From Dyella halodurans (GTDB lineage Bacteria > Pseudomonadota > Gammaproteobacteria > Xanthomonadales > Rhodanobacteraceae), in contig NZ_JAPDPF010000004.1 in NCBI RefSeq assembly GCF_026283925.1, positions 248,001 to 312,000 of the forward strand: a DNA stretch of 64,000 nt. The letters are read 5' to 3'. The translations under genes were made by a program, and so were the position numbers. Below the pieces are notes generated by a model. The model was not told where the DNA came from and did not search any database. It worked only from the letters and a program-made list of their open reading frames with translations. Of this stretch, positions 1-64,000 are shown one piece after another. Within the stretch, counting starts at the first letter, position 1. Each line of letters opens with the position of its first letter.

Positions 1-1269
1 GCCTTCGAGTACTTCCCGAGCAATACGAACCCGTCCAACGGACTGGTGGCCGATACGTCGCGCGATGGCTCACCCGTCAGCATTTCGGTGGTCGGTCTGG
101 CGCTCTCGTGTTACCCGGTGGCCGTCGAGCGGGGCTGGATAGGACGCGACGAGGCCGTGCAGTACTGCCTTGCCGCGTTGCGCTTTTTTTCCGCCAGCGA
201 CCAGAGCGGCGGCCCATCGGCCACGGGCTACCAGGGCTTTTATTTCCACTTCCTCGACATGCGCACCGGCGCGCGAGTGTGGCGATCCGAGCTATCGATG
301 ATCGATACCGCGCTCTTGATCGCCGGCATGCTCACGGCGCAACGCTATTTCACCGCGACAACGCCGCAGGAGAGCGAGCTGCGCGAGCTCGCCGACGCCC
401 TTTATCGTCGCATCGATTGGCACTGGGCGCAGGATGGCGGCGACACCATCCGGCAGGGATGGAAGCCCGAATGCGGATTTCTTCATTACGGCTGGGAGGG
501 TTACAGCGAGGCTATCGTGCTGTACGCGCTGGCCATGGGTTCCCCAACCCACCCGATTACCGGGGAGTGCTACCAGTCGTGGACGGCGACCTACCAGTGG
601 GAAAATCTGTACGACTTTGATTTTCTCTACGCCGGCCCGCTGTTCGTGCATCACTACTCGCATGCGTGGATCGATTTTCGCGGCATCCGCGACAAGTTCA
701 TGCAGGAAAAGCGCTCCGATTATTTTGAAAACACGCGACGCGCCACCTACATCCAACGCGAATATGCGCAACGCAATCCCTATGAATTTGCTGGCTATGG
801 CGAAAACTGCTGGGGCTTGACTGCATGCGACGGCCCCACCGAGGAAAACAGTGGCGCGGCGCGTGGCACACACCGCGTGTTCGGCTACGCGGCGCGAGGC
901 GTGCCCTATGGACCCGATGACGGCACGCTGTCCTGCCCTACGGTGGTCGCGTCATTGCCGTTCGCGCCCGACATCGCGGTCGAGGCGATGCAATACATGC
1001 TCGCGCGCTATCCGCAAATCATTTCCGACGGACGCCTGGCCAGCAGTTTCAACCCGACGCTCGCCGATGGCGAGGGGCGTCCCTGGGTGTCGGCTGGGTA
1101 TTACGGCCTCGATCAGGGCGTCATGGTGATGATGATCGAGAACTACCGCAGCGGCTGGCTGTGGGCGCTGATGCGCAATTGTCCCTATCTCACCCAGGGG
1201 CTGCGCAATGCGGGTTTTGCCGGAGGCTGGCTGGACAAACCAGCCGCCAGTGAAGCGGGGACGCGCTGA
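1..1269 (+). CDS. Glycoamylase-like (PF10091/GH144-type) protein, 5'-truncated
   Basis: The reading frame is open from base 1, so the true start lies outside the window and 422 C-terminal residues are visible. A GTG at 46 is internal. The sequence resembles the PF10091 'glycoamylase' family, an alpha/alpha-barrel fold that includes beta-1,2-glucanases and the central domain of cyclic glucan synthases. Features seen are an Asn-Pro-Ser-Asn-Gly-Leu-Val run near the visible N-terminus, a WRSELSMIDTALL stretch, the acidic WEGYSEA motif, and an Asn-Cys-Trp-Gly-Leu stretch followed by Asp-Gly-Pro. The stop codon overlaps the ATG of the next gene by one base, so the two are probably co-transcribed. 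Substrate is not shown by the sequence. A beta-glucan is suggested by family and by the glucan synthase about 11 kb away, which is inference. Confidence 0.75.
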   Translation, partial: AFEYFPSNTNPSNGLVADTSRDGSPVSISVVGLALSCYPVAVERGWIGRDEAVQYCLAALRFFSASDQSGGPSATGYQGFYFHFLDMRTGARVWRSELSMIDTALLIAGMLTAQRYFTATTPQESELRELADALYRRIDWHWAQDGGDTIRQGWKPECGFLHYGWEGYSEAIVLYALAMGSPTHPITGECYQSWTATYQWENLYDFDFLYAGPLFVHHYSHAWIDFRGIRDKFMQEKRSDYFENTRRATYIQREYAQRNPYEFAGYGENCWGLTACDGPTEENSGAARGTHRVFGYAARGVPYGPDDGTLSCPTVVASLPFAPDIAVEAMQYMLARYPQIISDGRLASSFNPTLADGEGRPWVSAGYYGLDQGVMVMMIENYRSGWLWALMRNCPYLTQGLRNAGFAGGWLDKPAASEAGTR

Positions 1270-2792
1270 TGGCCAAGTCATTCGACGCATCGGTAGTTCC
1301 GAGCGAGGATATTTACGAACGCGACCGCGCCGCCAACGTGCGACCGCCGTCCTGGGTCAATCCGCAGCCGGCCGCGCGCTATCAGCTGGCGGTGATCGGC
1401 GGCGGACCGGCCGGCCTGGTCGCCGCCAAGACGGCAACGGCACTCGGTGCCAAGGTGGCCCTGATCGAGCGCGAGCGCATTGGTGGTGCTTGCCTCAATA
1501 CCGGCAGCGTGCCCTCGAAAGCGATGATTCGCACGGCCCAGGTGTATGGCGACATGCGCGATGCGCAGCGCTTTGGCGCGCAGGTTCCCAAGGGCATCGA
1601 GTACGACTTTGCCGCGGTGATGGAACGCGTGCGCCGCATTCGCGCCCATATGAGTGGCAACGACTCCGCCCAGCAACTGGTCGACCAAGGCATCGACGTG
1701 TTCTTCGGCGAGGGTAGTTTCGTCGCCGCTGACGCGATCAAGGTCGACGGCCAGGTCATTCGCTTCGGCAAGGCCGTGATTGCCACCGGCGCGCGCGTGG
1801 GCATCCCCGATATTCCGGGTCTTGCCGAAGCCCAGCCGCTGAACAGCCGCACGGTGTTCGATATCACCGAGTTGCCACGGCGCCTGCTGATCATCGGTGG
1901 CAGCCCGATCGGCTGCGAACTCGCCCAGGCGTTCTGCCGCCTCGGCTCGAAAACGACGATCGTGCAGGACATGCCGCTGTTCCTGGGCAACGAAGAGCGG
2001 GATGCAGCGCAGATCCTGTCGGATGCGCTTGCGCGCGACGGCATCGAGGTTCGGCTCAATACGACGGTCGCTGCGGTGCGGATCGTCGGCGGCGAGAAAC
2101 TGGTGGACCTGGTCAGCGACGACTACCGCAACACCATCGTGGTCGATGTGATCGGCGCCGGCGTTGGCTACGCCCCCAATGTGCAGGGGCTGGGCCTGGA
2201 AGCCGCCGGCGTCGACTACGACCCCAAGCACGGCGTGCGCGTGGACGATTTCCTGTGTACCAGCCAACCGAACATCTATGCCGCCGGCGACGTTTGCCTG
2301 GCCCACCGCTATACCCATACGGCGGAGGCCTCGGCGCGCATTGTGGTGCAGAACGCGCTGTTTCGTGGGCATGAGCGCATGAGCGCCTTGGTGCTGCCCT
2401 GGTGTACCTATACCGATCCGGAGATTGCCCACGTCGGCCTGTATGTAAGAGAAGCCAATCGGCTGGGCATCCCCATCAAGACTTTCACCGTACCGATGCA
2501 TGAGGTCGATCGTGGCGTGACCGACAGCGAGGAGCGCGGCTTCGTGAAGATCCATGTACTCGAACGCACCGACAAGATACTTGGCGCCACCATCGTCGCT
2601 CGCCATGCCGGCGACATGATCAACGAGATCACCCTGGCGATCATGGCCGGCATCCGCCTGCGCACGCTAGCCAAGGTGATCCACGCCTATCCGACCCAGG
2701 CCGAGGCGATTCAAAAGGCCGCCGAGGCCTATTACCGGACACGCTTCTCCCCGCGCATACAAGCACGGTTCCGGGGATCGCTGACGCGATGA
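1269..2792 (+). CDS. FAD-dependent pyridine nucleotide oxidoreductase (MerA/Lpd/SthA superfamily), disulfide cysteine lost
   Basis: This 507-residue flavoprotein has an FAD-binding GGGPAG motif at 44-49, a second dinucleotide fold around 206-215 (IIGGSPIGCE), the AAGDV motif of the FAD domain near 340, and a C-terminal dimerisation domain. The redox-active motif reads GACLNTGSVPSK: Cys75 is present but the second cysteine is Ser80, so no CxxxxC disulfide can form. At the C-terminus HAYPTQAE has Tyr474 where lipoamide dehydrogenase has its catalytic His. Both changes are also found in soluble transhydrogenase SthA. The protein therefore should not act as a mercuric or lipoamide reductase of the usual kind. 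A role as a pyridine nucleotide oxidoreductase or transhydrogenase is inference, helped by gnd lying 70 bases downstream. The ATG overlaps the upstream stop. Confidence 0.8.
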   Translation: MAKSFDASVVPSEDIYERDRAANVRPPSWVNPQPAARYQLAVIGGGPAGLVAAKTATALGAKVALIERERIGGACLNTGSVPSKAMIRTAQVYGDMRDAQRFGAQVPKGIEYDFAAVMERVRRIRAHMSGNDSAQQLVDQGIDVFFGEGSFVAADAIKVDGQVIRFGKAVIATGARVGIPDIPGLAEAQPLNSRTVFDITELPRRLLIIGGSPIGCELAQAFCRLGSKTTIVQDMPLFLGNEERDAAQILSDALARDGIEVRLNTTVAAVRIVGGEKLVDLVSDDYRNTIVVDVIGAGVGYAPNVQGLGLEAAGVDYDPKHGVRVDDFLCTSQPNIYAAGDVCLAHRYTHTAEASARIVVQNALFRGHERMSALVLPWCTYTDPEIAHVGLYVREANRLGIPIKTFTVPMHEVDRGVTDSEERGFVKIHVLERTDKILGATIVARHAGDMINEITLAIMAGIRLRTLAKVIHAYPTQAEAIQKAAEAYYRTRFSPRIQARFRGSLTR

Positions 2793-2862
2793 CGAAACGG
2801 CGCGGCGCCCTTCCCGGACTATTCATCAACCAGCACGTCGAGATCTCAGTCGAGGACATCGT

Positions 2863-3768
2863 ATGAACATTGGCATGATTGGCCTCGGGCGCATGGGCGC
2901 CAATATGGCCCAACGCTTGATGCAGGGCGGCCACCAGGTGGTGGGCTTCGATCTGAACGCGCAGGCGCGCAGCGAGCTGGAGACCAAGGGCGCCCAGTCG
3001 CGCGATTCGCTGCCGGCGCTGGTCACCGCGTTGGCCGCACCACGCGTGCTGTGGCTGATGGTGCCGGCCGGCGAGATCACCGATAGCACCCTCAATGCCT
3101 TGCTGCCGTTATTGAATGCGGGCGACACCGTGATCGATGGCGGCAATTCCTATTACAAGGATACCTTGCGCCGCGCCCGCCAATTCGCCGGCAAGGACAT
3201 CGCCTATGTCGATTGCGGCACCAGTGGCGGCGTCTGGGGCCTGGCCGAGGGCTATAGCATGATGGTCGGCGGCGACGAAGCCGTGGTTGAGCGCCTCCGG
3301 TCGATCTTCGAGACGCTCGCGCCGGGCAAGGACAAGGGCTGGAGTCGCGTCGGCCCGGTTGGCTCCGGACACTATGTGAAGATGGTCCACAACGGCATCG
3401 AGTACGGCATGATGCAGGCCTACGCGGAAGGCTTCGCGATACTCCAGCAAAAAAAGGAGTTTGCCCTGGATCTGCACGCCATTGCCGAACTCTGGCGCTA
3501 CGGCAGCGTGATTCGCTCGTGGCTGCTGGATCTCACCGCCGATGCCTTGCAGAAGAATCCGCAATTGAGCGGTATTGCGCCTTATGTGGTCGACTCCGGC
3601 GAAGGTCGCTGGACGGTGGACGAGGCCATCGAGCTCAACGTGCCCGCCCCGGTCATCACCCAGTCGTTGATCGAGAGGTTGCGCTCGCGCGACAAGGATT
3701 CGTTCGCCGACAAGCTGCTATCGGCCATGCGCAATGAATTTGGCGGCCATCCGATCAAGAAGGAATAA
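2863..3768 (+). CDS. gnd: 6-phosphogluconate dehydrogenase, decarboxylating, short NAD-type
   Basis: The product oxidises and decarboxylates 6-phosphogluconate to ribulose 5-phosphate in the cytosol. At 301 residues it belongs to the short class rather than the roughly 470-residue E. coli type. The N-terminal Rossmann motif GLGRMGANMA (8-17) is followed by strand 2 ending in Phe-Asp-Leu-Asn, with Asp30 in the position that favours NAD+; NADP+ enzymes have an Asn-Arg-Thr there. The substrate region DGGNSYYKDT and the GTSGGVWG loop are intact, as is the catalytic KMVHNGIEYGMMQ helix. The gene is 70 bases after the FAD oxidoreductase and converges on tkt with a 28-base gap. NAD+ preference is a prediction from Asp30. 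Confidence 0.93.
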   Translation: MNIGMIGLGRMGANMAQRLMQGGHQVVGFDLNAQARSELETKGAQSRDSLPALVTALAAPRVLWLMVPAGEITDSTLNALLPLLNAGDTVIDGGNSYYKDTLRRARQFAGKDIAYVDCGTSGGVWGLAEGYSMMVGGDEAVVERLRSIFETLAPGKDKGWSRVGPVGSGHYVKMVHNGIEYGMMQAYAEGFAILQQKKEFALDLHAIAELWRYGSVIRSWLLDLTADALQKNPQLSGIAPYVVDSGEGRWTVDEAIELNVPAPVITQSLIERLRSRDKDSFADKLLSAMRNEFGGHPIKKE

Positions 3769-3796
3769 GCGCAGCACGTTCACCGGGTACGCTGGG

Positions 3797-5845
3797 TCAC
3801 CTGCCGAGCAAGGCTTTTGCGCGTGCGTAGACCGCGTCCTCGGTGAAACCGTATTTGGGCAACACCACGTTGATCGGTGCAGACGCTCCGAAGCGCTCGA
3901 CGCTGATCATGTCGCCGTGGGCACCGATATAGCGCTCCCAACCTTGCGATACGCCAAGCTCGACCGCCAATCGCGCAGTGACGGACGGTGGCAGCACCGC
4001 ATCGCGCCTGGCTTGCGGGAGTGCATCGAACAGCTCCCAGCTGGGCATGGACACGCAGCGCACGGCGATGCCATCCGCCTCCAGCCGCTCGGCGGCCTTG
4101 ACGATAAGGCTCACTTCCGAGCCGCTGGCGATAAGAATCAGTTCCGGCTTGCCATCTTTCGCATCGGCGAGCACATAAGCGCCTTGGCGCAACCCGTCGG
4201 CCGAGGCATAGCGAGTGCGATCGAGCGTAGGCACGTCCTGCCGCGTGAGCACGAGGGTCACGGGGCCGCCGCGGGTTTCCACGGCAACCCGCCAGGCCAC
4301 CGCCGCTTCGTTGGCATCGGCGGGGCGAATCAGCACCAGGTTCGGCATGGCGCGCAGGCTGGCCAGGTGCTCTACCGGCTGATGGGTGGGACCGTCTTCG
4401 CCCAGGCCAATGCTGTCGTGGGAGAACACGTGGATGACGTGCAGGCCCATCAGCGCCGCCAGCCGCATGGGCGGGCGCATATAGTCGGAAAACATCAGGA
4501 ACGTGGCGCTATAGGGAAGCAGGCCACCATGCGCGGCGATGCCGTTGACGATGGCGCCCATGGCATGTTCGCGCAGGCCAAAATGCAGGTTTCTTCCCTG
4601 CCGGCTCCAGCCTGCCGGATCGGAACCTTGCAGGTCCTCGCCCTTGCTGGCGTCCGGATTGAAATCGCCCAGGCCCTTCAGCGCGGTCTTGGTCGATGAA
4701 TCGAGATCGGCCGAACCGCCGGTCAGCGCCGGGAGCTTCGGGGCGATCGCATTCATGGCCTTGCCGGCGGCATCGCGCGTAGCGATGCCCTTGGCATCGG
4801 CCGGAAAACTCGGGATGTCCGCGTCCCAACCTGCGGGCAGCTCTCCACGTATCGCCCCCTGCAGCTCGGCGTGACGTTCGGGAAACGCCTTGGCGTAGGC
4901 ACTCAGCCGCGCATCCCAATCGGCCTGCTGGCGTTTCCCGAGATCCACCGCGGCACGGAAGTGCGCGAGCACATCGTCGGGCACCAGGAAGTCCGGCTCG
5001 GTGGGCCAATCGAGCTTCTGCTTGGTCTTGCGCACGCTCTCCACCCCGAGCGGCGATCCATGCGCCTTGACCGTGTCCTGCTCCGGCGAGCCATAGCCAA
5101 GATGGGTGCGCACGAGAATCAGCGATGGTCGGTCGATTTCCTCGCGCGCCACCCGCAACGCCTCGTCGATGGCGACCAGGTCGTTGCCATCGGCCACCCT
5201 GACGGTGTGCCATCCATACGCTTCGAAACGACGCGCGCGATCCTCGGAAAAAGTCATGTCGGTGCCTGCCGCGAGGGTGACCCGGTTGTCGTCGTACAGG
5301 CATACGAGCTTGCCCAGCTTGAGGTGCCCGGCCATGGACGCCGCTTCCTGCGACACGCCTTCCATGAGGTCGCCATCGCTGACGATCGCATAGGTGTAAT
5401 GGTCGATCACGGCATGCCCCGCGTGGTTGTAGCGCGCGGCCAGCTGAGCTTCTGCGATGGCCATGCCCACCGCATTGGACACCCCCTGCCCCAACGGCCC
5501 CGTGGTGGTTTCAACGCCTGGTGTTTCGCCTCGCTCCGGATGTCCCGGCGTCTTGCTGCCCCATTGGCGAAACTGCTTGAGGTCGTCCATTGACAGCGCG
5601 TAACCGGTCATGTGCAGCAGGCTGTACAGCAGGGCCGAGCCATGCCCGGCAGACAGCACGAAGCGGTCGCGATCGAACCACTGCGGGTCATGCGGGTTGA
5701 ACTTGAGCCAGTGCATCCACAGCACATAGGCCATCGGCGCCGCGCCAAGCGGCAGTCCGGGATGGCCGCTATTGGCCTTTTGCACCATGTCGACGGACAG
5801 GAAGCGAAGCGTATTGATGCAACGTTGGTCGAGATCGTTGGCCAT
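3797..5845 (-). CDS. tkt: Transketolase
   Basis: This thiamine diphosphate enzyme moves two-carbon units between pentose, tetrose and hexose phosphates in the non-oxidative pentose phosphate pathway. The product has 682 residues, close to E. coli TktA (663). The ThDP/Mg site is visible as [13 protein letters not shown] near 160, the N-terminal [13 protein letters not shown] is typical, and the pyrimidine domain carries [14 protein letters not shown] near 423. The C-terminal domain is complete. It is the last gene of a minus-strand operon, 33 bases after pgm, with an AGGTG ribosome site just before its ATG. It converges on gnd. Confidence 0.97.
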
Positions 5846-5878
5846 GGGACACCTGTAAAGCGCACGATGTCGCGGTTG

Positions 5879-7527
5879 TCAGGAGCTCTTCAGCGCAGCA
5901 TCCACGATCTGCTGCGCTTCCTGCAGGATGGATTGCAGATGGGCTTCATCCCTGAAGCTCTCCGCATAGATCTTGTAGATGTCTTCGGTGCCGGAAGGGC
6001 GCGCGGCAAACCAACCACTCGCCGACGTCACCTTGATGCCGCCGATCGCGGCGTCATTGCCTGGCGCGCGGTCCAGCACCTGCTCGATCGGCTCGCCCGC
6101 CAGCTGCTTGCCCTGCACCTGCCTGGGCGAAAGTTTTGCCAGCGCGGCCTTCTCGGCCTGCGTTGCGGCCGCTTCCACGCGGTCGGCGCAAGGCTGGCCC
6201 AGTTCATTGGCCAGATCAGCGTAAAGCTCGCCGGGATCGCGGCCAGCACGCGCGGTGATTTCCGCCGACAGCAGCGCGGCGGCGATGCCGTCCTTGTCGG
6301 TGGTCCAGACCGAGCCGTCGCGGCGAAGAAACGACGCGCCCGCGCTTTCCTCCCCGCCGAAACCGAGCGAGCCGCCGAGCAGGCCGTCGACGAACCACTT
6401 GAATCCCACCGGCACCTCGTAGAGCTTGCGCTGCAGGCGCCTGGCCACGCGATCGATCAGCGCGGTACTTACCACCGTCTTGCCCACCGCAGCGCCACCA
6501 CCCCAGGTCGGGCGATGCTGGAACAGGTAGTCGATCAACACGGAAAGATAGTGATTGGCCACCAGCAGGCCGCTACTTCGCGTCACGACGCCGTGGCGAT
6601 CGTGATCGGTATCGCAGGCGAAGGCGACGTCGTACTGGCTCTTCAGCCCGATCAGCCGTTGCATGGCGTACGACGAGGAAGGATCCATGCGGATCCTGCC
6701 GTCCCAGTCGACCGTCATGAAGGCGAACTGCGCATCCACTTCTTCGCTGACCACGGTGAGGTCGATCTTGTAGCGCTCCGCGATCGGCTTCCAGTAGTGC
6801 ACGCCCGCCCCACCGAGCGGATCGACGCCAAGGTGAATACCGGCGGCACGGATCGCCTCGAAATCGACCACGCTGCCCAGGTCGCCGACATACGCGTCGA
6901 GGAAATCGTACTCATGCGTGGTGCCCGCGTGGCGCGCGCGACCGTGCGGCATCCGGCGAACCTCCTTGAGGCCGCCTTCCAGCAGCACATTGGCACGATC
7001 CTGGATCCAGCCGGTGATGTCGGTGTCGGCGGGGCCGCCATTGGGCGGGTTGTATTTGAAGCCGCCGTTATCGGGCGGATTATGCGACGGCGTGACGACG
7101 ATGCCGTCAGCTTGTCCGGTCGAGCGTCCGCGGTTGTAGCGCAGGATGGCATGTGAGATCACCGGCGTCGGCGTGTACTCGCCACCCACCGCGAGCATCG
7201 TCTCGACGCCATTGGCGGCCAGCACCTCCAGCGCGCTGTCCTGCGCCGGTGGCGACAATGCGTGGGTGTCGATGCCCATGAAGAGCGGGCCATCGATGCC
7301 CTTGCGCTTGCGGTACTCGCAGATCGCCTGGCTGATGGCCAGCACATGCCACTCATTGAAGCTGCGCTCGAACGAACTGCCGCGATGCCCGGAGGTGCCG
7401 AACTGCACGCGCTGGGTCGGCGCGGCCGGATCGGGTTGCAGATCGGCATAAGCCGCGACCAGTTTCGCCACGTCGACCAGCAGGGACCGTGGCGCGGGCT
7501 TGCCGGCCAGTGGACTGATGCTCGTGC

Positions 7528-7531
<4 letters not shown>
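5879..7531 (-). CDS. pgm: Phosphoglucomutase (alpha-D-glucose phosphate-specific)
   Basis: The enzyme interconverts glucose 1-phosphate and glucose 6-phosphate. I place the start at the GTG at 7531-7529, which overlaps the pgi stop in a GTGA arrangement and gives 550 residues, matching E. coli Pgm (546). A longer in-frame opening exists upstream but runs inside pgi. The phosphoserine loop [13 protein letters not shown] places the catalytic serine at residue 149, the metal loop CDTDHDRHG lies near 306, and the C-terminal phosphate loop [13 protein letters not shown] is intact. In this locus it links sugar phosphates to glucose 1-phosphate, the precursor of UDP-glucose needed by the neighbouring glucan synthase; that link is inference. 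Confidence 0.95.
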
Positions 7532-9212
<1,681 letters not shown>

Positions 9213-9216
<4 letters not shown>

Positions 9217-10301
9217 GATGCGGCCCGCACGAGTTCCGCCGTCTTGTCCGCTATGCGCTGCAACAGCTGCTGCCAGGACGCCACGAACGACTTTGCACCT
9301 TCCTTTTGAAGCTGGCTGGCCAGCGCATCCAGATCGATGCCGGCCTTGGTAAAGGCCGCCAGCATGTCGGCCGCATCGCCACCGTCTTCAGCCATCACGC
9401 CTTTCAGCGAGCCATGCTGGCCAAATGCAAGCAGGGTCTTCTCCGGCATCGTGTCGACGGTGTCGGGTGCGGCCAGGGCTTCCACGTAAAGCGTGTCCGA
9501 CGCGGATGGATCCTTGGTGCCCGTGCTCGCCCACAGCAGCCGCTGCACCCGCGCACCGGCATCGGCCAGTGCACGCCAGCGCGGCGACGCGAGCATGGCG
9601 CGATAGGCCTGGTACGTCTCCTGAGCCACCGCGATGCCCAGCTTGTTGCGCAATTCGGCAGGCACCTTGTCCTTGATCGCCACATCCCACCGGCTGACGA
9701 AGACCGAAGCGACCGAACCGACGCGCGGATCAAGCTTGGCCTGAACCCGTCGCTCGATGCCGCGCAAGTAGGCCTCCGCGGCGGCCAGATATTGGCCGCG
9801 CGAGAACAACAAGGTGACGTTGATGGGTATGCCGGCGAAGATCGCCTCTTCGATCGCCGGAAGGCCTTCAGGCGTACCGGGGATCTTCACGAACAGATTC
9901 GCCCGCGCGGCTTGGCGGTGGATGTCCCTGGCGGCCTGGATGCTGCCGGCGGTGTCACTGGCGAGCAAGGGCGACACTTCCATCGAGACCCAGCCGTCAC
10001 GCTGGTCGCTGGCCGTAAACACCGGCTGGAACAAGTCGGCGGCGCGACGCAGATCCTCCAGCGCAAGCTCCATGAACAGCGCCTCGCCCGACAGGCCTGC
10101 GCGCGCCTTTTCATGGATACCGGCGTCGTAGGCATGACCGCTGCCGATGGCGCCATCGAAGATGGTCGGGTTCGAGGTGAGGCCGGTGACCGACAACTCC
10201 TCGATGTAACGGCGCAGGGTGCCGTTGTCGAGAATGTCCCGCGTGATGTTATCCAGCCACAGGCTCTGGCCGAGTTGATGTAGTTGCTGGGTGGGCTTCA
10301 T
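9213..10301 (-). CDS. tal: Transaldolase, long (about 360-residue) subfamily
   Basis: The enzyme transfers a dihydroxyacetone unit from sedoheptulose 7-phosphate to glyceraldehyde 3-phosphate through a lysine Schiff base. The predicted Schiff-base lysine is Lys139 in [12 protein letters not shown]-terminal features [11 protein letters not shown] and [11 protein letters not shown] are typical of the family. With 362 residues it belongs to the longer subfamily often found beside pgi, rather than the 317-residue TalB type. It lies two bases after the HAD gene and overlaps pgi by four bases. Confidence 0.95.
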
Positions 10302-10303
10302 GG

Positions 10304-10999
10304 CTACTCCGGTGAAGCATAGGCAGAATCGGCACGAAAGTCGGGCAAGGCCAGGCGGGCAAGCTCGCCGATATGAGTGACCGTCATGTCGGGCACGGGA
10401 TCGGCCGCGGCAGACTCGGCCTGGGCCGCGTAGTGGCCTTGCCGCACGAAGACGGTGGTGAGCCGGTCGCCGAGCAGGCGCTTCATCGCTGTCAGCAGCC
10501 TGGGCTTGTCGTCGACCATCACATAGTGGGAAGCGGGGAAACTCTGCTGGATGGACTCACTCATATGCTCCTTGTGCACATAGATGAGCACGCGTCCGCC
10601 AACCGCCCGCCACAGGCCCGTCTGGTGGATCTTGTGCGGCTGGAACACGATGTCGCCATCCGAAAGAATCACCGTGGTGCCCAACGTGCCAAGATGACTC
10701 ACCGTTTCCAGTGCGCCTGGATACAAGCCATCGGCAAACGGGTAGTCCAACAGGTAGGCGGAAAGCCGCAACAGCGCTGGGTTGCCCTCGCAGCCGAGTC
10801 GAAATTGCTGGAGCGCGCCAAGATAATCGGCGTAACCGAGCCGGTCCCGCAGCGCTTCATAGATCGACCAATAGCGCTTGCGCTCATCCTCGCCAAACAG
10901 CGCATCGAGTGTGCCCGTCACATCAGCGGCGAAGCGATCGTTATCGAACAAGGTGTTGTCGACATCGAGAAGAAACACCACCGGCCCGGTCTTCAGCAC
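10304..10999 (-). CDS. HAD-superfamily hydrolase embedded in the pentose phosphate operon
   Basis: The 231-residue protein has HAD motif I as [12 protein letters not shown] near residue 10, where the first Asp is the nucleophile. Motif II is ILSDGD near 117 and motif IV is [10 protein letters not shown] near 165. An alpha-helical cap follows motif I. The start is a GTG overlapping the zwf stop by seven bases, and tal begins two bases downstream. Phosphatase activity on a small phosphorylated metabolite is the family expectation. The substrate cannot be read from the sequence, but its place between zwf and tal points to a sugar phosphate or a side product of this pathway, which is inference. 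Confidence 0.8.
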
Positions 11000-12378
11000 G
11001 GCTTGCTCTCCTCCGGCTTGGGGTTATGCCAGCCGCCCGGAATGAGCCTGTCTGCCGCAGCCGGACCCCAACAGCCTGCGTCGTATTCGAGCAATGGCAC
11101 CGTGTCGTTGAGTACCGGATCGACGACCGACCAGGCGGTCTCGACAGACTCATCGCTGGTGAACTGGGCGATGTCACCGTGAATGGCACCCCCGAGCAGG
11201 CGCTGGTAAGGCAGCTCGTCGTGTTGCGTTTGATGACGCGCCACCAGTTCCACTGACTCGCCGCACATCGCCTCACCCGACTGCTTGACCTGGGCGCCGA
11301 GGGAAATGATGACTTCGGGGCTGACGCGGAAGCGGAAATGATTGGCCTGCGTTGGCATCACGTCGTCGAACACCGCCAAAGGTGGATGCTTGAGCGTGAC
11401 GAACACTTCCGAACAGGTGATCGGCAGGCACTTGCCCGTGCGAATATAAAAAGGCACACCGGCCCAGCGCCAGTTGTCGATATGCAAGCACAGCGCTGCG
11501 AACGTTTCGACCTGGGAGTCGACTGCCACGCCCTTCTCGTCGCGGTAACCGCGAAACTGGCCCCGCACGACTTCTTCGGAGCGCAATGGTCGCATCGCGC
11601 GGAACAGGCGCAATTTCTCGGCGCTCATGGCCACCGGGTCTCGTCCGACCGGCGACTCCATCGTCAGCAAGGTGGTCACCTGGAGCAGGTGGTTCTGTAC
11701 CACGTCGCGGATGGCGCCCGCTTCTTCATAGAATTTGCCTCGGCCCTGGACGCCGAAGTTCTCCGCCATGGTGATCTGCACGCTCTCGATATAGGTGCGA
11801 TTCCATACGGGTTCGAGAAAAGTGTTGGCGAAGCGGAAGTACAGCAGGTTCTGCACGGCCTCCTTGCCCAGATAGTGGTCGATGCGAAAGATATCGCGCT
11901 CGGCAAAGACTTCGTGCAAGGTTAGATTCAGGGCCCTCGCGGATGCCAGGTCGTGCCCGAACGGCTTTTCGATGATGATGCGCGCACCCTTGGCGCAGCC
12001 GGACCTCGCCAGGCCCTGAACCACCGTGCCAAACATGCTGGGCGGGATCGCCATGTAGTGGAGAGGGTGACTGGCGTCGCCCAAGGTCTGCTTCAGGCGG
12101 TCGTAGGTTGCCGGGTCGTTATAGTCACCATCGATGTACTGCAGTCGCGCACAAAGGCGCCTGAAAGCCTCCTCGTCGATGCCGCCGTGCGCCTTGAGGC
12201 TGTCGCGTGCCCGCTCGCGCAGCTGATCCAGGGACCAGTTTGCATAGGCCACGCCGATCACCGGCATGTCGAGCTCACCGGCACGCGTAAGCGCCTGCAG
12301 TGCCGGAAAAATCATCTTGTGGGCCAGATCGCCTGTCGCACCAAAGAAGACGAAGGCGTCCGAACGAATGGCGTTCAT
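10993..12378 (-). CDS. zwf: Glucose-6-phosphate 1-dehydrogenase
   Basis: The enzyme oxidises glucose 6-phosphate to 6-phosphogluconolactone and is the first gene of the operon. I use the ATG at 12378; a TTG one codon earlier is less likely. The product is 461 residues. The coenzyme motif is [11 protein letters not shown] near the N-terminus. The active-site signature [21 protein letters not shown] region lies near 165-185, and the substrate stretch [10 protein letters not shown] is present. It is 119 bases downstream of the glucan synthase on the same strand, so a promoter may lie in that gap or transcription may read through. No lactonase gene follows. Confidence 0.96.
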
Positions 12379-12497
12379 CAAAACGATGCCTGTATCGTTG
12401 CCACACCATCTGGCAGGCGGAACATCGAGCTTGGCTTAGATAACGTTAAGAGCGCGCAAGGACGACATGGCCGCGACGTGATGTGCTTGCGAGGCGC

Positions 12498-15400
12498 CTA
12501 GACGGCGCCAGGGAGGCGCACTTCCACGTAGTGATCCCGGCCATCATCGAACAGCAAGATGCATTGATCCGCCTGCGGCTTGCGGTCCAGGTTGAGCTTG
12601 ATGCCATCAATGAGATCGTCCGTGCGGGTAACGGTAATGTGGTAGTCCGTCTCGTGATGCCGATAGTCGAGCTTGAACGAGGCCCAGTCGGGCGGCAGCA
12701 CCGGCGTGATGCATAGGCGCTCGCCCTCCAGGCGCAGTCCCAGCAACGATTCGACGATCAGGCGATACATCCAGCCAGCCGATCCGGTATACCAGCTCCA
12801 CCCGCCACGCCCCACGTGCGGGGCCACGGCGTAGACGTCGGCCGAGACCACATAGGGTTCCACTTTGTAGGTGTCGATCGCCTCGTCGGTCATGCCATGA
12901 CTCACGGGATTGATCATCCGCAACAACTCCCACGCGCGAGCGCCGTCACCCAGCTTGGCAAAGGCCATCGTCGCCCAGATGGCTGCATGCGTGTACTGTC
13001 CGCCGTTTTCGCGCACGCCGGGCACATAACCCTTGATATAGCCCGGATCGAGCGCCGATCGATCGAACGGCGGATCAAGCAGCTGGATCAGCCCCACGTC
13101 ACGACGCACCAGGTGCTGATCCAGCGATTGCATGGCCTGCCTGGTGCGTGCCTCGCCTGCTGCGCCCGACAGCACCGACCAGCTTTGTGCAATCGAATCG
13201 ATCCGGCACTCGTCGTTGCCAGACGAGCCCAGCGGCGTGCCGTCGTCGAAATAGGCGCGCCGATACCATGCGCCATCCCAGGCATGCGCTTCGAGATTGG
13301 CCTGCAGCTTGGCCGCTTCCGCCTCGCAATAAGTCGCAAATGGCTCGTCGCCCCGGCGCCGCGATATCGGTGCGAAGCGCAGCAGTACGTCGTAGAGGAA
13401 GAAGCCAAGCCAGACACTCTCGCCGCGACCATGCTCGCCGACCTTATTCATGCCGTCATTCCAGTCCCCGGCGCCGATCAGAGGCAGTCCGTGGACACCG
13501 CGTCGCGAGGCGTGGCGGATCGCCCGCACGCAATGCTCGTACAAGGGCTCATGCAACTCCGAGCGAGCCGGCAGGTCGTAGTACGACTCCTCATCCGGAT
13601 TGACCAGCCGACCTTCCAGGTAGCCGGCACTTTCATCGAGCACGCCAACGTCGCCCGTCGTAACTACATAGCGACTGGTCACCAGCGGTAGCCACAGATA
13701 ATCGTCGGAACATTGCGTGCGCACACCCCGGTCGAGCGGCGGATGCCACCAATGCTGGACATCGCCCTCGACGAACTGGTGGGCCGCGCATAGCAACAGG
13801 TGCTGCCGCACCCGATGCGGACTGGCGTAGATCATCGCCATCGAATCCTGCAACTGATCGCGAAAACCAAATGCACCACCGGACTGGTAGTAGCCACTGC
13901 GCGCGAAGAAGCGGCACGCCATGGTCTGGTACATCAACCAGCCGTTGGCGAGTACATTCACCGCCGGATCGGGCGTCTGCACCTGGACCTTGCCCAGGGT
14001 CCAGCGCCAATGCATGCGCACCGCGTCGAGCGCCGCGGTCGCCGTGCCCTGCCCGCGCAGTCGCTGCACCATGTCGCTCGCGGCCTTCGCATCGCCGGCC
14101 ACGCCCAGGCGAAAAATGATCTCGTACTCGTCGCCGTCGTCCAGCTCGAATGCGAGCTGCAGGGCCGCGCACGGGTCCAGCCCCGCGCCTACCTGGCCCG
14201 AGAGTCGCGCGTGCGCCATCGCCGCGGGTGCGTGGCGATTGCCGTTGCGGCCAAGAAATTCGGTCCGGTCGCCGGTGAGCGTGCGTGCATGATGGTGCAG
14301 ATCAAAGAACGCCACCCGGCCCGGAAATTCCATGTTGTAGGCATTACGGGCGAAGATCGCGCCGGTGACCGGATCCGTTTCGGTCACCACGTGCATCGCG
14401 GTGCGCGAGCGCAGATCGCCCAGCACCCATTCGACGTAGCCGGTGGCGGAAAGCCGCCGTGGCCGGCCGGACTTGTTGCGGATCTTCAGCACGTTGAACT
14501 TGACCGGGAATTCCAGATCGACATACGTCCACAGCTCGGTCTGGATGCCGCGCTCGTCATGCTCGAACACCGAATAGCCGAAGCCGTGACGGGTGCGGTA
14601 TGGCCCGCTGCCGCGTCGCGGCAAGGGCGTGGGCGACCAGAACTGACCGGTTTGTTCGTCGCGCAGGTAGATCGCCTCGCCACTGGCATCGGTGACTGGA
14701 TCGTTCGCCCAGGGAGTGAGACGGAATTCGTGCGCGTTCTCGGCCCAGGTATAGCTCCCGCCGCTTTCGGACACCACGCAGCCGAACTGCGGATTGGCCA
14801 GTACGTTGGACCAGGGCGCCGGCGTGGGCTTGCCCGCGTCCAGGTCGATCACGTACTCGCTGCCATCCGCGCTGAAGCCGCCATAGGGATTGGCCAGCAA
14901 CAACGCTTCCGCTGTCGACGATGGCGCGACCGCAGGCTCCGGTACATCGCCGTAGTTCGTGGTGGGCCTCAGTAGCGCCGGGCGCGTGCGCAGGCGCCGA
15001 CGCCCCACCTGCTCGGCCAGGCTGCCCGCATTGTCGAACAGCACCAGGCGTGCGGCCGCCTGCACCAGGATGCGATCTTCGTTGGATATCTGCTGCACCG
15101 AACGCACGAAGATGCCGCCCGGACGATCGATCAGGCTCGCTTCCACGCCCGAGGTGATCAAGCCCATGATCATGTCCTGCAGCTGCTGGCGGTAACCCGC
15201 GTGGTCCTCGTTCCAGACCACCAGATCCACCGTCAAGCCCTTCAGCCGCCAATAAGCGTGGGCCTGCACCATCTGCCGTACCAGCTCGATATTGGACAGG
15301 TCGGCGATATGCACGAGCGCAATCGGCAGGTCGCCCGAGATCGACTGTCCCCACAGAGCCGACTGGCCGCGGCGGTTGGCGCGCAGGATGCCCGCCTCGG

Positions 15401-18400
15401 CCCGCAGTGCGGGGTTGGCATAGACGATGGAAGTGGCCATTTGTTCGTAGAGCTGCGCATCGCCCAGGCTCGCGTTGAGTTGGCGCAGCAACACCTGGCT
15501 ATGGGTCCAGGCCAGGTCGAACACGCGGTCGGCCAGATGGCGATCGCGATATTTCGCGATCAGCGCAAGGCAGGCATCGCGCGACTGGCCCACCCCGGTC
15601 ACCATGTCCACCACGGCCGAACGACCCGGTTCCAGCGAGATGCGGCAACGAATGGCCACGATCGGATCGAGCACCGAGCCCTCGCTGTTGGACAGGCGAC
15701 GGTAGTCGTCGCCCTGGCCACTCATCACCTGGGGACGGGCCACGCTGCATCCACGCCCGATGAAGCGGGCGCGATCCGTCTCGTAGGAGATTTCGTCGAT
15801 GTCGGCGTCGTGCACGGCGATCAGGTGGCACATCCACGGCACGATCTCCTGGCTGGAGCGCGGGCGCCGCGTGCAGATGATGGCCTGCAAGGCCGGCACC
15901 AGTTCGGTCTGCACGAACAGGTTGCTGAAGGCGGGGTGCATGGCGTCGGAAATGGCCGGCGCGAGCACCACCTCGGCATAGGTGGTGACCTCGATGGTCC
16001 GCCACGTGCGACCGCGATTGGTGATGCGGATGCGGCGCAGCTCGATGTCGTCCTCGGGTGAGACCACGATCTCGGTATGCGCGTCGAAGTCGTTTTCGCG
16101 CACGCGGAATTCAGCGCGCGCATCGGAGAAGATCGCCTCGTAGTGCTCGACATCCCGCAACGCCGGCTGGTGCGAGCCGGACCAGAACTCGCCGCTGGCC
16201 ACATCGCGCAGATAGCAGAACATGCCCGAATTGTCGCAGCTGATGTCTTCCTGCCAGCGGGTGACGGCCAGTTCGCGGCAGCGGCTGTAGCCGCCGCCCG
16301 CGCTGCTCACCATCACGTGATAGCGGCCATTGGAGAGCAGCTGCAGCGCCGGGCGTGCACGGTCCGGATCGGTAAACACGCGCAAGGTCGGTTCGGGCGT
16401 TGGCGCAGTCGCGACGACCGAGGGGAATTCCGTGGCATGCACAAACTCCACTGCCGCCCTGGGCACGCGTTCCTGCAATAGCAGCAGGGTCGCTTGCAGC
16501 GAGGGGTCGGACTCGAAGCGCTTCTGCATCGGCCGCTGCTGCAGCAAGTAGTCCAGGGCCAATAGACTCATGCCCTGGTGATGCGCCATGAAGGAGCGGA
16601 TGACCGCCGCATCCTGCCCGCGTGGAAGGCGCGCCGGCGTGTAGTCAACCGCTTCGTACAGCCCGAAGCGCCCTTCCATGCCATCGCCTACCAGCCTGCG
16701 CAGGTTGGCACTCGCCGCCGCGGGCGCCACCATCAGCGCCAGCACCGTCGCATACGGCGCGACGACCATTTCGTCACCCAGGCCCCGCTTCAGGCCGAGA
16801 CCAGGCACGCCAAAGGCCCGGTATTGATAATTGAACTGGGCGTCGAGCGTGTTGTAGCCGGATTCGGAAACGCCCCATGGCAAGCCCAGTTGGCCGCCAT
16901 ATTCGATCTGTCTTGCCACCGCGACGCGGCAGGTCTGGTCGAGCAAGGTGCCGCCATAGCTCGGCATCACCAGCATCGGCATCAGGTATTCGAACATCGA
17001 GCCCGTCCAGGACAGCAGCACCGGCAGGCCCGCTGCCGTCGTCAGCAGCCTTCCCAGGGTGAACCATCCTTCCTGCGGCAGCTGCTCTTGCGCGATCGCC
17101 ACGAAACTCGCCAGTCGCGCCTCCGACGCCAGCAAATCGTAGAAGCTGGTATCAAGCCGGCGCTCGTCCACGTTGTAGCCAATGGAGAGCAGATCGCGCT
17201 GGCCGTCGTACAGAAAATCAAACTCCATCACCGCCATGTCGCCGGCCTGCTTGGCGAGCCGATCGATCGCGGCCAACAGCGTGATCGCATGCCCCTGCAC
17301 CTCGTTATCGCTGTCCGGATCGATCAGGGACGCCTGGCGCAAGCTCGGCAAGCGAGCTTGCCCTTCCACTGGGTCGATCGCCGGCAGCCATTTCAGCTGG
17401 CGCGCATGGTCATCGATGTCCCGGCACTGCCTAAGCAAGGCCTCGGTCCAGAAATCGACCTCGGCGTTGCCGCGCGCACGTAAGGTCGCCGCGATGGCCT
17501 CACTCTCGGCCAACCATTGCCGGGCGACCGCATGGGCCTCGTCCATGCTCAGCGGCGGCGCTTCCATGGCAGCGCGCAGAGCGAAGCGCAAGCCATCGAG
17601 CGTGTCCGCCGCCCCGCCCGCGGCCTGCACTGCCTTGCGCAAGACGTCGAGCGTGTCCTTGAGCCCTTCGTGCAGGCGCATATCGAACAGCGCGTCATCG
17701 GCCAGGGCCAGCAGGCCCGCGCGCAACGTCAGCAGGTGCCCCGCCAGGTTTCCACTGTCCACCGAAGAGACGTAGGTGGGCGGCAACGGCTTGAGGGTTT
17801 GCGTGTCGTACCAGTTGTAGAAATGCCCTCGATAGCGCTCCATCGACTGCATCGTGCGCAGCGCCTGCTCTGTGCGGTCAAGCAGCCGGGTCAGGCTCAC
17901 ATAGCCAAAATCGTAGGCCGCCAGATTCGCCAGCAGCGACAGCCCCATATTGGTCGGCGACGTGCGGTGCGCCACCACCGCGACCGGCTGCTCTTGCATA
18001 TTGTCCGGCGGAAGCCAGTTGTCCTCGGGGCCGACATGGGTCTCGAAGAATGCCCACGTCTTGCGCGACAGCCTGCGCAGGAATCGCAGCTCGCCTGCCG
18101 AGAGGGTAAACGCCACGCGTGCGATGGGTCGGCTGATCCACCATGCCAGCGCCGGTGAGACGAACCAAAGCAGCAGGAAGGGACTGGCAACCGCAAGCAT
18201 GGCCGGTTGCCAGCGGATCAGCGCCGCAGTCACGGCAAGCGACAGGGTCGGCGCGACCCACATCAGGCGGCAGAACCCGGCCAGGCTCCCGGCGCTGGTT
18301 CGCTCGGTATCCCTGGAGACGCTCCATTGGAGCATGCGACGTCGACTGACACCCATGCGCCACAGCGTGCGCAGGACCGCGTCGAGGCTGTATAACGCCT

Positions 18401-21152
18401 CGTGCGGCAGCCAGGCCAGCAAGACCAGCGCATGCAGGAAGTGCTGCGCGCTGGACTGAAGAGCGACGCGCAGGTGCTGGGCAAAGCGCATGTCACGCGA
18501 CTTGCGCACCAGCTCGAGCAGCGAGGCGAACAGTGGCGGCACCAGTACCACCGCGAGAATCGCAGCCGTCCACCACGGCCGCCCGGGCAGCCCTAACCAG
18601 CCGAACAGGAACAGCGTCAACAGCGAAGCCGGCACCAGGCTTCGACGCAGGTTGTCGAGGATCTTCCAGCGGGAGAGTGTCGACAGTGGATTCCATTCGC
18701 GCCGCCCGTCCTGCGTAGGCGTGCGCGGCATCAGCCACGGCAATAGTTGCCAGTCACCGCGAATCCAGCGATGACGACGACTTACGTCGGCGCTGTAGCG
18801 CGATGGATACTCCTCATAGAGTTCCACGTCGCTGATCAGGCCCGAGCGCGCATAGCAGCCCTCCAGCAAGTCGTGGCTGAGAATACTGTTGTCCGGAAAG
18901 CGCCCGCCCATGGTCGCTTCAAACGCATCCACGTCATAGATGCCCTTGCCTATGAAGGACCCTTCGCGGAAGAGATCCTGGTAGACGTCGGAAACCGCCC
19001 GCGTATACGGGTCGATGCCGGCGCCACTGCTGAACAGACCCGTATACGCAGAGCGCGCAGCGCTGGCGAGGCTAAGACCGACCCGCGGTTGCAGGATGCC
19101 GTAACCGGAGACGACGCGACGGCGGCCAGCATCCATCACCGGCCGGTTGAGTGGATGGTCCATGGCACCGACGAACTGGTGCGCCGAGTCCCGCGGCAGC
19201 TGGGTATCGGTGTCCAGCGTAATGACGTACTTCATGTCGCCAAGCAAGTCGCGGCGACCGACGATCAGCAGGAATCGTTCGGCGTTGCCGCCGCGCAACA
19301 GCGCATTGAGTTCGGCGAGCTTTCCGCGCTTGCGTTCATATCCCATCCATAGCTTGTCGGCCGGCTCCCAGCGGCGAGGCCGATGCAACAGGAAGAACCG
19401 GTCGCGTTCCTCTTCCGCGTAAGTCGCATTGAGCGCCTCGATACGCTGCCGCGCCAAGGCCAGCAACGAGGCGTCCCGCTCCTGCACTTCCTCCTGCGCA
19501 TCGGCAAAATCGGATAGCAGCGCGAAATGCAGGAAGCGGTCGCGATTGGCCAGAAAACGCACTTCCAAGCCATCGATGAGGTCATCCACGTCCTGCAAAT
19601 TCGACAGCAACGAGGGAACCACGACCAGGGTGCGCGCGTGCGCGGGCAGTCCCGACGCATAGTCCATGCGCGGCAGCATTTGCGGTTTGACGGCGACCGT
19701 CACCAGCCAGTTCACCAGCGCAATGGATAACTGGCTGGCAGCCAGCCCAAGCGGAACGGCCATGAGCGCGCACAACCAGGTGCGCATGCCGGCATGTTGC
19801 AGGGTCGATACCAAGGGCCACGCGAGCAGCAGCGTAACCAGCAAGATCAAGCCCAGATAGAGCTTGAGCGGCGGCCGCAAGAAAAACCGTTGCCGGGCGA
19901 TAAATGAGCTTCGACCCGAGCCGATGCGCCGCTCCAGGCTGGGTAGGCCCCGGTCGACCAGATACCAACCAAGATGCGCCTCGATGGACGACCGCCCCGC
20001 CTGTGTGGCGCTATCAAGTGACAGGGCCAAAGCGGCTTGCGCCACTTCGCCTTCCGCAAGCTTGTTCTTCCGGGCCAGGCGCTCCACCACGTGACGGTAG
20101 TGATCGCGCGTGGCGAAATCCATGTTTGGATATACGCCAGAGGGATCCAGGCGCAGCGTGTGCTCGACGACGCTGGTGCTTTCCACGAATTCGCGCCAAT
20201 CCGTGGCCGACAGCATGCGCAGGCTGCCAATGCTGTTGCCGATGGAAACCTGGTCAGCCGCCTGTTGCTGGGCCTCCATTTGCACAAGGTGCTCGATGCT
20301 CAGGCCCGATTCGGCGAGCCGTTGCTCGATCCAGTTCAGCGGCAGTGCCAACGCCGGCCCCTGCCCTTGCAGTCGCCGGGTTAGCTCGGCGACAAACGAA
20401 CTCGACATCGATGGATCCGAACGCGCCATGTCGGCAACGGCCAGCACGACGCTTTTCGGATCCCGCTCGGTGATCTCGGTCATCCGGTCGGCCCACTGGG
20501 CTGCCAGGTTTCGGTCATTCCATTCGACCATGACGCGCGCAGCCACGCGGCGCAGGTTCTCGATCAGGGCCAGGCGCAGCATGATCGGGATGGCCCAGAG
20601 TTCGCCCAAGGTCAGCGGCGACACGGTCTGATAGGAAGCGATGAAGAGCGCGAGGCTCTCGATACCGACCCGGCCATCGCCGTGCGAGATCGTCTCCAGC
20701 GCGATGTCGTAAACGCGGGGCAATCCTGCCGACGCTCCGCTCAAGAGACTGGGAAGCTCGCGGCTATAGCTCCTGGGCAGATGCCTCTGCGCAATGCGCA
20801 CCTGCTCCTCGATCAGATAGTAGTTGTCGAGCAACCACTCGCCTGCGGGCGTGATTCGACGGCCGGACCGAATGTTGTGGGTCAGCTTTTCGCAGGCGCG
20901 CGCCAGCACCAGCTTGTTGTCGGCCAGACGCGCCAGCAGGGAATTTGCCTTCGACTCGGCAATGGTTCGATGCCGACCCGCCAGCACGGCTCCGTACATA
21001 TCCATTTGATCGGCGCTGAATAGCTCCGATCGAAGCGCCGGTTGCTGCTCGATGCTTTCGCGAGACGTGGATGGTCGGCGTAGTGCGACCCAAGGCGGAT
21101 GAATCTTGACGGAGGCGAGTGGGTTGCTGATCTTCAAAGTTCGCAGTCCCAT
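12498..21152 (-). CDS. ndvB: Cyclic beta-1,2-glucan synthase (GT84 - glycoamylase-like - GH94)
   Basis: This giant protein has 2884 residues, the size class of ChvB/NdvB. An N-terminal region of about 420 residues is followed by two membrane segments (about 430-500) and a GT84 glucosyltransferase domain whose LDTDTQLP motif lies near 644. More membrane segments follow (about 830-1030). A glycoamylase-like/GH189-type domain spans about 1040-1480 and carries FDFLYDGQRDLLSIGYN and LPWGVSESGYN. The C-terminal half is GH94 phosphorylase-like, with GDWNDGMN near 2564 and ENGGQYTHAAIWATMA after it. In the known family, UDP-glucose is polymerised at the inner membrane, the central domain cyclises the chain and the GH94 part trims it; the product is periplasmic glucan involved in osmoadaptation. 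I infer the same here. Confidence 0.92.
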   Translation of the reverse strand: MGLRTLKISNPLASVKIHPPWVALRRPSTSRESIEQQPALRSELFSADQMDMYGAVLAGRHRTIAESKANSLLARLADNKLVLARACEKLTHNIRSGRRITPAGEWLLDNYYLIEEQVRIAQRHLPRSYSRELPSLLSGASAGLPRVYDIALETISHGDGRVGIESLALFIASYQTVSPLTLGELWAIPIMLRLALIENLRRVAARVMVEWNDRNLAAQWADRMTEITERDPKSVVLAVADMARSDPSMSSSFVAELTRRLQGQGPALALPLNWIEQRLAESGLSIEHLVQMEAQQQAADQVSIGNSIGSLRMLSATDWREFVESTSVVEHTLRLDPSGVYPNMDFATRDHYRHVVERLARKNKLAEGEVAQAALALSLDSATQAGRSSIEAHLGWYLVDRGLPSLERRIGSGRSSFIARQRFFLRPPLKLYLGLILLVTLLLAWPLVSTLQHAGMRTWLCALMAVPLGLAASQLSIALVNWLVTVAVKPQMLPRMDYASGLPAHARTLVVVPSLLSNLQDVDDLIDGLEVRFLANRDRFLHFALLSDFADAQEEVQERDASLLALARQRIEALNATYAEEERDRFFLLHRPRRWEPADKLWMGYERKRGKLAELNALLRGGNAERFLLIVGRRDLLGDMKYVITLDTDTQLPRDSAHQFVGAMDHPLNRPVMDAGRRRVVSGYGILQPRVGLSLASAARSAYTGLFSSGAGIDPYTRAVSDVYQDLFREGSFIGKGIYDVDAFEATMGGRFPDNSILSHDLLEGCYARSGLISDVELYEEYPSRYSADVSRRHRWIRGDWQLLPWLMPRTPTQDGRREWNPLSTLSRWKILDNLRRSLVPASLLTLFLFGWLGLPGRPWWTAAILAVVLVPPLFASLLELVRKSRDMRFAQHLRVALQSSAQHFLHALVLLAWLPHEALYSLDAVLRTLWRMGVSRRRMLQWSVSRDTERTSAGSLAGFCRLMWVAPTLSLAVTAALIRWQPAMLAVASPFLLLWFVSPALAWWISRPIARVAFTLSAGELRFLRRLSRKTWAFFETHVGPEDNWLPPDNMQEQPVAVVAHRTSPTNMGLSLLANLAAYDFGYVSLTRLLDRTEQALRTMQSMERYRGHFYNWYDTQTLKPLPPTYVSSVDSGNLAGHLLTLRAGLLALADDALFDMRLHEGLKDTLDVLRKAVQAAGGAADTLDGLRFALRAAMEAPPLSMDEAHAVARQWLAESEAIAATLRARGNAEVDFWTEALLRQCRDIDDHARQLKWLPAIDPVEGQARLPSLRQASLIDPDSDNEVQGHAITLLAAIDRLAKQAGDMAVMEFDFLYDGQRDLLSIGYNVDERRLDTSFYDLLASEARLASFVAIAQEQLPQEGWFTLGRLLTTAAGLPVLLSWTGSMFEYLMPMLVMPSYGGTLLDQTCRVAVARQIEYGGQLGLPWGVSESGYNTLDAQFNYQYRAFGVPGLGLKRGLGDEMVVAPYATVLALMVAPAAASANLRRLVGDGMEGRFGLYEAVDYTPARLPRGQDAAVIRSFMAHHQGMSLLALDYLLQQRPMQKRFESDPSLQATLLLLQERVPRAAVEFVHATEFPSVVATAPTPEPTLRVFTDPDRARPALQLLSNGRYHVMVSSAGGGYSRCRELAVTRWQEDISCDNSGMFCYLRDVASGEFWSGSHQPALRDVEHYEAIFSDARAEFRVRENDFDAHTEIVVSPEDDIELRRIRITNRGRTWRTIEVTTYAEVVLAPAISDAMHPAFSNLFVQTELVPALQAIICTRRPRSSQEIVPWMCHLIAVHDADIDEISYETDRARFIGRGCSVARPQVMSGQGDDYRRLSNSEGSVLDPIVAIRCRISLEPGRSAVVDMVTGVGQSRDACLALIAKYRDRHLADRVFDLAWTHSQVLLRQLNASLGDAQLYEQMATSIVYANPALRAEAGILRANRRGQSALWGQSISGDLPIALVHIADLSNIELVRQMVQAHAYWRLKGLTVDLVVWNEDHAGYRQQLQDMIMGLITSGVEASLIDRPGGIFVRSVQQISNEDRILVQAAARLVLFDNAGSLAEQVGRRRLRTRPALLRPTTNYGDVPEPAVAPSSTAEALLLANPYGGFSADGSEYVIDLDAGKPTPAPWSNVLANPQFGCVVSESGGSYTWAENAHEFRLTPWANDPVTDASGEAIYLRDEQTGQFWSPTPLPRRGSGPYRTRHGFGYSVFEHDERGIQTELWTYVDLEFPVKFNVLKIRNKSGRPRRLSATGYVEWVLGDLRSRTAMHVVTETDPVTGAIFARNAYNMEFPGRVAFFDLHHHARTLTGDRTEFLGRNGNRHAPAAMAHARLSGQVGAGLDPCAALQLAFELDDGDEYEIIFRLGVAGDAKAASDMVQRLRGQGTATAALDAVRMHWRWTLGKVQVQTPDPAVNVLANGWLMYQTMACRFFARSGYYQSGGAFGFRDQLQDSMAMIYASPHRVRQHLLLCAAHQFVEGDVQHWWHPPLDRGVRTQCSDDYLWLPLVTSRYVVTTGDVGVLDESAGYLEGRLVNPDEESYYDLPARSELHEPLYEHCVRAIRHASRRGVHGLPLIGAGDWNDGMNKVGEHGRGESVWLGFFLYDVLLRFAPISRRRGDEPFATYCEAEAAKLQANLEAHAWDGAWYRRAYFDDGTPLGSSGNDECRIDSIAQSWSVLSGAAGEARTRQAMQSLDQHLVRRDVGLIQLLDPPFDRSALDPGYIKGYVPGVRENGGQYTHAAIWATMAFAKLGDGARAWELLRMINPVSHGMTDEAIDTYKVEPYVVSADVYAVAPHVGRGGWSWYTGSAGWMYRLIVESLLGLRLEGERLCITPVLPPDWASFKLDYRHHETDYHITVTRTDDLIDGIKLNLDRKPQADQCILLFDDGRDHYVEVRLPGAV

Positions 21153-21638
21153 CGGGGATCTATCGGTGCGCTAAGTGGCCGCAAGAAGATGCCGATGCTG
21201 GCATGCGCTAACCCGTCACTGGGAACGCCAAGCCGTTGTAACCCAGTCTCGGGGACGGTTGCGTGAAAGCCAACTTCGCCGAAGTCTGCTCGCCGTCATG
21301 CACGTTCCGCGTGCTGCGCGAGACGACGTCCGCATCATGCTGGCGCGCACGCATGCAAAGTCAGCATCACATCGAGACCGAACTGAATGACTCAATGTTC
21401 CATCCGAGCTCCGAGTCCCGCGCTGCGTGCGACGGGCAAGCAGAACATGCGCAGCGTCCCGTTCAGCGTCGACAACGCTCGCCGAAGCAACCGTTGTTCA
21501 CGCCGGCATGACCTTGGCAAGTCATAGGATCGGCTACAGACACTCGTCATGCGGCAGATAGTGGCGCTTCCCGGAGCGCCACCGCTTGGCGTCATGCGCT
21601 TGCTCGAGTGCCGAATTGCCGTGGAGGGAGGCGAGTAT
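21153..21638. other. 486-base intergenic region upstream of the glucan synthase
   Basis: This gap separates the start of the glucan synthase from the end of the outer membrane factor gene, both on the minus strand. It should hold the promoter of the synthase. I see no convincing protein, RNA gene, strong hairpin or repeat. The short open frames are weak in codon pattern. Confidence 0.5.
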
Positions 21639-23099
21639 TCACTGCGCCTGCGGCGATGGCACACCAGTTGCCGGCACCCCAGCATGGGGCGCCGCATTCG
21701 ATGCCACGGGCGCATTGCCCACCGGCCAGCCGTAGCCGAGCGCCTTGTAGACGTTCACGACCTGGATAAGGCGCAGTCCTTGCAGACTCGACTGCGACAA
21801 CTCGGCATTGAACAGGCTGCGCTCGGCATCGACGACCTCCAGATAGCTGGTGTAGCCACCTTCGTTCAGCGCACGTGACAGCGACGCATACTGGCCCAGT
21901 GCCCTGACCTGCCGATCGACGGCTGCCAACTGTTCTCTTGTTTGTTGTTCGCCCACGAGCGCATCTTCAACATCGGCGAACGCGCTCTGTATGGTTGACT
22001 GATAGGTGAACAGCGCTTCCTGCTGGCGTGCCTCCGCCTGCTTGACCGTACCCGCAATGGCCCCGGCGGTAAAGATCGGCACCGACGCCGCGCCCGCATA
22101 TGACCACAATTTCGCTGGCCCGCTCCATAACGAAGATAGCGCGGTACTCGCCGCACCAAACAAGCCTGTCAGGCTGATGGTCGGAAAATACTGTGCTCGC
22201 GCAGCACCGATCTGCGCGTTCGCCGAAACCAGGGCCTGCTCCGCCTGGCGAATATCGGGGCGCTGGTCCAGCAGCGACGAAGGCAGGCCCGCTGGAATGC
22301 TCGGCACGGCGATCTGATTGATGGGCTTGCCGCGCGGGATCGGCCCCGGGTTCTGACCGAGCAGGAGCGACAACGCGTTTTCCTGCTGGGCAATCTGCTG
22401 CTCGAAGTCGTGCTCCGATGCCAGGGCAACCGCATATTCGGAGTCCGCCTGGCTCACCTGGACCTGTGATACCACACCCCCCTCGAAGCGCTCCTTGTAC
22501 AACTTCAGCGCCTCGGCACGGGTTTCGAGCGTGGCGCGTGAAATCACCAGGCGCTGATCAAGATCGCGCAGGCTGATATAGGCCGTCGCGACACTGGCCT
22601 CCAGTGAGATCAGCGTCGCGTCGCGCGCGTACTCGGTACCTAGCAAGTCGGCGCGGGCGGACTCGCGCAGGCGGCGCAAGCGGCCAAACAAATCGATCTC
22701 CCACGAGGCCATCACGCTCGCCTGCACCTGCGTCGTCTCATACTCCCGCGTCAGGGGCGTGGCCGGTTGCCGCTCGCGGCCACCGGAAAGGCCGGCGGAG
22801 AGCTGCGGATAGAGCGCCGACCGGGTGGTCATCAGGCGGCCGTAATACTCGTCTATCCGCGCCGTAGCGACCAGCAGATCCTTGTTCTGTTCAATCGCCT
22901 GCTGAATCAGCGCGTTCAGCACGGGGTCATTGAACTGGGACCACCAGTCCGCCGTGCTCGCCTGCAGGGCCTGGACATCCGCATAGCGAAAATTGGCAGG
23001 CGTATCGATGGTCGGCCGGTGATAATCGGGCCCGACGGCACAGCCATAAAAGGTCACGCTGCATGCGACCCAGGTCCAGCATAGCCAGGCGCGTCGCAT
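21639..23099 (-). CDS. RND efflux outer membrane factor lipoprotein (NodT/OprM family)
   Basis: The 486-residue product forms the outer membrane channel of the tripartite pump. I start it at the ATG at 23099, one base after the permease stop. The N-terminus is a lipoprotein signal ending Phe-Tyr-Gly-Cys before AVGPDYHRP, the usual start of mature OprM-type proteins. Two repeated coiled-coil OEP segments follow, with QADSEYAVALASEHD and LLDQRPDIRQAEQAL as recognisable family stretches. The tail contains ALGYGWPVG, typical of the family. A Pro/Ala/Gly-rich extension ends the protein. Confidence 0.92.
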   Translation of the reverse strand: MRRAWLCWTWVACSVTFYGCAVGPDYHRPTIDTPANFRYADVQALQASTADWWSQFNDPVLNALIQQAIEQNKDLLVATARIDEYYGRLMTTRSALYPQLSAGLSGGRERQPATPLTREYETTQVQASVMASWEIDLFGRLRRLRESARADLLGTEYARDATLISLEASVATAYISLRDLDQRLVISRATLETRAEALKLYKERFEGGVVSQVQVSQADSEYAVALASEHDFEQQIAQQENALSLLLGQNPGPIPRGKPINQIAVPSIPAGLPSSLLDQRPDIRQAEQALVSANAQIGAARAQYFPTISLTGLFGAASTALSSLWSGPAKLWSYAGAASVPIFTAGAIAGTVKQAEARQQEALFTYQSTIQSAFADVEDALVGEQQTREQLAAVDRQVRALGQYASLSRALNEGGYTSYLEVVDAERSLFNAELSQSSLQGLRLIQVVNVYKALGYGWPVGNAPVASNAAPHAGVPATGVPSPQAQ

Positions 23100-23100
23100 C

Positions 23101-26100
23101 TCATCCCTCCTGACCGACCGACGGATGATCATCGTCGGGCTTGGAGGGTTCCGTCCCGGACGGCGCTGACTTGGCGGGCTTCTTGCCGGCCGACAGCGTT
23201 TCCAGGCCCCAGAAGAACATCGGAATGAACAGCAGCGCGATCACCGTGGCGCCCAGCATGCCAAACACGACACCGGTGCCCAGGGAGCGGCGGCTGGCGG
23301 CGGAGGCACCACTGGCGATCGCCAACGGCACGCAGCCTAGAATGAAGGCCAACGACGTCATGATGATCGGGCGCAGGCGCAGCTTGGCCGCGTGCAGCGA
23401 CGCGTCGTAGGCGTTCAGCCCCTCCTTCTCGCGCATCTCGACGGCAAACTCGAAAATCAGGATTGCGTTCTTCGCTGCCAGTGCAATCAGCACGGTCAGG
23501 CCGATCTGGAAATACACGTCGTTTTCCATGCCGCGCAACAAGATGCCGACGAGAGCGCCAAACAGCGCGAACGGCACGGCCATCAGCACACCGAGTGGCA
23601 GCGACCACTTTTCGTACTGCGCTGCAAGAATGAGGAACACCATACCGAGCGCGAAGGCGAACACGGCAGCCGCTGTCGATCCTGCGGTTTTTTCTTCGAA
23701 CGCCTGGCCGCTCCAGCCGTAGCTGTAGCCGGCGCCAAGCACCTCTCGCGCCGTGTCTTCCATGGCCGCAATGGCCTGGCCGGAGCTGTAACCCGGGGCC
23801 GCGTCGCCGGTGATCTTGGCGGCGGGAAAGTTATTGAAACGCGTAACGATATCAGCGCCCGCCACATATCGACTGGTCGTCATGGACTTGATCGGGACCA
23901 TGTCGTGGTTCTTGTTCCTGACATAGAGCTGCTGGAGATCCTCCGGCCGCATGCGATATTGCGGCTCCGCCTGCATGATCACCTGGAACAGTCGACTGCT
24001 CTTGGGAAACTGGCTCACATACAGCGATCCAAACATCGTCTGCAGGACCGAGTAGACGTCCTGTACGGCAACCCCCTGCGATTCGGTGCGCTCACGATCG
24101 ACCTCCACCAACAACTGGCGCGAGCGGGTGTTGATCAGTGAATTCACCCCGCGCAGCTCCGGTCGCTGTTTCGCCTTGGCGATAAACGCGCGGGTGGTCG
24201 CCTCGAGCATCTGGTAACTACCACTGCCGGTACTCTGCAACCAGAACTCGAAGCCGCCGGTGGTACCGAGACCGGGAATGGATGGCGGGTTCACGGCCAC
24301 CACCGCGCCCTCGGTGAAAGCAGCGAAGGCCTTGTGCGAGTCCTTGATGAGGTCGGCCGCTCCCTGCCCTTCGCCACGCTCTGCAAAGCTCTTCAGCGTC
24401 ACGAACAAGGTGCCCGCGTTGGCCTTGTACTGGGAATCGATCAGGCTGTAGCCGACTGGCGCGGCGATCGACGCCACGCCAGGCTGCTTGGCAAACCAGT
24501 CCTCGGCGCGTTTCGACAAGTCGCTGGTCCGATCCAGACTGGCCGCATCAGGGAGCATCACGGCGGCAAATATATAGCCCTGGTCTTCGGTCGGAAGAAA
24601 TGACGTGGGAATGTGCCTGAACAGCCCCACCATGATCGCGATCATGCCTGCGATGATCAGCAAGGAAGCGACCACGCGCTTGATCGCCAACTGCACGGCG
24701 CGACCATAGCCTTCCGTGAAGCGGTCGAACTGGGTATTGAACCAGGTAAAGAAGCGATTTTTCTTGTGGCTACCGGGTTTGAGCAGGATCGCGGCGAGTG
24801 CCGGTGACAAGGTCAGCGCCACCACGCCCGACAGCAGCACGGACACGGCGATCGTCACCGCGAACTGCTTGTAGAGTTGCCCGGTGATGCCGGAGAGAAA
24901 CGCCACCGGGATAAACACCGCGAGCAGGACCAGTACGATGGCAATGACGGGACCGCTGACCTCATCCATCGCCTTCTTGGCCGCCGCCTTGGGCTCCAGC
25001 TTGAACTCGGTCATATTGCGTTCGACGTTTTCGATGACCACGATCGCGTCGTCCACCACGATGCCGATCGCCAGAACCATGCCGAACAAGGTCAGCATAT
25101 TGATCGAGAAACCAAGTGCGCTCATGCCGATAAAGGTGCCGATGATCGATACCGGGACCGCCAAAATCGGCACCAGGGTGGCGCGGAAGCTCTGCAGGAA
25201 CAGGTAGACAACGATGATGACGAGGAGCACCGCCTCTCCCAGCGTGTGCACCACCTCGCCAATCGAGTCCTTCACGAATTCCGTGGTGTCGAGCGCGACT
25301 TCGTAATCGAGCCCCGGCGGAAAGCTCTTCTTGAGTTCTTCGAGCGTGGCGCGCACCTTCTTTGACACATCGAGCGCATTGGCGCCCGACTGTTGATAGA
25401 CGGCAATCAGCGTCGCTGTCTTGCCGTTGAATCGTCCGCGCAAGGTGTAATCTTTCGAACCCAATTCAGCCGTAGCCACGTCCTTCAGGCGAACCAGCGC
25501 GGCGGCATCGCCGGTCCCCCCACGCAGGATGATGTCCTCGAACTCCGAGGGCTGGGTCATGCGGCCTTTGGTGGCAATCGGAAACGTCTGCAGGACCGGC
25601 CCCGGCGTCGGCGCCTGGCCAATACGTCCCGCGGAAAACTGCTGGTTCTGCGAAGCAATCGCTTGCTGGACATCACCCACGGTGATGCCGAGCTTCGCCA
25701 TGCGGTCGGGTTTCAGCCAAATACGCATGGCGTAGTCGGCGGAACCAAAGATCGCCGCCTGGTTGGCGCCGGGAATCCGCTTCAGGGCATCGAGCACATA
25801 GACGTTGGCGTAGTTGGCCACATAGGGCTGATCGAAGGCGTTGTCGGGCGCATAGATCGCAATCACCATCATGAAGGCCGACGAGCGCTTCTGCACCGAC
25901 ACACCCTGGGCCGTAACAGCATCAGGCAAGAACGGCAGCGCCAGGTTCACGCGGTTCTGCACATCGACCTGGGCCAGCGACGGGTCCGTGCCGATATTGA
26001 AGAACCCGGTGATGGTCAGGTTGCCCGTCGATGAACTCGTCGAGTTCATGTAGATCATGTTGTCCGCGCCGTTGATCTGTTGCTCCAGCGGTGCGGCGAC

Positions 26101-26286
26101 GTTTTGCGCGACGATCTCCGAGCTGGCACCCGGATAGGTGGCCGTCACCGTGATCGTGGGCGGCGCGATATCAGGAAACTGCGCGATCGGCAGATTGATC
26201 ATCGCCACCAGGCCGGCAACGACGAGGATGATGGACACGACCGATGCAAAAATCGGCCGGTCAATGAAGAAGTGCGAGAAATTCAT
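23101..26286 (-). CDS. RND multidrug efflux permease (HAE1/AcrB family)
   Basis: The 1061-residue inner membrane pump subunit has the usual 12-helix, two-porter-domain layout and normal AcrB length. Proton-relay aspartates are Asp412 and Asp413 in GIVVDDAIVVIENV, and the partner lysine is in LIALAAKNAILIFEF. The N-terminus FFIDRPIFASVVSIILV and the loop FPTSFLPTEDQGYIF-like segment are standard. The ATG overlaps the stop of the fusion protein by four bases and the outer membrane factor starts one base after its stop. Substrate range cannot be predicted. No local TetR-type repressor accompanies the operon. Confidence 0.95.
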   Translation of the reverse strand: MNFSHFFIDRPIFASVVSIILVVAGLVAMINLPIAQFPDIAPPTITVTATYPGASSEIVAQNVAAPLEQQINGADNMIYMNSTSSSTGNLTITGFFNIGTDPSLAQVDVQNRVNLALPFLPDAVTAQGVSVQKRSSAFMMVIAIYAPDNAFDQPYVANYANVYVLDALKRIPGANQAAIFGSADYAMRIWLKPDRMAKLGITVGDVQQAIASQNQQFSAGRIGQAPTPGPVLQTFPIATKGRMTQPSEFEDIILRGGTGDAAALVRLKDVATAELGSKDYTLRGRFNGKTATLIAVYQQSGANALDVSKKVRATLEELKKSFPPGLDYEVALDTTEFVKDSIGEVVHTLGEAVLLVIIVVYLFLQSFRATLVPILAVPVSIIGTFIGMSALGFSINMLTLFGMVLAIGIVVDDAIVVIENVERNMTEFKLEPKAAAKKAMDEVSGPVIAIVLVLLAVFIPVAFLSGITGQLYKQFAVTIAVSVLLSGVVALTLSPALAAILLKPGSHKKNRFFTWFNTQFDRFTEGYGRAVQLAIKRVVASLLIIAGMIAIMVGLFRHIPTSFLPTEDQGYIFAAVMLPDAASLDRTSDLSKRAEDWFAKQPGVASIAAPVGYSLIDSQYKANAGTLFVTLKSFAERGEGQGAADLIKDSHKAFAAFTEGAVVAVNPPSIPGLGTTGGFEFWLQSTGSGSYQMLEATTRAFIAKAKQRPELRGVNSLINTRSRQLLVEVDRERTESQGVAVQDVYSVLQTMFGSLYVSQFPKSSRLFQVIMQAEPQYRMRPEDLQQLYVRNKNHDMVPIKSMTTSRYVAGADIVTRFNNFPAAKITGDAAPGYSSGQAIAAMEDTAREVLGAGYSYGWSGQAFEEKTAGSTAAAVFAFALGMVFLILAAQYEKWSLPLGVLMAVPFALFGALVGILLRGMENDVYFQIGLTVLIALAAKNAILIFEFAVEMREKEGLNAYDASLHAAKLRLRPIIMTSLAFILGCVPLAIASGASAASRRSLGTGVVFGMLGATVIALLFIPMFFWGLETLSAGKKPAKSAPSGTEPSKPDDDHPSVGQEG

Positions 26287-27854
26287 TGCGCTTCTCTCGA
26301 TGCGGCCGGTTTTGCTTCGGGAACCACCGTAACCTCGACGCGGCGCGCTTCATCCTTGGTTCCCGCGGTGATATCCGCCGGTGGGCGCAGCTCGATCCGG
26401 TCTTCCGCAACGCCGGCCACGAGCAAGGCCGAACGCACGGCCTTCGCGCGAGCGGCGGCCAGCTTGAGATTGGCCTCGGGCGAACCAGACGCGTCGGCGT
26501 AACCCGAGATCACGGCACGGCCCGACGAAGCGCCATGCAGCTGTGCTGCAATGGGCGCAAGCTGCGACGCCGCGTGTTCCGAGATTTGTGCGCTACCGAT
26601 ATCAAAGAGCACCTCGGCCTTCGCCGCGGCGTGCGCCTGCGGGGATGGGGCGCCGGCATGAGCAGGCGTCGTGCTGGCGGCGCTGGGACCACCCTGCTTT
26701 GCGACCGCTGTCGGCGTCGCTGCGGCAGGGAGTTTCGCGGGGTGGGCCTTCACCGCCGCGCCAGGCCCGAGCCGGATAAAGTTATCCACGATGACCTGGT
26801 CCCCGGCATGCAGGCCTGAGTTGACAATCCAGTCAGTGCCGTTCCATTCGCCGGTTTCCACCAGCCGCGGCTGCGCCTTGCCGTCAGCCGTCACCGTCCA
26901 TACGAACGACCCCTGCTCGCCCTGTTGCACGGCTTCTTGCGGGACGGAAATCGCCTTGGTTCGCTCCGCACCCGCAACCTTCACGCGCACGAACTGCCCT
27001 GGTCGCAGGATACCCTCGCGATTTTCAAACACCGCGCGCACGAGATACGTTCCCGTTTCCGTGTTGAGCGCGGCGTCGGAGAACGAGATATGACCACGCT
27101 CCGGAAAGACGCTGCCGTCAGCAAGCACGATTTGCACTTCCAGCAAGCCGCGCGCTGGCAGCTTGAGCGCACCCGAACCGGTTTGATCGCGTAAACGCAA
27201 GACTTCGTTTTCGGAAAGGGAGAAATTCACCCACATGGGGTCCAGCTTCGCCACATAGGTGAGCAAGCTGTTGGTGGCATCGATATACGAGCCATTCTGC
27301 TTCTTGGCAAAGCTCGACAGTCCCGTCACGGGCGAGGTGATGGTGGTGTAGCCGAGATTGAGCTGTGCGCTGATCACATCGGCCCGCGCCTGCTCGACCG
27401 CTGCAGCGGCTGCCTGTTGCTGGCCGGTCGCATCATCAAGATCCTTCTGGCTCAACGCGTTCTTGGCGGCCAGTGGACGGACCCGATTGAGGTTGGCCTG
27501 CGCCGTATCGAGGCGCGCACGCTGTTGGCTGAGTTCGGCTTGCGCGGCATCCAGCGCCGCTTCGAATGGCTTGCTATCCATGCGGAACATCACGTCGCCG
27601 GCATGCACCATGGTGCCTTCCGTATAGATACGCTCCTCCAGAAAACCATTGACGCGCGCGCGTATCTCCACTTGCTGGGAACTTTCGGTCTGCCCCACGA
27701 ATTCATACAGCACCGGGACGTCGCGTAGCGACACGATAAGGACGCCCACTTCGGTGGGTGGGGCGGCAGCGGCTTCAGGCTTGCTTCCGCTGCATGCGCA
27801 TAACCATGCAGACAGGAGCGTCACGGCAACATAGGCAGGTAGTCTGTGCATCAT
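26283..27854 (-). CDS. RND membrane fusion lipoprotein with fused C-terminal OmpA-like domain
   Basis: Residues 1-25 are a lipoprotein signal ending Leu-Cys-Ala-Cys. Residues about 35-370 form an ordinary AcrA-type adaptor: barrel-sandwich halves (EIRARVNGFLEERIY and LGYTTITSPVTGLS), a coiled-coil hairpin between them, then beta-barrel and membrane-proximal parts. Unusually, an Ala/Pro-rich linker (about 370-412) leads to an OmpA-like domain at 413-515. It has a VLFDIGSA start and the motif GYADASGSPEANLKLAAARA. Asp454 and Arg469 match the residues that hold diaminopimelate in OmpA. AcrA is about 400 residues, so roughly 120 residues are extra. I infer that the pump is tied to peptidoglycan by its own adaptor. 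The start is ATGATG at 27854. Confidence 0.9.
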   Translation of the reverse strand: MMHRLPAYVAVTLLSAWLCACSGSKPEAAAAPPTEVGVLIVSLRDVPVLYEFVGQTESSQQVEIRARVNGFLEERIYTEGTMVHAGDVMFRMDSKPFEAALDAAQAELSQQRARLDTAQANLNRVRPLAAKNALSQKDLDDATGQQQAAAAAVEQARADVISAQLNLGYTTITSPVTGLSSFAKKQNGSYIDATNSLLTYVAKLDPMWVNFSLSENEVLRLRDQTGSGALKLPARGLLEVQIVLADGSVFPERGHISFSDAALNTETGTYLVRAVFENREGILRPGQFVRVKVAGAERTKAISVPQEAVQQGEQGSFVWTVTADGKAQPRLVETGEWNGTDWIVNSGLHAGDQVIVDNFIRLGPGAAVKAHPAKLPAAATPTAVAKQGGPSAASTTPAHAGAPSPQAHAAAKAEVLFDIGSAQISEHAASQLAPIAAQLHGASSGRAVISGYADASGSPEANLKLAAARAKAVRSALLVAGVAEDRIELRPPADITAGTKDEARRVEVTVVPEAKPAASREAQ

Positions 27855-27864
27855 TCAGACCTTT

Positions 27865-28119
27865 TCACCGGCAAGAATGGCCGACGTGCCCCAGCACGCC
27901 TTCTGGCTTCCCTTTGGCGTCGGTCAAAGGGCTGATGACCACGATGAATCCGAGAAGCGCCGTGCCCCGCGCGTCCAGCTCGTCACGAACGGACCGTAGT
28001 TTTACGTAGCTCCGCGTGCGTTCTATTACTGGTCAACCCGACTTTCTCGTCATGCATGGCTTGCCGACCGACATCGGGCAGCCATCGCAACGAAGCTCCC
28101 GACCCGACAGGTTCGCTGC
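27865..28119 (-). pseudogene. Probable gene remnant, weakly PAS/PAC-like, with an internal stop
   Basis: Between the divergent efflux operon and SulP gene, one minus-strand frame reads like real protein for about 83 codons. It is broken by a single TGA at 28035-28033 and has an upstream TAG. The first part contains CDGCPMSVGKPCMTRKSG. After the stop come PVIERTRSYVKLRS and then GFIVVISPLTDAKGKPEGVL, whose last part resembles the end of a PAS/PAC sensory domain. No start codon fits a full gene. It may be the tail of a lost regulator or sensor. Family assignment is weak. Confidence 0.35.
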
Positions 28120-28150
28120 CTATATCACACCATTCGAGTGACCTTGAGAA

Positions 28151-28164
28151 TCGTAAATTTACTG
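28151..28164. promoter_or_regulatory. AT-rich near-palindrome upstream of SulP, copy 1
   Basis: The sequence TCGTAAATTTACTG contains the perfect 10-base palindrome GTAAATTTAC. Twelve bases, GTAAATTTACTG, recur exactly at 29980-29991 after the same gene. It lies 40 bases before my chosen SulP start. An AT-rich dyad in such GC-rich DNA suggests a regulator site; no regulator can be named. Confidence 0.4.
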
Positions 28165-28203
28165 TCCGACAGCACGTGTCTCCCTGTCCCCGAGCGCCCC
28201 GAA

Positions 28204-29955
28204 ATGGGCGGCCGTATACTCACCACCATGCGAGACGATTCATCGACGCGTACCGTGGGTCGCCACCTTCCGGTGCTGGACTGGATTCGCGACTATCGCA
28301 GCGATTGGATCAAGCCCGACGTTATCGCGGGGATGACCGTTGCGGCCGTCGTCCTCCCGAAGGCCCTGGCGTACGCCACGGTAGCGGGACTGCCCGTGCA
28401 AGTCGGGCTCTATACGTCATTCTTGCCGATGGTGATCTACGCGCTGTTCGGATCCTCACGGCCACTCAGCGTCAGCACCACGGCCACGCTCGCGATCCTT
28501 GCGGGGACGGCTCTTGCCCGGGTGGCGCCGGGAGCCGGCGAGGCGGAGTTGCTGAGAGCCTCGGCGACCTTGACCTTGCTCGTTGGGGCCATGCTCACGC
28601 TCGCCGCGCTCCTGCGCCTGGGCTTTGTGGCGAACTTCATCTCCGATCCTGTGCTGACCGGCTTCAAGGCAGGTATTGCGGTCGTTATCGTGCTCGACCA
28701 GTTGCCGAAGCTGCTCGGCATTCATTTTCCCAAGGGCGGCTTTTTGCACAATGTACTGGCAATTGCCAGCGGTTTTCCTCACGCGTCGCTGGCGACCTTG
28801 ACGGTCGGACTCGCCACCATCGTCATCCTGGTGACGATGGAACACTTTGCGCCCCGCGCACCCACGCCGTTGATTGCCGTGGCTTGCGGAATCGGTGCGG
28901 TGGCCTTGTTTGGCTTGCAGTCGCATGGCGTTGAGATTGTCGGCCACGTGCCCACCGGCCTTCCCTCGCTGACCAGGCCGGACCTGTCACTCATCCAGTC
29001 GCTCTGGCCCGCTGCGGCGGGCATCGCACTCATGAGCTTCACCGAGACGATCGCCTCTGGACGGGCCTTTGTTAAACGCGGGGAGCCTACGCCACAACCT
29101 AATCGGGAATTGGTGGCGACCGGCCTCGCCAACATCGGCGGCGCCTTGTTTGGCTCCATGCCGGCTGGCGGTGGCACCACCCAGACGGCGGTGAACCGGC
29201 TTGTCGGCGCGCGTAGCCAACTGGCCGCACTGGTCACGGCCTCCATGACGCTCGGCACCATGCTGCTGCTGGCCCCTTTTATCGGTCAGATGCCGGAAGC
29301 GACGCTCGCGGCGGTGGTCATCGTGTACTCGCTCGGGCTGATCAAGCCCGCCGAATTTCGCGCCATCATCACCGTGCGGCGCACGGAGTTCATATGGGCC
29401 CTCGTTGCCTGCGCAGGTGTGGTATTGCTCGGCACGTTGCAAGGCATCCTGGTGGCCATCGTCGTCTCGCTCGCAGCACTCGCGCACCAGGTCTCCAACC
29501 CGCCCGTTTATGTGCTGGGGCGCAAACCTAGCACGACGGTCTTCCGCCCTGTTTCCGCGGAACATTCCGGCGACGAGACGTTTCCCGGCCTGCTGCTGCT
29601 CAGGCCCGAAGGGCGCATTTTCTTTGCCAACGCAGGGCTCCTTGGCCAAAGGATCCAGCAGCTGATCAGCGAAGCGGATGCCCGCGTGGTCGTACTGCAT
29701 CTGCGCGCCGTATTCGATCTCGAGTACACCGCGCTGAAGATGATGGTCGAGGCGGAAAGGAAACTCTCGGAGCGGGGCATCGCGCTCTGGCTGGTCGGGC
29801 TTAACCCGGGCGTGCTGGCCATGGTGCAGCGATCGCCGCTGGGCGCAACCCTGGGCAAAGAACGCCTGTTCCACAACCTGGATCAAGCCGTCGCCGCGTG
29901 GCAAGTACAAGGCGCGCAGGGCGCGGCCCCGAGCAGTTCCCGCGACGCACACTGA
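28204..29955 (+). CDS. SulP-family anion transporter with C-terminal STAS domain
   Basis: The product (583 residues from the ATG at 28204) is an inner membrane SLC26/SulP transporter. The N-terminal domain has PDVIAGMTVAAVVLPKALAY, the usual first helix, and about 11-14 hydrophobic segments follow. A cytoplasmic STAS domain occupies roughly the last 120 residues and includes VVLHLRAVFDLEYTALKMM. Substrates in the family include sulfate, bicarbonate and dicarboxylates; which one applies is not visible. The start is uncertain: GTG 28138, ATG 28204 and ATG 28228 are all in frame, none with a strong ribosome site. The palindrome at 28151-28164 argues against the GTG. Confidence 0.88.
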   Translation: MGGRILTTMRDDSSTRTVGRHLPVLDWIRDYRSDWIKPDVIAGMTVAAVVLPKALAYATVAGLPVQVGLYTSFLPMVIYALFGSSRPLSVSTTATLAILAGTALARVAPGAGEAELLRASATLTLLVGAMLTLAALLRLGFVANFISDPVLTGFKAGIAVVIVLDQLPKLLGIHFPKGGFLHNVLAIASGFPHASLATLTVGLATIVILVTMEHFAPRAPTPLIAVACGIGAVALFGLQSHGVEIVGHVPTGLPSLTRPDLSLIQSLWPAAAGIALMSFTETIASGRAFVKRGEPTPQPNRELVATGLANIGGALFGSMPAGGGTTQTAVNRLVGARSQLAALVTASMTLGTMLLLAPFIGQMPEATLAAVVIVYSLGLIKPAEFRAIITVRRTEFIWALVACAGVVLLGTLQGILVAIVVSLAALAHQVSNPPVYVLGRKPSTTVFRPVSAEHSGDETFPGLLLLRPEGRIFFANAGLLGQRIQQLISEADARVVVLHLRAVFDLEYTALKMMVEAERKLSERGIALWLVGLNPGVLAMVQRSPLGATLGKERLFHNLDQAVAAWQVQGAQGAAPSSSRDAH

Positions 29956-30346
29956 ACGATGCGCTGCTGCGCTGTGACAGTAAATTTACTGAGTGGTGTG
30001 AACTTCTTCCTCACGTGCAAGCTGACGCCGCGCATGCCATACGGCGTGCAGCTGTTGCTTTAGTTTGCTTCAACTAAGTGACGTCGCTGATTGCCCCGTG
30101 CATCTGGGATGAATGCGTCACTGGCAAGAAATAACCTCGCGAAACAGCGTCGTGCACACGTTTCTACGCTTGCTTGATGCTTACGTCGATTCACACGTCC
30201 TTGATCCGTGCGCGCGCAAAGTCTCACACCGTATGGGGACTCAGCTATTGCTTTCGCAGGTGCGACAGAAACGGACCGGCTAGGGATCGAGTGTCCAGCT
30301 GCCGGATACGAAACTCCTTGACATCGAAGGATGGGGGAGGAATCAG
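29956..30346. other. 391-base leader region before the potE module
   Basis: This gap probably holds the SulP transcription end and the promoter of the decarboxylation module. It contains the 14-base palindrome at 29978-29991, a hairpin with arms GCATGCC and GGCGTGC (30032-30049, one G-T pair), and a second with arms TTAGTT and AACTAA (30060-30077). No T-run follows either hairpin. An open frame from the ATG at 30177 runs into potE but lacks a ribosome site. Confidence 0.45.
29978..29991. promoter_or_regulatory. Perfect 14-base palindrome CAGTAAATTTACTG, copy 2
   Basis: CAGTAAATTTACTG is its own reverse complement. It sits 23 bases after the SulP stop, about 355 bases before potE, and shares 12 bases with the copy at 28151-28164. 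It looks like an operator for a dimeric regulator. Confidence 0.45.
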
Positions 30347-31678
30347 ATGCCCGGCACCAAGAAAATGACCATGATGCAGCTGACCCTTTTGGTCGCTGTG
30401 AACATGATGGGCTCCGGCATCATTATGCTGCCAGCCAATATGGCCCAAGTCGGCGCCATTTCACTGCTGTCGTGGGGAGTCACGGCGCTCGGATCGATGG
30501 CGATTGCCTACGGGTTTGCCCAGGCAGGCCTGTTCAATCAGCGTATTGGCGGCATGGCCGCGTATGCCGAAGACGCCTATGGAAAAGGCGGCTATTTCCT
30601 GACCTTCTTTCTTTACTTCCTTTCCCTGGCGATCGGCAACGTGGCGATCGCGATTTCCGCTGTTGGCTATCTCGCGGTGTTTTTCCCCGGCATGTCGGTG
30701 ACGCCCATCGCGACCTGCATCAGCGTCATAGGAGTGCTCTGGCTCACCACCATCGCGAACTTCGGTGGACCAAGCATTACCGGTCGCATCGGTTCCGTCA
30801 CGGTGTGGGGCGTGATCATTCCCGTCGCCGGCTTGTCCATCATTGGCTGGTTCTGGTTCAAGGGCGCCACCTTTTCAGCTGCCTGGAATCCCAAAGGGCT
30901 AAGCCTTTTCGAGGGCATCGACTCCAGCATTTCGCTCACGCTATGGGCATTTCTTGGCATGGAGTCTGCAGCACAAAACTCAGACGCCGTCGAGAACCCG
31001 AAGCGCGATGTTCCGCTCGCATGCATGCTTGGGACGCTTGGCGCTGCCGCCGTCTACGTACTGTCAACCACGGTCATCCAGGGCATCGTGCCGAATGCGC
31101 AACTGGCCGAGTCGACCGCGCCGTTCGCGCTCGCCTATTCGGAAATGTTCAACCCCACCATCGGTGCGGTCATCCGGGCACTGGCCATTCTTGCCTGCCT
31201 GGGCTCCCTGCTCGGATGGCAGTTCACCATCGCGCAGACGGCCAAGACAGCTGCCGAAGGGCGGATGTTCCCGAAGTTCTTCGCGAAGACCAACCGCCTC
31301 ACCGCACCGGTGATCGGCATGGTCGTCATGGGCATCGTGCAGAGTGCGTTGGCGTTATCAACGGCGTCCCCAAGCCTGAGCAAGCAGTTTGCGGTGCTGG
31401 TCAACCTCGCCGTCGTCACCAATGTGGTGCCGTACATCATCTCCCTGTCGGCCCTGATGATCATGATGAAAAAGGCCGGGGTTGGCGAACACACTTATCG
31501 GATGAATGCGTTTGTCGTCGCCGTTGCGATGCTTTACAGCACTTATGCCATCTACGCGTCCGGCAAGGAGGCCGTGCTTGGCGGCACGATCGCTATGGCG
31601 CTCACGTTTGTGATCTATGGCTTCCTGGCACCGCGATTCCCGCCGCCGTTGGTGGTCGACGAAGCGCGAACTGCCTGA
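30347..31678 (+). CDS. potE: PotE-type APC antiporter (putrescine/ornithine-like)
   Basis: The 443-residue inner membrane protein has 12 hydrophobic segments and closely resembles E. coli PotE (439). Shared stretches include VNMMGSGIIMLP in helix 1, ANVAIAISAVGY-like NVAIAISAVGYLAVFF, SVTVWGVIIPVAGLSIIGWF and CLGSLLGWQFTIAQ. PotE exchanges ornithine for putrescine; the same or a related amino acid/amine exchange is inferred. A strong GGGGGAGGA ribosome site precedes the ATG. It is the first gene of the decarboxylation module. In E. coli PotE pairs with an ornithine decarboxylase of the same superfamily as the two decarboxylases here. Confidence 0.9.
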   Translation: MPGTKKMTMMQLTLLVAVNMMGSGIIMLPANMAQVGAISLLSWGVTALGSMAIAYGFAQAGLFNQRIGGMAAYAEDAYGKGGYFLTFFLYFLSLAIGNVAIAISAVGYLAVFFPGMSVTPIATCISVIGVLWLTTIANFGGPSITGRIGSVTVWGVIIPVAGLSIIGWFWFKGATFSAAWNPKGLSLFEGIDSSISLTLWAFLGMESAAQNSDAVENPKRDVPLACMLGTLGAAAVYVLSTTVIQGIVPNAQLAESTAPFALAYSEMFNPTIGAVIRALAILACLGSLLGWQFTIAQTAKTAAEGRMFPKFFAKTNRLTAPVIGMVVMGIVQSALALSTASPSLSKQFAVLVNLAVVTNVVPYIISLSALMIMMKKAGVGEHTYRMNAFVVAVAMLYSTYAIYASGKEAVLGGTIAMALTFVIYGFLAPRFPPPLVVDEARTA

Positions 31679-31709
31679 CGCACTGGCAGGCGAAACTGAG
31701 GAGAGGCAC

Positions 31710-32660
31710 ATGCAGATCGCCCGTTTGATGGCAAGCAAAAAATTTACCTGGCCGTTGATCCTGCTGATCGCTGCCGTGATGGCGCCATCGATGCTATTTG
31801 CCCAAACGCAGGCATCGGCAGCGAGCACGCTGGATCGCATCCGCGCAGCGGGAAAGATCACGCTCGGCTACTACGCGAATGCCAGGCCGGTTTCCTTCAA
31901 GGACGACTCCGGCAAGGTCGACGGCTACGCCATTGCCCTCTGTCGCCTGGTCGCAGCAGACGTGCAGTCAAAGCTGGGCCTGTCGAACCTCCCCGTAGAC
32001 TTTGTCGCCGTCGACGCCAACGAGCGTTACAGCGCGGTGAAAGAGGGGCGCGTCGATCTGGTCTGCGGACCGTCCGAGGCGACGCTGGCGCGTCGCGCGG
32101 ACGTCAGCTATTCAATACCTGTACTGAATAGCGGCATCGGCATCCTGGTTCGCCGCGATTCGCCCGCCGCGTTCCGCGACCTGCTGGAAGGTCTGGGAGC
32201 GACCACGCGACCGGTATGGCGCGGGTCGCCGCGACTGCAGGTGCTCGAGGAAAGGCGTTTCGCCGTGATCGGGGGCTCGTCGGCGGAGCGTTTATTGACC
32301 GAACGCAGGGCCGAGCTCAACGTCCATGCTTTCATCACCGTCGTACCCGACCTCGCCACCGGCATTGGTCAAGTGATCAACGGGAGAGCCGATGGCTTCG
32401 TCGCCGATCGCACCGTACTGCTCGACCTGGCCCAGCGTGATCCTTCCGGTAGCCAGGTGATGGTGCTGAATCGAATCTTCGATCGCGAAGCCCTTTCCTT
32501 CGTCCTGAGCCGCAATGACGACGATTTCCGCCTGCTGGTGGATACCACGCTAAGCAGGCTGTACCGCTCGGGAAAGATCGACACCATCTATGCACAGTTT
32601 TTCGGTGCACCGGATGCGGCGATGCGCGACTGGTTCCACGACACGGCGCTGCCGGACTGA
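31710..32660 (+). CDS. Periplasmic amino-acid-binding protein (SBP family 3), no cognate ABC permease nearby
   Basis: The 316-residue protein starts at ATG 31710, behind a good GAGGAGAGG site. An N-terminal signal peptide ends around SMLFAQTQASA. The mature part is a family-3 solute-binding protein, with ITLGYYANARPVSFKDDSG at its start, DGYAIALC, the AVKEGRVDLVCG segment and IDTIYAQFFG at the end. Such proteins bind polar amino acids in the periplasm. No ABC permease or ATPase gene is in the window, so it may feed the flanking antiporters, act as a sensor, or use a permease elsewhere. Substrate is unknown; a basic amino acid would fit the context. Confidence 0.87.
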   Translation: MQIARLMASKKFTWPLILLIAAVMAPSMLFAQTQASAASTLDRIRAAGKITLGYYANARPVSFKDDSGKVDGYAIALCRLVAADVQSKLGLSNLPVDFVAVDANERYSAVKEGRVDLVCGPSEATLARRADVSYSIPVLNSGIGILVRRDSPAAFRDLLEGLGATTRPVWRGSPRLQVLEERRFAVIGGSSAERLLTERRAELNVHAFITVVPDLATGIGQVINGRADGFVADRTVLLDLAQRDPSGSQVMVLNRIFDREALSFVLSRNDDDFRLLVDTTLSRLYRSGKIDTIYAQFFGAPDAAMRDWFHDTALPD

Positions 32661-32666
32661 CGCTCC

Positions 32667-32693
32667 CCGGATCCGCGTGAACACGCGATCCGG
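32667..32693 (+). terminator. Strong hairpin between the binding protein and porin genes
   Basis: Arms CCGGATCCGCGT and ACGCGATCCGG pair over 11 bases with one bulged C, around a GAAC loop. No T-run follows, so this may be a rho-assisted terminator, a processing site or an mRNA-stabilising hairpin rather than a full stop. It begins six bases after the binding protein stop. Confidence 0.5.
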
Positions 32694-32720
32694 ACCATTC
32701 AGATTGGCGAGGATTTGGTG

Positions 32721-34208
32721 ATGCACAAGCGATCGCGTGATCTCTCGGTCCCGAGTTTGCCGACACGCCCCTGGCTCGTGTCGCTAGCCTTCACGTTGTT
32801 GACATGCATGGCAGCGCCAGCAGCGCTGGCGCAATCCACGGATTCATCCGCGGACCTGAAGGCCGAGATTGCGCAGATGCGTCAGCAGATGCAGGCGCAG
32901 CAGCAAGTCATGCAAAAAATGCAGCAGCGCCTGGATGAGCTGGAAGCGAAGGAAGCGGCGAAACCGCAGGCAACCGCGCAAGCGCCCAGCCAACCGGCGA
33001 AGCCACCCGTGGTCACGCCGACGTCCGAGCTCGAGGCCGCCAAGGCCACCCAGTATCACCCGCCGTCGGCGCCGGCCGGTGTGTCCGAGCCGCTGCCCGA
33101 TGGCTATGTCCGCCTCGGCGACACCGGCAACCTGCTCAAGGTCGACCTGGTCGCGCAGGTCGATGCCATGGCAGACAACACCTACATGGGTGCGCAAGAC
33201 CTGTTCGTGCCGTCCTCCATTCCCGTGCGCGGGGCGGCGTTCTACGCCACCGGCTGGCGCTCCAACATGAGCGCGAAGCAAAGCGTGTTCCGCATGGATT
33301 TCCGCCGCGACACCGATTACGGCACCTTGAAGATCGTCTACAAGAACAATTTCTTCGGCAGCGGTACTGGCGACATGCCGTACAACCTGCAGTACTTCTA
33401 TGGCGAGCTGGATAACGAGCGCTTCACCCTGCTGGCCGGCTACAACATTTCGGCCTTTACTGATATCGACGTGTTTCCCAACACCCTCGACTATGAAGGA
33501 CCGAACTCCTTCACCTTCAAATACGGTCCGCAGATCCGCTTCTCGCCGATCCTCTACAAGAGCGGCGACAGCTTGCTGACCTTGCCGCTGTCGATGGAGA
33601 AACCGAACGCCGATATCACCACGGTCGAGGGCTTCAACACGTATTCGCGGCGGCCGGACTTCGTGTTCGGGCTACGTTGGGAAGCGCCTAGCTGGCATAT
33701 CCAGTGGGCCAACCTGTGGCGTGACCTGCGGGTAGAGAGCGCGACAGCGCGCACCCGCGGCACCAACGGCTATGCCACGCAGCTCACCGGCACCACCAAG
33801 CTGTTCGAGCGTGACAGCGTGCAGGGCTGGGTCAGCAATGGGCGGGGGTATGCCAACTTCCTGCAGGACATCTCGGGCCTGGGCCTGGATGCCGCCTTCA
33901 ATACCCAGGGCGACCTGCGGGGGATCCGGGCCCGCGGCTGGGGCGCCGGCTACACCCACGGCTGGAGCAGCGATCTCAGCAGCAGCCTGTCCTACGGCTA
34001 CCTGCGCATCAGCCCGCAATCCAACCTGTTGATCGACCAGACCCTGCCCAAGAGTACGAAGTTCGGGTCGCTCAACCTGGCCTGGCAGTTCAGTGAACGC
34101 GCCATGGTCGGTATCGAATACCTGTGGGGCCAGAACATCGACCTTACCGACGCGCGCGGCCAGGGCCAGCGCATCCAGACGACGCTGCGCTACGACCTGA
34201 ACCCGTAA
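32721..34208 (+). CDS. DcaP-like outer membrane porin with N-terminal coiled coil
   Basis: The 495-residue product starts at ATG 32721, with GGCGAGGA upstream. A signal peptide ends at AAPAALAQ. A short glutamine-rich coiled coil follows (residues about 48-75, MRQQMQAQQQVMQKMQQRLD), then an Ala/Pro linker, then a beta-barrel rich in alternating aromatic strands that ends RIQTTLRYDLNP. This layout matches DcaP-type trimeric porins. DcaP proteins carry small anionic or amphipathic solutes. Its place among decarboxylation genes suggests that it admits amino acids or releases amines, which is inference. Confidence 0.82.
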   Translation: MHKRSRDLSVPSLPTRPWLVSLAFTLLTCMAAPAALAQSTDSSADLKAEIAQMRQQMQAQQQVMQKMQQRLDELEAKEAAKPQATAQAPSQPAKPPVVTPTSELEAAKATQYHPPSAPAGVSEPLPDGYVRLGDTGNLLKVDLVAQVDAMADNTYMGAQDLFVPSSIPVRGAAFYATGWRSNMSAKQSVFRMDFRRDTDYGTLKIVYKNNFFGSGTGDMPYNLQYFYGELDNERFTLLAGYNISAFTDIDVFPNTLDYEGPNSFTFKYGPQIRFSPILYKSGDSLLTLPLSMEKPNADITTVEGFNTYSRRPDFVFGLRWEAPSWHIQWANLWRDLRVESATARTRGTNGYATQLTGTTKLFERDSVQGWVSNGRGYANFLQDISGLGLDAAFNTQGDLRGIRARGWGAGYTHGWSSDLSSSLSYGYLRISPQSNLLIDQTLPKSTKFGSLNLAWQFSERAMVGIEYLWGQNIDLTDARGQGQRIQTTLRYDLNP

Positions 34209-34319
34209 TTGCGGACGACGCCGAACGGCCCACCTCCGCCAGCCATGCGCACGTCGATGACAACCATTTCGTCCCCGCCACGGCACGTCCCGTGAACAAC
34301 AACTTCGAGGTGTGAAGCC

Positions 34320-36635
34320 ATGCTTGAACGTCGCAACCAGCGCCAGAAATTCCGCGTGCTTCTGGCCCACGCCCAAGCGGGAAACCTCGACAGCGCGGGC
34401 GGCCGGGCCTGCCGCACCCTGGCGGAGGAATTCGCCGATCGCAATATCGAAACGGTGATGGCCTCGGCCCTGGAGGATGCACGCGCAACTATCGTCTCGG
34501 ACGCGGCCATCCACGCGATGATGATCGATTGGTCGTTGCCGGATGACAGTGGCAAGTCGCTCGACAACCAGGCGGCCACCAGCCTGATCAAGTTGATCCG
34601 CTCGCGCAACGAGAACGTGCCGATCTTTTTGTTGACCGAGCGCGACAAGGCCAAGACGCTGAATGTCGAACTGGTCGAGGCCATCAACGAACTGGTCTGG
34701 CTGCTCGAGGACGTCGCCACCTTCGTGGGCGGGCGCGTCCAGGCCGCCATGCATGTCTACTTCAGCAACATGTTCGGCCCGCTGACGTCCGCCCTGCAGG
34801 CGTTCAACCAGGTGCACGAATATTCGTGGCATACGCCCGGCCATACCGGCGGCACCGCCTTCCTTAAGCATCCGGCTGGCCGCGCCTTCTACGATTTCTA
34901 CGGCGAGCATGTCTTTCGCACCGACCTTTCCATCAGCGTCGGCGAGCTCGGCTCCCTGCTCGACCATAACGGCCCGATTGGCGATAGCGAGAAATACATT
35001 TCGCGCATCTTCGGCTCGCATCGCAGCTACACCGTGACCAACGGCTCGTCCACCTCCAATCGCATCATCTTCATGGCCTGCGTCGGGCGCGACCAGGTGG
35101 TGCTATGCGACCGCAACTGCCACAAGTCGATCGAGCACGGACTGACCTTGACGGGTGGCATTCCGCAATACCTGGTGCCGTCGCGCAATCGCTACGGCCT
35201 GATCGGGCCGATCTATCCCGAACGCTTCGTCCAGGCCACCCTGCGCAAGGAAATAGCGGCAAATCCTCTGGCCAAGGGTCTCAAGGACAAGAACCCGGTC
35301 TTCATGGTGGTGACCAACTCCACTTATGACGGCCTCTGCTACAACGTCAAGCGCGTGCAGCAAGAGGTGGGCAGCTGGCTGGATCGCGTGCATTGGGACG
35401 AGGCCTGGTACGGCTATGGCCGCTTCAATCCCTTGTACGCCGGGCGCTTGGCCATGCACGGCGAGGCGTCGGAACACGATCCCAAGGGTCCCACGGTGTT
35501 CACCACCCACTCGACCCACAAGTTGCTGGCGGCGTTCTCGCAGGCTTCGTACATCCATATCCGCGACGGCCGCAACCCGATGCCGCATGAGCGCTTCAAT
35601 GAGTCGTTCATGATGCACGGCTCCACCTCGCCGTTCTATCCGATCATCGCCTCCAACGAGATCGCCGCGACCATGATGGATGGCATCAGCGGTATCGCAT
35701 TGACCCGCGAGAGCATCGATGAGGCGGTCACCTTCCGCCAGGTGGTGGGCCGCCTGCGCCGCGACTTCGAGAAGAAGAAAGAGTGGTTCTTCCGCACCTG
35801 GAATCCGGACAAGGTCAAGGACCCGAAGAGCGGCAAGCGCGTCGCCTTCGAAGACGCACCGCAGGAACTGCTGGCCACGGATCCGGACTGCTGGGTGATG
35901 CACCCGGGTGATACCTGGCATGGCTTCGACAAGCTCGAAGACGGCTATTGCATGCTCGACCCGATCAAGGTGTCGGTCCTGACACCCGGCGTCGACGACG
36001 ACGGCTCGCTGGCCAAGACCGGTTTCCCGGCCTCGCTGCTCACGGCCTACCTGGATGCGCGCGGCATCGAAGTGGAGAAGACCAGCGACTTCGCCGTGCT
36101 GTTCCTGTTCTCCATCGGCATCACCAAGGCCAAGTGGAGCACCTTGCTGACGGCCATGCTGGACTTCAAGCGCGATTATGACCGGGACGCCCCGCTGTCG
36201 CGGATCATGCCCTCCCTGGTCAAGAGTCATCCGGATCGCTACGAAGGGCTGGGCCTGCGCGGCCTCGGCGATCAGATGTTCACCGAGCTGAAGAAGGGCG
36301 GCCAGACCGCCCACCTGCAGAAAGCCTATTCGCAGCTGCCCGCGATCAAGATGTCCCCGGCCGATGCGTACCAGTTGCTGATACGCGGGCAAGTGGAAAG
36401 GGTGGCGCTGCCTGATCTTGCGGGACGCATACTCGCCACCAGCATCGTGCCCTATCCTCCGGGCATTCCGATGGTCATGCCGGGTGAGTCGGCCGGCGCG
36501 GCGAATGGGCCACACATCGGCTATCTGAAATCCCTGCAGGGCTGGGACAAGCGCTTCCCCGGGTTTGGCCACGACACCCACGGCGTCGAAGCAGAGGATG
36601 GCGAGTATTACGTGCAATGCCTGAAAACGCCTTGA
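34320..36635 (+). CDS. Orn/Lys/Arg decarboxylase 1 (PLP-dependent, LdcA-like)
   Basis: The 771-residue protein has the class III layout: an N-terminal receiver-like wing domain (about 1-145), the PLP core and a C-terminal domain. Core motifs are YSWHTPGHTGG, ELGSLLDHNGP, NGSSTSNR, DRNCHKS and HWDEAWYGYG (Asp360, which pairs with the pyridine nitrogen). The PLP lysine is Lys401 in HSTHKLLAAFSQASYIH. It is close in layout to Pseudomonas LdcA (751) and E. coli CadA/AdiA. Substrate choice among ornithine, lysine and arginine cannot be settled by eye. Decarboxylation uses a cytosolic proton and makes an amine for export by an antiporter. A GAGGTG site precedes the ATG. Confidence 0.92.
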   Translation: MLERRNQRQKFRVLLAHAQAGNLDSAGGRACRTLAEEFADRNIETVMASALEDARATIVSDAAIHAMMIDWSLPDDSGKSLDNQAATSLIKLIRSRNENVPIFLLTERDKAKTLNVELVEAINELVWLLEDVATFVGGRVQAAMHVYFSNMFGPLTSALQAFNQVHEYSWHTPGHTGGTAFLKHPAGRAFYDFYGEHVFRTDLSISVGELGSLLDHNGPIGDSEKYISRIFGSHRSYTVTNGSSTSNRIIFMACVGRDQVVLCDRNCHKSIEHGLTLTGGIPQYLVPSRNRYGLIGPIYPERFVQATLRKEIAANPLAKGLKDKNPVFMVVTNSTYDGLCYNVKRVQQEVGSWLDRVHWDEAWYGYGRFNPLYAGRLAMHGEASEHDPKGPTVFTTHSTHKLLAAFSQASYIHIRDGRNPMPHERFNESFMMHGSTSPFYPIIASNEIAATMMDGISGIALTRESIDEAVTFRQVVGRLRRDFEKKKEWFFRTWNPDKVKDPKSGKRVAFEDAPQELLATDPDCWVMHPGDTWHGFDKLEDGYCMLDPIKVSVLTPGVDDDGSLAKTGFPASLLTAYLDARGIEVEKTSDFAVLFLFSIGITKAKWSTLLTAMLDFKRDYDRDAPLSRIMPSLVKSHPDRYEGLGLRGLGDQMFTELKKGGQTAHLQKAYSQLPAIKMSPADAYQLLIRGQVERVALPDLAGRILATSIVPYPPGIPMVMPGESAGAANGPHIGYLKSLQGWDKRFPGFGHDTHGVEAEDGEYYVQCLKTP

Positions 36636-36671
36636 TGGCGTGCATGCCCGGCAAGGCAACGCATCGGTCGC

Positions 36672-36693
36672 GCGGTGGCCAAACGGCCGCCGC
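36672..36693 (+). other. Hairpin between the two decarboxylase genes
   Basis: Arms GCGGTGGCC and GGCCGCCGC pair over nine bases (one G-T) around an AAAC loop. It lies in the 117-base gap between the two decarboxylase genes. No T-run follows. It may set the relative amounts of the two messages. Confidence 0.4.
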
Positions 36694-36752
36694 CCGCGAG
36701 GCTTACCCATCGCCGCTTCGCGACGGATCTTCCGCTATCGAGGATAGACATC

Positions 36753-39086
36753 ATGTCGATGAACAATCCCTGGTTGCTTTACATCACGAGCGATCCGCCG
36801 GATGAAGGCTCCGCCTTCCGGCTTGCGCTGGAACGCATCGGCAAGGCCATCCAGGCCCGTGGCATCGAGGTATTGCGCGCACTGACCTGCGAGGATGGAC
36901 TTGCCATTGCGCAAGGCTCAGCCACCTACTCCTGCGTTGCCGTCGACTGGGATCTCGGCGAGACCGCGGAAATGAGCGAAAGCGCGGTGCTGAAGATCAT
37001 CCGCGCGGTGCGAGAGAAATCACTCAGGATTCCGATCTTCCTGCTCAGCCGCGGCTCGACGATCCAGGACATCCCGTTGAGCGTGATCCGCGAGGTGCGT
37101 GAATACGTGAACCTGGTCGGCGAGACGCCGGACTTTCTCGCGCGCCGCATACAGTTCGCCATCGACAATTACCACTCAGACCTGCTTCCGCCTTACTTCA
37201 AGGCGTTGAAGAAGCTGACCGAAGAAGGCACCTACCAGTGGGATGCGCCCGGTCACATGGGCGGCGCCGCCTACCTCAAGCATCCCGCGGGCGCCGAGTT
37301 CCATCACTTTTTTGGCGAAAACATCATGCGCGCGGATATCGGCATCTCCAATGCCGAGCTTGGCTCCTGGCTCGACATCGAAGGTCCACCGGCGGATTCG
37401 CAGCGCATGGCCGCCCGCATCTTCGGCGCCGACTGGACGCTCTACGTGCTTGCCGGATCATCGGCATCCAACCGCATCGTCGTGCAGGCGTCGATCGGCG
37501 CGAACGACATGGTCATCGCCGACCGTAACTGCCACAAGTCGCTCAATCACGCGATGACGCTGTCCGGAGCGCGACCGGTGTATTTTCAGCCGAGCCGCAA
37601 TGGCCTCGGCATGATCGGCCTGATTCCACCCAAGCGCTTCACCAAGGAACACATCCGCTCCCTGATCGCCGCATCCCCGCTGACCGCGGGTGCGAATTCC
37701 AAGGAGCCGGTCTACGCCGTGGTCACCAACCCGACCTACGACGGCATCATGTACAACGTGGACAAGGTGGCGGAATGGCTGGCGGAAAGCGTGCCTCGCG
37801 TCCACTTCGACGAGGCATGGTATGCCTACGGCAAGTTTCACCCTATCTACAAGCATCGCTATGCGATGGGCATCCCGAAAGACATGAAGAACCGCCCGAC
37901 CGTGCTGGCGGTGCAGTCGACGCACAAGATGCTGCCTGCGTTTTCCATGGCTTCCTATATTCACGTAAGCAATAGCAAGCGTGGCGAGCTGGCGTGGTCG
38001 CCACTCAAGGAAGCGTTCATGATGCACGGGACGACGTCGCCGTTCTATCCCTTGATCGCATCGCTGGATATCGCCACGGCGATGATGGACGAGCCTTCCG
38101 GCAGCGCCCTGCTGCGCGAAACCATCGGCTATGCCGTGGAGTTCCGCCAGGCTGTGGCGTCGGTGGCCAAGCGCCTGAAGAAGGATAACGAATGGTTCTT
38201 TTCGTTGTTCCAGCCCGACACGGTCAAGGTCGGCGGCAAGAACGTGGAGTTCTCATCCGCACCGGTGGATGCCCTGGCGAACGATCCCAAATGCTGGACG
38301 CTGCGCGTTGGCGAGTCCTGGCACGGCCTGCCGGATGATGTCGTGGCGAATGATTTCTGCATGCTGGATCCGACCAAGGTCACCATCGTCTGCCCTGGCA
38401 CCGATGCGCAGGGCAAGCTCGCCAAGCGTGGCATTCCAGGGGCGATTCTCAGCAAGTTCCTGGATGCGCGTAGGCAGGCGATTGCCCGCACCGGTGACTA
38501 CACCGTGCTGGTGCTGTTCTCGGTAGGCACCACGCAGGGCAAATGGGGCACCCTGCTCGAGACCCTGCTCGCCTTCAAGCGACTTTACGATCGCGACGCC
38601 AGCCTGGAAGAAGCCTTGCCCGACCTCGTGCAGGCGCATCCCGAGCGCTACCACGGGGTCACGCTGCCGCAGCTGTGCGACGAGATGCACAAGGTCATGA
38701 CGGATCTCGATCTGCAGGCGATGGCCAACGAGGCTGGCGAAGTGCTTTCCGAACAGGTGCTGACGCCGTCCGAGGCTTACCAGAAACTCATCCATGGCGA
38801 CACCGAAGAGATCCGCATTGGTGACCTGCCGGGCCGCCTGGCCGCCTTGATGATCGTGCCGTATCCACCGGGCATTCCCGTGCTGATGCCTGGCGAGCGC
38901 GTCGACGCCAAGGGCGGGCCGATCCTGAAATTCCTGACATCGGTGGAGGAGTACGGCAGGCGTTTCCCCGGTTTTGGCCGCGAAGTCCAAAACGTCCACG
39001 CCGATGCCCAGGGCGATATGTGGGTGCGTGTCATTGTGGAGAAGACGGCGCCCGCCAAGGTAGCCAAGACGCCCAAGAAGAAGTGA
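36753..39086 (+). CDS. Orn/Lys/Arg decarboxylase 2 (PLP-dependent, divergent paralogue)
   Basis: I start this 777-residue protein at the ATG at 36753, behind GAGGAT. It has the same wing, PLP core and C-terminal layout as its upstream neighbour. The PLP lysine is Lys392 in QSTHKMLPAFSMASYIH, and DRNCHKS and HFDEAWYAYG are intact. Several conserved stretches differ: the WHTPGH motif reads WDAPGH, and ELGSLLDHxGP reads ELGSWLDIEGP. These lie near the cofactor and substrate pocket, so a different substrate from decarboxylase 1 is likely. A lysine-rich tail (KVAKTPKKK) ends the protein. The tandem pair looks like an old duplication rather than a recent one. Confidence 0.9.
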   Translation: MSMNNPWLLYITSDPPDEGSAFRLALERIGKAIQARGIEVLRALTCEDGLAIAQGSATYSCVAVDWDLGETAEMSESAVLKIIRAVREKSLRIPIFLLSRGSTIQDIPLSVIREVREYVNLVGETPDFLARRIQFAIDNYHSDLLPPYFKALKKLTEEGTYQWDAPGHMGGAAYLKHPAGAEFHHFFGENIMRADIGISNAELGSWLDIEGPPADSQRMAARIFGADWTLYVLAGSSASNRIVVQASIGANDMVIADRNCHKSLNHAMTLSGARPVYFQPSRNGLGMIGLIPPKRFTKEHIRSLIAASPLTAGANSKEPVYAVVTNPTYDGIMYNVDKVAEWLAESVPRVHFDEAWYAYGKFHPIYKHRYAMGIPKDMKNRPTVLAVQSTHKMLPAFSMASYIHVSNSKRGELAWSPLKEAFMMHGTTSPFYPLIASLDIATAMMDEPSGSALLRETIGYAVEFRQAVASVAKRLKKDNEWFFSLFQPDTVKVGGKNVEFSSAPVDALANDPKCWTLRVGESWHGLPDDVVANDFCMLDPTKVTIVCPGTDAQGKLAKRGIPGAILSKFLDARRQAIARTGDYTVLVLFSVGTTQGKWGTLLETLLAFKRLYDRDASLEEALPDLVQAHPERYHGVTLPQLCDEMHKVMTDLDLQAMANEAGEVLSEQVLTPSEAYQKLIHGDTEEIRIGDLPGRLAALMIVPYPPGIPVLMPGERVDAKGGPILKFLTSVEEYGRRFPGFGREVQNVHADAQGDMWVRVIVEKTAPAKVAKTPKKK

Positions 39087-39252
39087 ACACCGCCGTACCC
39101 GCCATCACGGACGTAACTTGATCGAGACATCGGGCGAGGTTGCCTCGCGCAGGAAGTTGGGGCTCATGGCGTTACCGGAGGCGTGACGCTCGATCCGCTG
39201 CCAGCAGATGCATGAGCGGGAATCTGCACGGAGTACGCAAACGGGAGTAAGC

Positions 39253-40551
39253 ATGGCGGCGCCACAGGCAAAGAAGATGGGTTTGGTCGGTGCATCTTCG
39301 CTCGTCGTGGCGAACATGGTCGGCACGGGCGTGTTCCTGCTTCCTTCCAGCCTGGCCAGCATCGGCAGCATTTCGATCTTTGGCTGGATCATCTCGGCCA
39401 TCGGCGCCAGTGCGCTAGGCCTGGTGTTCGCGCACCTGGGCATGGTCCAGCCACAGGCCGGTGGGCCTTATGCCTATGCGCGCGACCATATGGGACCGTT
39501 CGCGGCGTTCCAGACCAATATGCTCTACTGGGGCGCGAACGTGATCGGCAATGTCGCCATCGCGATATCGGTCACCGGTTACCTGGCGGTGTTCTTTCCG
39601 ATCCTGAAGAGCCCCTGGATGGCGAATGGCTGCACGGCCGCCGTGATCTGGCTCTTTATCTGGCTGAACTCGCGTGGTGCGAAGACGATCGGCGAATTCA
39701 CCAGCATCACCACGATTGCCGGCATCCTGCCGATCGCCTTTGTCGGCGTGCTTGGTTGGCTGTGGTTTAAACCGGAAGTCTTCAGCGCCGGCTGGAATCC
39801 AGGTTCCCTGCCCACGCATTCCGCCGTGGCCCAAAGCGCGTCCATCGCCTTGTGGGCGTTTCTCGGCGTCGAGAGTGCGGCCGTCTCGGCCGGCATCATC
39901 GAGAATCCCAATCGCAACGTACCGTTGGCGACGATTATCGGGCTCGTCATTGCAACAGCGATCTATGTGTCCTGCTGCACGGCCATCATGGGCATACTTC
40001 CCAACGACCAACTGAAGAATTCGGCGGCTCCGTTCGCCGACGCGGCGCGCATCATGCTGGGGCCATGGGCGGCCGAAGTGATCTCGGTGGCCGCCATCCT
40101 GAAGGCGGCCGGCGCCCTCGTTGGCTGGATCCTCATCGTGGCCCAGTCGGCCCAGGCCGCTGCCAGCGACGGCATGTTCGTGCGCCGATTCGCGGTGACC
40201 AACGATCATGGCATGCCCACGCAGAATCTCGTCATCACCGGCCTGCTGATGACAGGACTACTGGTGCTCACAGCATCGCCCTCGATCGCCAAGCAGTTTT
40301 CCATCATCACCAACGCGACCGTGGTCTTGATGGCGCTTCCTTACATCTACTCGGTGATCTCGATGTGGCGCCTCGATCAAACCATCGAGCTGCCGAGGTC
40401 AAGACGGCGGGCACTGCTTATCGCAGGCGTGATCGCATGCTTGTATTGCGTAGGCGTGGTGGTGGGTCAATCCGACCTCCTGGGCCGCCGGGCGCTCCTC
40501 GTCCTGTTGTTGACGGCACCTCTTTATGCGTTGATGAAACGTAAGCCATGA
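39253..40551 (+). CDS. AdiC-like APC antiporter (arginine/agmatine-type)
   Basis: The 432-residue membrane protein begins at ATG 39253, five bases after GGGAG. It resembles E. coli AdiC (445 residues), with GTGVFLLPSSLASIG in helix 1, GGPYAYAR, GVESAAVSAGIIENPNRNVP and PFADAARIMLG all aligning well by eye. AdiC exchanges external arginine for internal agmatine during acid stress. It is more AdiC-like than PotE-like, so the module holds two antiporters of different type to match its two decarboxylases. Which antiporter serves which enzyme is unknown. A convergent hairpin follows at 40563. Confidence 0.88.
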   Translation: MAAPQAKKMGLVGASSLVVANMVGTGVFLLPSSLASIGSISIFGWIISAIGASALGLVFAHLGMVQPQAGGPYAYARDHMGPFAAFQTNMLYWGANVIGNVAIAISVTGYLAVFFPILKSPWMANGCTAAVIWLFIWLNSRGAKTIGEFTSITTIAGILPIAFVGVLGWLWFKPEVFSAGWNPGSLPTHSAVAQSASIALWAFLGVESAAVSAGIIENPNRNVPLATIIGLVIATAIYVSCCTAIMGILPNDQLKNSAAPFADAARIMLGPWAAEVISVAAILKAAGALVGWILIVAQSAQAAASDGMFVRRFAVTNDHGMPTQNLVITGLLMTGLLVLTASPSIAKQFSIITNATVVLMALPYIYSVISMWRLDQTIELPRSRRRALLIAGVIACLYCVGVVVGQSDLLGRRALLVLLLTAPLYALMKRKP

Positions 40552-40562
40552 ACGGCACTCAA

Positions 40563-40597
40563 CGACTCGGGCCACCGCACAGTGGGCACCCGAATCG
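40563..40597. terminator. Bidirectional hairpin between convergent adiC-like and SDR genes
   Basis: Arms CGACTCGGG and CCCGAATCG pair at eight of nine positions, with an inner CCAC/GTGG pairing. The hairpin lies in the 77-base gap between convergent genes, as expected of a shared terminator. No clear T-run is present. Confidence 0.5.
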
Positions 40598-40628
40598 TCC
40601 GGCCATGACCTCTCCGGAGTTGCTTCCC

Positions 40629-41423
40629 TCAGGCAATCGAACGCACCACGCCACCATCGACACGCATGGCGGCACCGGTCGTCGCTGACGCCTGTTCGGA
40701 CGCAAGATACACGGCGAGGTTCGCCACCTCTTCCACCGTCGCCAACCGCTTGATCAGGGACGATGGACGGTGCGTCTGGATGAAGTCACGCTCCACCTGC
40801 TCCTGCGATACGCCTTGCTCGGCCGCGATCTTGCCGAAGAAGTCACCGACTCCCTCGGAGCGCGTTGGCCCCGGGAGTATCGCGTTCACCGTCACACCGG
40901 TACCCGCCAGCGACTCGGCCAGCCCGCGCGAAACGGCCAACTGCGCCGTCTTGCTCATCCCGTAATGCACCATCTCCGCCGGAATCTGCAGGCCCGACTC
41001 GCTGGATACGAACTGGATGCGGCCCCAGCCGCGCCTGGCCATCCCCTGCGCGTAGTGCCGCGACAAGCGTACGCCGCTCAACACATTCACCTCGAAGAAG
41101 CGCAGCCAGTCCTCGTCCGGAATATCGAAGAACGCCTTCGGCTCGAAGATGCCCAGGTTGTTGATCAGGATGTCGGCATCCGGAATCGTCGCGATGAGCC
41201 GCTGTGCGCCGGCCAGCGTGCCCAGATCAGCCGCCAGACCGGTGAGCGTGGATCCGGCGACGGCCGCGCGCACATTGGCGAGGGCCTCGTCGACGCGCGC
41301 CTGGGTGCGGCCGGTGATCACCACGTGGGCGCCCGCGGCCGCGAGGCCTTGCGCGATCGCCAGGCCGATGCCGGCGGTCGATCCGGTCACCACGGCCATC
41401 CGGCCAGTCAAATCGATATGCAT
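40629..41423 (-). CDS. SDR-family NAD(P)-dependent oxidoreductase
   Basis: The 264-residue protein starts at ATG 41423, behind an AGGAG site; an in-frame start nine codons earlier is less likely. It is a classical short-chain dehydrogenase: the cofactor loop is TGSTAGIGLA, NNLGIF replaces the usual NNAG, the catalytic serine is in VSSESG, and the YxxxK pair is in HYGMSKTAQ. A VDGGVVRS tail is typical. Residues TGRTQAR after strand 2 carry an arginine that would suit NADP+. Substrate unknown. It is convergent with the decarboxylation module and divergent from nnrS, and seems unrelated to either. Confidence 0.88.
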   Translation of the reverse strand: MHIDLTGRMAVVTGSTAGIGLAIAQGLAAAGAHVVITGRTQARVDEALANVRAAVAGSTLTGLAADLGTLAGAQRLIATIPDADILINNLGIFEPKAFFDIPDEDWLRFFEVNVLSGVRLSRHYAQGMARRGWGRIQFVSSESGLQIPAEMVHYGMSKTAQLAVSRGLAESLAGTGVTVNAILPGPTRSEGVGDFFGKIAAEQGVSQEQVERDFIQTHRPSSLIKRLATVEEVANLAVYLASEQASATTGAAMRVDGGVVRSIA

Positions 41424-41566
41424 GGGGAGTTCTCCTGATGAGGTGCGCATGCGCCGTGGCGCTCATGGCAAAGGTGGCGTCACTCCCCGGCGATACAAGC
41501 GGTACGTGGCAACAGGAATATGCTCCGCCCACCGAGTCGCGTCGTTCACGAGCCAGGTGAGAAAAT

Positions 41567-41582
41567 TCTGACCCAGGTCAGA
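41567..41582. promoter_or_regulatory. Fnr/Dnr-like inverted repeat upstream of nnrS
   Basis: TCTGAC-CCAG-GTCAGA has perfect six-base arms with the four-base spacing of CRP/FNR-family sites (Fnr consensus TTGAT-N4-ATCAA). It lies about 72 bases before the nnrS ATG. The outer bases are C/G rather than T/A, so a Dnr/NnrR-type regulator or weak Fnr binding is possible. Confidence 0.5.
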
Positions 41583-41653
41583 GCGCAGCACGGGCGGGCA
41601 TCGTCAGACTGGCGCTCTCCGTTTCTGGCGCCACTGGCCCAGGCATCCTTTTC

Positions 41654-42886
41654 ATGCGCTCCGCAAAGCCAGCCATTCCGCCTACCCAGCCGCTGACGAC
41701 GCTGCTCGAGGCTCCGCACCGGGCGATGTTTTTCATGGGTGCGACGGCGCTTTTGGCCAGCATGGCCTGGTGGACGTGGGCCTTGCTGGCGTCGTGGCGC
41801 GGCTGGCTGTTCGTGCGCTATGCCATGCCAGTCGCCTGGGCGCACGGCTTGCTGATGCAGTACGCCACGCTCGCGCCGTTCGTGCTCGGCTTTCTGCTGA
41901 CGGTGTTTCCGCGCTGGCTCGATCTCCCTGCCGTGCCGAAGCGCATCTACGCCGCGGTGTTTGCCCTCATGTTCGGCGGCGCCGCACTGGTGATTGCCGC
42001 GCAGAGCGGCGCCCCCATCGTCCTGCCGCTTGGCCTGGTCGCCATGTTGCTCGGCTGGCTGGCAGCGATGTTCGCGCTCGGCGCGCGGCTGCATCGCCAT
42101 GGGTATCGGGATGTTTGGTCGGTTTCGGCTTACGCGGCCCTGGTCCTGGGGGCGCTGGGGCTTGCGCTGGCCCTGCTCTATGCCGTGGGCGGATCGCCGG
42201 CACTGATGCCGATCGCCATCGGCATCGGCACATTCGGCTTGCTGGTGCCGGTGTACTTCACCGTCGCGCATCGCATGGTGCCGTTCTTTTCCAACAATGT
42301 GCTGGCCGGATATCGCGTCGTACGCCCGGCCTGGTCGCTGCTGGGTGTATGGATCCTCAGCCTCGCCCACCTCGCCTTCGACCTGCGCGATGCCCAAGCC
42401 TGGCGCTGGCTGGCCGACCTGCCACTGACGGCGCTGCTGTTATGGCAATGGCTGGCCTGGCAACCGTGGAAAGCACGCGGACCAGGGCTGCTGACCGTGC
42501 TCTATATCGCGCTGGCCTGGTTGCCGCTGTCGTTTGCTTTGTTCACGGTCGACAGCCTGCGCGTCATGGCGACGGGCGCGGCCGGTTGGCCGCTGGCCCC
42601 CTTGCACGCGCTCACCATCGGCTTCTTCAGCTCGATGCTGGTGGCCATGGTGACCCGCGTGACGCATGGTCATTCCGGCCGGCCGCTGGTGATGGGACCG
42701 CTGCCGTGGATCGGCTTTGTCGGCATGCAAGTGGTTGCGCTGATCCGTGTGCTGGCCGAATGCGCGTCGCGCCCCTTGCCGTACTACGTAGCGGCGGCCG
42801 CGCTGTGGCTGCTGGTGTTGATGCCCTGGGTGGCGCGCTCGTTGTGGATTTATCTCACGCCACGTCGTGACGGCAAGCCGGGCTGA
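41654..42886 (+). CDS. nnrS: NnrS family membrane protein
   Basis: The 410-residue polytopic protein (about 12 hydrophobic segments) is NnrS-like. Recognisable stretches are FFMGATALL, the long FVLGFLLTVFPRWL helix, VPVYFTVAHRMVPFFS and the C-terminal MVTRVTHGHSGRPL. NnrS is a haem- and copper-containing inner membrane protein tied to tolerance of nitric oxide, and its gene is often controlled by NO-sensing regulators. It precedes a truncated haemoglobin by 27 bases, and an Fnr-like dyad lies upstream. The surrounding NO genes support the call. Confidence 0.9.
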   Translation: MRSAKPAIPPTQPLTTLLEAPHRAMFFMGATALLASMAWWTWALLASWRGWLFVRYAMPVAWAHGLLMQYATLAPFVLGFLLTVFPRWLDLPAVPKRIYAAVFALMFGGAALVIAAQSGAPIVLPLGLVAMLLGWLAAMFALGARLHRHGYRDVWSVSAYAALVLGALGLALALLYAVGGSPALMPIAIGIGTFGLLVPVYFTVAHRMVPFFSNNVLAGYRVVRPAWSLLGVWILSLAHLAFDLRDAQAWRWLADLPLTALLLWQWLAWQPWKARGPGLLTVLYIALAWLPLSFALFTVDSLRVMATGAAGWPLAPLHALTIGFFSSMLVAMVTRVTHGHSGRPLVMGPLPWIGFVGMQVVALIRVLAECASRPLPYYVAAAALWLLVLMPWVARSLWIYLTPRRDGKPG

Positions 42887-42913
42887 TCGATTGCACTGTT
42901 TCCGGAGAACTCC

Positions 42914-43333
42914 ATGCCGCTGTTCGCCACGGCCACCGAGGTCGGCATTGCCACCCTGGTCGATCGTTTCTATGACAAGGTTCGCGCGGACGAGCAGCTA
43001 GGGCCGATCTTCCATGGCGCCATCGCGGACTGGACCGCGCACAAGCGCATCCTGCGCGACTTCTGGTCATCCATCGTGCTGCGCTCGGGCCGCTATCACG
43101 GCAATCCCATGCGCGCGCATCGTGAGCTGCCACCGTTTCCGCAAGCGTTCTTTCGACGCTGGCTGGCGCTGTGGCGGGACACCGCCCACGAGGTTTTCGA
43201 AGCGTCGACCGCCGAGCTTTTCATTGGCACGGCCGAGCGCGTTGCCCAAGGCCTCAGTCTCGGCATGAACCTGGGCAGGCTGTCGCTGGAGCATCCCTCC
43301 CCCATCATCGGGCCGCTGCACATCGTGTCGTAA
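42914..43333 (+). CDS. Group III truncated haemoglobin
   Basis: The 139-residue protein has the group III pattern: FYDKVRADEQLGPIF, then W-x-x-H-x-R-I-L-R-DFWSS, then SGRYHGNPM followed by the candidate proximal histidine in RAHREL. It lacks the glycine motifs of groups I and II. Group III globins bind haem and are linked to micro-oxic growth and nitrosative stress. It lies 27 bases after nnrS, so the two are probably one transcript. A GGAG site precedes the ATG. Confidence 0.9.
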   Translation: MPLFATATEVGIATLVDRFYDKVRADEQLGPIFHGAIADWTAHKRILRDFWSSIVLRSGRYHGNPMRAHRELPPFPQAFFRRWLALWRDTAHEVFEASTAELFIGTAERVAQGLSLGMNLGRLSLEHPSPIIGPLHIVS

Positions 43334-43402
43334 TGCCGCAGCGGCTGACGACGTATCGCCGCCCCCTTCCATGCGAATGGGTTGCAGGCGCACACTATAC
43401 AA

Positions 43403-45340
43403 ATGAGAAGCACTCGCATTTTTAAGCGATTTGACCTTGGCCGCGCGCTGGCCCTGTCGGCCCTGCTCACGCTGGCAAGCGTGATGCATGCGGCGGACGC
43501 GCCATCCAGCGTGTCGCAGACATGGCAGATGCTCGATTACCTCGCCACCGATTACGCCGGCGCGGTAAACAACGGCGCCGTGATCAGCGCTTCCGAATAT
43601 GCCGAGATGCGCGAGTTCGCACGTAATGCGCGCGAGCGCATTCGCGCGCTGCCCCCCGCGCCCGCGTCAGCCGCGCTGCAGCAGCAAGCCGATCAGCTGG
43701 TGGCGTCGATCGACGCCAAGGCGTCGCAGGCGCAAGTGGCGCGCGAAGCGCATGCCCTCGCAGACGCGCTGCTGCAGAGCTATCCGGTGCCAACGGCCCC
43801 CGTCCACGCACCCGATCTCGCACGCGGTGCCAACCTGTATCAGGCCCAATGTGCGGCCTGCCATGGCGCGGGCGGCCACGGCGACGGTCCGGTCGGACTC
43901 AGCCTCACGCCGCGCCCGGTCGACTTCACCAGCCAGCAACGCGCCGATCAACGCAGTGCGCTGTCGCTCTATGAAGTGATCACCCAGGGCGTGGCAGGTA
44001 CGCCCATGGCGAGCTACGCCAGCACGCTGTCCAGCGACGATCGTTGGGCGCTCGCTTACTACGTCGGCACGCTCGCCTATCCCGCAGCGACCGCCAACGG
44101 CGCGCGCGCCTGGCATGACAACGACGCCGCGCGCAGCGATATTGCGTCGCTCAGCGAACTTTCCCGCGCACGCGTCACGCAGTTGTCCGACACGCTCGGT
44201 ACCGAACAGGCCCGGCTGATCATGGGTTATCTGCGCGCGAACCCTGGCGCCGTCCAACAGGCGTTGACGGGCATCGCGCTCGCCCGCGCCCGCCTCGCCT
44301 CCAGCACGGCGGCCTATCGCGCCGGCAACGTGGACGAAGCCCGCCAACTCGCGTTGTCCGCCTATCTGGATGGTGTTGAACCGGTCGAGGCCCAGCTCAA
44401 TACCCGCGACGGTGAACTACGCGCGCGTATCGAGACCGCCATGGGCGCCTATCGCACCGCCTTGTCGAACGACACCTCGGGCGATGAGATCGCCGCGCAG
44501 GCAGCGACCATCGACGGCCTGCTGGCGCGCGCCGGCCAGGTGACGTCCGCGGCAGCGAGCAGCCCGCTGACCATCTTCCTGGGCGCGCTGACTATTCTGG
44601 TTCGCGAAGGACTGGAAGCCCTGCTGGTGGTGGTGGCGCTGCTCGCCTTTCTGCGCAAGGCCGACCGGCATGACGCCACGCGCTATGTGCATGCGGGCTG
44701 GCTGCTGGCCTTGCTGGCGGGTGCGCTGACCTGGGCCGTGGCCAGCTACGCCATTTCGATCAGCGGGGCGAGTCGCGAGCTGACCGAAGGCCTGTCGTCA
44801 CTGTTTGCCGCGGCGGTGTTGCTCGGCGTCGGCTTGTGGATGCATCAGAAGAGTATCGGTGGGCGCTGGCAGAGCTATCTGAAGGCCAAGATGGCCACGG
44901 CCCTGGACCGCAAGTCCGCCTGGTTCGTCTTCGGCCTGACCTTCATCTCGGTTTACCGCGAGGTGTTCGAGACCATCCTGTTCTATACGGCACTGTGGAA
45001 CGAGGGCCAGGGGCATTGGCTGCTGGCTGGCATTGCCGCCGGCGCCCTCATCCTTGGCCTGATCGCGTATGTGCTGCTGCGGACCAGCCGGCGCCTCCCG
45101 CTCGGCGTGTTCTTCTCGGTCAGCTCCCTGATCATCGCCGCCCTGGCCATCGTGTTGACCGGAAAGGGCGTGGCCGCGTTGCAGGAGGCGGGCTGGACTG
45201 CCGTCACGGTGGCGCCGGTTCCTTCCATCGAGTTGCTCGGCATCTATCCCACCTGGCAGTCGCTGCTGGCCCAGCTGGCGGTGGCGCTGATGCTGGCCCT
45301 GGGTTTCGCCATCAATCGATGGCGGGCGCGCGCTGCCTGA
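43403..45340 (+). CDS. Cytochrome c - FTR1 iron permease fusion
   Basis: The 645-residue protein starts at ATG 43403 and has a signal peptide ending near VMHAADA. A periplasmic helical region is followed by a class I cytochrome c domain with haem site CAACH at 150-154 and an MASYA methionine as the likely axial ligand. After another helical segment, the C-terminal part (about 390-645) is an FTR1 permease with seven hydrophobic helices. REGLE at 401-405 is the canonical iron motif; the second is REVFE at 519-523 instead of REGxE. The cytochrome may oxidise ferrous iron or pass electrons during uptake, as in oxidase-coupled Ftr1 systems, which is inference. It supplies iron beside haem and Fe-S genes. 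Confidence 0.9.
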   Translation: MRSTRIFKRFDLGRALALSALLTLASVMHAADAPSSVSQTWQMLDYLATDYAGAVNNGAVISASEYAEMREFARNARERIRALPPAPASAALQQQADQLVASIDAKASQAQVAREAHALADALLQSYPVPTAPVHAPDLARGANLYQAQCAACHGAGGHGDGPVGLSLTPRPVDFTSQQRADQRSALSLYEVITQGVAGTPMASYASTLSSDDRWALAYYVGTLAYPAATANGARAWHDNDAARSDIASLSELSRARVTQLSDTLGTEQARLIMGYLRANPGAVQQALTGIALARARLASSTAAYRAGNVDEARQLALSAYLDGVEPVEAQLNTRDGELRARIETAMGAYRTALSNDTSGDEIAAQAATIDGLLARAGQVTSAAASSPLTIFLGALTILVREGLEALLVVVALLAFLRKADRHDATRYVHAGWLLALLAGALTWAVASYAISISGASRELTEGLSSLFAAAVLLGVGLWMHQKSIGGRWQSYLKAKMATALDRKSAWFVFGLTFISVYREVFETILFYTALWNEGQGHWLLAGIAAGALILGLIAYVLLRTSRRLPLGVFFSVSSLIIAALAIVLTGKGVAALQEAGWTAVTVAPVPSIELLGIYPTWQSLLAQLAVALMLALGFAINRWRARAA

Positions 45341-45367
45341 CCATCCGCGGCACGGGCCGCACGCCAC

Positions 45368-45691
45368 TCAGCGGACTAGCAGACGCAACTTGTCTGGCTT
45401 GCCGTCCCATTCAGCGGCATCCGGCATCGCGGGTATCTTTACGGCGATCACCGGCCAGCTCTTGGCCAGCTCCGCATTGAGGGCCAGGTAAGGCTCCTGC
45501 CCCGCCGGCACGTCGCCCTCGGCAAAGATCGCATCGACCGGGCATTCCTCGACGCACAAGGTGCAATCGATGCATTCGTCCGGGTCGATCACCAGGAAAT
45601 TGGGGCCCTCATGAAAGCAGTCGACCGGACATACCTCGACACAGTCGGTGTGCTTGCAGTTGATGCAGTTCTCAGTGACGACGTGGGTCAT
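45368..45691 (-). CDS. fdxA: 7Fe ferredoxin FdxA
   Basis: This 107-residue protein starts at ATG 45691. It has the [3Fe-4S]/[4Fe-4S] cysteine pattern: [17 protein letters not shown] near the N-terminus and [15 protein letters not shown] following it. The long C-terminal tail ends DKLRLLVR. It matches FdxA-type seven-iron ferredoxins (about 107 residues) by length. It converges on the FTR1 gene (27-base gap) and is divergent from ccoN. An Fnr-like box lies about 60 bases before its ATG. An open frame continues upstream of the ATG but only antisense to ccoN. Confidence 0.95.
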
Positions 45692-45745
45692 TCCCGCGCT
45701 CCAGCGACCTGCCGCGAAGCTTGCCAGAGCGCAAGAGTTTTCGCG

Positions 45746-45759
45746 CTGATCCGGGTCAA
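45746..45759 (-). promoter_or_regulatory. Fnr/Anr-like box upstream of fdxA
   Basis: CTGAT-CCGG-GTCAA matches the Fnr/Anr consensus TTGAT-N4-ATCAA at eight of ten informative positions. It is centred about 62 bases before the fdxA ATG in the divergent fdxA-ccoN region. Confidence 0.6.
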
Positions 45760-45862
45760 CAAGCCGGCGAGTCGTCACGCCAATTTGATCAATGCTTGCC
45801 GCGGAATCCAAGCAAGACTGTGGCAACACACCGCGGGTCTGTAAGGCTATGATTGGCGGAAA

Positions 45863-45876
45863 TTGATCCAAGTCAT
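45863..45876 (+). promoter_or_regulatory. Fnr/Anr-like box upstream of ccoN
   Basis: TTGAT-CCAA-GTCAT has a perfect left half-site and a weaker right one (three of five). Its centre is about 62 bases before the ccoN ATG. A cbb3 operon is a classic Fnr/Anr/FixK target and such a regulator is encoded 6 kb away. Confidence 0.6.
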
Positions 45877-45931
45877 CGAAGTGCGACGTTTGATCAGGGC
45901 ACCATCCATCCATTGAAAAGGTGGGGTTTGC

Positions 45932-47398
45932 ATGTCTGTGACCGAGTACTACGACGACAAAGTCGTCCGCCTGTTCCTGCTTGGAGCGGCCGTTTGGGGG
46001 ATCATCGGCATGTCGGTAGGGGTTTACGCCGCCGCCGAGTTGATGTGGCCCGCCCTCAATTTCGATATTCCCTGGCTGACCTTCAGCCGTATCCGGCCCG
46101 ATCACACCTTCGGTGTGATTTTCGCATTCGGCGGCTCGGCCCTGATGGGCACCTGCTACTACGTGGTGCAGCGCACCGGCCACACCCGCCTGGCACTGCC
46201 ACGCCTGGCCGAGCTCACGTTCTGGGGTTGGCAGCTGATCTGCGTGCTGGCCATGACGACGATGCCACTGGGCATCACGCAGAGCAAGGAATACGCCGAG
46301 CCCGAGTGGTTCATCGACATCCTCATCGCCATGGTATGGGTCTCGTTCGGCGTCGTGTTCTTCGCCACCCTCGGGCGCCGTCGCATCCGGCATATCTATG
46401 TGGCCAACTGGTACTACGGCGCTTTCATCATCGCGGTGGGCCTGCTGCATATCGTCAACAACATTGCGCTGCCGATCAGCCTGACCAAGTCGTATCCGGT
46501 CTACTCCGGTGTGGTCGATGCGATGGTGCAGTGGTGGTACGGCCATAACGCGGTGGCATTTTTCCTTACCGCGGGTTTCCTCGGCATGATGTATTACTTC
46601 GTGCCGCGGCAGGCGCAGCAGCCGCTGTGGAGCTATCGCTTCTCCATCGTCAATTTCTGGGCACTGATCTCCGTATACATGTGGGCGGGTTCGCACCACC
46701 TGATGTACACGGCGCTGCCCGACTGGGTGCAGTCGGTGGGCATGGCGTTCTCGCTGGTGCTGCTGATGCCGAGCTGGGGCTCGGCCGCCAACGGCTTGCT
46801 CACCTTCAACGGCTCCTGGCACAAGCTCAAGACCGATCCCGCCGCGAAATTCATGGTGATGTCGCTGGTGTTCTACGCCGCTGCCACCTTCGAAGGCTCG
46901 ATGATGGCGATCAAGACCGTGAACTCGCTGTCCCACTACACCGACTGGACCATCGCCCACGTGCATTCGGGCTCGATCGGCTGGGTGGCGATGATCACCA
47001 TCGGCTCGCTCTATGCCATGGCGCCGCGCGCCCTGGGCCAGCCGGCGATGTATTCGAACAAGGGCATGGAAGTGCACTTCTGGCTGCATATGACGGGCCT
47101 GTTGCTGTACATCGGCTCGATGTGGACCGCCGGCGTGACCGAAGGCCTGATGTGGCGCGCCACCAATGCGGATGGTTCGTTGACCTATTCGTTCCTCGAC
47201 AGCCTGATCGCGATCAAGCCGATGTACCTGATCCGCTGGTTCGGCGGCTGCTTCGTGCTGTCGGGCATGGTGGTGATGGCCTGGAATCTCTGGCACACGG
47301 CAGCCGATGCGCGGGCCCACCTGATCAAGCCGATTCCGGTGCCGATTCCCGAGCCCGAGCCGCACCAGGTGCCGGCCCCGCTGCCGGCGGCAGGCTGA
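45932..47398 (+). CDS. ccoN: cbb3-type cytochrome c oxidase subunit I
   Basis: The 488-residue catalytic subunit has about 12 membrane helices and holds the low-spin haem b and the haem b3/CuB site. Histidine ligands are visible in [46 protein letters not shown] and [12 protein letters not shown]. Tyr in WYGHNAV-type positions is as in the family. A Pro-rich tail ([15 protein letters not shown]) ends the protein. It is the first gene of the ccoNOQP operon. The enzyme reduces oxygen at low concentration and pumps protons at the inner membrane. Confidence 0.97.
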
Positions 47399-47409
47399 GG
47401 AGCGCACCC

Positions 47410-48063
47410 ATGGCCTACAAACATTTCGAAACGATCGAGAAACACGCGCCGCTGCTCGCCATTCTCACCGCCGTGATGGTGTCGATCGGTGGACTTGCCG
47501 AGATCACGCCGCTGTTCATGGAAGCCCATTCCGTGCGGGCGCCCCTCGGGGTCAAGCCATACGACCCGCTGCGGCTGGCCGGTCGCGATATCTACGTGCG
47601 GGAGGGTTGCTACCTCTGCCATTCGCAGATGATCCGCGCGCTGCGCGCCGAAACCGAGCGCTACGGTCATTACTCCATCGCCGAAGAGTCGGTGTACGAC
47701 CGGCCCTTCCAGTGGGGCTCCAAGCGCACTGGACCCGACCTCGCCCGCGTTGGCGGCAAGTATTCCGACCAGTGGCACCAACTGCACCTGATGGCTCCGC
47801 GCAAGGTCGTGCCGGAATCGAACATGCCCGGCTATCCATGGCTGGCGCAAACCAAGCTCGATGCCACCGACATCCAGGCGCGCATGCGTGGACTGCGCAA
47901 ACTCGGCGACCCGTATAGCGACGCCGACATCGCCAGTGCGCCCGACGCGCTCAAGGGCAAGACGGAACTCGATGCCCTGGTTGCCTACCTGCAAGGCCTG
48001 GGTATCAAGAACGAACCGATGGCGGCGAATGGCCAACCGGCCACCGACGGAGGCGAACCATGA
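47410..48063 (+). CDS. ccoO: cbb3-type cytochrome c oxidase monohaem subunit II
   Basis: The 217-residue subunit starts at ATG 47410, 11 bases after the ccoN stop, behind GAGGAG. One N-terminal membrane helix ([21 protein letters not shown]) anchors a periplasmic domain with a single c-type haem site, CYLCH, in [15 protein letters not shown]. The axial methionine is probably in [10 protein letters not shown]. Length and motifs are standard. The stop overlaps ccoQ by four bases. Confidence 0.96.
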
Positions 48064-48254
48064 ACGAGATCTGGGGTCACCTCACCGGCGTGATCATCGT
48101 CGTGATGATGTTCACCTTCATCTGCATCTGGGCGTGGGCGTGGAGCGGTCGACACAAAAAGGCGTTCTCGCGCATGGCCGAGCTTCCGATGGAAGACGAG
48201 TCGGCCGGTGAGAATCCGAACACGGCAGCCGACGCGAAGGATGCCCAGCCATGA
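48060..48254 (+). CDS. ccoQ: cbb3 oxidase small subunit CcoQ/FixQ
   Basis: The 64-residue protein has one membrane helix ([18 protein letters not shown]) followed by an acidic cytoplasmic tail, the usual CcoQ form. It overlaps ccoO and ccoP by four bases on each side. It is thought to stabilise the oxidase complex. Confidence 0.88.
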
Positions 48255-49159
48255 GCCTGTTCTGGTCGTTGTGGATCATGTTTCTGGTGGTGCTCAACCT
48301 GGGCATCACGCTGTTCCTGTTCCTGTGGGCGCCGCGCGCCAAGATTCCCGTGCAGCAGGACGGCACCAGCGGCCACGTATGGGCGCACGGCGTGTTGCGC
48401 GAAGGCGTGCACCCGCTACCACTCTGGTGGGTCATCTTGTCGGCCAGCATGTTTGTGGTCGGCTTCGCCTACCTGGCGCTGTTTCCGGGCTTTGGCCGCT
48501 TCAAGGGCCTGCTTGGCTGGACCTCCCACGGTGAACTGGCCGCCAACGTGGCGTCCAATAACGCGCGGCTCGACGAGCTGATGAAGCGTTTTTCGCTTTA
48601 TCCGATCGAGCAGCTGGCCGGCGACCCTGCCGCCCAGCAGCTCGGCGGCCGCCTGTTCCTGGACAATTGCGCCGCCTGCCATGGCCGCTCGGCCACCGGC
48701 AATCAGTTGCTTGGCGCGCCCGACCTCACCGACAACGACTGGCTCTATGGCGGCGACGGCAAGGCCATCTTCACCTCGATCCACGACGGCCGCGCTGGCG
48801 TGATGCCGCCATGGGCGAGCCTGGGCGAGGAAAACGTGAAGAACCTCGCGCAATTCGTGTTGAGTCTTTCCGGCCGGCCGCACGACGAACAGCGCGCCGC
48901 GGCCGCCAAGCCCCTGTTCGCGACCTGCGCCGCCTGTCATGGTCCCGATGGCAAGGGCAACCAGGCGCTGGGCGCGCCGAACCTCACCGACCAGATCTGG
49001 CTGCATGGCGGCACCCTGGCCGATATCGAAACCACCATCCGCGATGGTCGCCAGGGCCATATGCCGGCATGGAGCCCGCGCCTGACCGAAGACCAGATCC
49101 GCGTGCTGGCCGCCTACGTTTATCACCTGTCGCACCCGGATCATGCCTACCCGAAATAA
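48251..49159 (+). CDS. ccoP: cbb3-type oxidase dihaem subunit III
   Basis: The 302-residue subunit has two N-terminal membrane helices (about 5-30 and 55-75) and a periplasmic part with two cytochrome c domains. Haem sites are CAACH at 140-144 and CAACH at 226-230, with candidate methionine ligands in VMPPWAS and HMPAWSP. CcoP brings electrons from soluble or membrane cytochrome c to CcoO and CcoN. The gene overlaps ccoQ by four bases and the next gene by 17. Confidence 0.96.
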   Translation: MSLFWSLWIMFLVVLNLGITLFLFLWAPRAKIPVQQDGTSGHVWAHGVLREGVHPLPLWWVILSASMFVVGFAYLALFPGFGRFKGLLGWTSHGELAANVASNNARLDELMKRFSLYPIEQLAGDPAAQQLGGRLFLDNCAACHGRSATGNQLLGAPDLTDNDWLYGGDGKAIFTSIHDGRAGVMPPWASLGEENVKNLAQFVLSLSGRPHDEQRAAAAKPLFATCAACHGPDGKGNQALGAPNLTDQIWLHGGTLADIETTIRDGRQGHMPAWSPRLTEDQIRVLAAYVYHLSHPDHAYPK

Positions 49160-49358
49160 ACTTCGGCGCCGCACCAACTGGAACTGGTATCGGCAGCCGG
49201 TACTGTGGATCGGGGCGGCGGTCTTCGGGGCATCCCTGGCCGGTTGCGTATGGATGATCGTGCTTGGCGCGCGACACGCCGATGAACCGGTGGACGCGCC
49301 CCATGCGGTCTTCGGCGTGCCTTCCAGCTCGCATGAGCATCGGGGCGCCAAGCCGTGA
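49143..49358 (+). CDS. Short single-helix protein in the CcoH/FixH position
   Basis: The 71-residue product has a basic N-terminus, one membrane helix (VLWIGAAVFGASLAGCVWMI) and a short tail with HADEPVD. Its place between ccoP and ccoI and the Ala-Asp-x-Pro-Val after the helix resemble the N-terminal end of CcoH/FixH. CcoH is about 160-170 residues, so the periplasmic domain is missing. It overlaps ccoP by 17 bases and ccoI by four. It may be a minimal CcoH-like assembly factor; identity is uncertain. Confidence 0.65.
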   Translation: MPTRNKLRRRTNWNWYRQPVLWIGAAVFGASLAGCVWMIVLGARHADEPVDAPHAVFGVPSSSHEHRGAKP

Positions 49359-51574
49359 ACACCTATGAGGCATGGGCACATCCGCTGCTGGCAGCCCAGG
49401 TGCTGCGCGCGCGGCGCGATGGCCAGAGCGAAGTCGCCTTGCGTGTCGATGGATTGCAGGGCGCGCGCCAGGTACTACGACTGGAACAAGTCATCCATGC
49501 CATTCCCGGCGTGCGACGGGTCAGCGTGGACGCCGCGTCCCGGCGCGTGCGCGTGATCTGGGATCGCGATCGCACCTCCCTGCCCGCCCTTCTGCAAACC
49601 CTGGCCGCGATGCACTGTGCCGCGCAACCACTGCGCAGCGACAGCATCGACGATACGCGTTCGCGTGAGGCGAATGACTTGCTCAAGCGCCTGCTGGTCG
49701 CCGGCATGTGCGCCATGCAGGTGATGACGTATGCGTTCGTGATCTACATTGGCGTAGTGGATTTCGTCGACTTCACCACGCGCGGCTTGTTTCGCTGGCT
49801 GAGCCTGATCTCCACGGCGCCGGTGGTGTTCTATTCCGCTCACCCGTTCGTCCGCGGCGCATGGCAGGAACTGCGCAGCCGACGCCTGGGCATCCACATC
49901 CCGGTCGCGGCCGCCGTATGGCTGGTGTTTCTCGCCAGTGCGATCAACACCGTGCGCGGCCAGGGCGAGATCTATTTCGATTCGGTCAGCATGTTCGTGT
50001 TCCTGCTGCTGGCGGCCCGTTACATCGAGCTTCGCGCCCGCCATCGCAGTGGTGCCCTGGGCGATGCCGTGATCGACGGCGCGCCCTTGCTGGCCGAGCG
50101 TCTGCGCGCCAATGGCGAGTTGGAGACGGTGCCAGCCATCGAACTGCTGCCCGGCGAGCGCGTGCATATCGCCGAAGGCGGCACCGTACCCGCCGACGGC
50201 GTGCTGGAGAGTGACTCGATCCAGGTGGACGAAGCCTTGCTGTCGGGCGAATCCTGTCCGGTCACGCGCCACCGTGGTGATCCCCTGGTGGCGGGCAGCG
50301 TCCTGGTCGGCGGGCCGGCGCGCCTACGGGTCGAGCGCAGTGGCGATGACACCGCCGCCGCACGCATGGGCGCACTCAGTACGCGCGCACGCCTCGCACG
50401 TGAAGCCGCCACGCAAGTGAATGACGCGGAACTGGGCCGCTTCGTCGCACGCGTGCTGGTGCTGACGCTTGGCACCGCCGCGGCGTGGCTATTGATCGAT
50501 CCGTCACGCGCGTTCGAGGCAGCCGTGGCGGTGCTCGTCATTGCCTGCCCTTGCGCGTTCGCGCTCACGGCACCCAGCGCCATGGTACGGGCGCTAGGCA
50601 TCCTCGCCCAACGCGGCGTGCTGGTCGCGGACAGCGCCGCCCTGGCGACCCTGGCGCGCGTCGACGTCGCCGTCTTCGACAAGACGGGCACGCTGACCGT
50701 GCCCCACATCGATCTCGACGAAGCCACTCACCTGCGTGCCGACGGTCGCACCGACTGGCCGGCGCTCGCTGCGGCGCTGGCCCGGGAGAGCTCGCACCCG
50801 ATGGCACGTGCCGTGGTACAGGCAACGTCGGGGCATCGGCCGGCGACGGCGACGCAGGTCGAAGTGACGCTCGGCTCGGGTATTTCCGGCACCATTGCAG
50901 GCCACACCGTTCGGCTGGGACGCGGCGCGTTCGTGCTGGAGGGCGCCGCATCATCACGCTCTTCCGACGACCTCTGGCTTGCCGACGCCCAAGGGCCCAT
51001 TGCCGCGTTCCGTCCGCACGAAGCCGCGCGCGCCGATGCGGCGCGCACGCTCAATGCACTGCGGGAACGAGGCATGGCCACCGTGATCGCCAGTGGCGAT
51101 GCTGCAGGACGTGTCGCGCAGACGGCTGCGGCCCTGGGCGTGCATGAACACCACGCCCAGCAAACCCCCGCGGACAAACTCGCCCTGCTTGAACAGAAAC
51201 GCCGCGAAGGCCACGTCACGCTTGCCGTGGGCGACGGCAACAACGACGCCCCCATCCTCGCCGGTGCCGATGTTTCCGCTGCCCTCGCTTCAGGCAGCGA
51301 ACTGGCCCAGGCGCACGCCGACTTCCTGCTGTTGCACGGTCAACTGCATGGACTGGTGGTGGCACGCGATGTGGCGTGCAAGGTACGCGACGTCATCGCG
51401 CGAGGCCGGCGCTGGTCGCTGGCCTACAACCTCTGCGCCGTTCCCTTCGCGGCGCTGGGCTGGGTACCACCGTGGCTGGCAGCGATCGGCATGTCGGCGA
51501 GTTCACTGGTGGTCGTGCTCAATGCCTGGCGCATCGGCCGCGATGATCCGCCAGCACCGGCGGTGCGCGCATGA
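49355..51574 (+). CDS. ccoI: Copper-transporting P-type ATPase CcoI/FixI, N-terminal metal motif degenerate
   Basis: The 739-residue P1B-type ATPase exports copper needed for cbb3 CuB assembly. Core motifs are intact: CPC at 398-400 in IACPCAFAL, phosphorylation Asp442 in FDKTGTLT, the SSHPMA motif, GESCPV in the actuator region and GDGNNDAP near the end. An N-terminal ferredoxin-like HMA domain can be traced (about 25-85), but its metal loop reads VDGLQGARQVLRLE, with no CxxC. The usual additional N-terminal cysteines of CcoI are also absent. Transport itself relies on the CPC site, so function is still likely. It overlaps its neighbours by four bases on each side. Confidence 0.92.
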   Translation: MNTYEAWAHPLLAAQVLRARRDGQSEVALRVDGLQGARQVLRLEQVIHAIPGVRRVSVDAASRRVRVIWDRDRTSLPALLQTLAAMHCAAQPLRSDSIDDTRSREANDLLKRLLVAGMCAMQVMTYAFVIYIGVVDFVDFTTRGLFRWLSLISTAPVVFYSAHPFVRGAWQELRSRRLGIHIPVAAAVWLVFLASAINTVRGQGEIYFDSVSMFVFLLLAARYIELRARHRSGALGDAVIDGAPLLAERLRANGELETVPAIELLPGERVHIAEGGTVPADGVLESDSIQVDEALLSGESCPVTRHRGDPLVAGSVLVGGPARLRVERSGDDTAAARMGALSTRARLAREAATQVNDAELGRFVARVLVLTLGTAAAWLLIDPSRAFEAAVAVLVIACPCAFALTAPSAMVRALGILAQRGVLVADSAALATLARVDVAVFDKTGTLTVPHIDLDEATHLRADGRTDWPALAAALARESSHPMARAVVQATSGHRPATATQVEVTLGSGISGTIAGHTVRLGRGAFVLEGAASSRSSDDLWLADAQGPIAAFRPHEAARADAARTLNALRERGMATVIASGDAAGRVAQTAAALGVHEHHAQQTPADKLALLEQKRREGHVTLAVGDGNNDAPILAGADVSAALASGSELAQAHADFLLLHGQLHGLVVARDVACKVRDVIARGRRWSLAYNLCAVPFAALGWVPPWLAAIGMSASSLVVVLNAWRIGRDDPPAPAVRA

Positions 51575-51774
51575 ACATCCTGCTGGTGCTGATCCCCGTC
51601 ACCCTGCTGATCGTCATCGTGGCCGTCGCCATCTTCTTCTGGGCGGTGAACCACCAGCAGTTCGATGACCTGGAGAGTCCTGGCATGCTGCCGCTGATGG
51701 AAGAAGCCGATCCCGTCGAACGGCCTGCGGCCGACAGCGAGACGCCCATTGACGGCGAAGAGCCAGGCCGCTGA
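51571..51774 (+). CDS. ccoS: cbb3 oxidase maturation protein CcoS
   Basis: The 67-residue protein has one N-terminal membrane helix (LVLIPVTLLIVIVAVAIFFW) followed by the family stretch AVNHQQFDDLESPG. CcoS is needed for cofactor insertion into CcoN. It overlaps ccoI by four bases. Its stop codon abuts the stop of the convergent regulator gene with no base between. Confidence 0.93.
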   Translation: MNILLVLIPVTLLIVIVAVAIFFWAVNHQQFDDLESPGMLPLMEEADPVERPAADSETPIDGEEPGR

Positions 51775-52533
51775 CTAGGCCGCCGAGGAAGCCTGCCATA
51801 GCGCGAAACCCGTGTCGCGCAGCGCCTCGACGTGACGCAACTGCACCCGCCGGCCCTCGACCGAGACCCAGCCCTTCGCGCGAAACCGGCTCAGCACCCG
51901 GCTTACCGTCTCGGGCGCCAGGCGCAGGTGACTCGCCACATCGCTACGCGACATGCTGAGCTGGAAGACCGTGTCCGACAGCCCGCGCTGTGCGTGACGC
52001 TGGCCCAGGTCCAGCAGGAACGCCGCCACCCGCTCGTCAGCCGTGTGGTCGCCAGCGAGCCTGCTGACCATGCCGAGTTCCCGGCTCAACAGGCGAAACA
52101 GATGCTGTTGGATCGCCGGCACGGTGGCCGCGAGATCGCTCATGGCGGGAAACGAGAAGCGGCAAAAGGTCGACCGCTCCAAGGCAATCGCGTCGCTGGG
52201 ATGGCAGTCGGGATGAATGCCGCTGAGTCCCACGACCTCGCCAGGCAAGTAGAAGCCGAGCACCTGTTCGCGGCCATCACGGCTGAACAGTGACGCCTTC
52301 ACGCTGCCGGTGCGTACCGCGTAGATCGCCCGAAACGGCTCGCCCCGTCGAAGCACATAGTCGCCTTCCGCCACCGGCGGCGCATGCTCAACCAGGCACT
52401 GTAAAGCGGCCAACTCGCGTTTGCCGTAGCCCATGGCGGTGCATGCACGGGAAAACGCGCAGCCTTGGCAAAAAGCATGCGCATCGACATGCGCGCTCGC
52501 TTCACCAGCTGGAACCTGCGGAATGGAATGCAT
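51775..52533 (-). CDS. fnr: Fnr/Anr-type oxygen-sensing CRP-family regulator
   Basis: The 252-residue regulator has the Fnr cluster cysteines Cys22, Cys25 and Cys31 (Cx2Cx5C) and Cys124, aligned with Fnr Cys122. It should bind an oxygen-labile [4Fe-4S] cluster. The cyclic-nucleotide-type beta-roll is followed by a dimer helix and a winged HTH whose recognition helix reads APETVSRVLSRF. The Glu and the Ser-Arg match those in Fnr that read TTGAT. It should therefore act on TTGAT-N4-ATCAA sites, several of which lie within 6 kb. It is convergent with ccoS. An extra cysteine, Cys110, is present. Confidence 0.94.
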   Translation of the reverse strand: MHSIPQVPAGEASAHVDAHAFCQGCAFSRACTAMGYGKRELAALQCLVEHAPPVAEGDYVLRRGEPFRAIYAVRTGSVKASLFSRDGREQVLGFYLPGEVVGLSGIHPDCHPSDAIALERSTFCRFSFPAMSDLAATVPAIQQHLFRLLSRELGMVSRLAGDHTADERVAAFLLDLGQRHAQRGLSDTVFQLSMSRSDVASHLRLAPETVSRVLSRFRAKGWVSVEGRRVQLRHVEALRDTGFALWQASSAA

Positions 52534-52748
52534 ATCGATGCGCCGGCGGGTCGTAGTGGGGAAACAGTCTTGGTGGGGCGCGCCATTCTATCCAGCGCAG
52601 CGATCGGTTCTAGACCTGCGGCCTCCTGCCGCAGTCGCCGAAGCCGCGCCCGCCGAATGGCCCTGGTGTTCCGCTCCAGCATCCAGGACCCGACGCTTGG
52701 TAACGAGGCGCGTGGACGCGGGGCTTTTCGTTGCTGGCGGTTCAATAT

Positions 52749-52771
52749 AACATGTATTTCGTAGACATCTT
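52749..52771 (+). promoter_or_regulatory. NsrR-like operator upstream of nsrR
   Basis: This 23-base dyad has arms AACATGTAT and AGACATCTT (seven of nine positions complementary) around a five-base centre. It matches the AT-rich NsrR consensus (arms AAGATGTAT and ATACATCTT) at about 18 of 23 positions. It ends 13 bases before the nsrR ATG, as for an autorepressed gene. Confidence 0.6.
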
Positions 52772-52784
52772 AAAGGCCGCCCCC

Positions 52785-53219
52785 ATGCGCCTGAACGTAT
52801 TCACCGACTACTGCCTGCGCACGCTGATGTACGTCGGGATCAACGAAGACTCGCTGACCACGCGCAGTGACATCGCGAATGCGTACGGCATTTCGGACAA
52901 CCACCTGATGAAGGTCGTGAATTGGCTTGGCCGCCAGGGCTATCTCGAAACCGTACGCGGCAAAGGCGGCGGCATGCAGCTTGCGCGCGACGCGGGCGCC
53001 ATTTCGATCGGCGAACTGGTTCGTGCCAGCGAGGCCTCGATACCCCTGGTGGAATGCTTCGACCCCGCCACCTCCTGCTGCCGCATCGCCCCCGCCTGCC
53101 GCCTGAAGGGCATCCTCGGCGAAGCCATGGAGGCCATGTACAAGGTATTGGACAACTACACGCTGGCCGACCTCATCATCAAACCGCGCCACCTCGCAGC
53201 GCTGCTGCAGATCGCCTGA
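52785..53219 (+). CDS. nsrR: Rrf2-family nitric oxide-sensing repressor NsrR
   Basis: I start this 144-residue protein at ATG 52785 (MRLNVFTDY), the common Rrf2 start; an in-frame opening 18 codons earlier runs through the operator. An N-terminal winged HTH contains YGISDNHLMKVVNWLGRQGY and RGKGGGMQLAR. The cluster cysteines are Cys91, Cys99 and Cys105 (with Cys98 adjacent) in VECFDPATSCCRIAPACRL. These should hold an NO-sensitive Fe-S cluster. The Rrf2 relative IscR has a different cysteine context. norB follows 147 bases downstream behind another NsrR-like site. Confidence 0.92.
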   Translation: MRLNVFTDYCLRTLMYVGINEDSLTTRSDIANAYGISDNHLMKVVNWLGRQGYLETVRGKGGGMQLARDAGAISIGELVRASEASIPLVECFDPATSCCRIAPACRLKGILGEAMEAMYKVLDNYTLADLIIKPRHLAALLQIA

Positions 53220-53267
53220 CCCACAAGCCACCTCCCTCCCCGCCGGCTTGACCGGCCCTCCCAGAGA

Positions 53268-53281
53268 TTGATCTAAACCAT
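53268..53281 (+). promoter_or_regulatory. Fnr/Dnr-like box upstream of norB
   Basis: TTGAT-CTAA-ACCAT has a perfect left half-site and three of five matches on the right. Its centre lies about 92 bases before the norB ATG and about 42 bases before the centre of the NsrR-like site, an arrangement fitting anaerobic activation with NO-relieved repression. Confidence 0.5.
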
Positions 53282-53305
53282 GGATATCGAATACATCTAT
53301 CTTAT

Positions 53306-53328
53306 AAGTTGCATATTCCATACATATT
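53306..53328 (+). promoter_or_regulatory. NsrR-like operator upstream of norB
   Basis: The dyad has arms AAGTTGCAT and ATACATATT and matches the NsrR consensus at about 17 of 23 positions. It lies 38 bases before the norB ATG, where it could cover the promoter. A further half-site-like ATACATCT lies at 53291-53298. Confidence 0.6.
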
Positions 53329-53366
53329 CGTAGTGCTCCGATCCATCATCAAGCAGGAGAAAATCG

Positions 53367-55634
53367 ATGCAATCCACGCGAAAACTGTGGCGCTGGCTCG
53401 CCATCATGTTCTTTGCGTCCTTCGCCGTCCTGGGATGGCTTGGGCGAGAAATCTATTTGGCGGCACCTCCCATCCCCACGCAGGTGGTGGCGCCTGACGG
53501 CCGGGTGATCTTTACCGGCGAGCAGATCCAGCGCGGCCAGCAAGCCTGGCTTCAAGCCGGCGGCCAGCAGCTGGGAACCGTGTGGGGCCACGGCAGCTAC
53601 ATCGCGCCTGACTGGTCCGCCGACTGGCTGCACCGGGAGGCGCTCACGCTGCGCGACCGCTGGGCGCAACAAGGCCATCGCGTGCCGTTCGACCAGCTCG
53701 ATGCCGAAGATCAAGGCGCACTCGGCAATCGACTAAAGACCGTGTTGCGCGCCAACACCTATGACAGCGCCACCGGCACGCTGACGCTGAGCGCCGATCG
53801 TGCCGCAGCGGTCGAGGAAGTCGCGCGCCACTATGAAGGGCTGTTCGGCACCGACCCGGCCCTGGACAAGCTGCGCGAGCAGTACGCGATGATGCCCGGC
53901 TCGCTGACGCAGGCCGAAGATCTGAAAGCCCTGCCGGCGTTCTTCTTCTGGTCATCCTGGGCGGCTGCAACCAACCGCCCCGGCGAAGCGCATCTGTCGT
54001 ACACCAGCAACTGGCCCCACGAGCCGCTGGTCGACAATGTCCCCAGCACGGCCAACGGCATGTGGTCCATCGCCAGCATCATCGGCCTGATCGCCTGCAT
54101 CGCCGGCATGGTCTGGTATCACGTGACGCATCATGACGAAACCGATCCCGTCGCGCCCAAGTCGGACCCGCTGTTTGACCTGAAGCCGACGCCCTCGATG
54201 CGCGCCACGATGAAGTACTTCTACGTCGTCATTGGGCTCATGCTGCTGCAGATTTCCATGGGCGTGATCACCGCCCACTACGCGGTGGAAGGACAGAGCT
54301 TCTTCGGCATTCCGTTGGCTTCAATACTTCCCTTCGTCGCCAGCAGAACGATTCATACCCAGCTCGCGGTGTTGTGGATCGCCACCGCATGGTTGGCCAC
54401 CGGCCTGTATATCGGCCCGGCCCTGTCGGGGCATGAGCCGAAGTACCAACGACTCGGGGTCAACGTGCTGCTGGGCGCGCTGGTCTTTGTCGTGGTCGGA
54501 TCCCTGCTCTGCGGCTGGATCGGCACCATGCAGAAGTTGGGTTTCCACTACGCGTTCTGGCTTGGCAACCAGGGCCTGGCGTACACCAGCATGGGGCGCG
54601 TCTGGCAGATCCTGTTGTTCATCGGCCTGATGTTCTGGCTCTTGCTGATGGGACGCGCCTTGTGGCCCGCGCTGATGCGTCCTTCGGAAAGCCGCGGCCT
54701 CATCGCCATGGTCTTCATCGCCGCCACCTGCATTGGCTTGTTCTACGCGACGTCCCTGGTCTGGGGCGAACACACGCACTACTCGATGATCGAGTACTGG
54801 CGCTGGTGGCTGGTCCACCTGTGGGTCGAGGGTTTCTTCGAGGTCTTCGCCACCGCGGTGATTGCGCTGATCTTCTCGCGCCTCGGCCTGATCCGCGCTG
54901 CCACGGCAAACACGGCGATCGTGCTCGAGACCATCGTGTTCCTGTTCGGCGGCATTCTCGGCACCCTGCACCACCTCTACTTCACCGGCACGCCTACGGC
55001 CGTGATCGCCTTCGGCGCGATGTTCTCTGCGCTCGAAGTCGTGCCGCTGGCCCTGGTGGGCTTTGAGGGCTATCGCAACTACCAGCGCAGCAAGGCCGCG
55101 CCCTGGGTCGCTTCGTACAAGTGGACCATCCTGTGCTTCATCGCCGTGGGCTTCTGGAACACGGTGGGCGCCGGCCTGCTTGGCTTCACCATCAATCCGC
55201 CGATTTCGCTGTACTACGTGCAAGGCCTGAACCTGACCCCCGCGCATGGCCATGCGGCCCTGTTCGGCGTCTACGGCATGCTGGGCATCGGCCTGACCTT
55301 GTTCTGCCTGCGCGGCCTGTCGTCGAGCAGGAACTGGTCCGACGGGTGGCTGAAGCCGATGTTCTGGCTGCTCAATATCGGCCTGGCCATGATGGTCTTC
55401 CTGTCCCTGCTGCCTTCAGGCATCTACCAGGCCTGGGCGAGCGTGGAATACGGCCTGTGGTATGCGCGTTCGCCCGAGATCGTGCACTCCTCGATCATGC
55501 AGACCCTGGTCTGGCTGCGCGTTCCCGGCGACATCGTGTTCACCCTGGGCGTCCTTTGCCTGGCGACCTTTGCGGTGAAGCTGCTTGGGCGTTCCCGCGT
55601 GAAGCTCGGGCGGGTGGCGACCCAGCAGATCTAG
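53367..55634 (+). CDS. norB: Quinol-dependent nitric oxide reductase (qNOR)
   Basis: The 755-residue enzyme is the single-subunit qNOR/NorZ type: an N-terminal helix and periplasmic extension (about 35-215, GHGSYIAPDWSADWLHREA) are fused to the 12-helix NorB core. Metal ligands are visible in HTQLAVLWIATAW, YWRWWLVHLWVEGFFEVF, GTLHHLYFTGTP and HGHAALFGVYG. It reduces two NO to N2O with quinol electrons. The ATG follows AGGAGA. No nitrite reductase or norC lies nearby, so detoxification is at least as likely as respiration. A strong hairpin follows the gene. Confidence 0.95.
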   Translation: MQSTRKLWRWLAIMFFASFAVLGWLGREIYLAAPPIPTQVVAPDGRVIFTGEQIQRGQQAWLQAGGQQLGTVWGHGSYIAPDWSADWLHREALTLRDRWAQQGHRVPFDQLDAEDQGALGNRLKTVLRANTYDSATGTLTLSADRAAAVEEVARHYEGLFGTDPALDKLREQYAMMPGSLTQAEDLKALPAFFFWSSWAAATNRPGEAHLSYTSNWPHEPLVDNVPSTANGMWSIASIIGLIACIAGMVWYHVTHHDETDPVAPKSDPLFDLKPTPSMRATMKYFYVVIGLMLLQISMGVITAHYAVEGQSFFGIPLASILPFVASRTIHTQLAVLWIATAWLATGLYIGPALSGHEPKYQRLGVNVLLGALVFVVVGSLLCGWIGTMQKLGFHYAFWLGNQGLAYTSMGRVWQILLFIGLMFWLLLMGRALWPALMRPSESRGLIAMVFIAATCIGLFYATSLVWGEHTHYSMIEYWRWWLVHLWVEGFFEVFATAVIALIFSRLGLIRAATANTAIVLETIVFLFGGILGTLHHLYFTGTPTAVIAFGAMFSALEVVPLALVGFEGYRNYQRSKAAPWVASYKWTILCFIAVGFWNTVGAGLLGFTINPPISLYYVQGLNLTPAHGHAALFGVYGMLGIGLTLFCLRGLSSSRNWSDGWLKPMFWLLNIGLAMMVFLSLLPSGIYQAWASVEYGLWYARSPEIVHSSIMQTLVWLRVPGDIVFTLGVLCLATFAVKLLGRSRVKLGRVATQQI

Positions 55635-55994
55635 CAAGCGCAGTCTCGCCTGCATGCCGGCCGTGCAAATGCGCCGGCGACGTCAGACGCCATCCGGTCC
55701 AGCCTCTTGCTGGACCGGATGGCATCCCCAGCCCATCGTCCCTGCTCGCAGCCCGCCAAGCCCGTCCTGCCCGTTCGAACTCGCGTAACCCATTGACCGA
55801 ACAGGCATGGCCAGGGCTTTATCGGCAAGCCTTGCGGCTGGCCCAGGGCCCGGCGGGGCTCCGGCCCCAGCCGGCCAGGCCCGCGATCGTCGGGGTCATC
55901 GCCCACCTACACCCGATGGACCCAATTTTCCGATACACAAATGTCCCGCCTCAGTGGAGAATGCGCGATCAATTTCTCCGGGGGGATCGGGATC
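55635..55994. other. 360-base gap after norB
   Basis: Apart from the hairpin at 55689-55723, I see no gene, repeat or RNA. The right part should hold the promoter of the next gene. Confidence 0.5.
55689..55723 (+). terminator. Strong hairpin downstream of norB
   Basis: A perfect 15-base stem (left arm GCCATCCGGTCCAGC) closes around a CTCTT loop, 54 bases after the norB stop. No T-run follows, so it may be a non-canonical terminator. It is the longest perfect hairpin I found in the window. Confidence 0.65.
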
Positions 55995-56447
55995 ATGAGT
56001 CAGAGCAACGCTACGGCGTACCCCGTGACGCAACTGCTTACCGTCACGCGCAGCTTGGTGGAACTGACCGACCGCGCCGTGTCCGACAGCGAACTTTCGC
56101 ATGCGGCTGCCGACGTGCTGGTGTTCGCCGCGCGCCAGGCCGCCAAGCTGGTCGAAGATGTGGTCGGCGCCCGCCTGCATGATGCCGCCGTTGCACATGC
56201 CTTGGCGCAATGCTCGATCAGCTCCGATCTGGATCGCGCCTACTCCGATCTCGAATGCCTGGCCGAAGCCGCCGGCATGATTCGCGCCCATGGCATCGGT
56301 TCGCAGTATCGGGCGCACCTTGCCTATCTCATGCGTTACGCCGCCGAATCGGCATGCAGCGCGCTGGAGCGTGCCGATCGTTCGATGGCTGGCGCCAACG
56401 TGGTGGCCAGCGTGGTCGACCTGCCCGCCGCCACGCTGCGCAACTAA
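55995..56447 (+). CDS. Hypothetical 150-residue helical protein
   Basis: I do not recognise this protein. I start it at ATG 55995 (MSQSNATAYPVTQLL); an earlier in-frame ATG at 55941 would add 18 unusual residues. It is predicted all-alpha, soluble, alanine-rich and without signal peptide or membrane segment. Three cysteines occur, in AQCSISSDLD, LECLAEAAG and SACSALERA. It stands alone after norB and converges on the Sel1-like gene with a 31-base gap. Codon use looks like its neighbours, so it is probably real. Confidence 0.6.
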   Translation: MSQSNATAYPVTQLLTVTRSLVELTDRAVSDSELSHAAADVLVFAARQAAKLVEDVVGARLHDAAVAHALAQCSISSDLDRAYSDLECLAEAAGMIRAHGIGSQYRAHLAYLMRYAAESACSALERADRSMAGANVVASVVDLPAATLRN

Positions 56448-56478
56448 GTGTAGCCAACGGCCCCCTGCTCGCCTGAGC

Positions 56479-57243
56479 TCAACTCCCCTTCCCGGAAGGG
56501 CCACCCGCCTGCTCCAGCGGGCCCACCTGCACGTGACCGACCCATCCGTCGAAGACTTTGACGGCGGCGCTATCGACGGCTTGCATGACGGCCTTGGCGG
56601 TGGGACAACCGGTCGGCGGCGGTGCCTGCCGCGTGATCGCCTTGTCGTCCTGCATGCAGTAGCTGGCGCCGCTGTTGCTTAGCCTGGTCAACTCGGCCAT
56701 GCCCTGCACATAGCGCTTCTCCGCACGCACGGCCGCGGTACTGTCGGCGTAGACGGGACGCATGCTTGCAAGCAGCGCGTCGGCCGCCTGCCGCTCTTGC
56801 GTCGTGGCGCTCTTGTATGCGCTGTCATACGCCCGCTTGAGGTCGGCATTCGAGCGCTCTGCCGCGAGCGCCAGCCAGGCCAGGGCTAGCGGGCGGTTCA
56901 CCGGTTGCTGGTCGCCGTCGAGCGCCATGATGCCGAGCACGTATTGCGCGGGCTTGCTGGCCCAGGCCGCCGCCGTGGTGAAAAATTTCTGCGCATCCTG
57001 ATAGTGATGCGCGCCATACGATTGCGTGCCGAGGCAGTAGTAAAAATCACCGGGGAGAAAGCGTTCTTCGCCACTCGTGCAGCTGGTATTGGCCAGGTCG
57101 GCATCGCTCGGCACAGCATCGCCATCCTGTTGCAGCGGCGCGCTCGCCGTTTGCGCCGCCAGCTGCATCGGCGCAAGCGCGGCGACGGCACCACCGATCA
57201 CCAGCCGCATCGGCCATTCCCGCTTCCATGGGCGCGTATTCAT
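56479..57243 (-). CDS. Secreted protein with Sel1/TPR-like helical repeats
   Basis: The 254-residue product starts at ATG 57243 (MNTRPWKREWPM). A signal peptide is predicted, with a hydrophobic core in LVIGGAVAALAPMQLAA and cleavage near AQTASA. The mature part contains a Sel1-like stretch: FYYCLGTQSYGAHHYQDAQK, then QYVLGIMALDGDQQ, then ALAWLALAAERSN. Cysteine pairs (two near residues 55-70, two near 210-225) may form disulfides. Such repeats mediate protein contacts in the periplasm. Function is unknown. The frame stays open for 160 codons upstream, but that part has a non-coding look. Confidence 0.65.
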   Translation of the reverse strand: MNTRPWKREWPMRLVIGGAVAALAPMQLAAQTASAPLQQDGDAVPSDADLANTSCTSGEERFLPGDFYYCLGTQSYGAHHYQDAQKFFTTAAAWASKPAQYVLGIMALDGDQQPVNRPLALAWLALAAERSNADLKRAYDSAYKSATTQERQAADALLASMRPVYADSTAAVRAEKRYVQGMAELTRLSNSGASYCMQDDKAITRQAPPPTGCPTAKAVMQAVDSAAVKVFDGWVGHVQVGPLEQAGGPSGKGS

Positions 57244-58035
57244 GAAGTTGCTCTCACTCGATCGATGATGTGGTTTGAAATGACGACGCATCCTAACGGA
57301 CAGCGCAACGATCGAGATGACAGCTGCTGCTCGTCGGCAGCGCTGCATTTTCTTGCGCCCATGCGTGCCGAACGACAGCAGGATCAATGCGCCGACTCGC
57401 AAGCTCGCCCGGGTTGAACGCCGTCGTTCCATATCAACGCATGCGTATCGCTGCGACGAGGGCGAGCGCTGATCACACCCGATGGACTGACCATCAGAAC
57501 ACTCGTGCTCATGTGCACCCACGCTTGGGGAGCCGAACTCATGCTTGAGCGGCTCCCGGCGAGCTACAAATTTGGGTGGGCCGTCCGATCCTGGACGGAT
57601 GACCACCCTGCGCGTCCGCACTCCATTGCGAACCCTAACGCGTGCCTGGCGGCACGCTCCCCCTTTGCAGGAGGCTCCTTCGTAACGCTCCACCACAGTT
57701 AAGTGGTGATGGCCCAGGGGAAGGGCCGGGGACACGGCATCACTCTCGTGAAGCCGGGGGTTAGTGTGCGGCCCGCCGCCTGGCGCCTCTATAAGACTTA
57801 TCTGAAATCACGTAAAACCCATTGCTCCGACCCGGGCCAGTGAGCCCTTAAAAGCCCTGGACTCGGTGCTGGCCATGGCATCAGCCGCCATGCCTGCCGG
57901 ATGGCGGAAAAGCGCAGCGTTCCATCCCGCCCGTGAGCTTTCTCAGCTCCTGAGAAGGCGAGCCGGCAGGATGCGGGACTTCCACCAGCCGCTCGGCGAG
58001 AATGCCCCCATGAGCCAAGCCGCCCCCTGCCTACC
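57244..58035. other. 792-base gap before recC
   Basis: No convincing gene is seen on either strand. It holds a small inverted repeat CACCAC-AGTTAA-GTGGTG (57691-57708) and a hairpin with arms CTTTCTCAG and CTGAGAAGG (57938-57958). The right end probably holds the recC promoter. An unrecognised small RNA cannot be excluded. Confidence 0.45.
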
Positions 58036-61000
58036 GTGAGCCACACCCTGGACTTGCCGCTTGAGTCGCCTATCGAACCGGGCCTGATGGTCATCCATGG
58101 CAACCGCATGGAGGACCTGCGCGACCTTCTGACGGCCTGGTTGGCCCGTGCACCGCTGCGTCCACTGGAAGACGAGCTGATGCTGGTGCAGAGCAACGGC
58201 ATCGCCCAGTGGCTGAAATGGGCGCTGGCGCGTCCGGCTGGCGAAGGCGGCCTCGGCATCAGCGCGGCGATCGATGTGCAATTGCCCGGCCGGTTTCTTT
58301 GGGCGGCCTATCGCAGCGTGCTAGGTCGCGACGCCGTGGCAACGACGTCGCCGTTTGACAAGTCACGCCTGGCCTGGCGACTGTTGCGCCTGCTACCCGA
58401 ACACCTGCACGAAGCCGATTTCGCCCCGCTGCGCGAGTTTCTCAGCGACGACCCGGACGAGCACAAGCGCTTCCAGCTGGCCGAGCGGGTGGCCGACCTG
58501 TTCGATCAATACCAGGTCTATCGCGCCGACTGGCTCGCCGATTGGGAGCAAGGTCGCTATCAATTGCGCGATGACCTGCGCAGCCGCCACACGCCGCTGG
58601 GCGATGACCAGCGCTGGCAGGCCCGGTTGTGGCAGCTCGTCCTGGATGACGTGGGTGAGGAACGCCACAACCATCGCGCGGCGGTCCATCATGCCTTCCT
58701 CGAGCGCATCGGCAGCTTGACCGCGCGGCCTGCCTCGCTGCCGCGACGCATCGTGGTGTTCGGCATCTCCTCGTTGCCACAGCAGACGCTGGAGGCGCTG
58801 ACCGCCCTGGCCCGATTCAGCCAGGTGATGCTGCTCGTCGCCAACCCCTGCCGCCACTACTGGGCCGACATCATCGAGGACCGCGAGCTGCTCAAGGCGA
58901 ACCAGCGACGCCAGGCCGGCAAGCCTGGCCTGCCGGTGGAGCCGCGCTATGAAGACCTTCATCTGCACGCGAACCCACTGCTGGCCGCCTGGGGTCGCCA
59001 GGGTCGCGACTACATCCGGCTGCTCGACGCCTTCGACAAGCCCGAGGGCTACCGCCAGCGCTTCGCCGCCTGGAACCGCAGCATCGACCTGTTCGCCGAT
59101 ACCGATGGCGATACGCTGTTGCGCCAGATCCAGCAGGCCATTCTCGATCTGGAGCCGCTGCCGCCCCACCCATCGCAGCGCAAGGCGTGGCGCAGCGACG
59201 ATGCTTCGTTGCGATTCCACCTCGCCCACAGTGCGCAGCGCGAGGTGGAGATTCTGCACGACCAGCTGCTGGCAATGTTCGAGGACGCGCGCCGCCGAGG
59301 CACGCCATTGTCGCCGCGCGACGTGATCGTGATGGTGCCCGATATCCAGGCCTACGCTCCGCATGTGCAAGCGGTCTTTGGCCGACTACCGGTCGACGAC
59401 CCGCGGCACCTGCCCTACTCCCTGGCCGACCAACCCTCGCGCGGTGCCGTGCCGTTGATGGTGGCGCTGGAGCATCTGCTCACGCTGCCGGATTCGCGCT
59501 TCGCGGTAAGCGCTGTACTGGACCTGCTCGATGTGCCGGCGCTGCGCACACGCTTCGCCATCGACGAGGCTGGCCTGCCCACGCTCAGACGCTGGATCGA
59601 AGGCTCCGGCATCCGCTGGGGCCTGCATGGCGAGCAGAAGCAGAGCCTCGACTTGCCCGGCATCGAACAGAACAGCTGGCGCTTCGGCCTGCAACGCATG
59701 CTGCTGGGCTATGCCGCGGGCGACGCCGATACCTGGCAAGGCATCGCACCCTACGATGAAGTGGGTGGACTCGACGCCGCCATGATTGGCCCGCTCACCG
59801 AGCTTTTCGATCAACTGGAACGCTACTGGCAGTTGCTGCGTGAAGCGGGCACGCCAGCCCAGTGGCATGAGCGCCTGCAGGCCCTGCTCGGCGACTTCTT
59901 CGCGCCGGACGATCCGGCCGATAGCGACCGTCTGGCGCGCCTTGGCGATGCCCTGGACGCCTGGCAGCAAGCGTGCACCGAGGCGGCATTCACGCAGCCC
60001 GTGCCGCTAGTCATCGTGCGCGAGCATTGGCTCAAGGCGATCGATGAAAGCCGCCTGTCGCAACGCTTCATGGGTGGTGCGGTGAGTTTCGGCACCTTGA
60101 TGCCCATGCGTGCCATCCCATTCCGCGTGGTATGCCTGCTCGGCATGAACGACGGCGACTACCCGCGTCGCCAGGCACCAGTCGACTTCGACCTGATGGC
60201 GCAGCCCGGCCACGCGCGGCCAGGTGATCGGTCCCGTCGCGAAGACGATCGTTACCTGTTCCTCGAGGCGCTGGTCTCCGCGCGCGATGCGCTCTATATC
60301 AGCTGGGTGGGTCGTAACGTGCGTGACAACAGCGCACTGCCAGCTTCGGTGCTCGTCGGCCAGCTGCGCGACTACGTCGCCGCCGGCTGGCATCGCGACG
60401 GCGATGACGCCAGCGATGCCGCCACCGGCCAGGCACTGGTGGAGGCCATGACGACGGAGCATCCGCTGCAACCATTCAGTCGACGCTACTTCAGCGCCGA
60501 TGCGAATGCCCACGTGTTCACCTATGCGCGCGAATGGCGGCAAGCGCATCGCAGCCACGTCGCCGCGCAAGGCGACAACGCCTTGGCGCGATGGGAAGCG
60601 GATGCTGCACTGGGCATCGGCCAGCTGCAAAGCTTCCTCAGTCGGCCGGTGCGCTACTTCTATAACCAGCGCCTGAAAGTGCATTTCGCCGACCTGGACG
60701 AGGAAACGCCCAATGACGAACCGTTCGCGCTGAACGCACTGGAACGACACGTCGCCAACACAAGCGTGCTGCGTGCTGCCGTACAGGCTGACGATACCGA
60801 CGAAGCCGTCGACATTGCCGCGCGCCATCTGGCCGAACAGGGCGCCCTGCCACCTGGCGGATTCGGCGAACTGCTGCGCGATACGCTGGCGCGGGAAGCC
60901 GGCGAGCTGGCCGCCCACTGGCTCGCGACCTGCCGACGCTGGCCGCAGGCTGCCGACAAGCTCGAGCTGCAGTACGCCGCGCACGGTGTTCGCATCGAAG

Positions 61001-61524
61001 ACTGGCTGACGGATCTGCGTGTGGGCGACGACACCCATCTCGTTCGCCTGGAGCTTGCCAGCGGCAAGCTGCGGCAGAAGGATGGCGGCCTTCGCCATGA
61101 CAAGCTGATCGGCGCCTGGGTGATCCACCTGCTTGCGCACGCCCACGGCCTGCGCCTGCAGACGCACGTCATCAGCGCGGATGCACACGTGATTCTTCGC
61201 GTGCTGGACAAGACCGAAGCGACCACGTGGACCGACCAGCTGCTGGCAGCACTGCGCGAAGGCATGAACGCACCGTTGCCGATAGCCCGCAAGGCTGCCT
61301 ATGCCTGGCTTCAGCATGCCAAGGACGAGGACAAGGCCCGTCAGCAGGCCGAACTCGCCTACGACGGCAGCGGATTCAGCCAGATTCCCGGCGAAGTCGA
61401 GGAAGACGCCTGCCTGGCGCGCGCTTGGCCCAGCTTCGCCCACATGGAAGCGGCAGGATTCAAGGCCTGGCTTGAGCTCTACCGCCCCTTGATGGATGTT
61501 GTCTCGCAAGGAGATGTCGCGTGA
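58036..61524 (+). CDS. recC: Exodeoxyribonuclease V gamma subunit
   Basis: The 1162-residue protein is RecC, the Chi-recognition and scaffold subunit of RecBCD. The start is a GTG at 58036, giving MSHTLDL and leading into LMVIHGNRMEDLRDLL, the usual RecC beginning. LMLVQSNGIAQWLKWALA and the later ISSLPQQTLEAL are family stretches, and FRVVCLLGMNDGDYPRR lies near 700. Length fits E. coli RecC (1122). It overlaps recB by four bases in a GTGA arrangement. Confidence 0.95.
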   Translation: MSHTLDLPLESPIEPGLMVIHGNRMEDLRDLLTAWLARAPLRPLEDELMLVQSNGIAQWLKWALARPAGEGGLGISAAIDVQLPGRFLWAAYRSVLGRDAVATTSPFDKSRLAWRLLRLLPEHLHEADFAPLREFLSDDPDEHKRFQLAERVADLFDQYQVYRADWLADWEQGRYQLRDDLRSRHTPLGDDQRWQARLWQLVLDDVGEERHNHRAAVHHAFLERIGSLTARPASLPRRIVVFGISSLPQQTLEALTALARFSQVMLLVANPCRHYWADIIEDRELLKANQRRQAGKPGLPVEPRYEDLHLHANPLLAAWGRQGRDYIRLLDAFDKPEGYRQRFAAWNRSIDLFADTDGDTLLRQIQQAILDLEPLPPHPSQRKAWRSDDASLRFHLAHSAQREVEILHDQLLAMFEDARRRGTPLSPRDVIVMVPDIQAYAPHVQAVFGRLPVDDPRHLPYSLADQPSRGAVPLMVALEHLLTLPDSRFAVSAVLDLLDVPALRTRFAIDEAGLPTLRRWIEGSGIRWGLHGEQKQSLDLPGIEQNSWRFGLQRMLLGYAAGDADTWQGIAPYDEVGGLDAAMIGPLTELFDQLERYWQLLREAGTPAQWHERLQALLGDFFAPDDPADSDRLARLGDALDAWQQACTEAAFTQPVPLVIVREHWLKAIDESRLSQRFMGGAVSFGTLMPMRAIPFRVVCLLGMNDGDYPRRQAPVDFDLMAQPGHARPGDRSRREDDRYLFLEALVSARDALYISWVGRNVRDNSALPASVLVGQLRDYVAAGWHRDGDDASDAATGQALVEAMTTEHPLQPFSRRYFSADANAHVFTYAREWRQAHRSHVAAQGDNALARWEADAALGIGQLQSFLSRPVRYFYNQRLKVHFADLDEETPNDEPFALNALERHVANTSVLRAAVQADDTDEAVDIAARHLAEQGALPPGGFGELLRDTLAREAGELAAHWLATCRRWPQAADKLELQYAAHGVRIEDWLTDLRVGDDTHLVRLELASGKLRQKDGGLRHDKLIGAWVIHLLAHAHGLRLQTHVISADAHVILRVLDKTEATTWTDQLLAALREGMNAPLPIARKAAYAWLQHAKDEDKARQQAELAYDGSGFSQIPGEVEEDACLARAWPSFAHMEAAGFKAWLELYRPLMDVVSQGDVA

Positions 61525-64000
61525 GCGCCAGCGCATCGCTCCAACCCCTGCAGCTGCCCCTGTATGACATCCAGCTGATCGAGGCCAGCGCGGGCACCGG
61601 CAAGACCTGGACCATCGCAGCGCTTTATCTGCGCCTGGTGCTGGGTCACGGCCGCACGGACGCCGAGCCCTTGCTGCCCGCCCAGATCCTGGTGCTTACC
61701 TTCACCAAGGCAGCCACGGCCGAGCTGCGCGAGCGCATTCGCGAACGCCTTGGCGAAGCCGCCGAGGCGTTCCGCCGCGATCACGCGTCCGATGACTTCC
61801 TGCGCGAACTCATCGCTGCCTATCCCGATGCCGATGCGCGCGCGCGCGCCGCCAGGCAACTCGAGCTGGCCGCGCAATGGATGGACGAAGCGGCCATCCA
61901 CACCATCCATGCCTGGTGCCAGCGCATGCTTGGCCGACACGCGTTTGATAGTGGCCATGCCTTTGTGCAGGACACCGAGATCGACGAAAGCGAACTGCTC
62001 GCCGAAGCCGTCCGCGATTACTGGCGCAGCTATTTTTTCCCGCTCGACCGTCACGGTGCGGCGGTGATCTCGCGCTGGTGGAAGAGCCCGCCGGCGTTGC
62101 TGAAAGCACTGCGTCCCCTGCTCCGCCAGCCGCTGCCAAGCCTGCGCCTGGATGGCAAGCCGCTGCCCGAACCAGCGCGCGCCCTCAGTGAATTCAAGCG
62201 CAGCGTCGAAGCACTGAGCGCGGCCGAAGCGGTCGCACGACAGCAGTGGCTGGAGAACGTGGAGCCGATCGAGACGATGTTTGCCGTGGCGCTGGACTCG
62301 GGCGCGCTGAACGGCAACAAGATGAGGCGCGAGAAAGTCGTGACCGAACTCGCACTGTTGCGGCAATGGTCGCAGGGCCTGGCCGACGCCAGCGAGACTC
62401 TTCCGCGCTATACCCAGACCGCACTGGCCGCTGCCAAGAACAAGAACGCCGCGCCGCTCATCCATGAAGCGTTCGTGGCCATCGAAGCCTGTGCCGCGAC
62501 GCGGAATGGTCTCGCTGCACTGCAGGCATCGATGTTGGCCCATGCCACCACCTGGGTGACCCGGCGGCTGGAGCAGACCAAGCTACGTCGCGCCCAGCTC
62601 GGTTTCGATGACATGCTCAAGCGCCTGGACGGCGCACTGCACAGCCACGCCGGCGCCAGGCTGGCCGACACCATCGCCAGGCAATACCCGATCGCTTTGA
62701 TCGACGAGTTCCAGGACACGGACCCACTGCAGTGGCGCATCTTTCGCCGCGTCTACGCGGGACGCGGGCCTACCGGCCTGCTGCTGATCGGCGATCCCAA
62801 GCAGGCGATTTATGGCTTCCGCGGCGCCGACATCCATACCTACCTGCGCGCCCGCGCCACGGCGCAACAACCAACCTGGACGCTCGACACCAATTACCGT
62901 TCGACCCAGGCGCTGGTGGGCGCGGTCAACCGCATTTTCGAGCATGCCGACAGCCATGCGGAGGGCGCCTTTGGCTTCGGACATGGCAGCAGCGCGCTGC
63001 CGTTCCACCCAGTCGCCGCGCGTGGACGAAACGATCGGCTCGTGCTTGATGGCCAGGCGCTACCGCCCATGCAACTGGCCGTCGAAGACCGGCCCGAAGC
63101 GATCAGCGGCTCGACCTATGTGGACGTGATGGCCCGCCACGCCGCCGCCTATCTGGTGCAACTGCTGACCGCGGCACAGCAAGGACGCTGCGGCTTCATG
63201 GACAAGGACGAGCAGGTCACGCCGTTGCGACCAGGCGATATCGCCATCCTCGTGCGCAACGGCAACGAAGCCGCACGCGTACGCGCTGAAATGCAGCGAC
63301 GTGGTCTCAAGAGTGTCTATCTGTCCGATCGCGATTCGGTTTATGCCTCGGCCGAGGCCGCCGATCTGTTGCGCTGGCTGCAAGCCTGCGCCGATCCGGG
63401 GTCCGACCGCAGCATGCGCGCGGCCCTGGCCACGCCGACGCTGGGACGAAGCGACGCGGAGCTGGACCGGCTCAATCTCGACGAGCATCACTGGGAAGCC
63501 TGTGGTGAACGCTTCCGCCAATTGCATGACACCTGGCAGCGCCATGGCGTGCTGGCCATGCTGCACGATCTGCTGCATGCCTTCGATCTCCCTGCCCACT
63601 TGCTCGCGCGGCCCGACGGCGAACGCGCGCTGACCAATCTGCTGCACCTGGCCGAGCTGCTGCAACACGCAGCGACGAGCCTGGACGGCGATCATGCGCT
63701 GATCCGTTACCTGGCCGCGCAGATGGCCACGGCGGTCGATCCGCAGGCGGAAACGGCGGAAGAGCAGATCGTGCACCTGGAAAGCGAGGCCGCGCTGATC
63801 AAGGTGGTGACCATCCACAAATCCAAGGGCCTGGAATACCCGCTGGTGCTGCTGCCCTTCGTCTGCGCCGCACGCGAGGTGAAACGCGATGACAGCTTCC
63901 TGTGGCATGACACGGAAGGTGAAGCGCAGATGGATCTGCGCGCCGACGACGCGGCACGGGCGCTCGCCGATCGCGAGCGCCTGCAGGAGGATCTTCGCCT
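61521..64000 (+). CDS. recB: Exodeoxyribonuclease V beta subunit, 3'-truncated by the window
   Basis: RecB is the 3'-5' helicase and nuclease subunit. The GTG start at 61521 overlaps the recC stop. About 826 codons are visible and the frame stays open to the window end, so the C-terminal nuclease domain lies outside. Helicase motifs seen are the Walker A in IEASAGTGKTWTIAALYLR (Lys28), LTFTKAATAELRERI, the Walker B in LIDEFQDTDPLQW near 395, IGDPKQAIYGFRGAD, TLDTNYRST and VTIHKSKGLEYPLV. recD probably follows outside the window. Confidence 0.95.
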   Translation, partial: MSASASLQPLQLPLYDIQLIEASAGTGKTWTIAALYLRLVLGHGRTDAEPLLPAQILVLTFTKAATAELRERIRERLGEAAEAFRRDHASDDFLRELIAAYPDADARARAARQLELAAQWMDEAAIHTIHAWCQRMLGRHAFDSGHAFVQDTEIDESELLAEAVRDYWRSYFFPLDRHGAAVISRWWKSPPALLKALRPLLRQPLPSLRLDGKPLPEPARALSEFKRSVEALSAAEAVARQQWLENVEPIETMFAVALDSGALNGNKMRREKVVTELALLRQWSQGLADASETLPRYTQTALAAAKNKNAAPLIHEAFVAIEACAATRNGLAALQASMLAHATTWVTRRLEQTKLRRAQLGFDDMLKRLDGALHSHAGARLADTIARQYPIALIDEFQDTDPLQWRIFRRVYAGRGPTGLLLIGDPKQAIYGFRGADIHTYLRARATAQQPTWTLDTNYRSTQALVGAVNRIFEHADSHAEGAFGFGHGSSALPFHPVAARGRNDRLVLDGQALPPMQLAVEDRPEAISGSTYVDVMARHAAAYLVQLLTAAQQGRCGFMDKDEQVTPLRPGDIAILVRNGNEAARVRAEMQRRGLKSVYLSDRDSVYASAEAADLLRWLQACADPGSDRSMRAALATPTLGRSDAELDRLNLDEHHWEACGERFRQLHDTWQRHGVLAMLHDLLHAFDLPAHLLARPDGERALTNLLHLAELLQHAATSLDGDHALIRYLAAQMATAVDPQAETAEEQIVHLESEAALIKVVTIHKSKGLEYPLVLLPFVCAAREVKRDDSFLWHDTEGEAQMDLRADDAARALADRERLQEDLR

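Follow-up and report, generated by a model that had tools for sequence, protein, structure and literature searches.

A run of six closely spaced open reading frames on the + strand was confirmed at positions 30347-40551 of the window, the 64,000-nucleotide stretch of DNA from the genus Dyella that was analyzed. The open reading frames and their family matches bore out the gene content given in the preliminary description: two antiporters of different types, two decarboxylases, a periplasmic solute-binding protein (SBP), and a DcaP-like porin. The genes are listed below in order, preceded by two neighboring transport loci that travel with them.

21639..27854, − strand: RND efflux genes (outer-membrane factor, pump, adaptor)
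28138..29955, + strand: SulP/STAS transporter (family match), outside the mechanism proposed here
30347..31678, + strand: PotE-type antiporter (APC) of module B, predicted to exchange ornithine and putrescine (TIGR04299, NF007938)
31710..32660, + strand: periplasmic family-3 SBP, module B (PF00497; signal peptide judged by eye)
32721..34208, + strand: DcaP-family outer-membrane porin, module A (PF19577)
34320..36635, + strand: DC1 of module A, a PLP decarboxylase in the AdiA clade with arginine as its predicted substrate (tree, comparison with E. coli AdiA)
36753..39086, + strand: DC2, second PLP decarboxylase, in a clade of its own, arginine or lysine predicted, module A (comparison with AdiA/CadA, tree)
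39253..40551, + strand: AdiC/CadB-like APC antiporter, module A (comparison with AdiC/CadB)

With the chosen starts, the intergenic gaps are 31, 60, 111, 117, and 166 nucleotides in this putative operon. The likely starts of the porin (32721) and of the last antiporter (39253) were judged by eye, and an in-frame ATG is also found upstream of the latter at 39208. The SulP transporter gene (+) and an SDR gene (−) flank the run, and there is no regulator gene inside it. Terminator-like sites were at chance level (8 versus a shuffle mean of 7.5), there were no sigma-70-like sites (shuffle mean, 2.9), and no Rfam match was found within 28000-42000. A single short conserved patch (best, 14 of 20 columns) was seen among 11 sequences 5′ of the PotE gene.

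The porin matched the DcaP family (PF19577) with 44.8 bits (cut-off, 27). Members of this family form trimeric barrels of 16 strands with a coiled coil at the N terminus; the AlphaFold model of the Dyella protein, which had a low mean pLDDT (31.2), contained a predicted helix at 42-78, and a barrel was not seen. Acinetobacter DcaP porins of the same family have been tied to growth on carboxylic acids, and a triple mutant outgrew the wild type on compounds that were largely amino acids and their derivatives, according to the available portion of a preprint (PMC12338516). The Dyella gene, for its part, is linked to decarboxylases and antiporters.

Both decarboxylases have the PLP fold (OKR_DC_1 with N- and C-terminal domains) and retain the PLP lysine. 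DC1 is 49.6% identical to E. coli AdiA and grouped with it (SH-aLRT, 100) in a tree that was built by a quick method from 81 of 91 rows, with 10 rows dropped for thinning and long branches flagged. The likely substrate of DC1 is arginine. DC2 is 39.1% identical to AdiA and 36.5% identical to CadA, and its clade mates in the same quick tree came from Acidobacteria, methanogens, and Alcaligenes. The last antiporter is 41.2% identical to E. coli AdiC and 36.9% identical to CadB, with a CadB-like Asn at AdiC position 97. DC1 and this antiporter both scored under the curated NCBIfam cut-offs for arginine decarboxylase (994.3 bits; cut-off, 1167) and AdiC (440 bits; cut-off, 574). The same enzyme and antiporter families make up the E. 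coli adiA-adiY-adiC, cadBA, and speF-potE loci, which carry adiY, cadC, and the leader speFL, respectively, whereas the Dyella run lacks an internal regulator; porins or SBPs are not annotated in the stretches around the E. coli loci. No paper on a Dyella arginine decarboxylase was found in the literature searched, which covered few subscription papers.

Among 101 genomes of relatives, the genes for the porin, both decarboxylases, and the AdiC-like antiporter formed one run in all 11 genomes that bear DC2, and the PotE and SBP genes were present in exactly those 11. The expected conservation of the porin and SBP with the decarboxylases therefore held at the level of gene content. Co-occurrence of the SBP and DC2 was complete both in the whole sample (11/11 versus 0/90; Fisher, 6e-15) and inside the genus (10/10 versus 0/10; 1e-5), P values that are optimistic because the genomes are related. 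When the window and 30 further neighborhoods with DcaP homologues (E ≤ 1e-20) were inspected, 22 of the 31 homologues shared a run with an AdiC-like antiporter, which was directly adjacent in 11, and 16 shared a run with a full-length OKR decarboxylase at least 40% identical to DC1 or DC2, five of these 16 as the distant trio named below.

In a class-level sample of 369 genomes, DcaP homologues (E ≤ 1e-12) were found in 8 and DC1 homologues (E ≤ 1e-20) in 36; outside the order, both were present in G445 only, ∼0.7 Mb apart. Twenty class-level decarboxylase loci yielded no DcaP match, one SBP match, and three matches to antiporters of the window type. A rough outer-membrane-protein heuristic flagged two open reading frames in these loci, a barrel in genome G439 and a 660-amino-acid frame at locus L176 that was judged spurious; the heuristic missed DcaP itself in control loci, and thus the 18 unflagged loci say nothing about porins. 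A search of genome contigs with a single protein as the query found no relative; with an alignment as the query, it gave the best 80 of 102 relatives, and 13 of these 80 loci entered the tree row sets. The surroundings of adc genes have been reported as unconserved, which complicates functional prediction (PMC8983666, available in part).

The preliminary description had held that known acid-resistance loci consist only of an enzyme and an antiporter, sometimes with a regulator. A decarboxylase locus that includes a porin does have a precedent, the chlamydial aaxABC locus for arginine:agmatine exchange. There, porin, decarboxylase, and antiporter genes are clustered, and in C. trachomatis L2 they are cotranscribed; in the accessible text, the aaxA porin is described as a stimulator of the exchange (PMC2720952). 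The Dyella genes share the linkage of an outer-membrane porin with a decarboxylase and an antiporter. However, AaxB is a pyruvoyl enzyme, whereas DC1 and DC2 have the PLP fold OKR_DC_1, and aaxABC has one enzyme, one antiporter, and no SBP. The porins also appear to differ, as we take AaxA to belong to a family other than DcaP. By analogy, module A may represent the working plan of aaxABC built from other protein families.

The first antiporter exceeded the cut-offs of two NCBIfam equivalog models (TIGR04299, 572.9 bits versus 560; NF007938, 671.3 bits versus 409). It is 54.0% identical to E. coli PotE and identical to it at all 12 compared positions of what we take to be the substrate pocket. 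AA_permease_2 matched both antiporters of the run. The adjacent SBP matched SBP_bac_3 (PF00497) with 80.2 bits (cut-off, 26.4); its score against the LAO-binding model (78.7) was far under the cut-off of 256, and its AlphaFold model had a low mean pLDDT (49.6).

The PotE-SBP pair was found in 17 genomes, the 11 DC2-bearing ones and six distant ones. In all 17, which span families and extend beyond the class, the PotE gene was directly upstream of the SBP gene on the same strand, a count that leaves out weak SBP matches in 11 genomes (including G186 and G309) and five more from a second search. Weaker SBP homologues in G556 and G749 had no PotE gene alongside, and that of G050 (85 bits) adjoins ABC permease genes. 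The 17 SBP-partnered PotE proteins formed one clade (support, 96/86), with E. coli PotE and the PotE of G359 as its sister, in a tree that contained one misplaced decarboxylase fragment (L068_2) as a long outlier. Ornithine decarboxylase (ODC), the neighbor of potE in E. coli, is adjacent in G439 and G498, where the order is decarboxylase-ODC-PotE-SBP; in G706, two decarboxylase genes precede PotE-SBP. The genome studied here has its ODC gene on another contig, and no ODC was found in two of the 11 DC2-bearing genomes (G006 and G009).

These patterns suggest that the run comprises two linked modules for amino acid/amine exchange, a reading that we consider evenly balanced. In module A, the DcaP-like porin would admit a cationic amino acid to the periplasm, the AdiC/CadB-like antiporter would swap it for its amine, and DC1 (likely with arginine) and DC2 (with arginine or lysine) would remove its carboxyl group in the cytoplasm, a reaction that uses up protons. 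In module B, PotE would probably take in ornithine and release putrescine, with the SBP probably capturing ornithine or its product on behalf of PotE, much in the way that TRAP carriers are supplied by their SBPs; the likely enzyme is the SpeF-type ornithine decarboxylase encoded elsewhere in the genome.

Whether such exchange would serve acid resistance is a separate matter, and it is possible, though we lean against it, that the locus functions in arginine/ornithine catabolism or polyamine release instead. Genes for arginine deiminase and ornithine carbamoyltransferase lie directly 3′ of the SBP gene in G439, and the DC2 relatives in Acidobacteriaceae stand apart from such transporters, the flanks inspected having no match to the porin, the SBP, or either antiporter. 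A role in acid resistance is favored by E. coli, in which acid-inducible decarboxylases of the same fold are paired with dedicated antiporters (PMC8503589, in the portion available).

The integrated route first proposed, a single six-part acid-resistance pathway from the outer membrane to the cytoplasm, is unlikely. All six genes are present in the 11 DC2-bearing genomes and are contiguous on one strand in 6, and in G439 an independent run on one strand combines two decarboxylases, PotE, and the SBP with an outer-membrane barrel from a different family. However, a block with the RND pump and SulP genes lies between modules B and A in 4 of the 11, and in G004, where this split is probably also present, the modules are on different contigs, so that the six genes do not make up an obligate unit. 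Furthermore, the presence of antiporters of two types points to two or more substrates, the likely enzyme for PotE is encoded outside the run, and 3 of the 17 genomes with PotE-SBP (G578, G814, and G829) have no decarboxylase gene in the 18 to 19 kb inspected. Overall, the preliminary interpretation is supported in part.

We doubt equally that the locus is an island of independent stress and transport genes in which the porin, SBP, RND pump, and SulP transporter share no biochemical route. The RND pump and SulP genes, the latter at the locus in 7 of the 11 genomes, lie on sides that vary between genomes; the order of DC1 and DC2 in this genome and G014 is reversed relative to the other nine; and nine other Dyella genomes have a close DcaP without a decarboxylase, with AdiC beside six and not beside three. 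Against such independence, the pairing of PotE with the SBP holds without exception in different families and outside the class, module A is intact in all DC2-bearing genomes, and a distant DcaP-antiporter-decarboxylase trio recurs in five genomes (G028, G037:C4, G072, G081, and G096).

The linkage pattern suggests that the partner of the SBP is PotE rather than DC1 or DC2. Polar amino acid ABC importers of the HisJ/LAO type use SBPs of the same family (PF00497), but their cognate HEQRo permease family (TIGR01726) was not matched in this genome, nor in any of the 12 genomes made up of the 11 DC2-bearing ones and G439; it was found in 2 of 59 genomes of the family and in 11 of 14 control genomes. 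The usual permease family is thus lacking in 12 of the 17 genomes, the 11 DC2-bearing ones among them, which makes PotE the probable partner of the SBP in this genome. The argument does not extend to G498, G706, G578, G814, and G829, in which TIGR01726 is present. Other PF00497 matches in this genome fall only within one 1488-amino-acid frame, and G439 has two more stand-alone PF00497 frames. That the SBP is instead a sensor, scavenger, or cyclohexadienyl-dehydratase-like enzyme merely sharing regulation with PotE, as might be suggested by its best PDB match by sequence (AncCDT-1, a reconstructed ancestor of cyclohexadienyl dehydratase) and by the lack of conservation in its subfamily of the usual α-carboxylate-binding Arg at its presumed position, is quite improbable given the strict linkage and single-clade coinheritance with PotE, the lack of a fused signaling domain in a domain search, and the nature of the AncCDT-1 ancestor, which we take to be a binding protein, not an enzyme.

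The PotE-SBP pair may thus be an SBP-assisted APC antiporter, in which the SBP would act as the receptor of an ornithine/putrescine exchanger and perhaps give it directionality; in Dyella, where it is linked to the decarboxylation module with its porin, the two together would handle substrate all the way in from the outer membrane. We put this forward tentatively, at somewhat less than an even chance. TRAP transporters are likewise secondary carriers that depend on a periplasmic SBP (PMC9971032, in the text available), a dependence that is putative in Dyella. In contrast to TRAP systems, the carrier beside the Dyella SBP is an APC antiporter rather than a DctQ/DctM type, and the SBP belongs to ABC family 3. 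The locus was initially put forward as a candidate for an undescribed system; aaxABC is a precedent for the porin, and no description of an SBP paired with an amino acid antiporter was found in the literature searched, with its few subscription papers. The SBP-antiporter pairing is the most novel part of the locus.

Antiporters of the AdiC/PotE type are taken to collect periplasmic substrates unaided. If the SBP serves PotE, SBP-dependent secondary transport would be widened to the APC superfamily, and the PotE-SBP pair would join TRAP and TTT systems as a third type of secondary transport aided by an SBP. It would also suggest a means of gathering ornithine, which is likely scarce outside cells. 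The link to the porin suggests that free-living soil bacteria also use the plan of aaxABC, assembled from different proteins.

All six open reading frames that the preliminary description had combined into one porin, binding protein, antiporter and decarboxylase system were present on the forward strand, with intergenic gaps of 31, 60, 111, 117 and 166 nt. Pfam and NCBIfam identified a PotE-type antiporter, a family-3 periplasmic binding protein (SBP_bac_3; here SBP), a DcaP porin, two full-length OKR decarboxylases (DC1 and DC2) and an APC antiporter. The first antiporter scored above the curated PotE cut-offs of NCBIfam and had the same residue as E. coli PotE at 12/12 compared pocket positions, a set that we take to represent the PotE pocket. 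The last antiporter, with 41% identity to AdiC and 37% to CadB, scored under the NCBIfam AdiC cut-off and had a CadB-type Asn at the position of AdiC Cys97, so that arginine is not assured as its substrate. In a quick tree DC1 clustered with AdiA (SH-aLRT, 100; 49.6% identity), and DC2 fell in its own clade with sequences from Acidobacteria, methanogens and one Alcaligenes. A third decarboxylase of the window's genome (G000), on another contig, was a SpeF-type ornithine decarboxylase (ODC).

Among 101 relatives (the window's genome counted; 20 Dyella searched), DC2 was found in 11 genomes, namely 10/20 Dyella and G037 of another genus. PotE (81-100% identity) and the SBP (52-100%) were each found in exactly these 11 of the 101 and adjoined each other in all 11, and DcaP, both decarboxylases and the AdiC-like antiporter formed a single run in 11/11; Fisher values for such co-occurrence overstate independence, the genomes being related. 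The proposed six-gene order was kept in part: all six genes were contiguous in six genomes (G000, G011, G014, G015, G016 and G037), RND-pump genes and SulP separated the SBP from DcaP by about 9-10 kb in four (G006, G008, G009 and G013), and in G004 the two groups lay on two contigs, the ends of which are compatible with the split arrangement. The locus is treated here as module A (DcaP, DC1, DC2 and the AdiC/CadB-like antiporter) and module B (PotE and the SBP). Nine of the 11 genomes had the decarboxylase order DC2-DC1, and G000 and G014 had DC1-DC2; in G008 an additional AdiC lay between the two. This additional antiporter (fetched neighborhood L037, 7975-9333) was 61% identical to E. coli AdiC. 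The RND-pump genes and SulP, which lay between SBP and DcaP in the four split genomes, were on the upstream side in G000 and G014. Other genes in the window were as follows:

12498-21152, reverse strand: cyclic-glucan-synthase-like ORF of 2884 aa (domains: GH94, putative glucoamylase)
21639-29955: RND pump and SulP
26283-27854, reverse strand: RND adaptor with a C-terminal OmpA-type domain (PF00691, 51.3 bits); its G008 orthologue (L069) had no PF00691 match
41654-55634, forward strand: one region with NnrS, cytochrome c-FTR1 fusion, COX1-type oxidase, P-type ATPase and NorB-like genes

Beyond the relatives, where gene neighborhoods cover the loci named here, profile searches recovered six more SBPs scoring ≥252 bits, one in 369 genomes of the class (G439) and five in 398 genomes of the phylum (G498, G706, G578, G814 and G829). 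In 6/6 the gene immediately upstream, on the same strand, was PotE (61-75% identical to that of the window), which brings the adjacency to 17/17 genomes. The 17 SBP-paired PotEs formed one clade (support, 96/86); its sister group comprised E. coli PotE and that of G359, a genome in which an SBP match was not found. In G439 an outer-membrane barrel (Alginate_exp match of 30.5 bits, above the cut-off of 25.2) was followed by a decarboxylase, ODC, PotE, SBP, arginine deiminase and ornithine carbamoyltransferase, in that order. G498 had decarboxylase, ODC, PotE and SBP, with a cation-efflux gene rather than a porin upstream, and G706 had two decarboxylases, PotE and SBP. No decarboxylase was found within the stretches fetched around the pairs of G578, G814 and G829. 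G829 also carries an LAO-type SBP above the TIGR01096 cut-off (L208, 11054-11854, reverse strand), on the same strand as and adjoining PotE and the second SBP.

The 31 DcaP matches at E ≤ 1e-20 were covered by the window and 30 fetched stretches. An AdiC-like antiporter was in the same run in 22/31, immediately adjacent in 11, and a full-length OKR decarboxylase (≥40% identity to DC1 or DC2) in 16/31, five of which were distant DcaP-antiporter-decarboxylase trios (G028, contig C4 of G037, G072, G081 and G096). Outside the 16, G007 had a remote decarboxylase (27%, 953-aa ORF) one gene from a distant DcaP (L085, 4438-10554). At 15 loci of the distant decarboxylase type, an APC antiporter adjoined in 14 and DcaP in five; the antiporter of G002 (L054, 11758-13037) was in two pieces. 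Close DcaP homologues in nine other Dyella had no decarboxylase within the 16-17 kb fetched, and AdiC adjoined in six of these and not in three. Among the best 80 of 102 relatives, DC2 had 77-80% identity in D. jiangningensis, D. japonica, D. solisilvae, D. amyloliquefaciens, D. silvae and D. sp. EPa41, which places the window's genus as Dyella. Among the same relatives its identity in Acidobacteriaceae was 54-57% (one fragment, 60%); in the fetched flanks there, some of them short, neither antiporter was matched, nor were the porin and the SBP. Twenty class-level decarboxylase loci included a window-type antiporter match in three, the SBP in one (G439) and DcaP in none. In Methanotrichaceae archaea (L157, L160 and L161), DC1-like and DC2-like decarboxylases were 1-2 kb apart, and in Alcaligenes endophyticus (L164, 8453-13760) a DC2-like decarboxylase had antiporters of the basic amino acid/polyamine type, above the TIGR00905 cut-off, on both sides.

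Family-3 SBPs normally feed HEQRo-family ABC permeases (TIGR01726), and a weak SBP homologue in G050 adjoins ABC permeases, as expected for an ordinary family member. The HEQRo family was detected in 11/14 control genomes and had no match in 57/59 genomes of the taxonomic family, nor in any of the 12 genomes comprising the 11 with SBP and DC2 and G439; the SBP therefore probably serves PotE. The remaining five SBP genomes have HEQRo permeases and are thus uninformative on permease absence. Other PF00497 matches in G000 were confined to two stretches of a single 1488-aa frame, probably a sensor kinase; G439 had two more stand-alone PF00497 frames, and further frames occurred in a few other Dyella.

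By analogy, module A would most likely resemble aaxABC, with porin entry, antiporter exchange and proton-consuming decarboxylation. Module B would most likely gather ornithine, or handle its amine, for PotE exchange, the enzyme partner being an ODC encoded elsewhere. With DC2 as the query, ODC-type matches were found in 9/11 DC2 genomes and 0/90 other relatives; all nine clustered with SpeF, and three were checked against NCBIfam. Against this mechanism, the canonical ligand Arg, at the position we take it to occupy in family-3 SBPs, is not kept in the SBP subfamily, the SBP scores far under the LAO cut-off, and DcaP porins elsewhere are described as serving carboxylic acids (PMC12338516). We infer the substrates, exchange direction and pH role of both modules, and contact between SBP and PotE.

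The earlier statement that known loci contain only an enzyme and an antiporter was wrong, because aaxABC includes a porin. This porin is co-transcribed in C. trachomatis L2 and is reported to stimulate the system of C. pneumoniae (PMC2720952). Among the titles listed in searches of the open-access literature, none suggested an SBP partnered with an antiporter of the AdiC/PotE type, and the new element of the locus would be this SBP-antiporter pairing.
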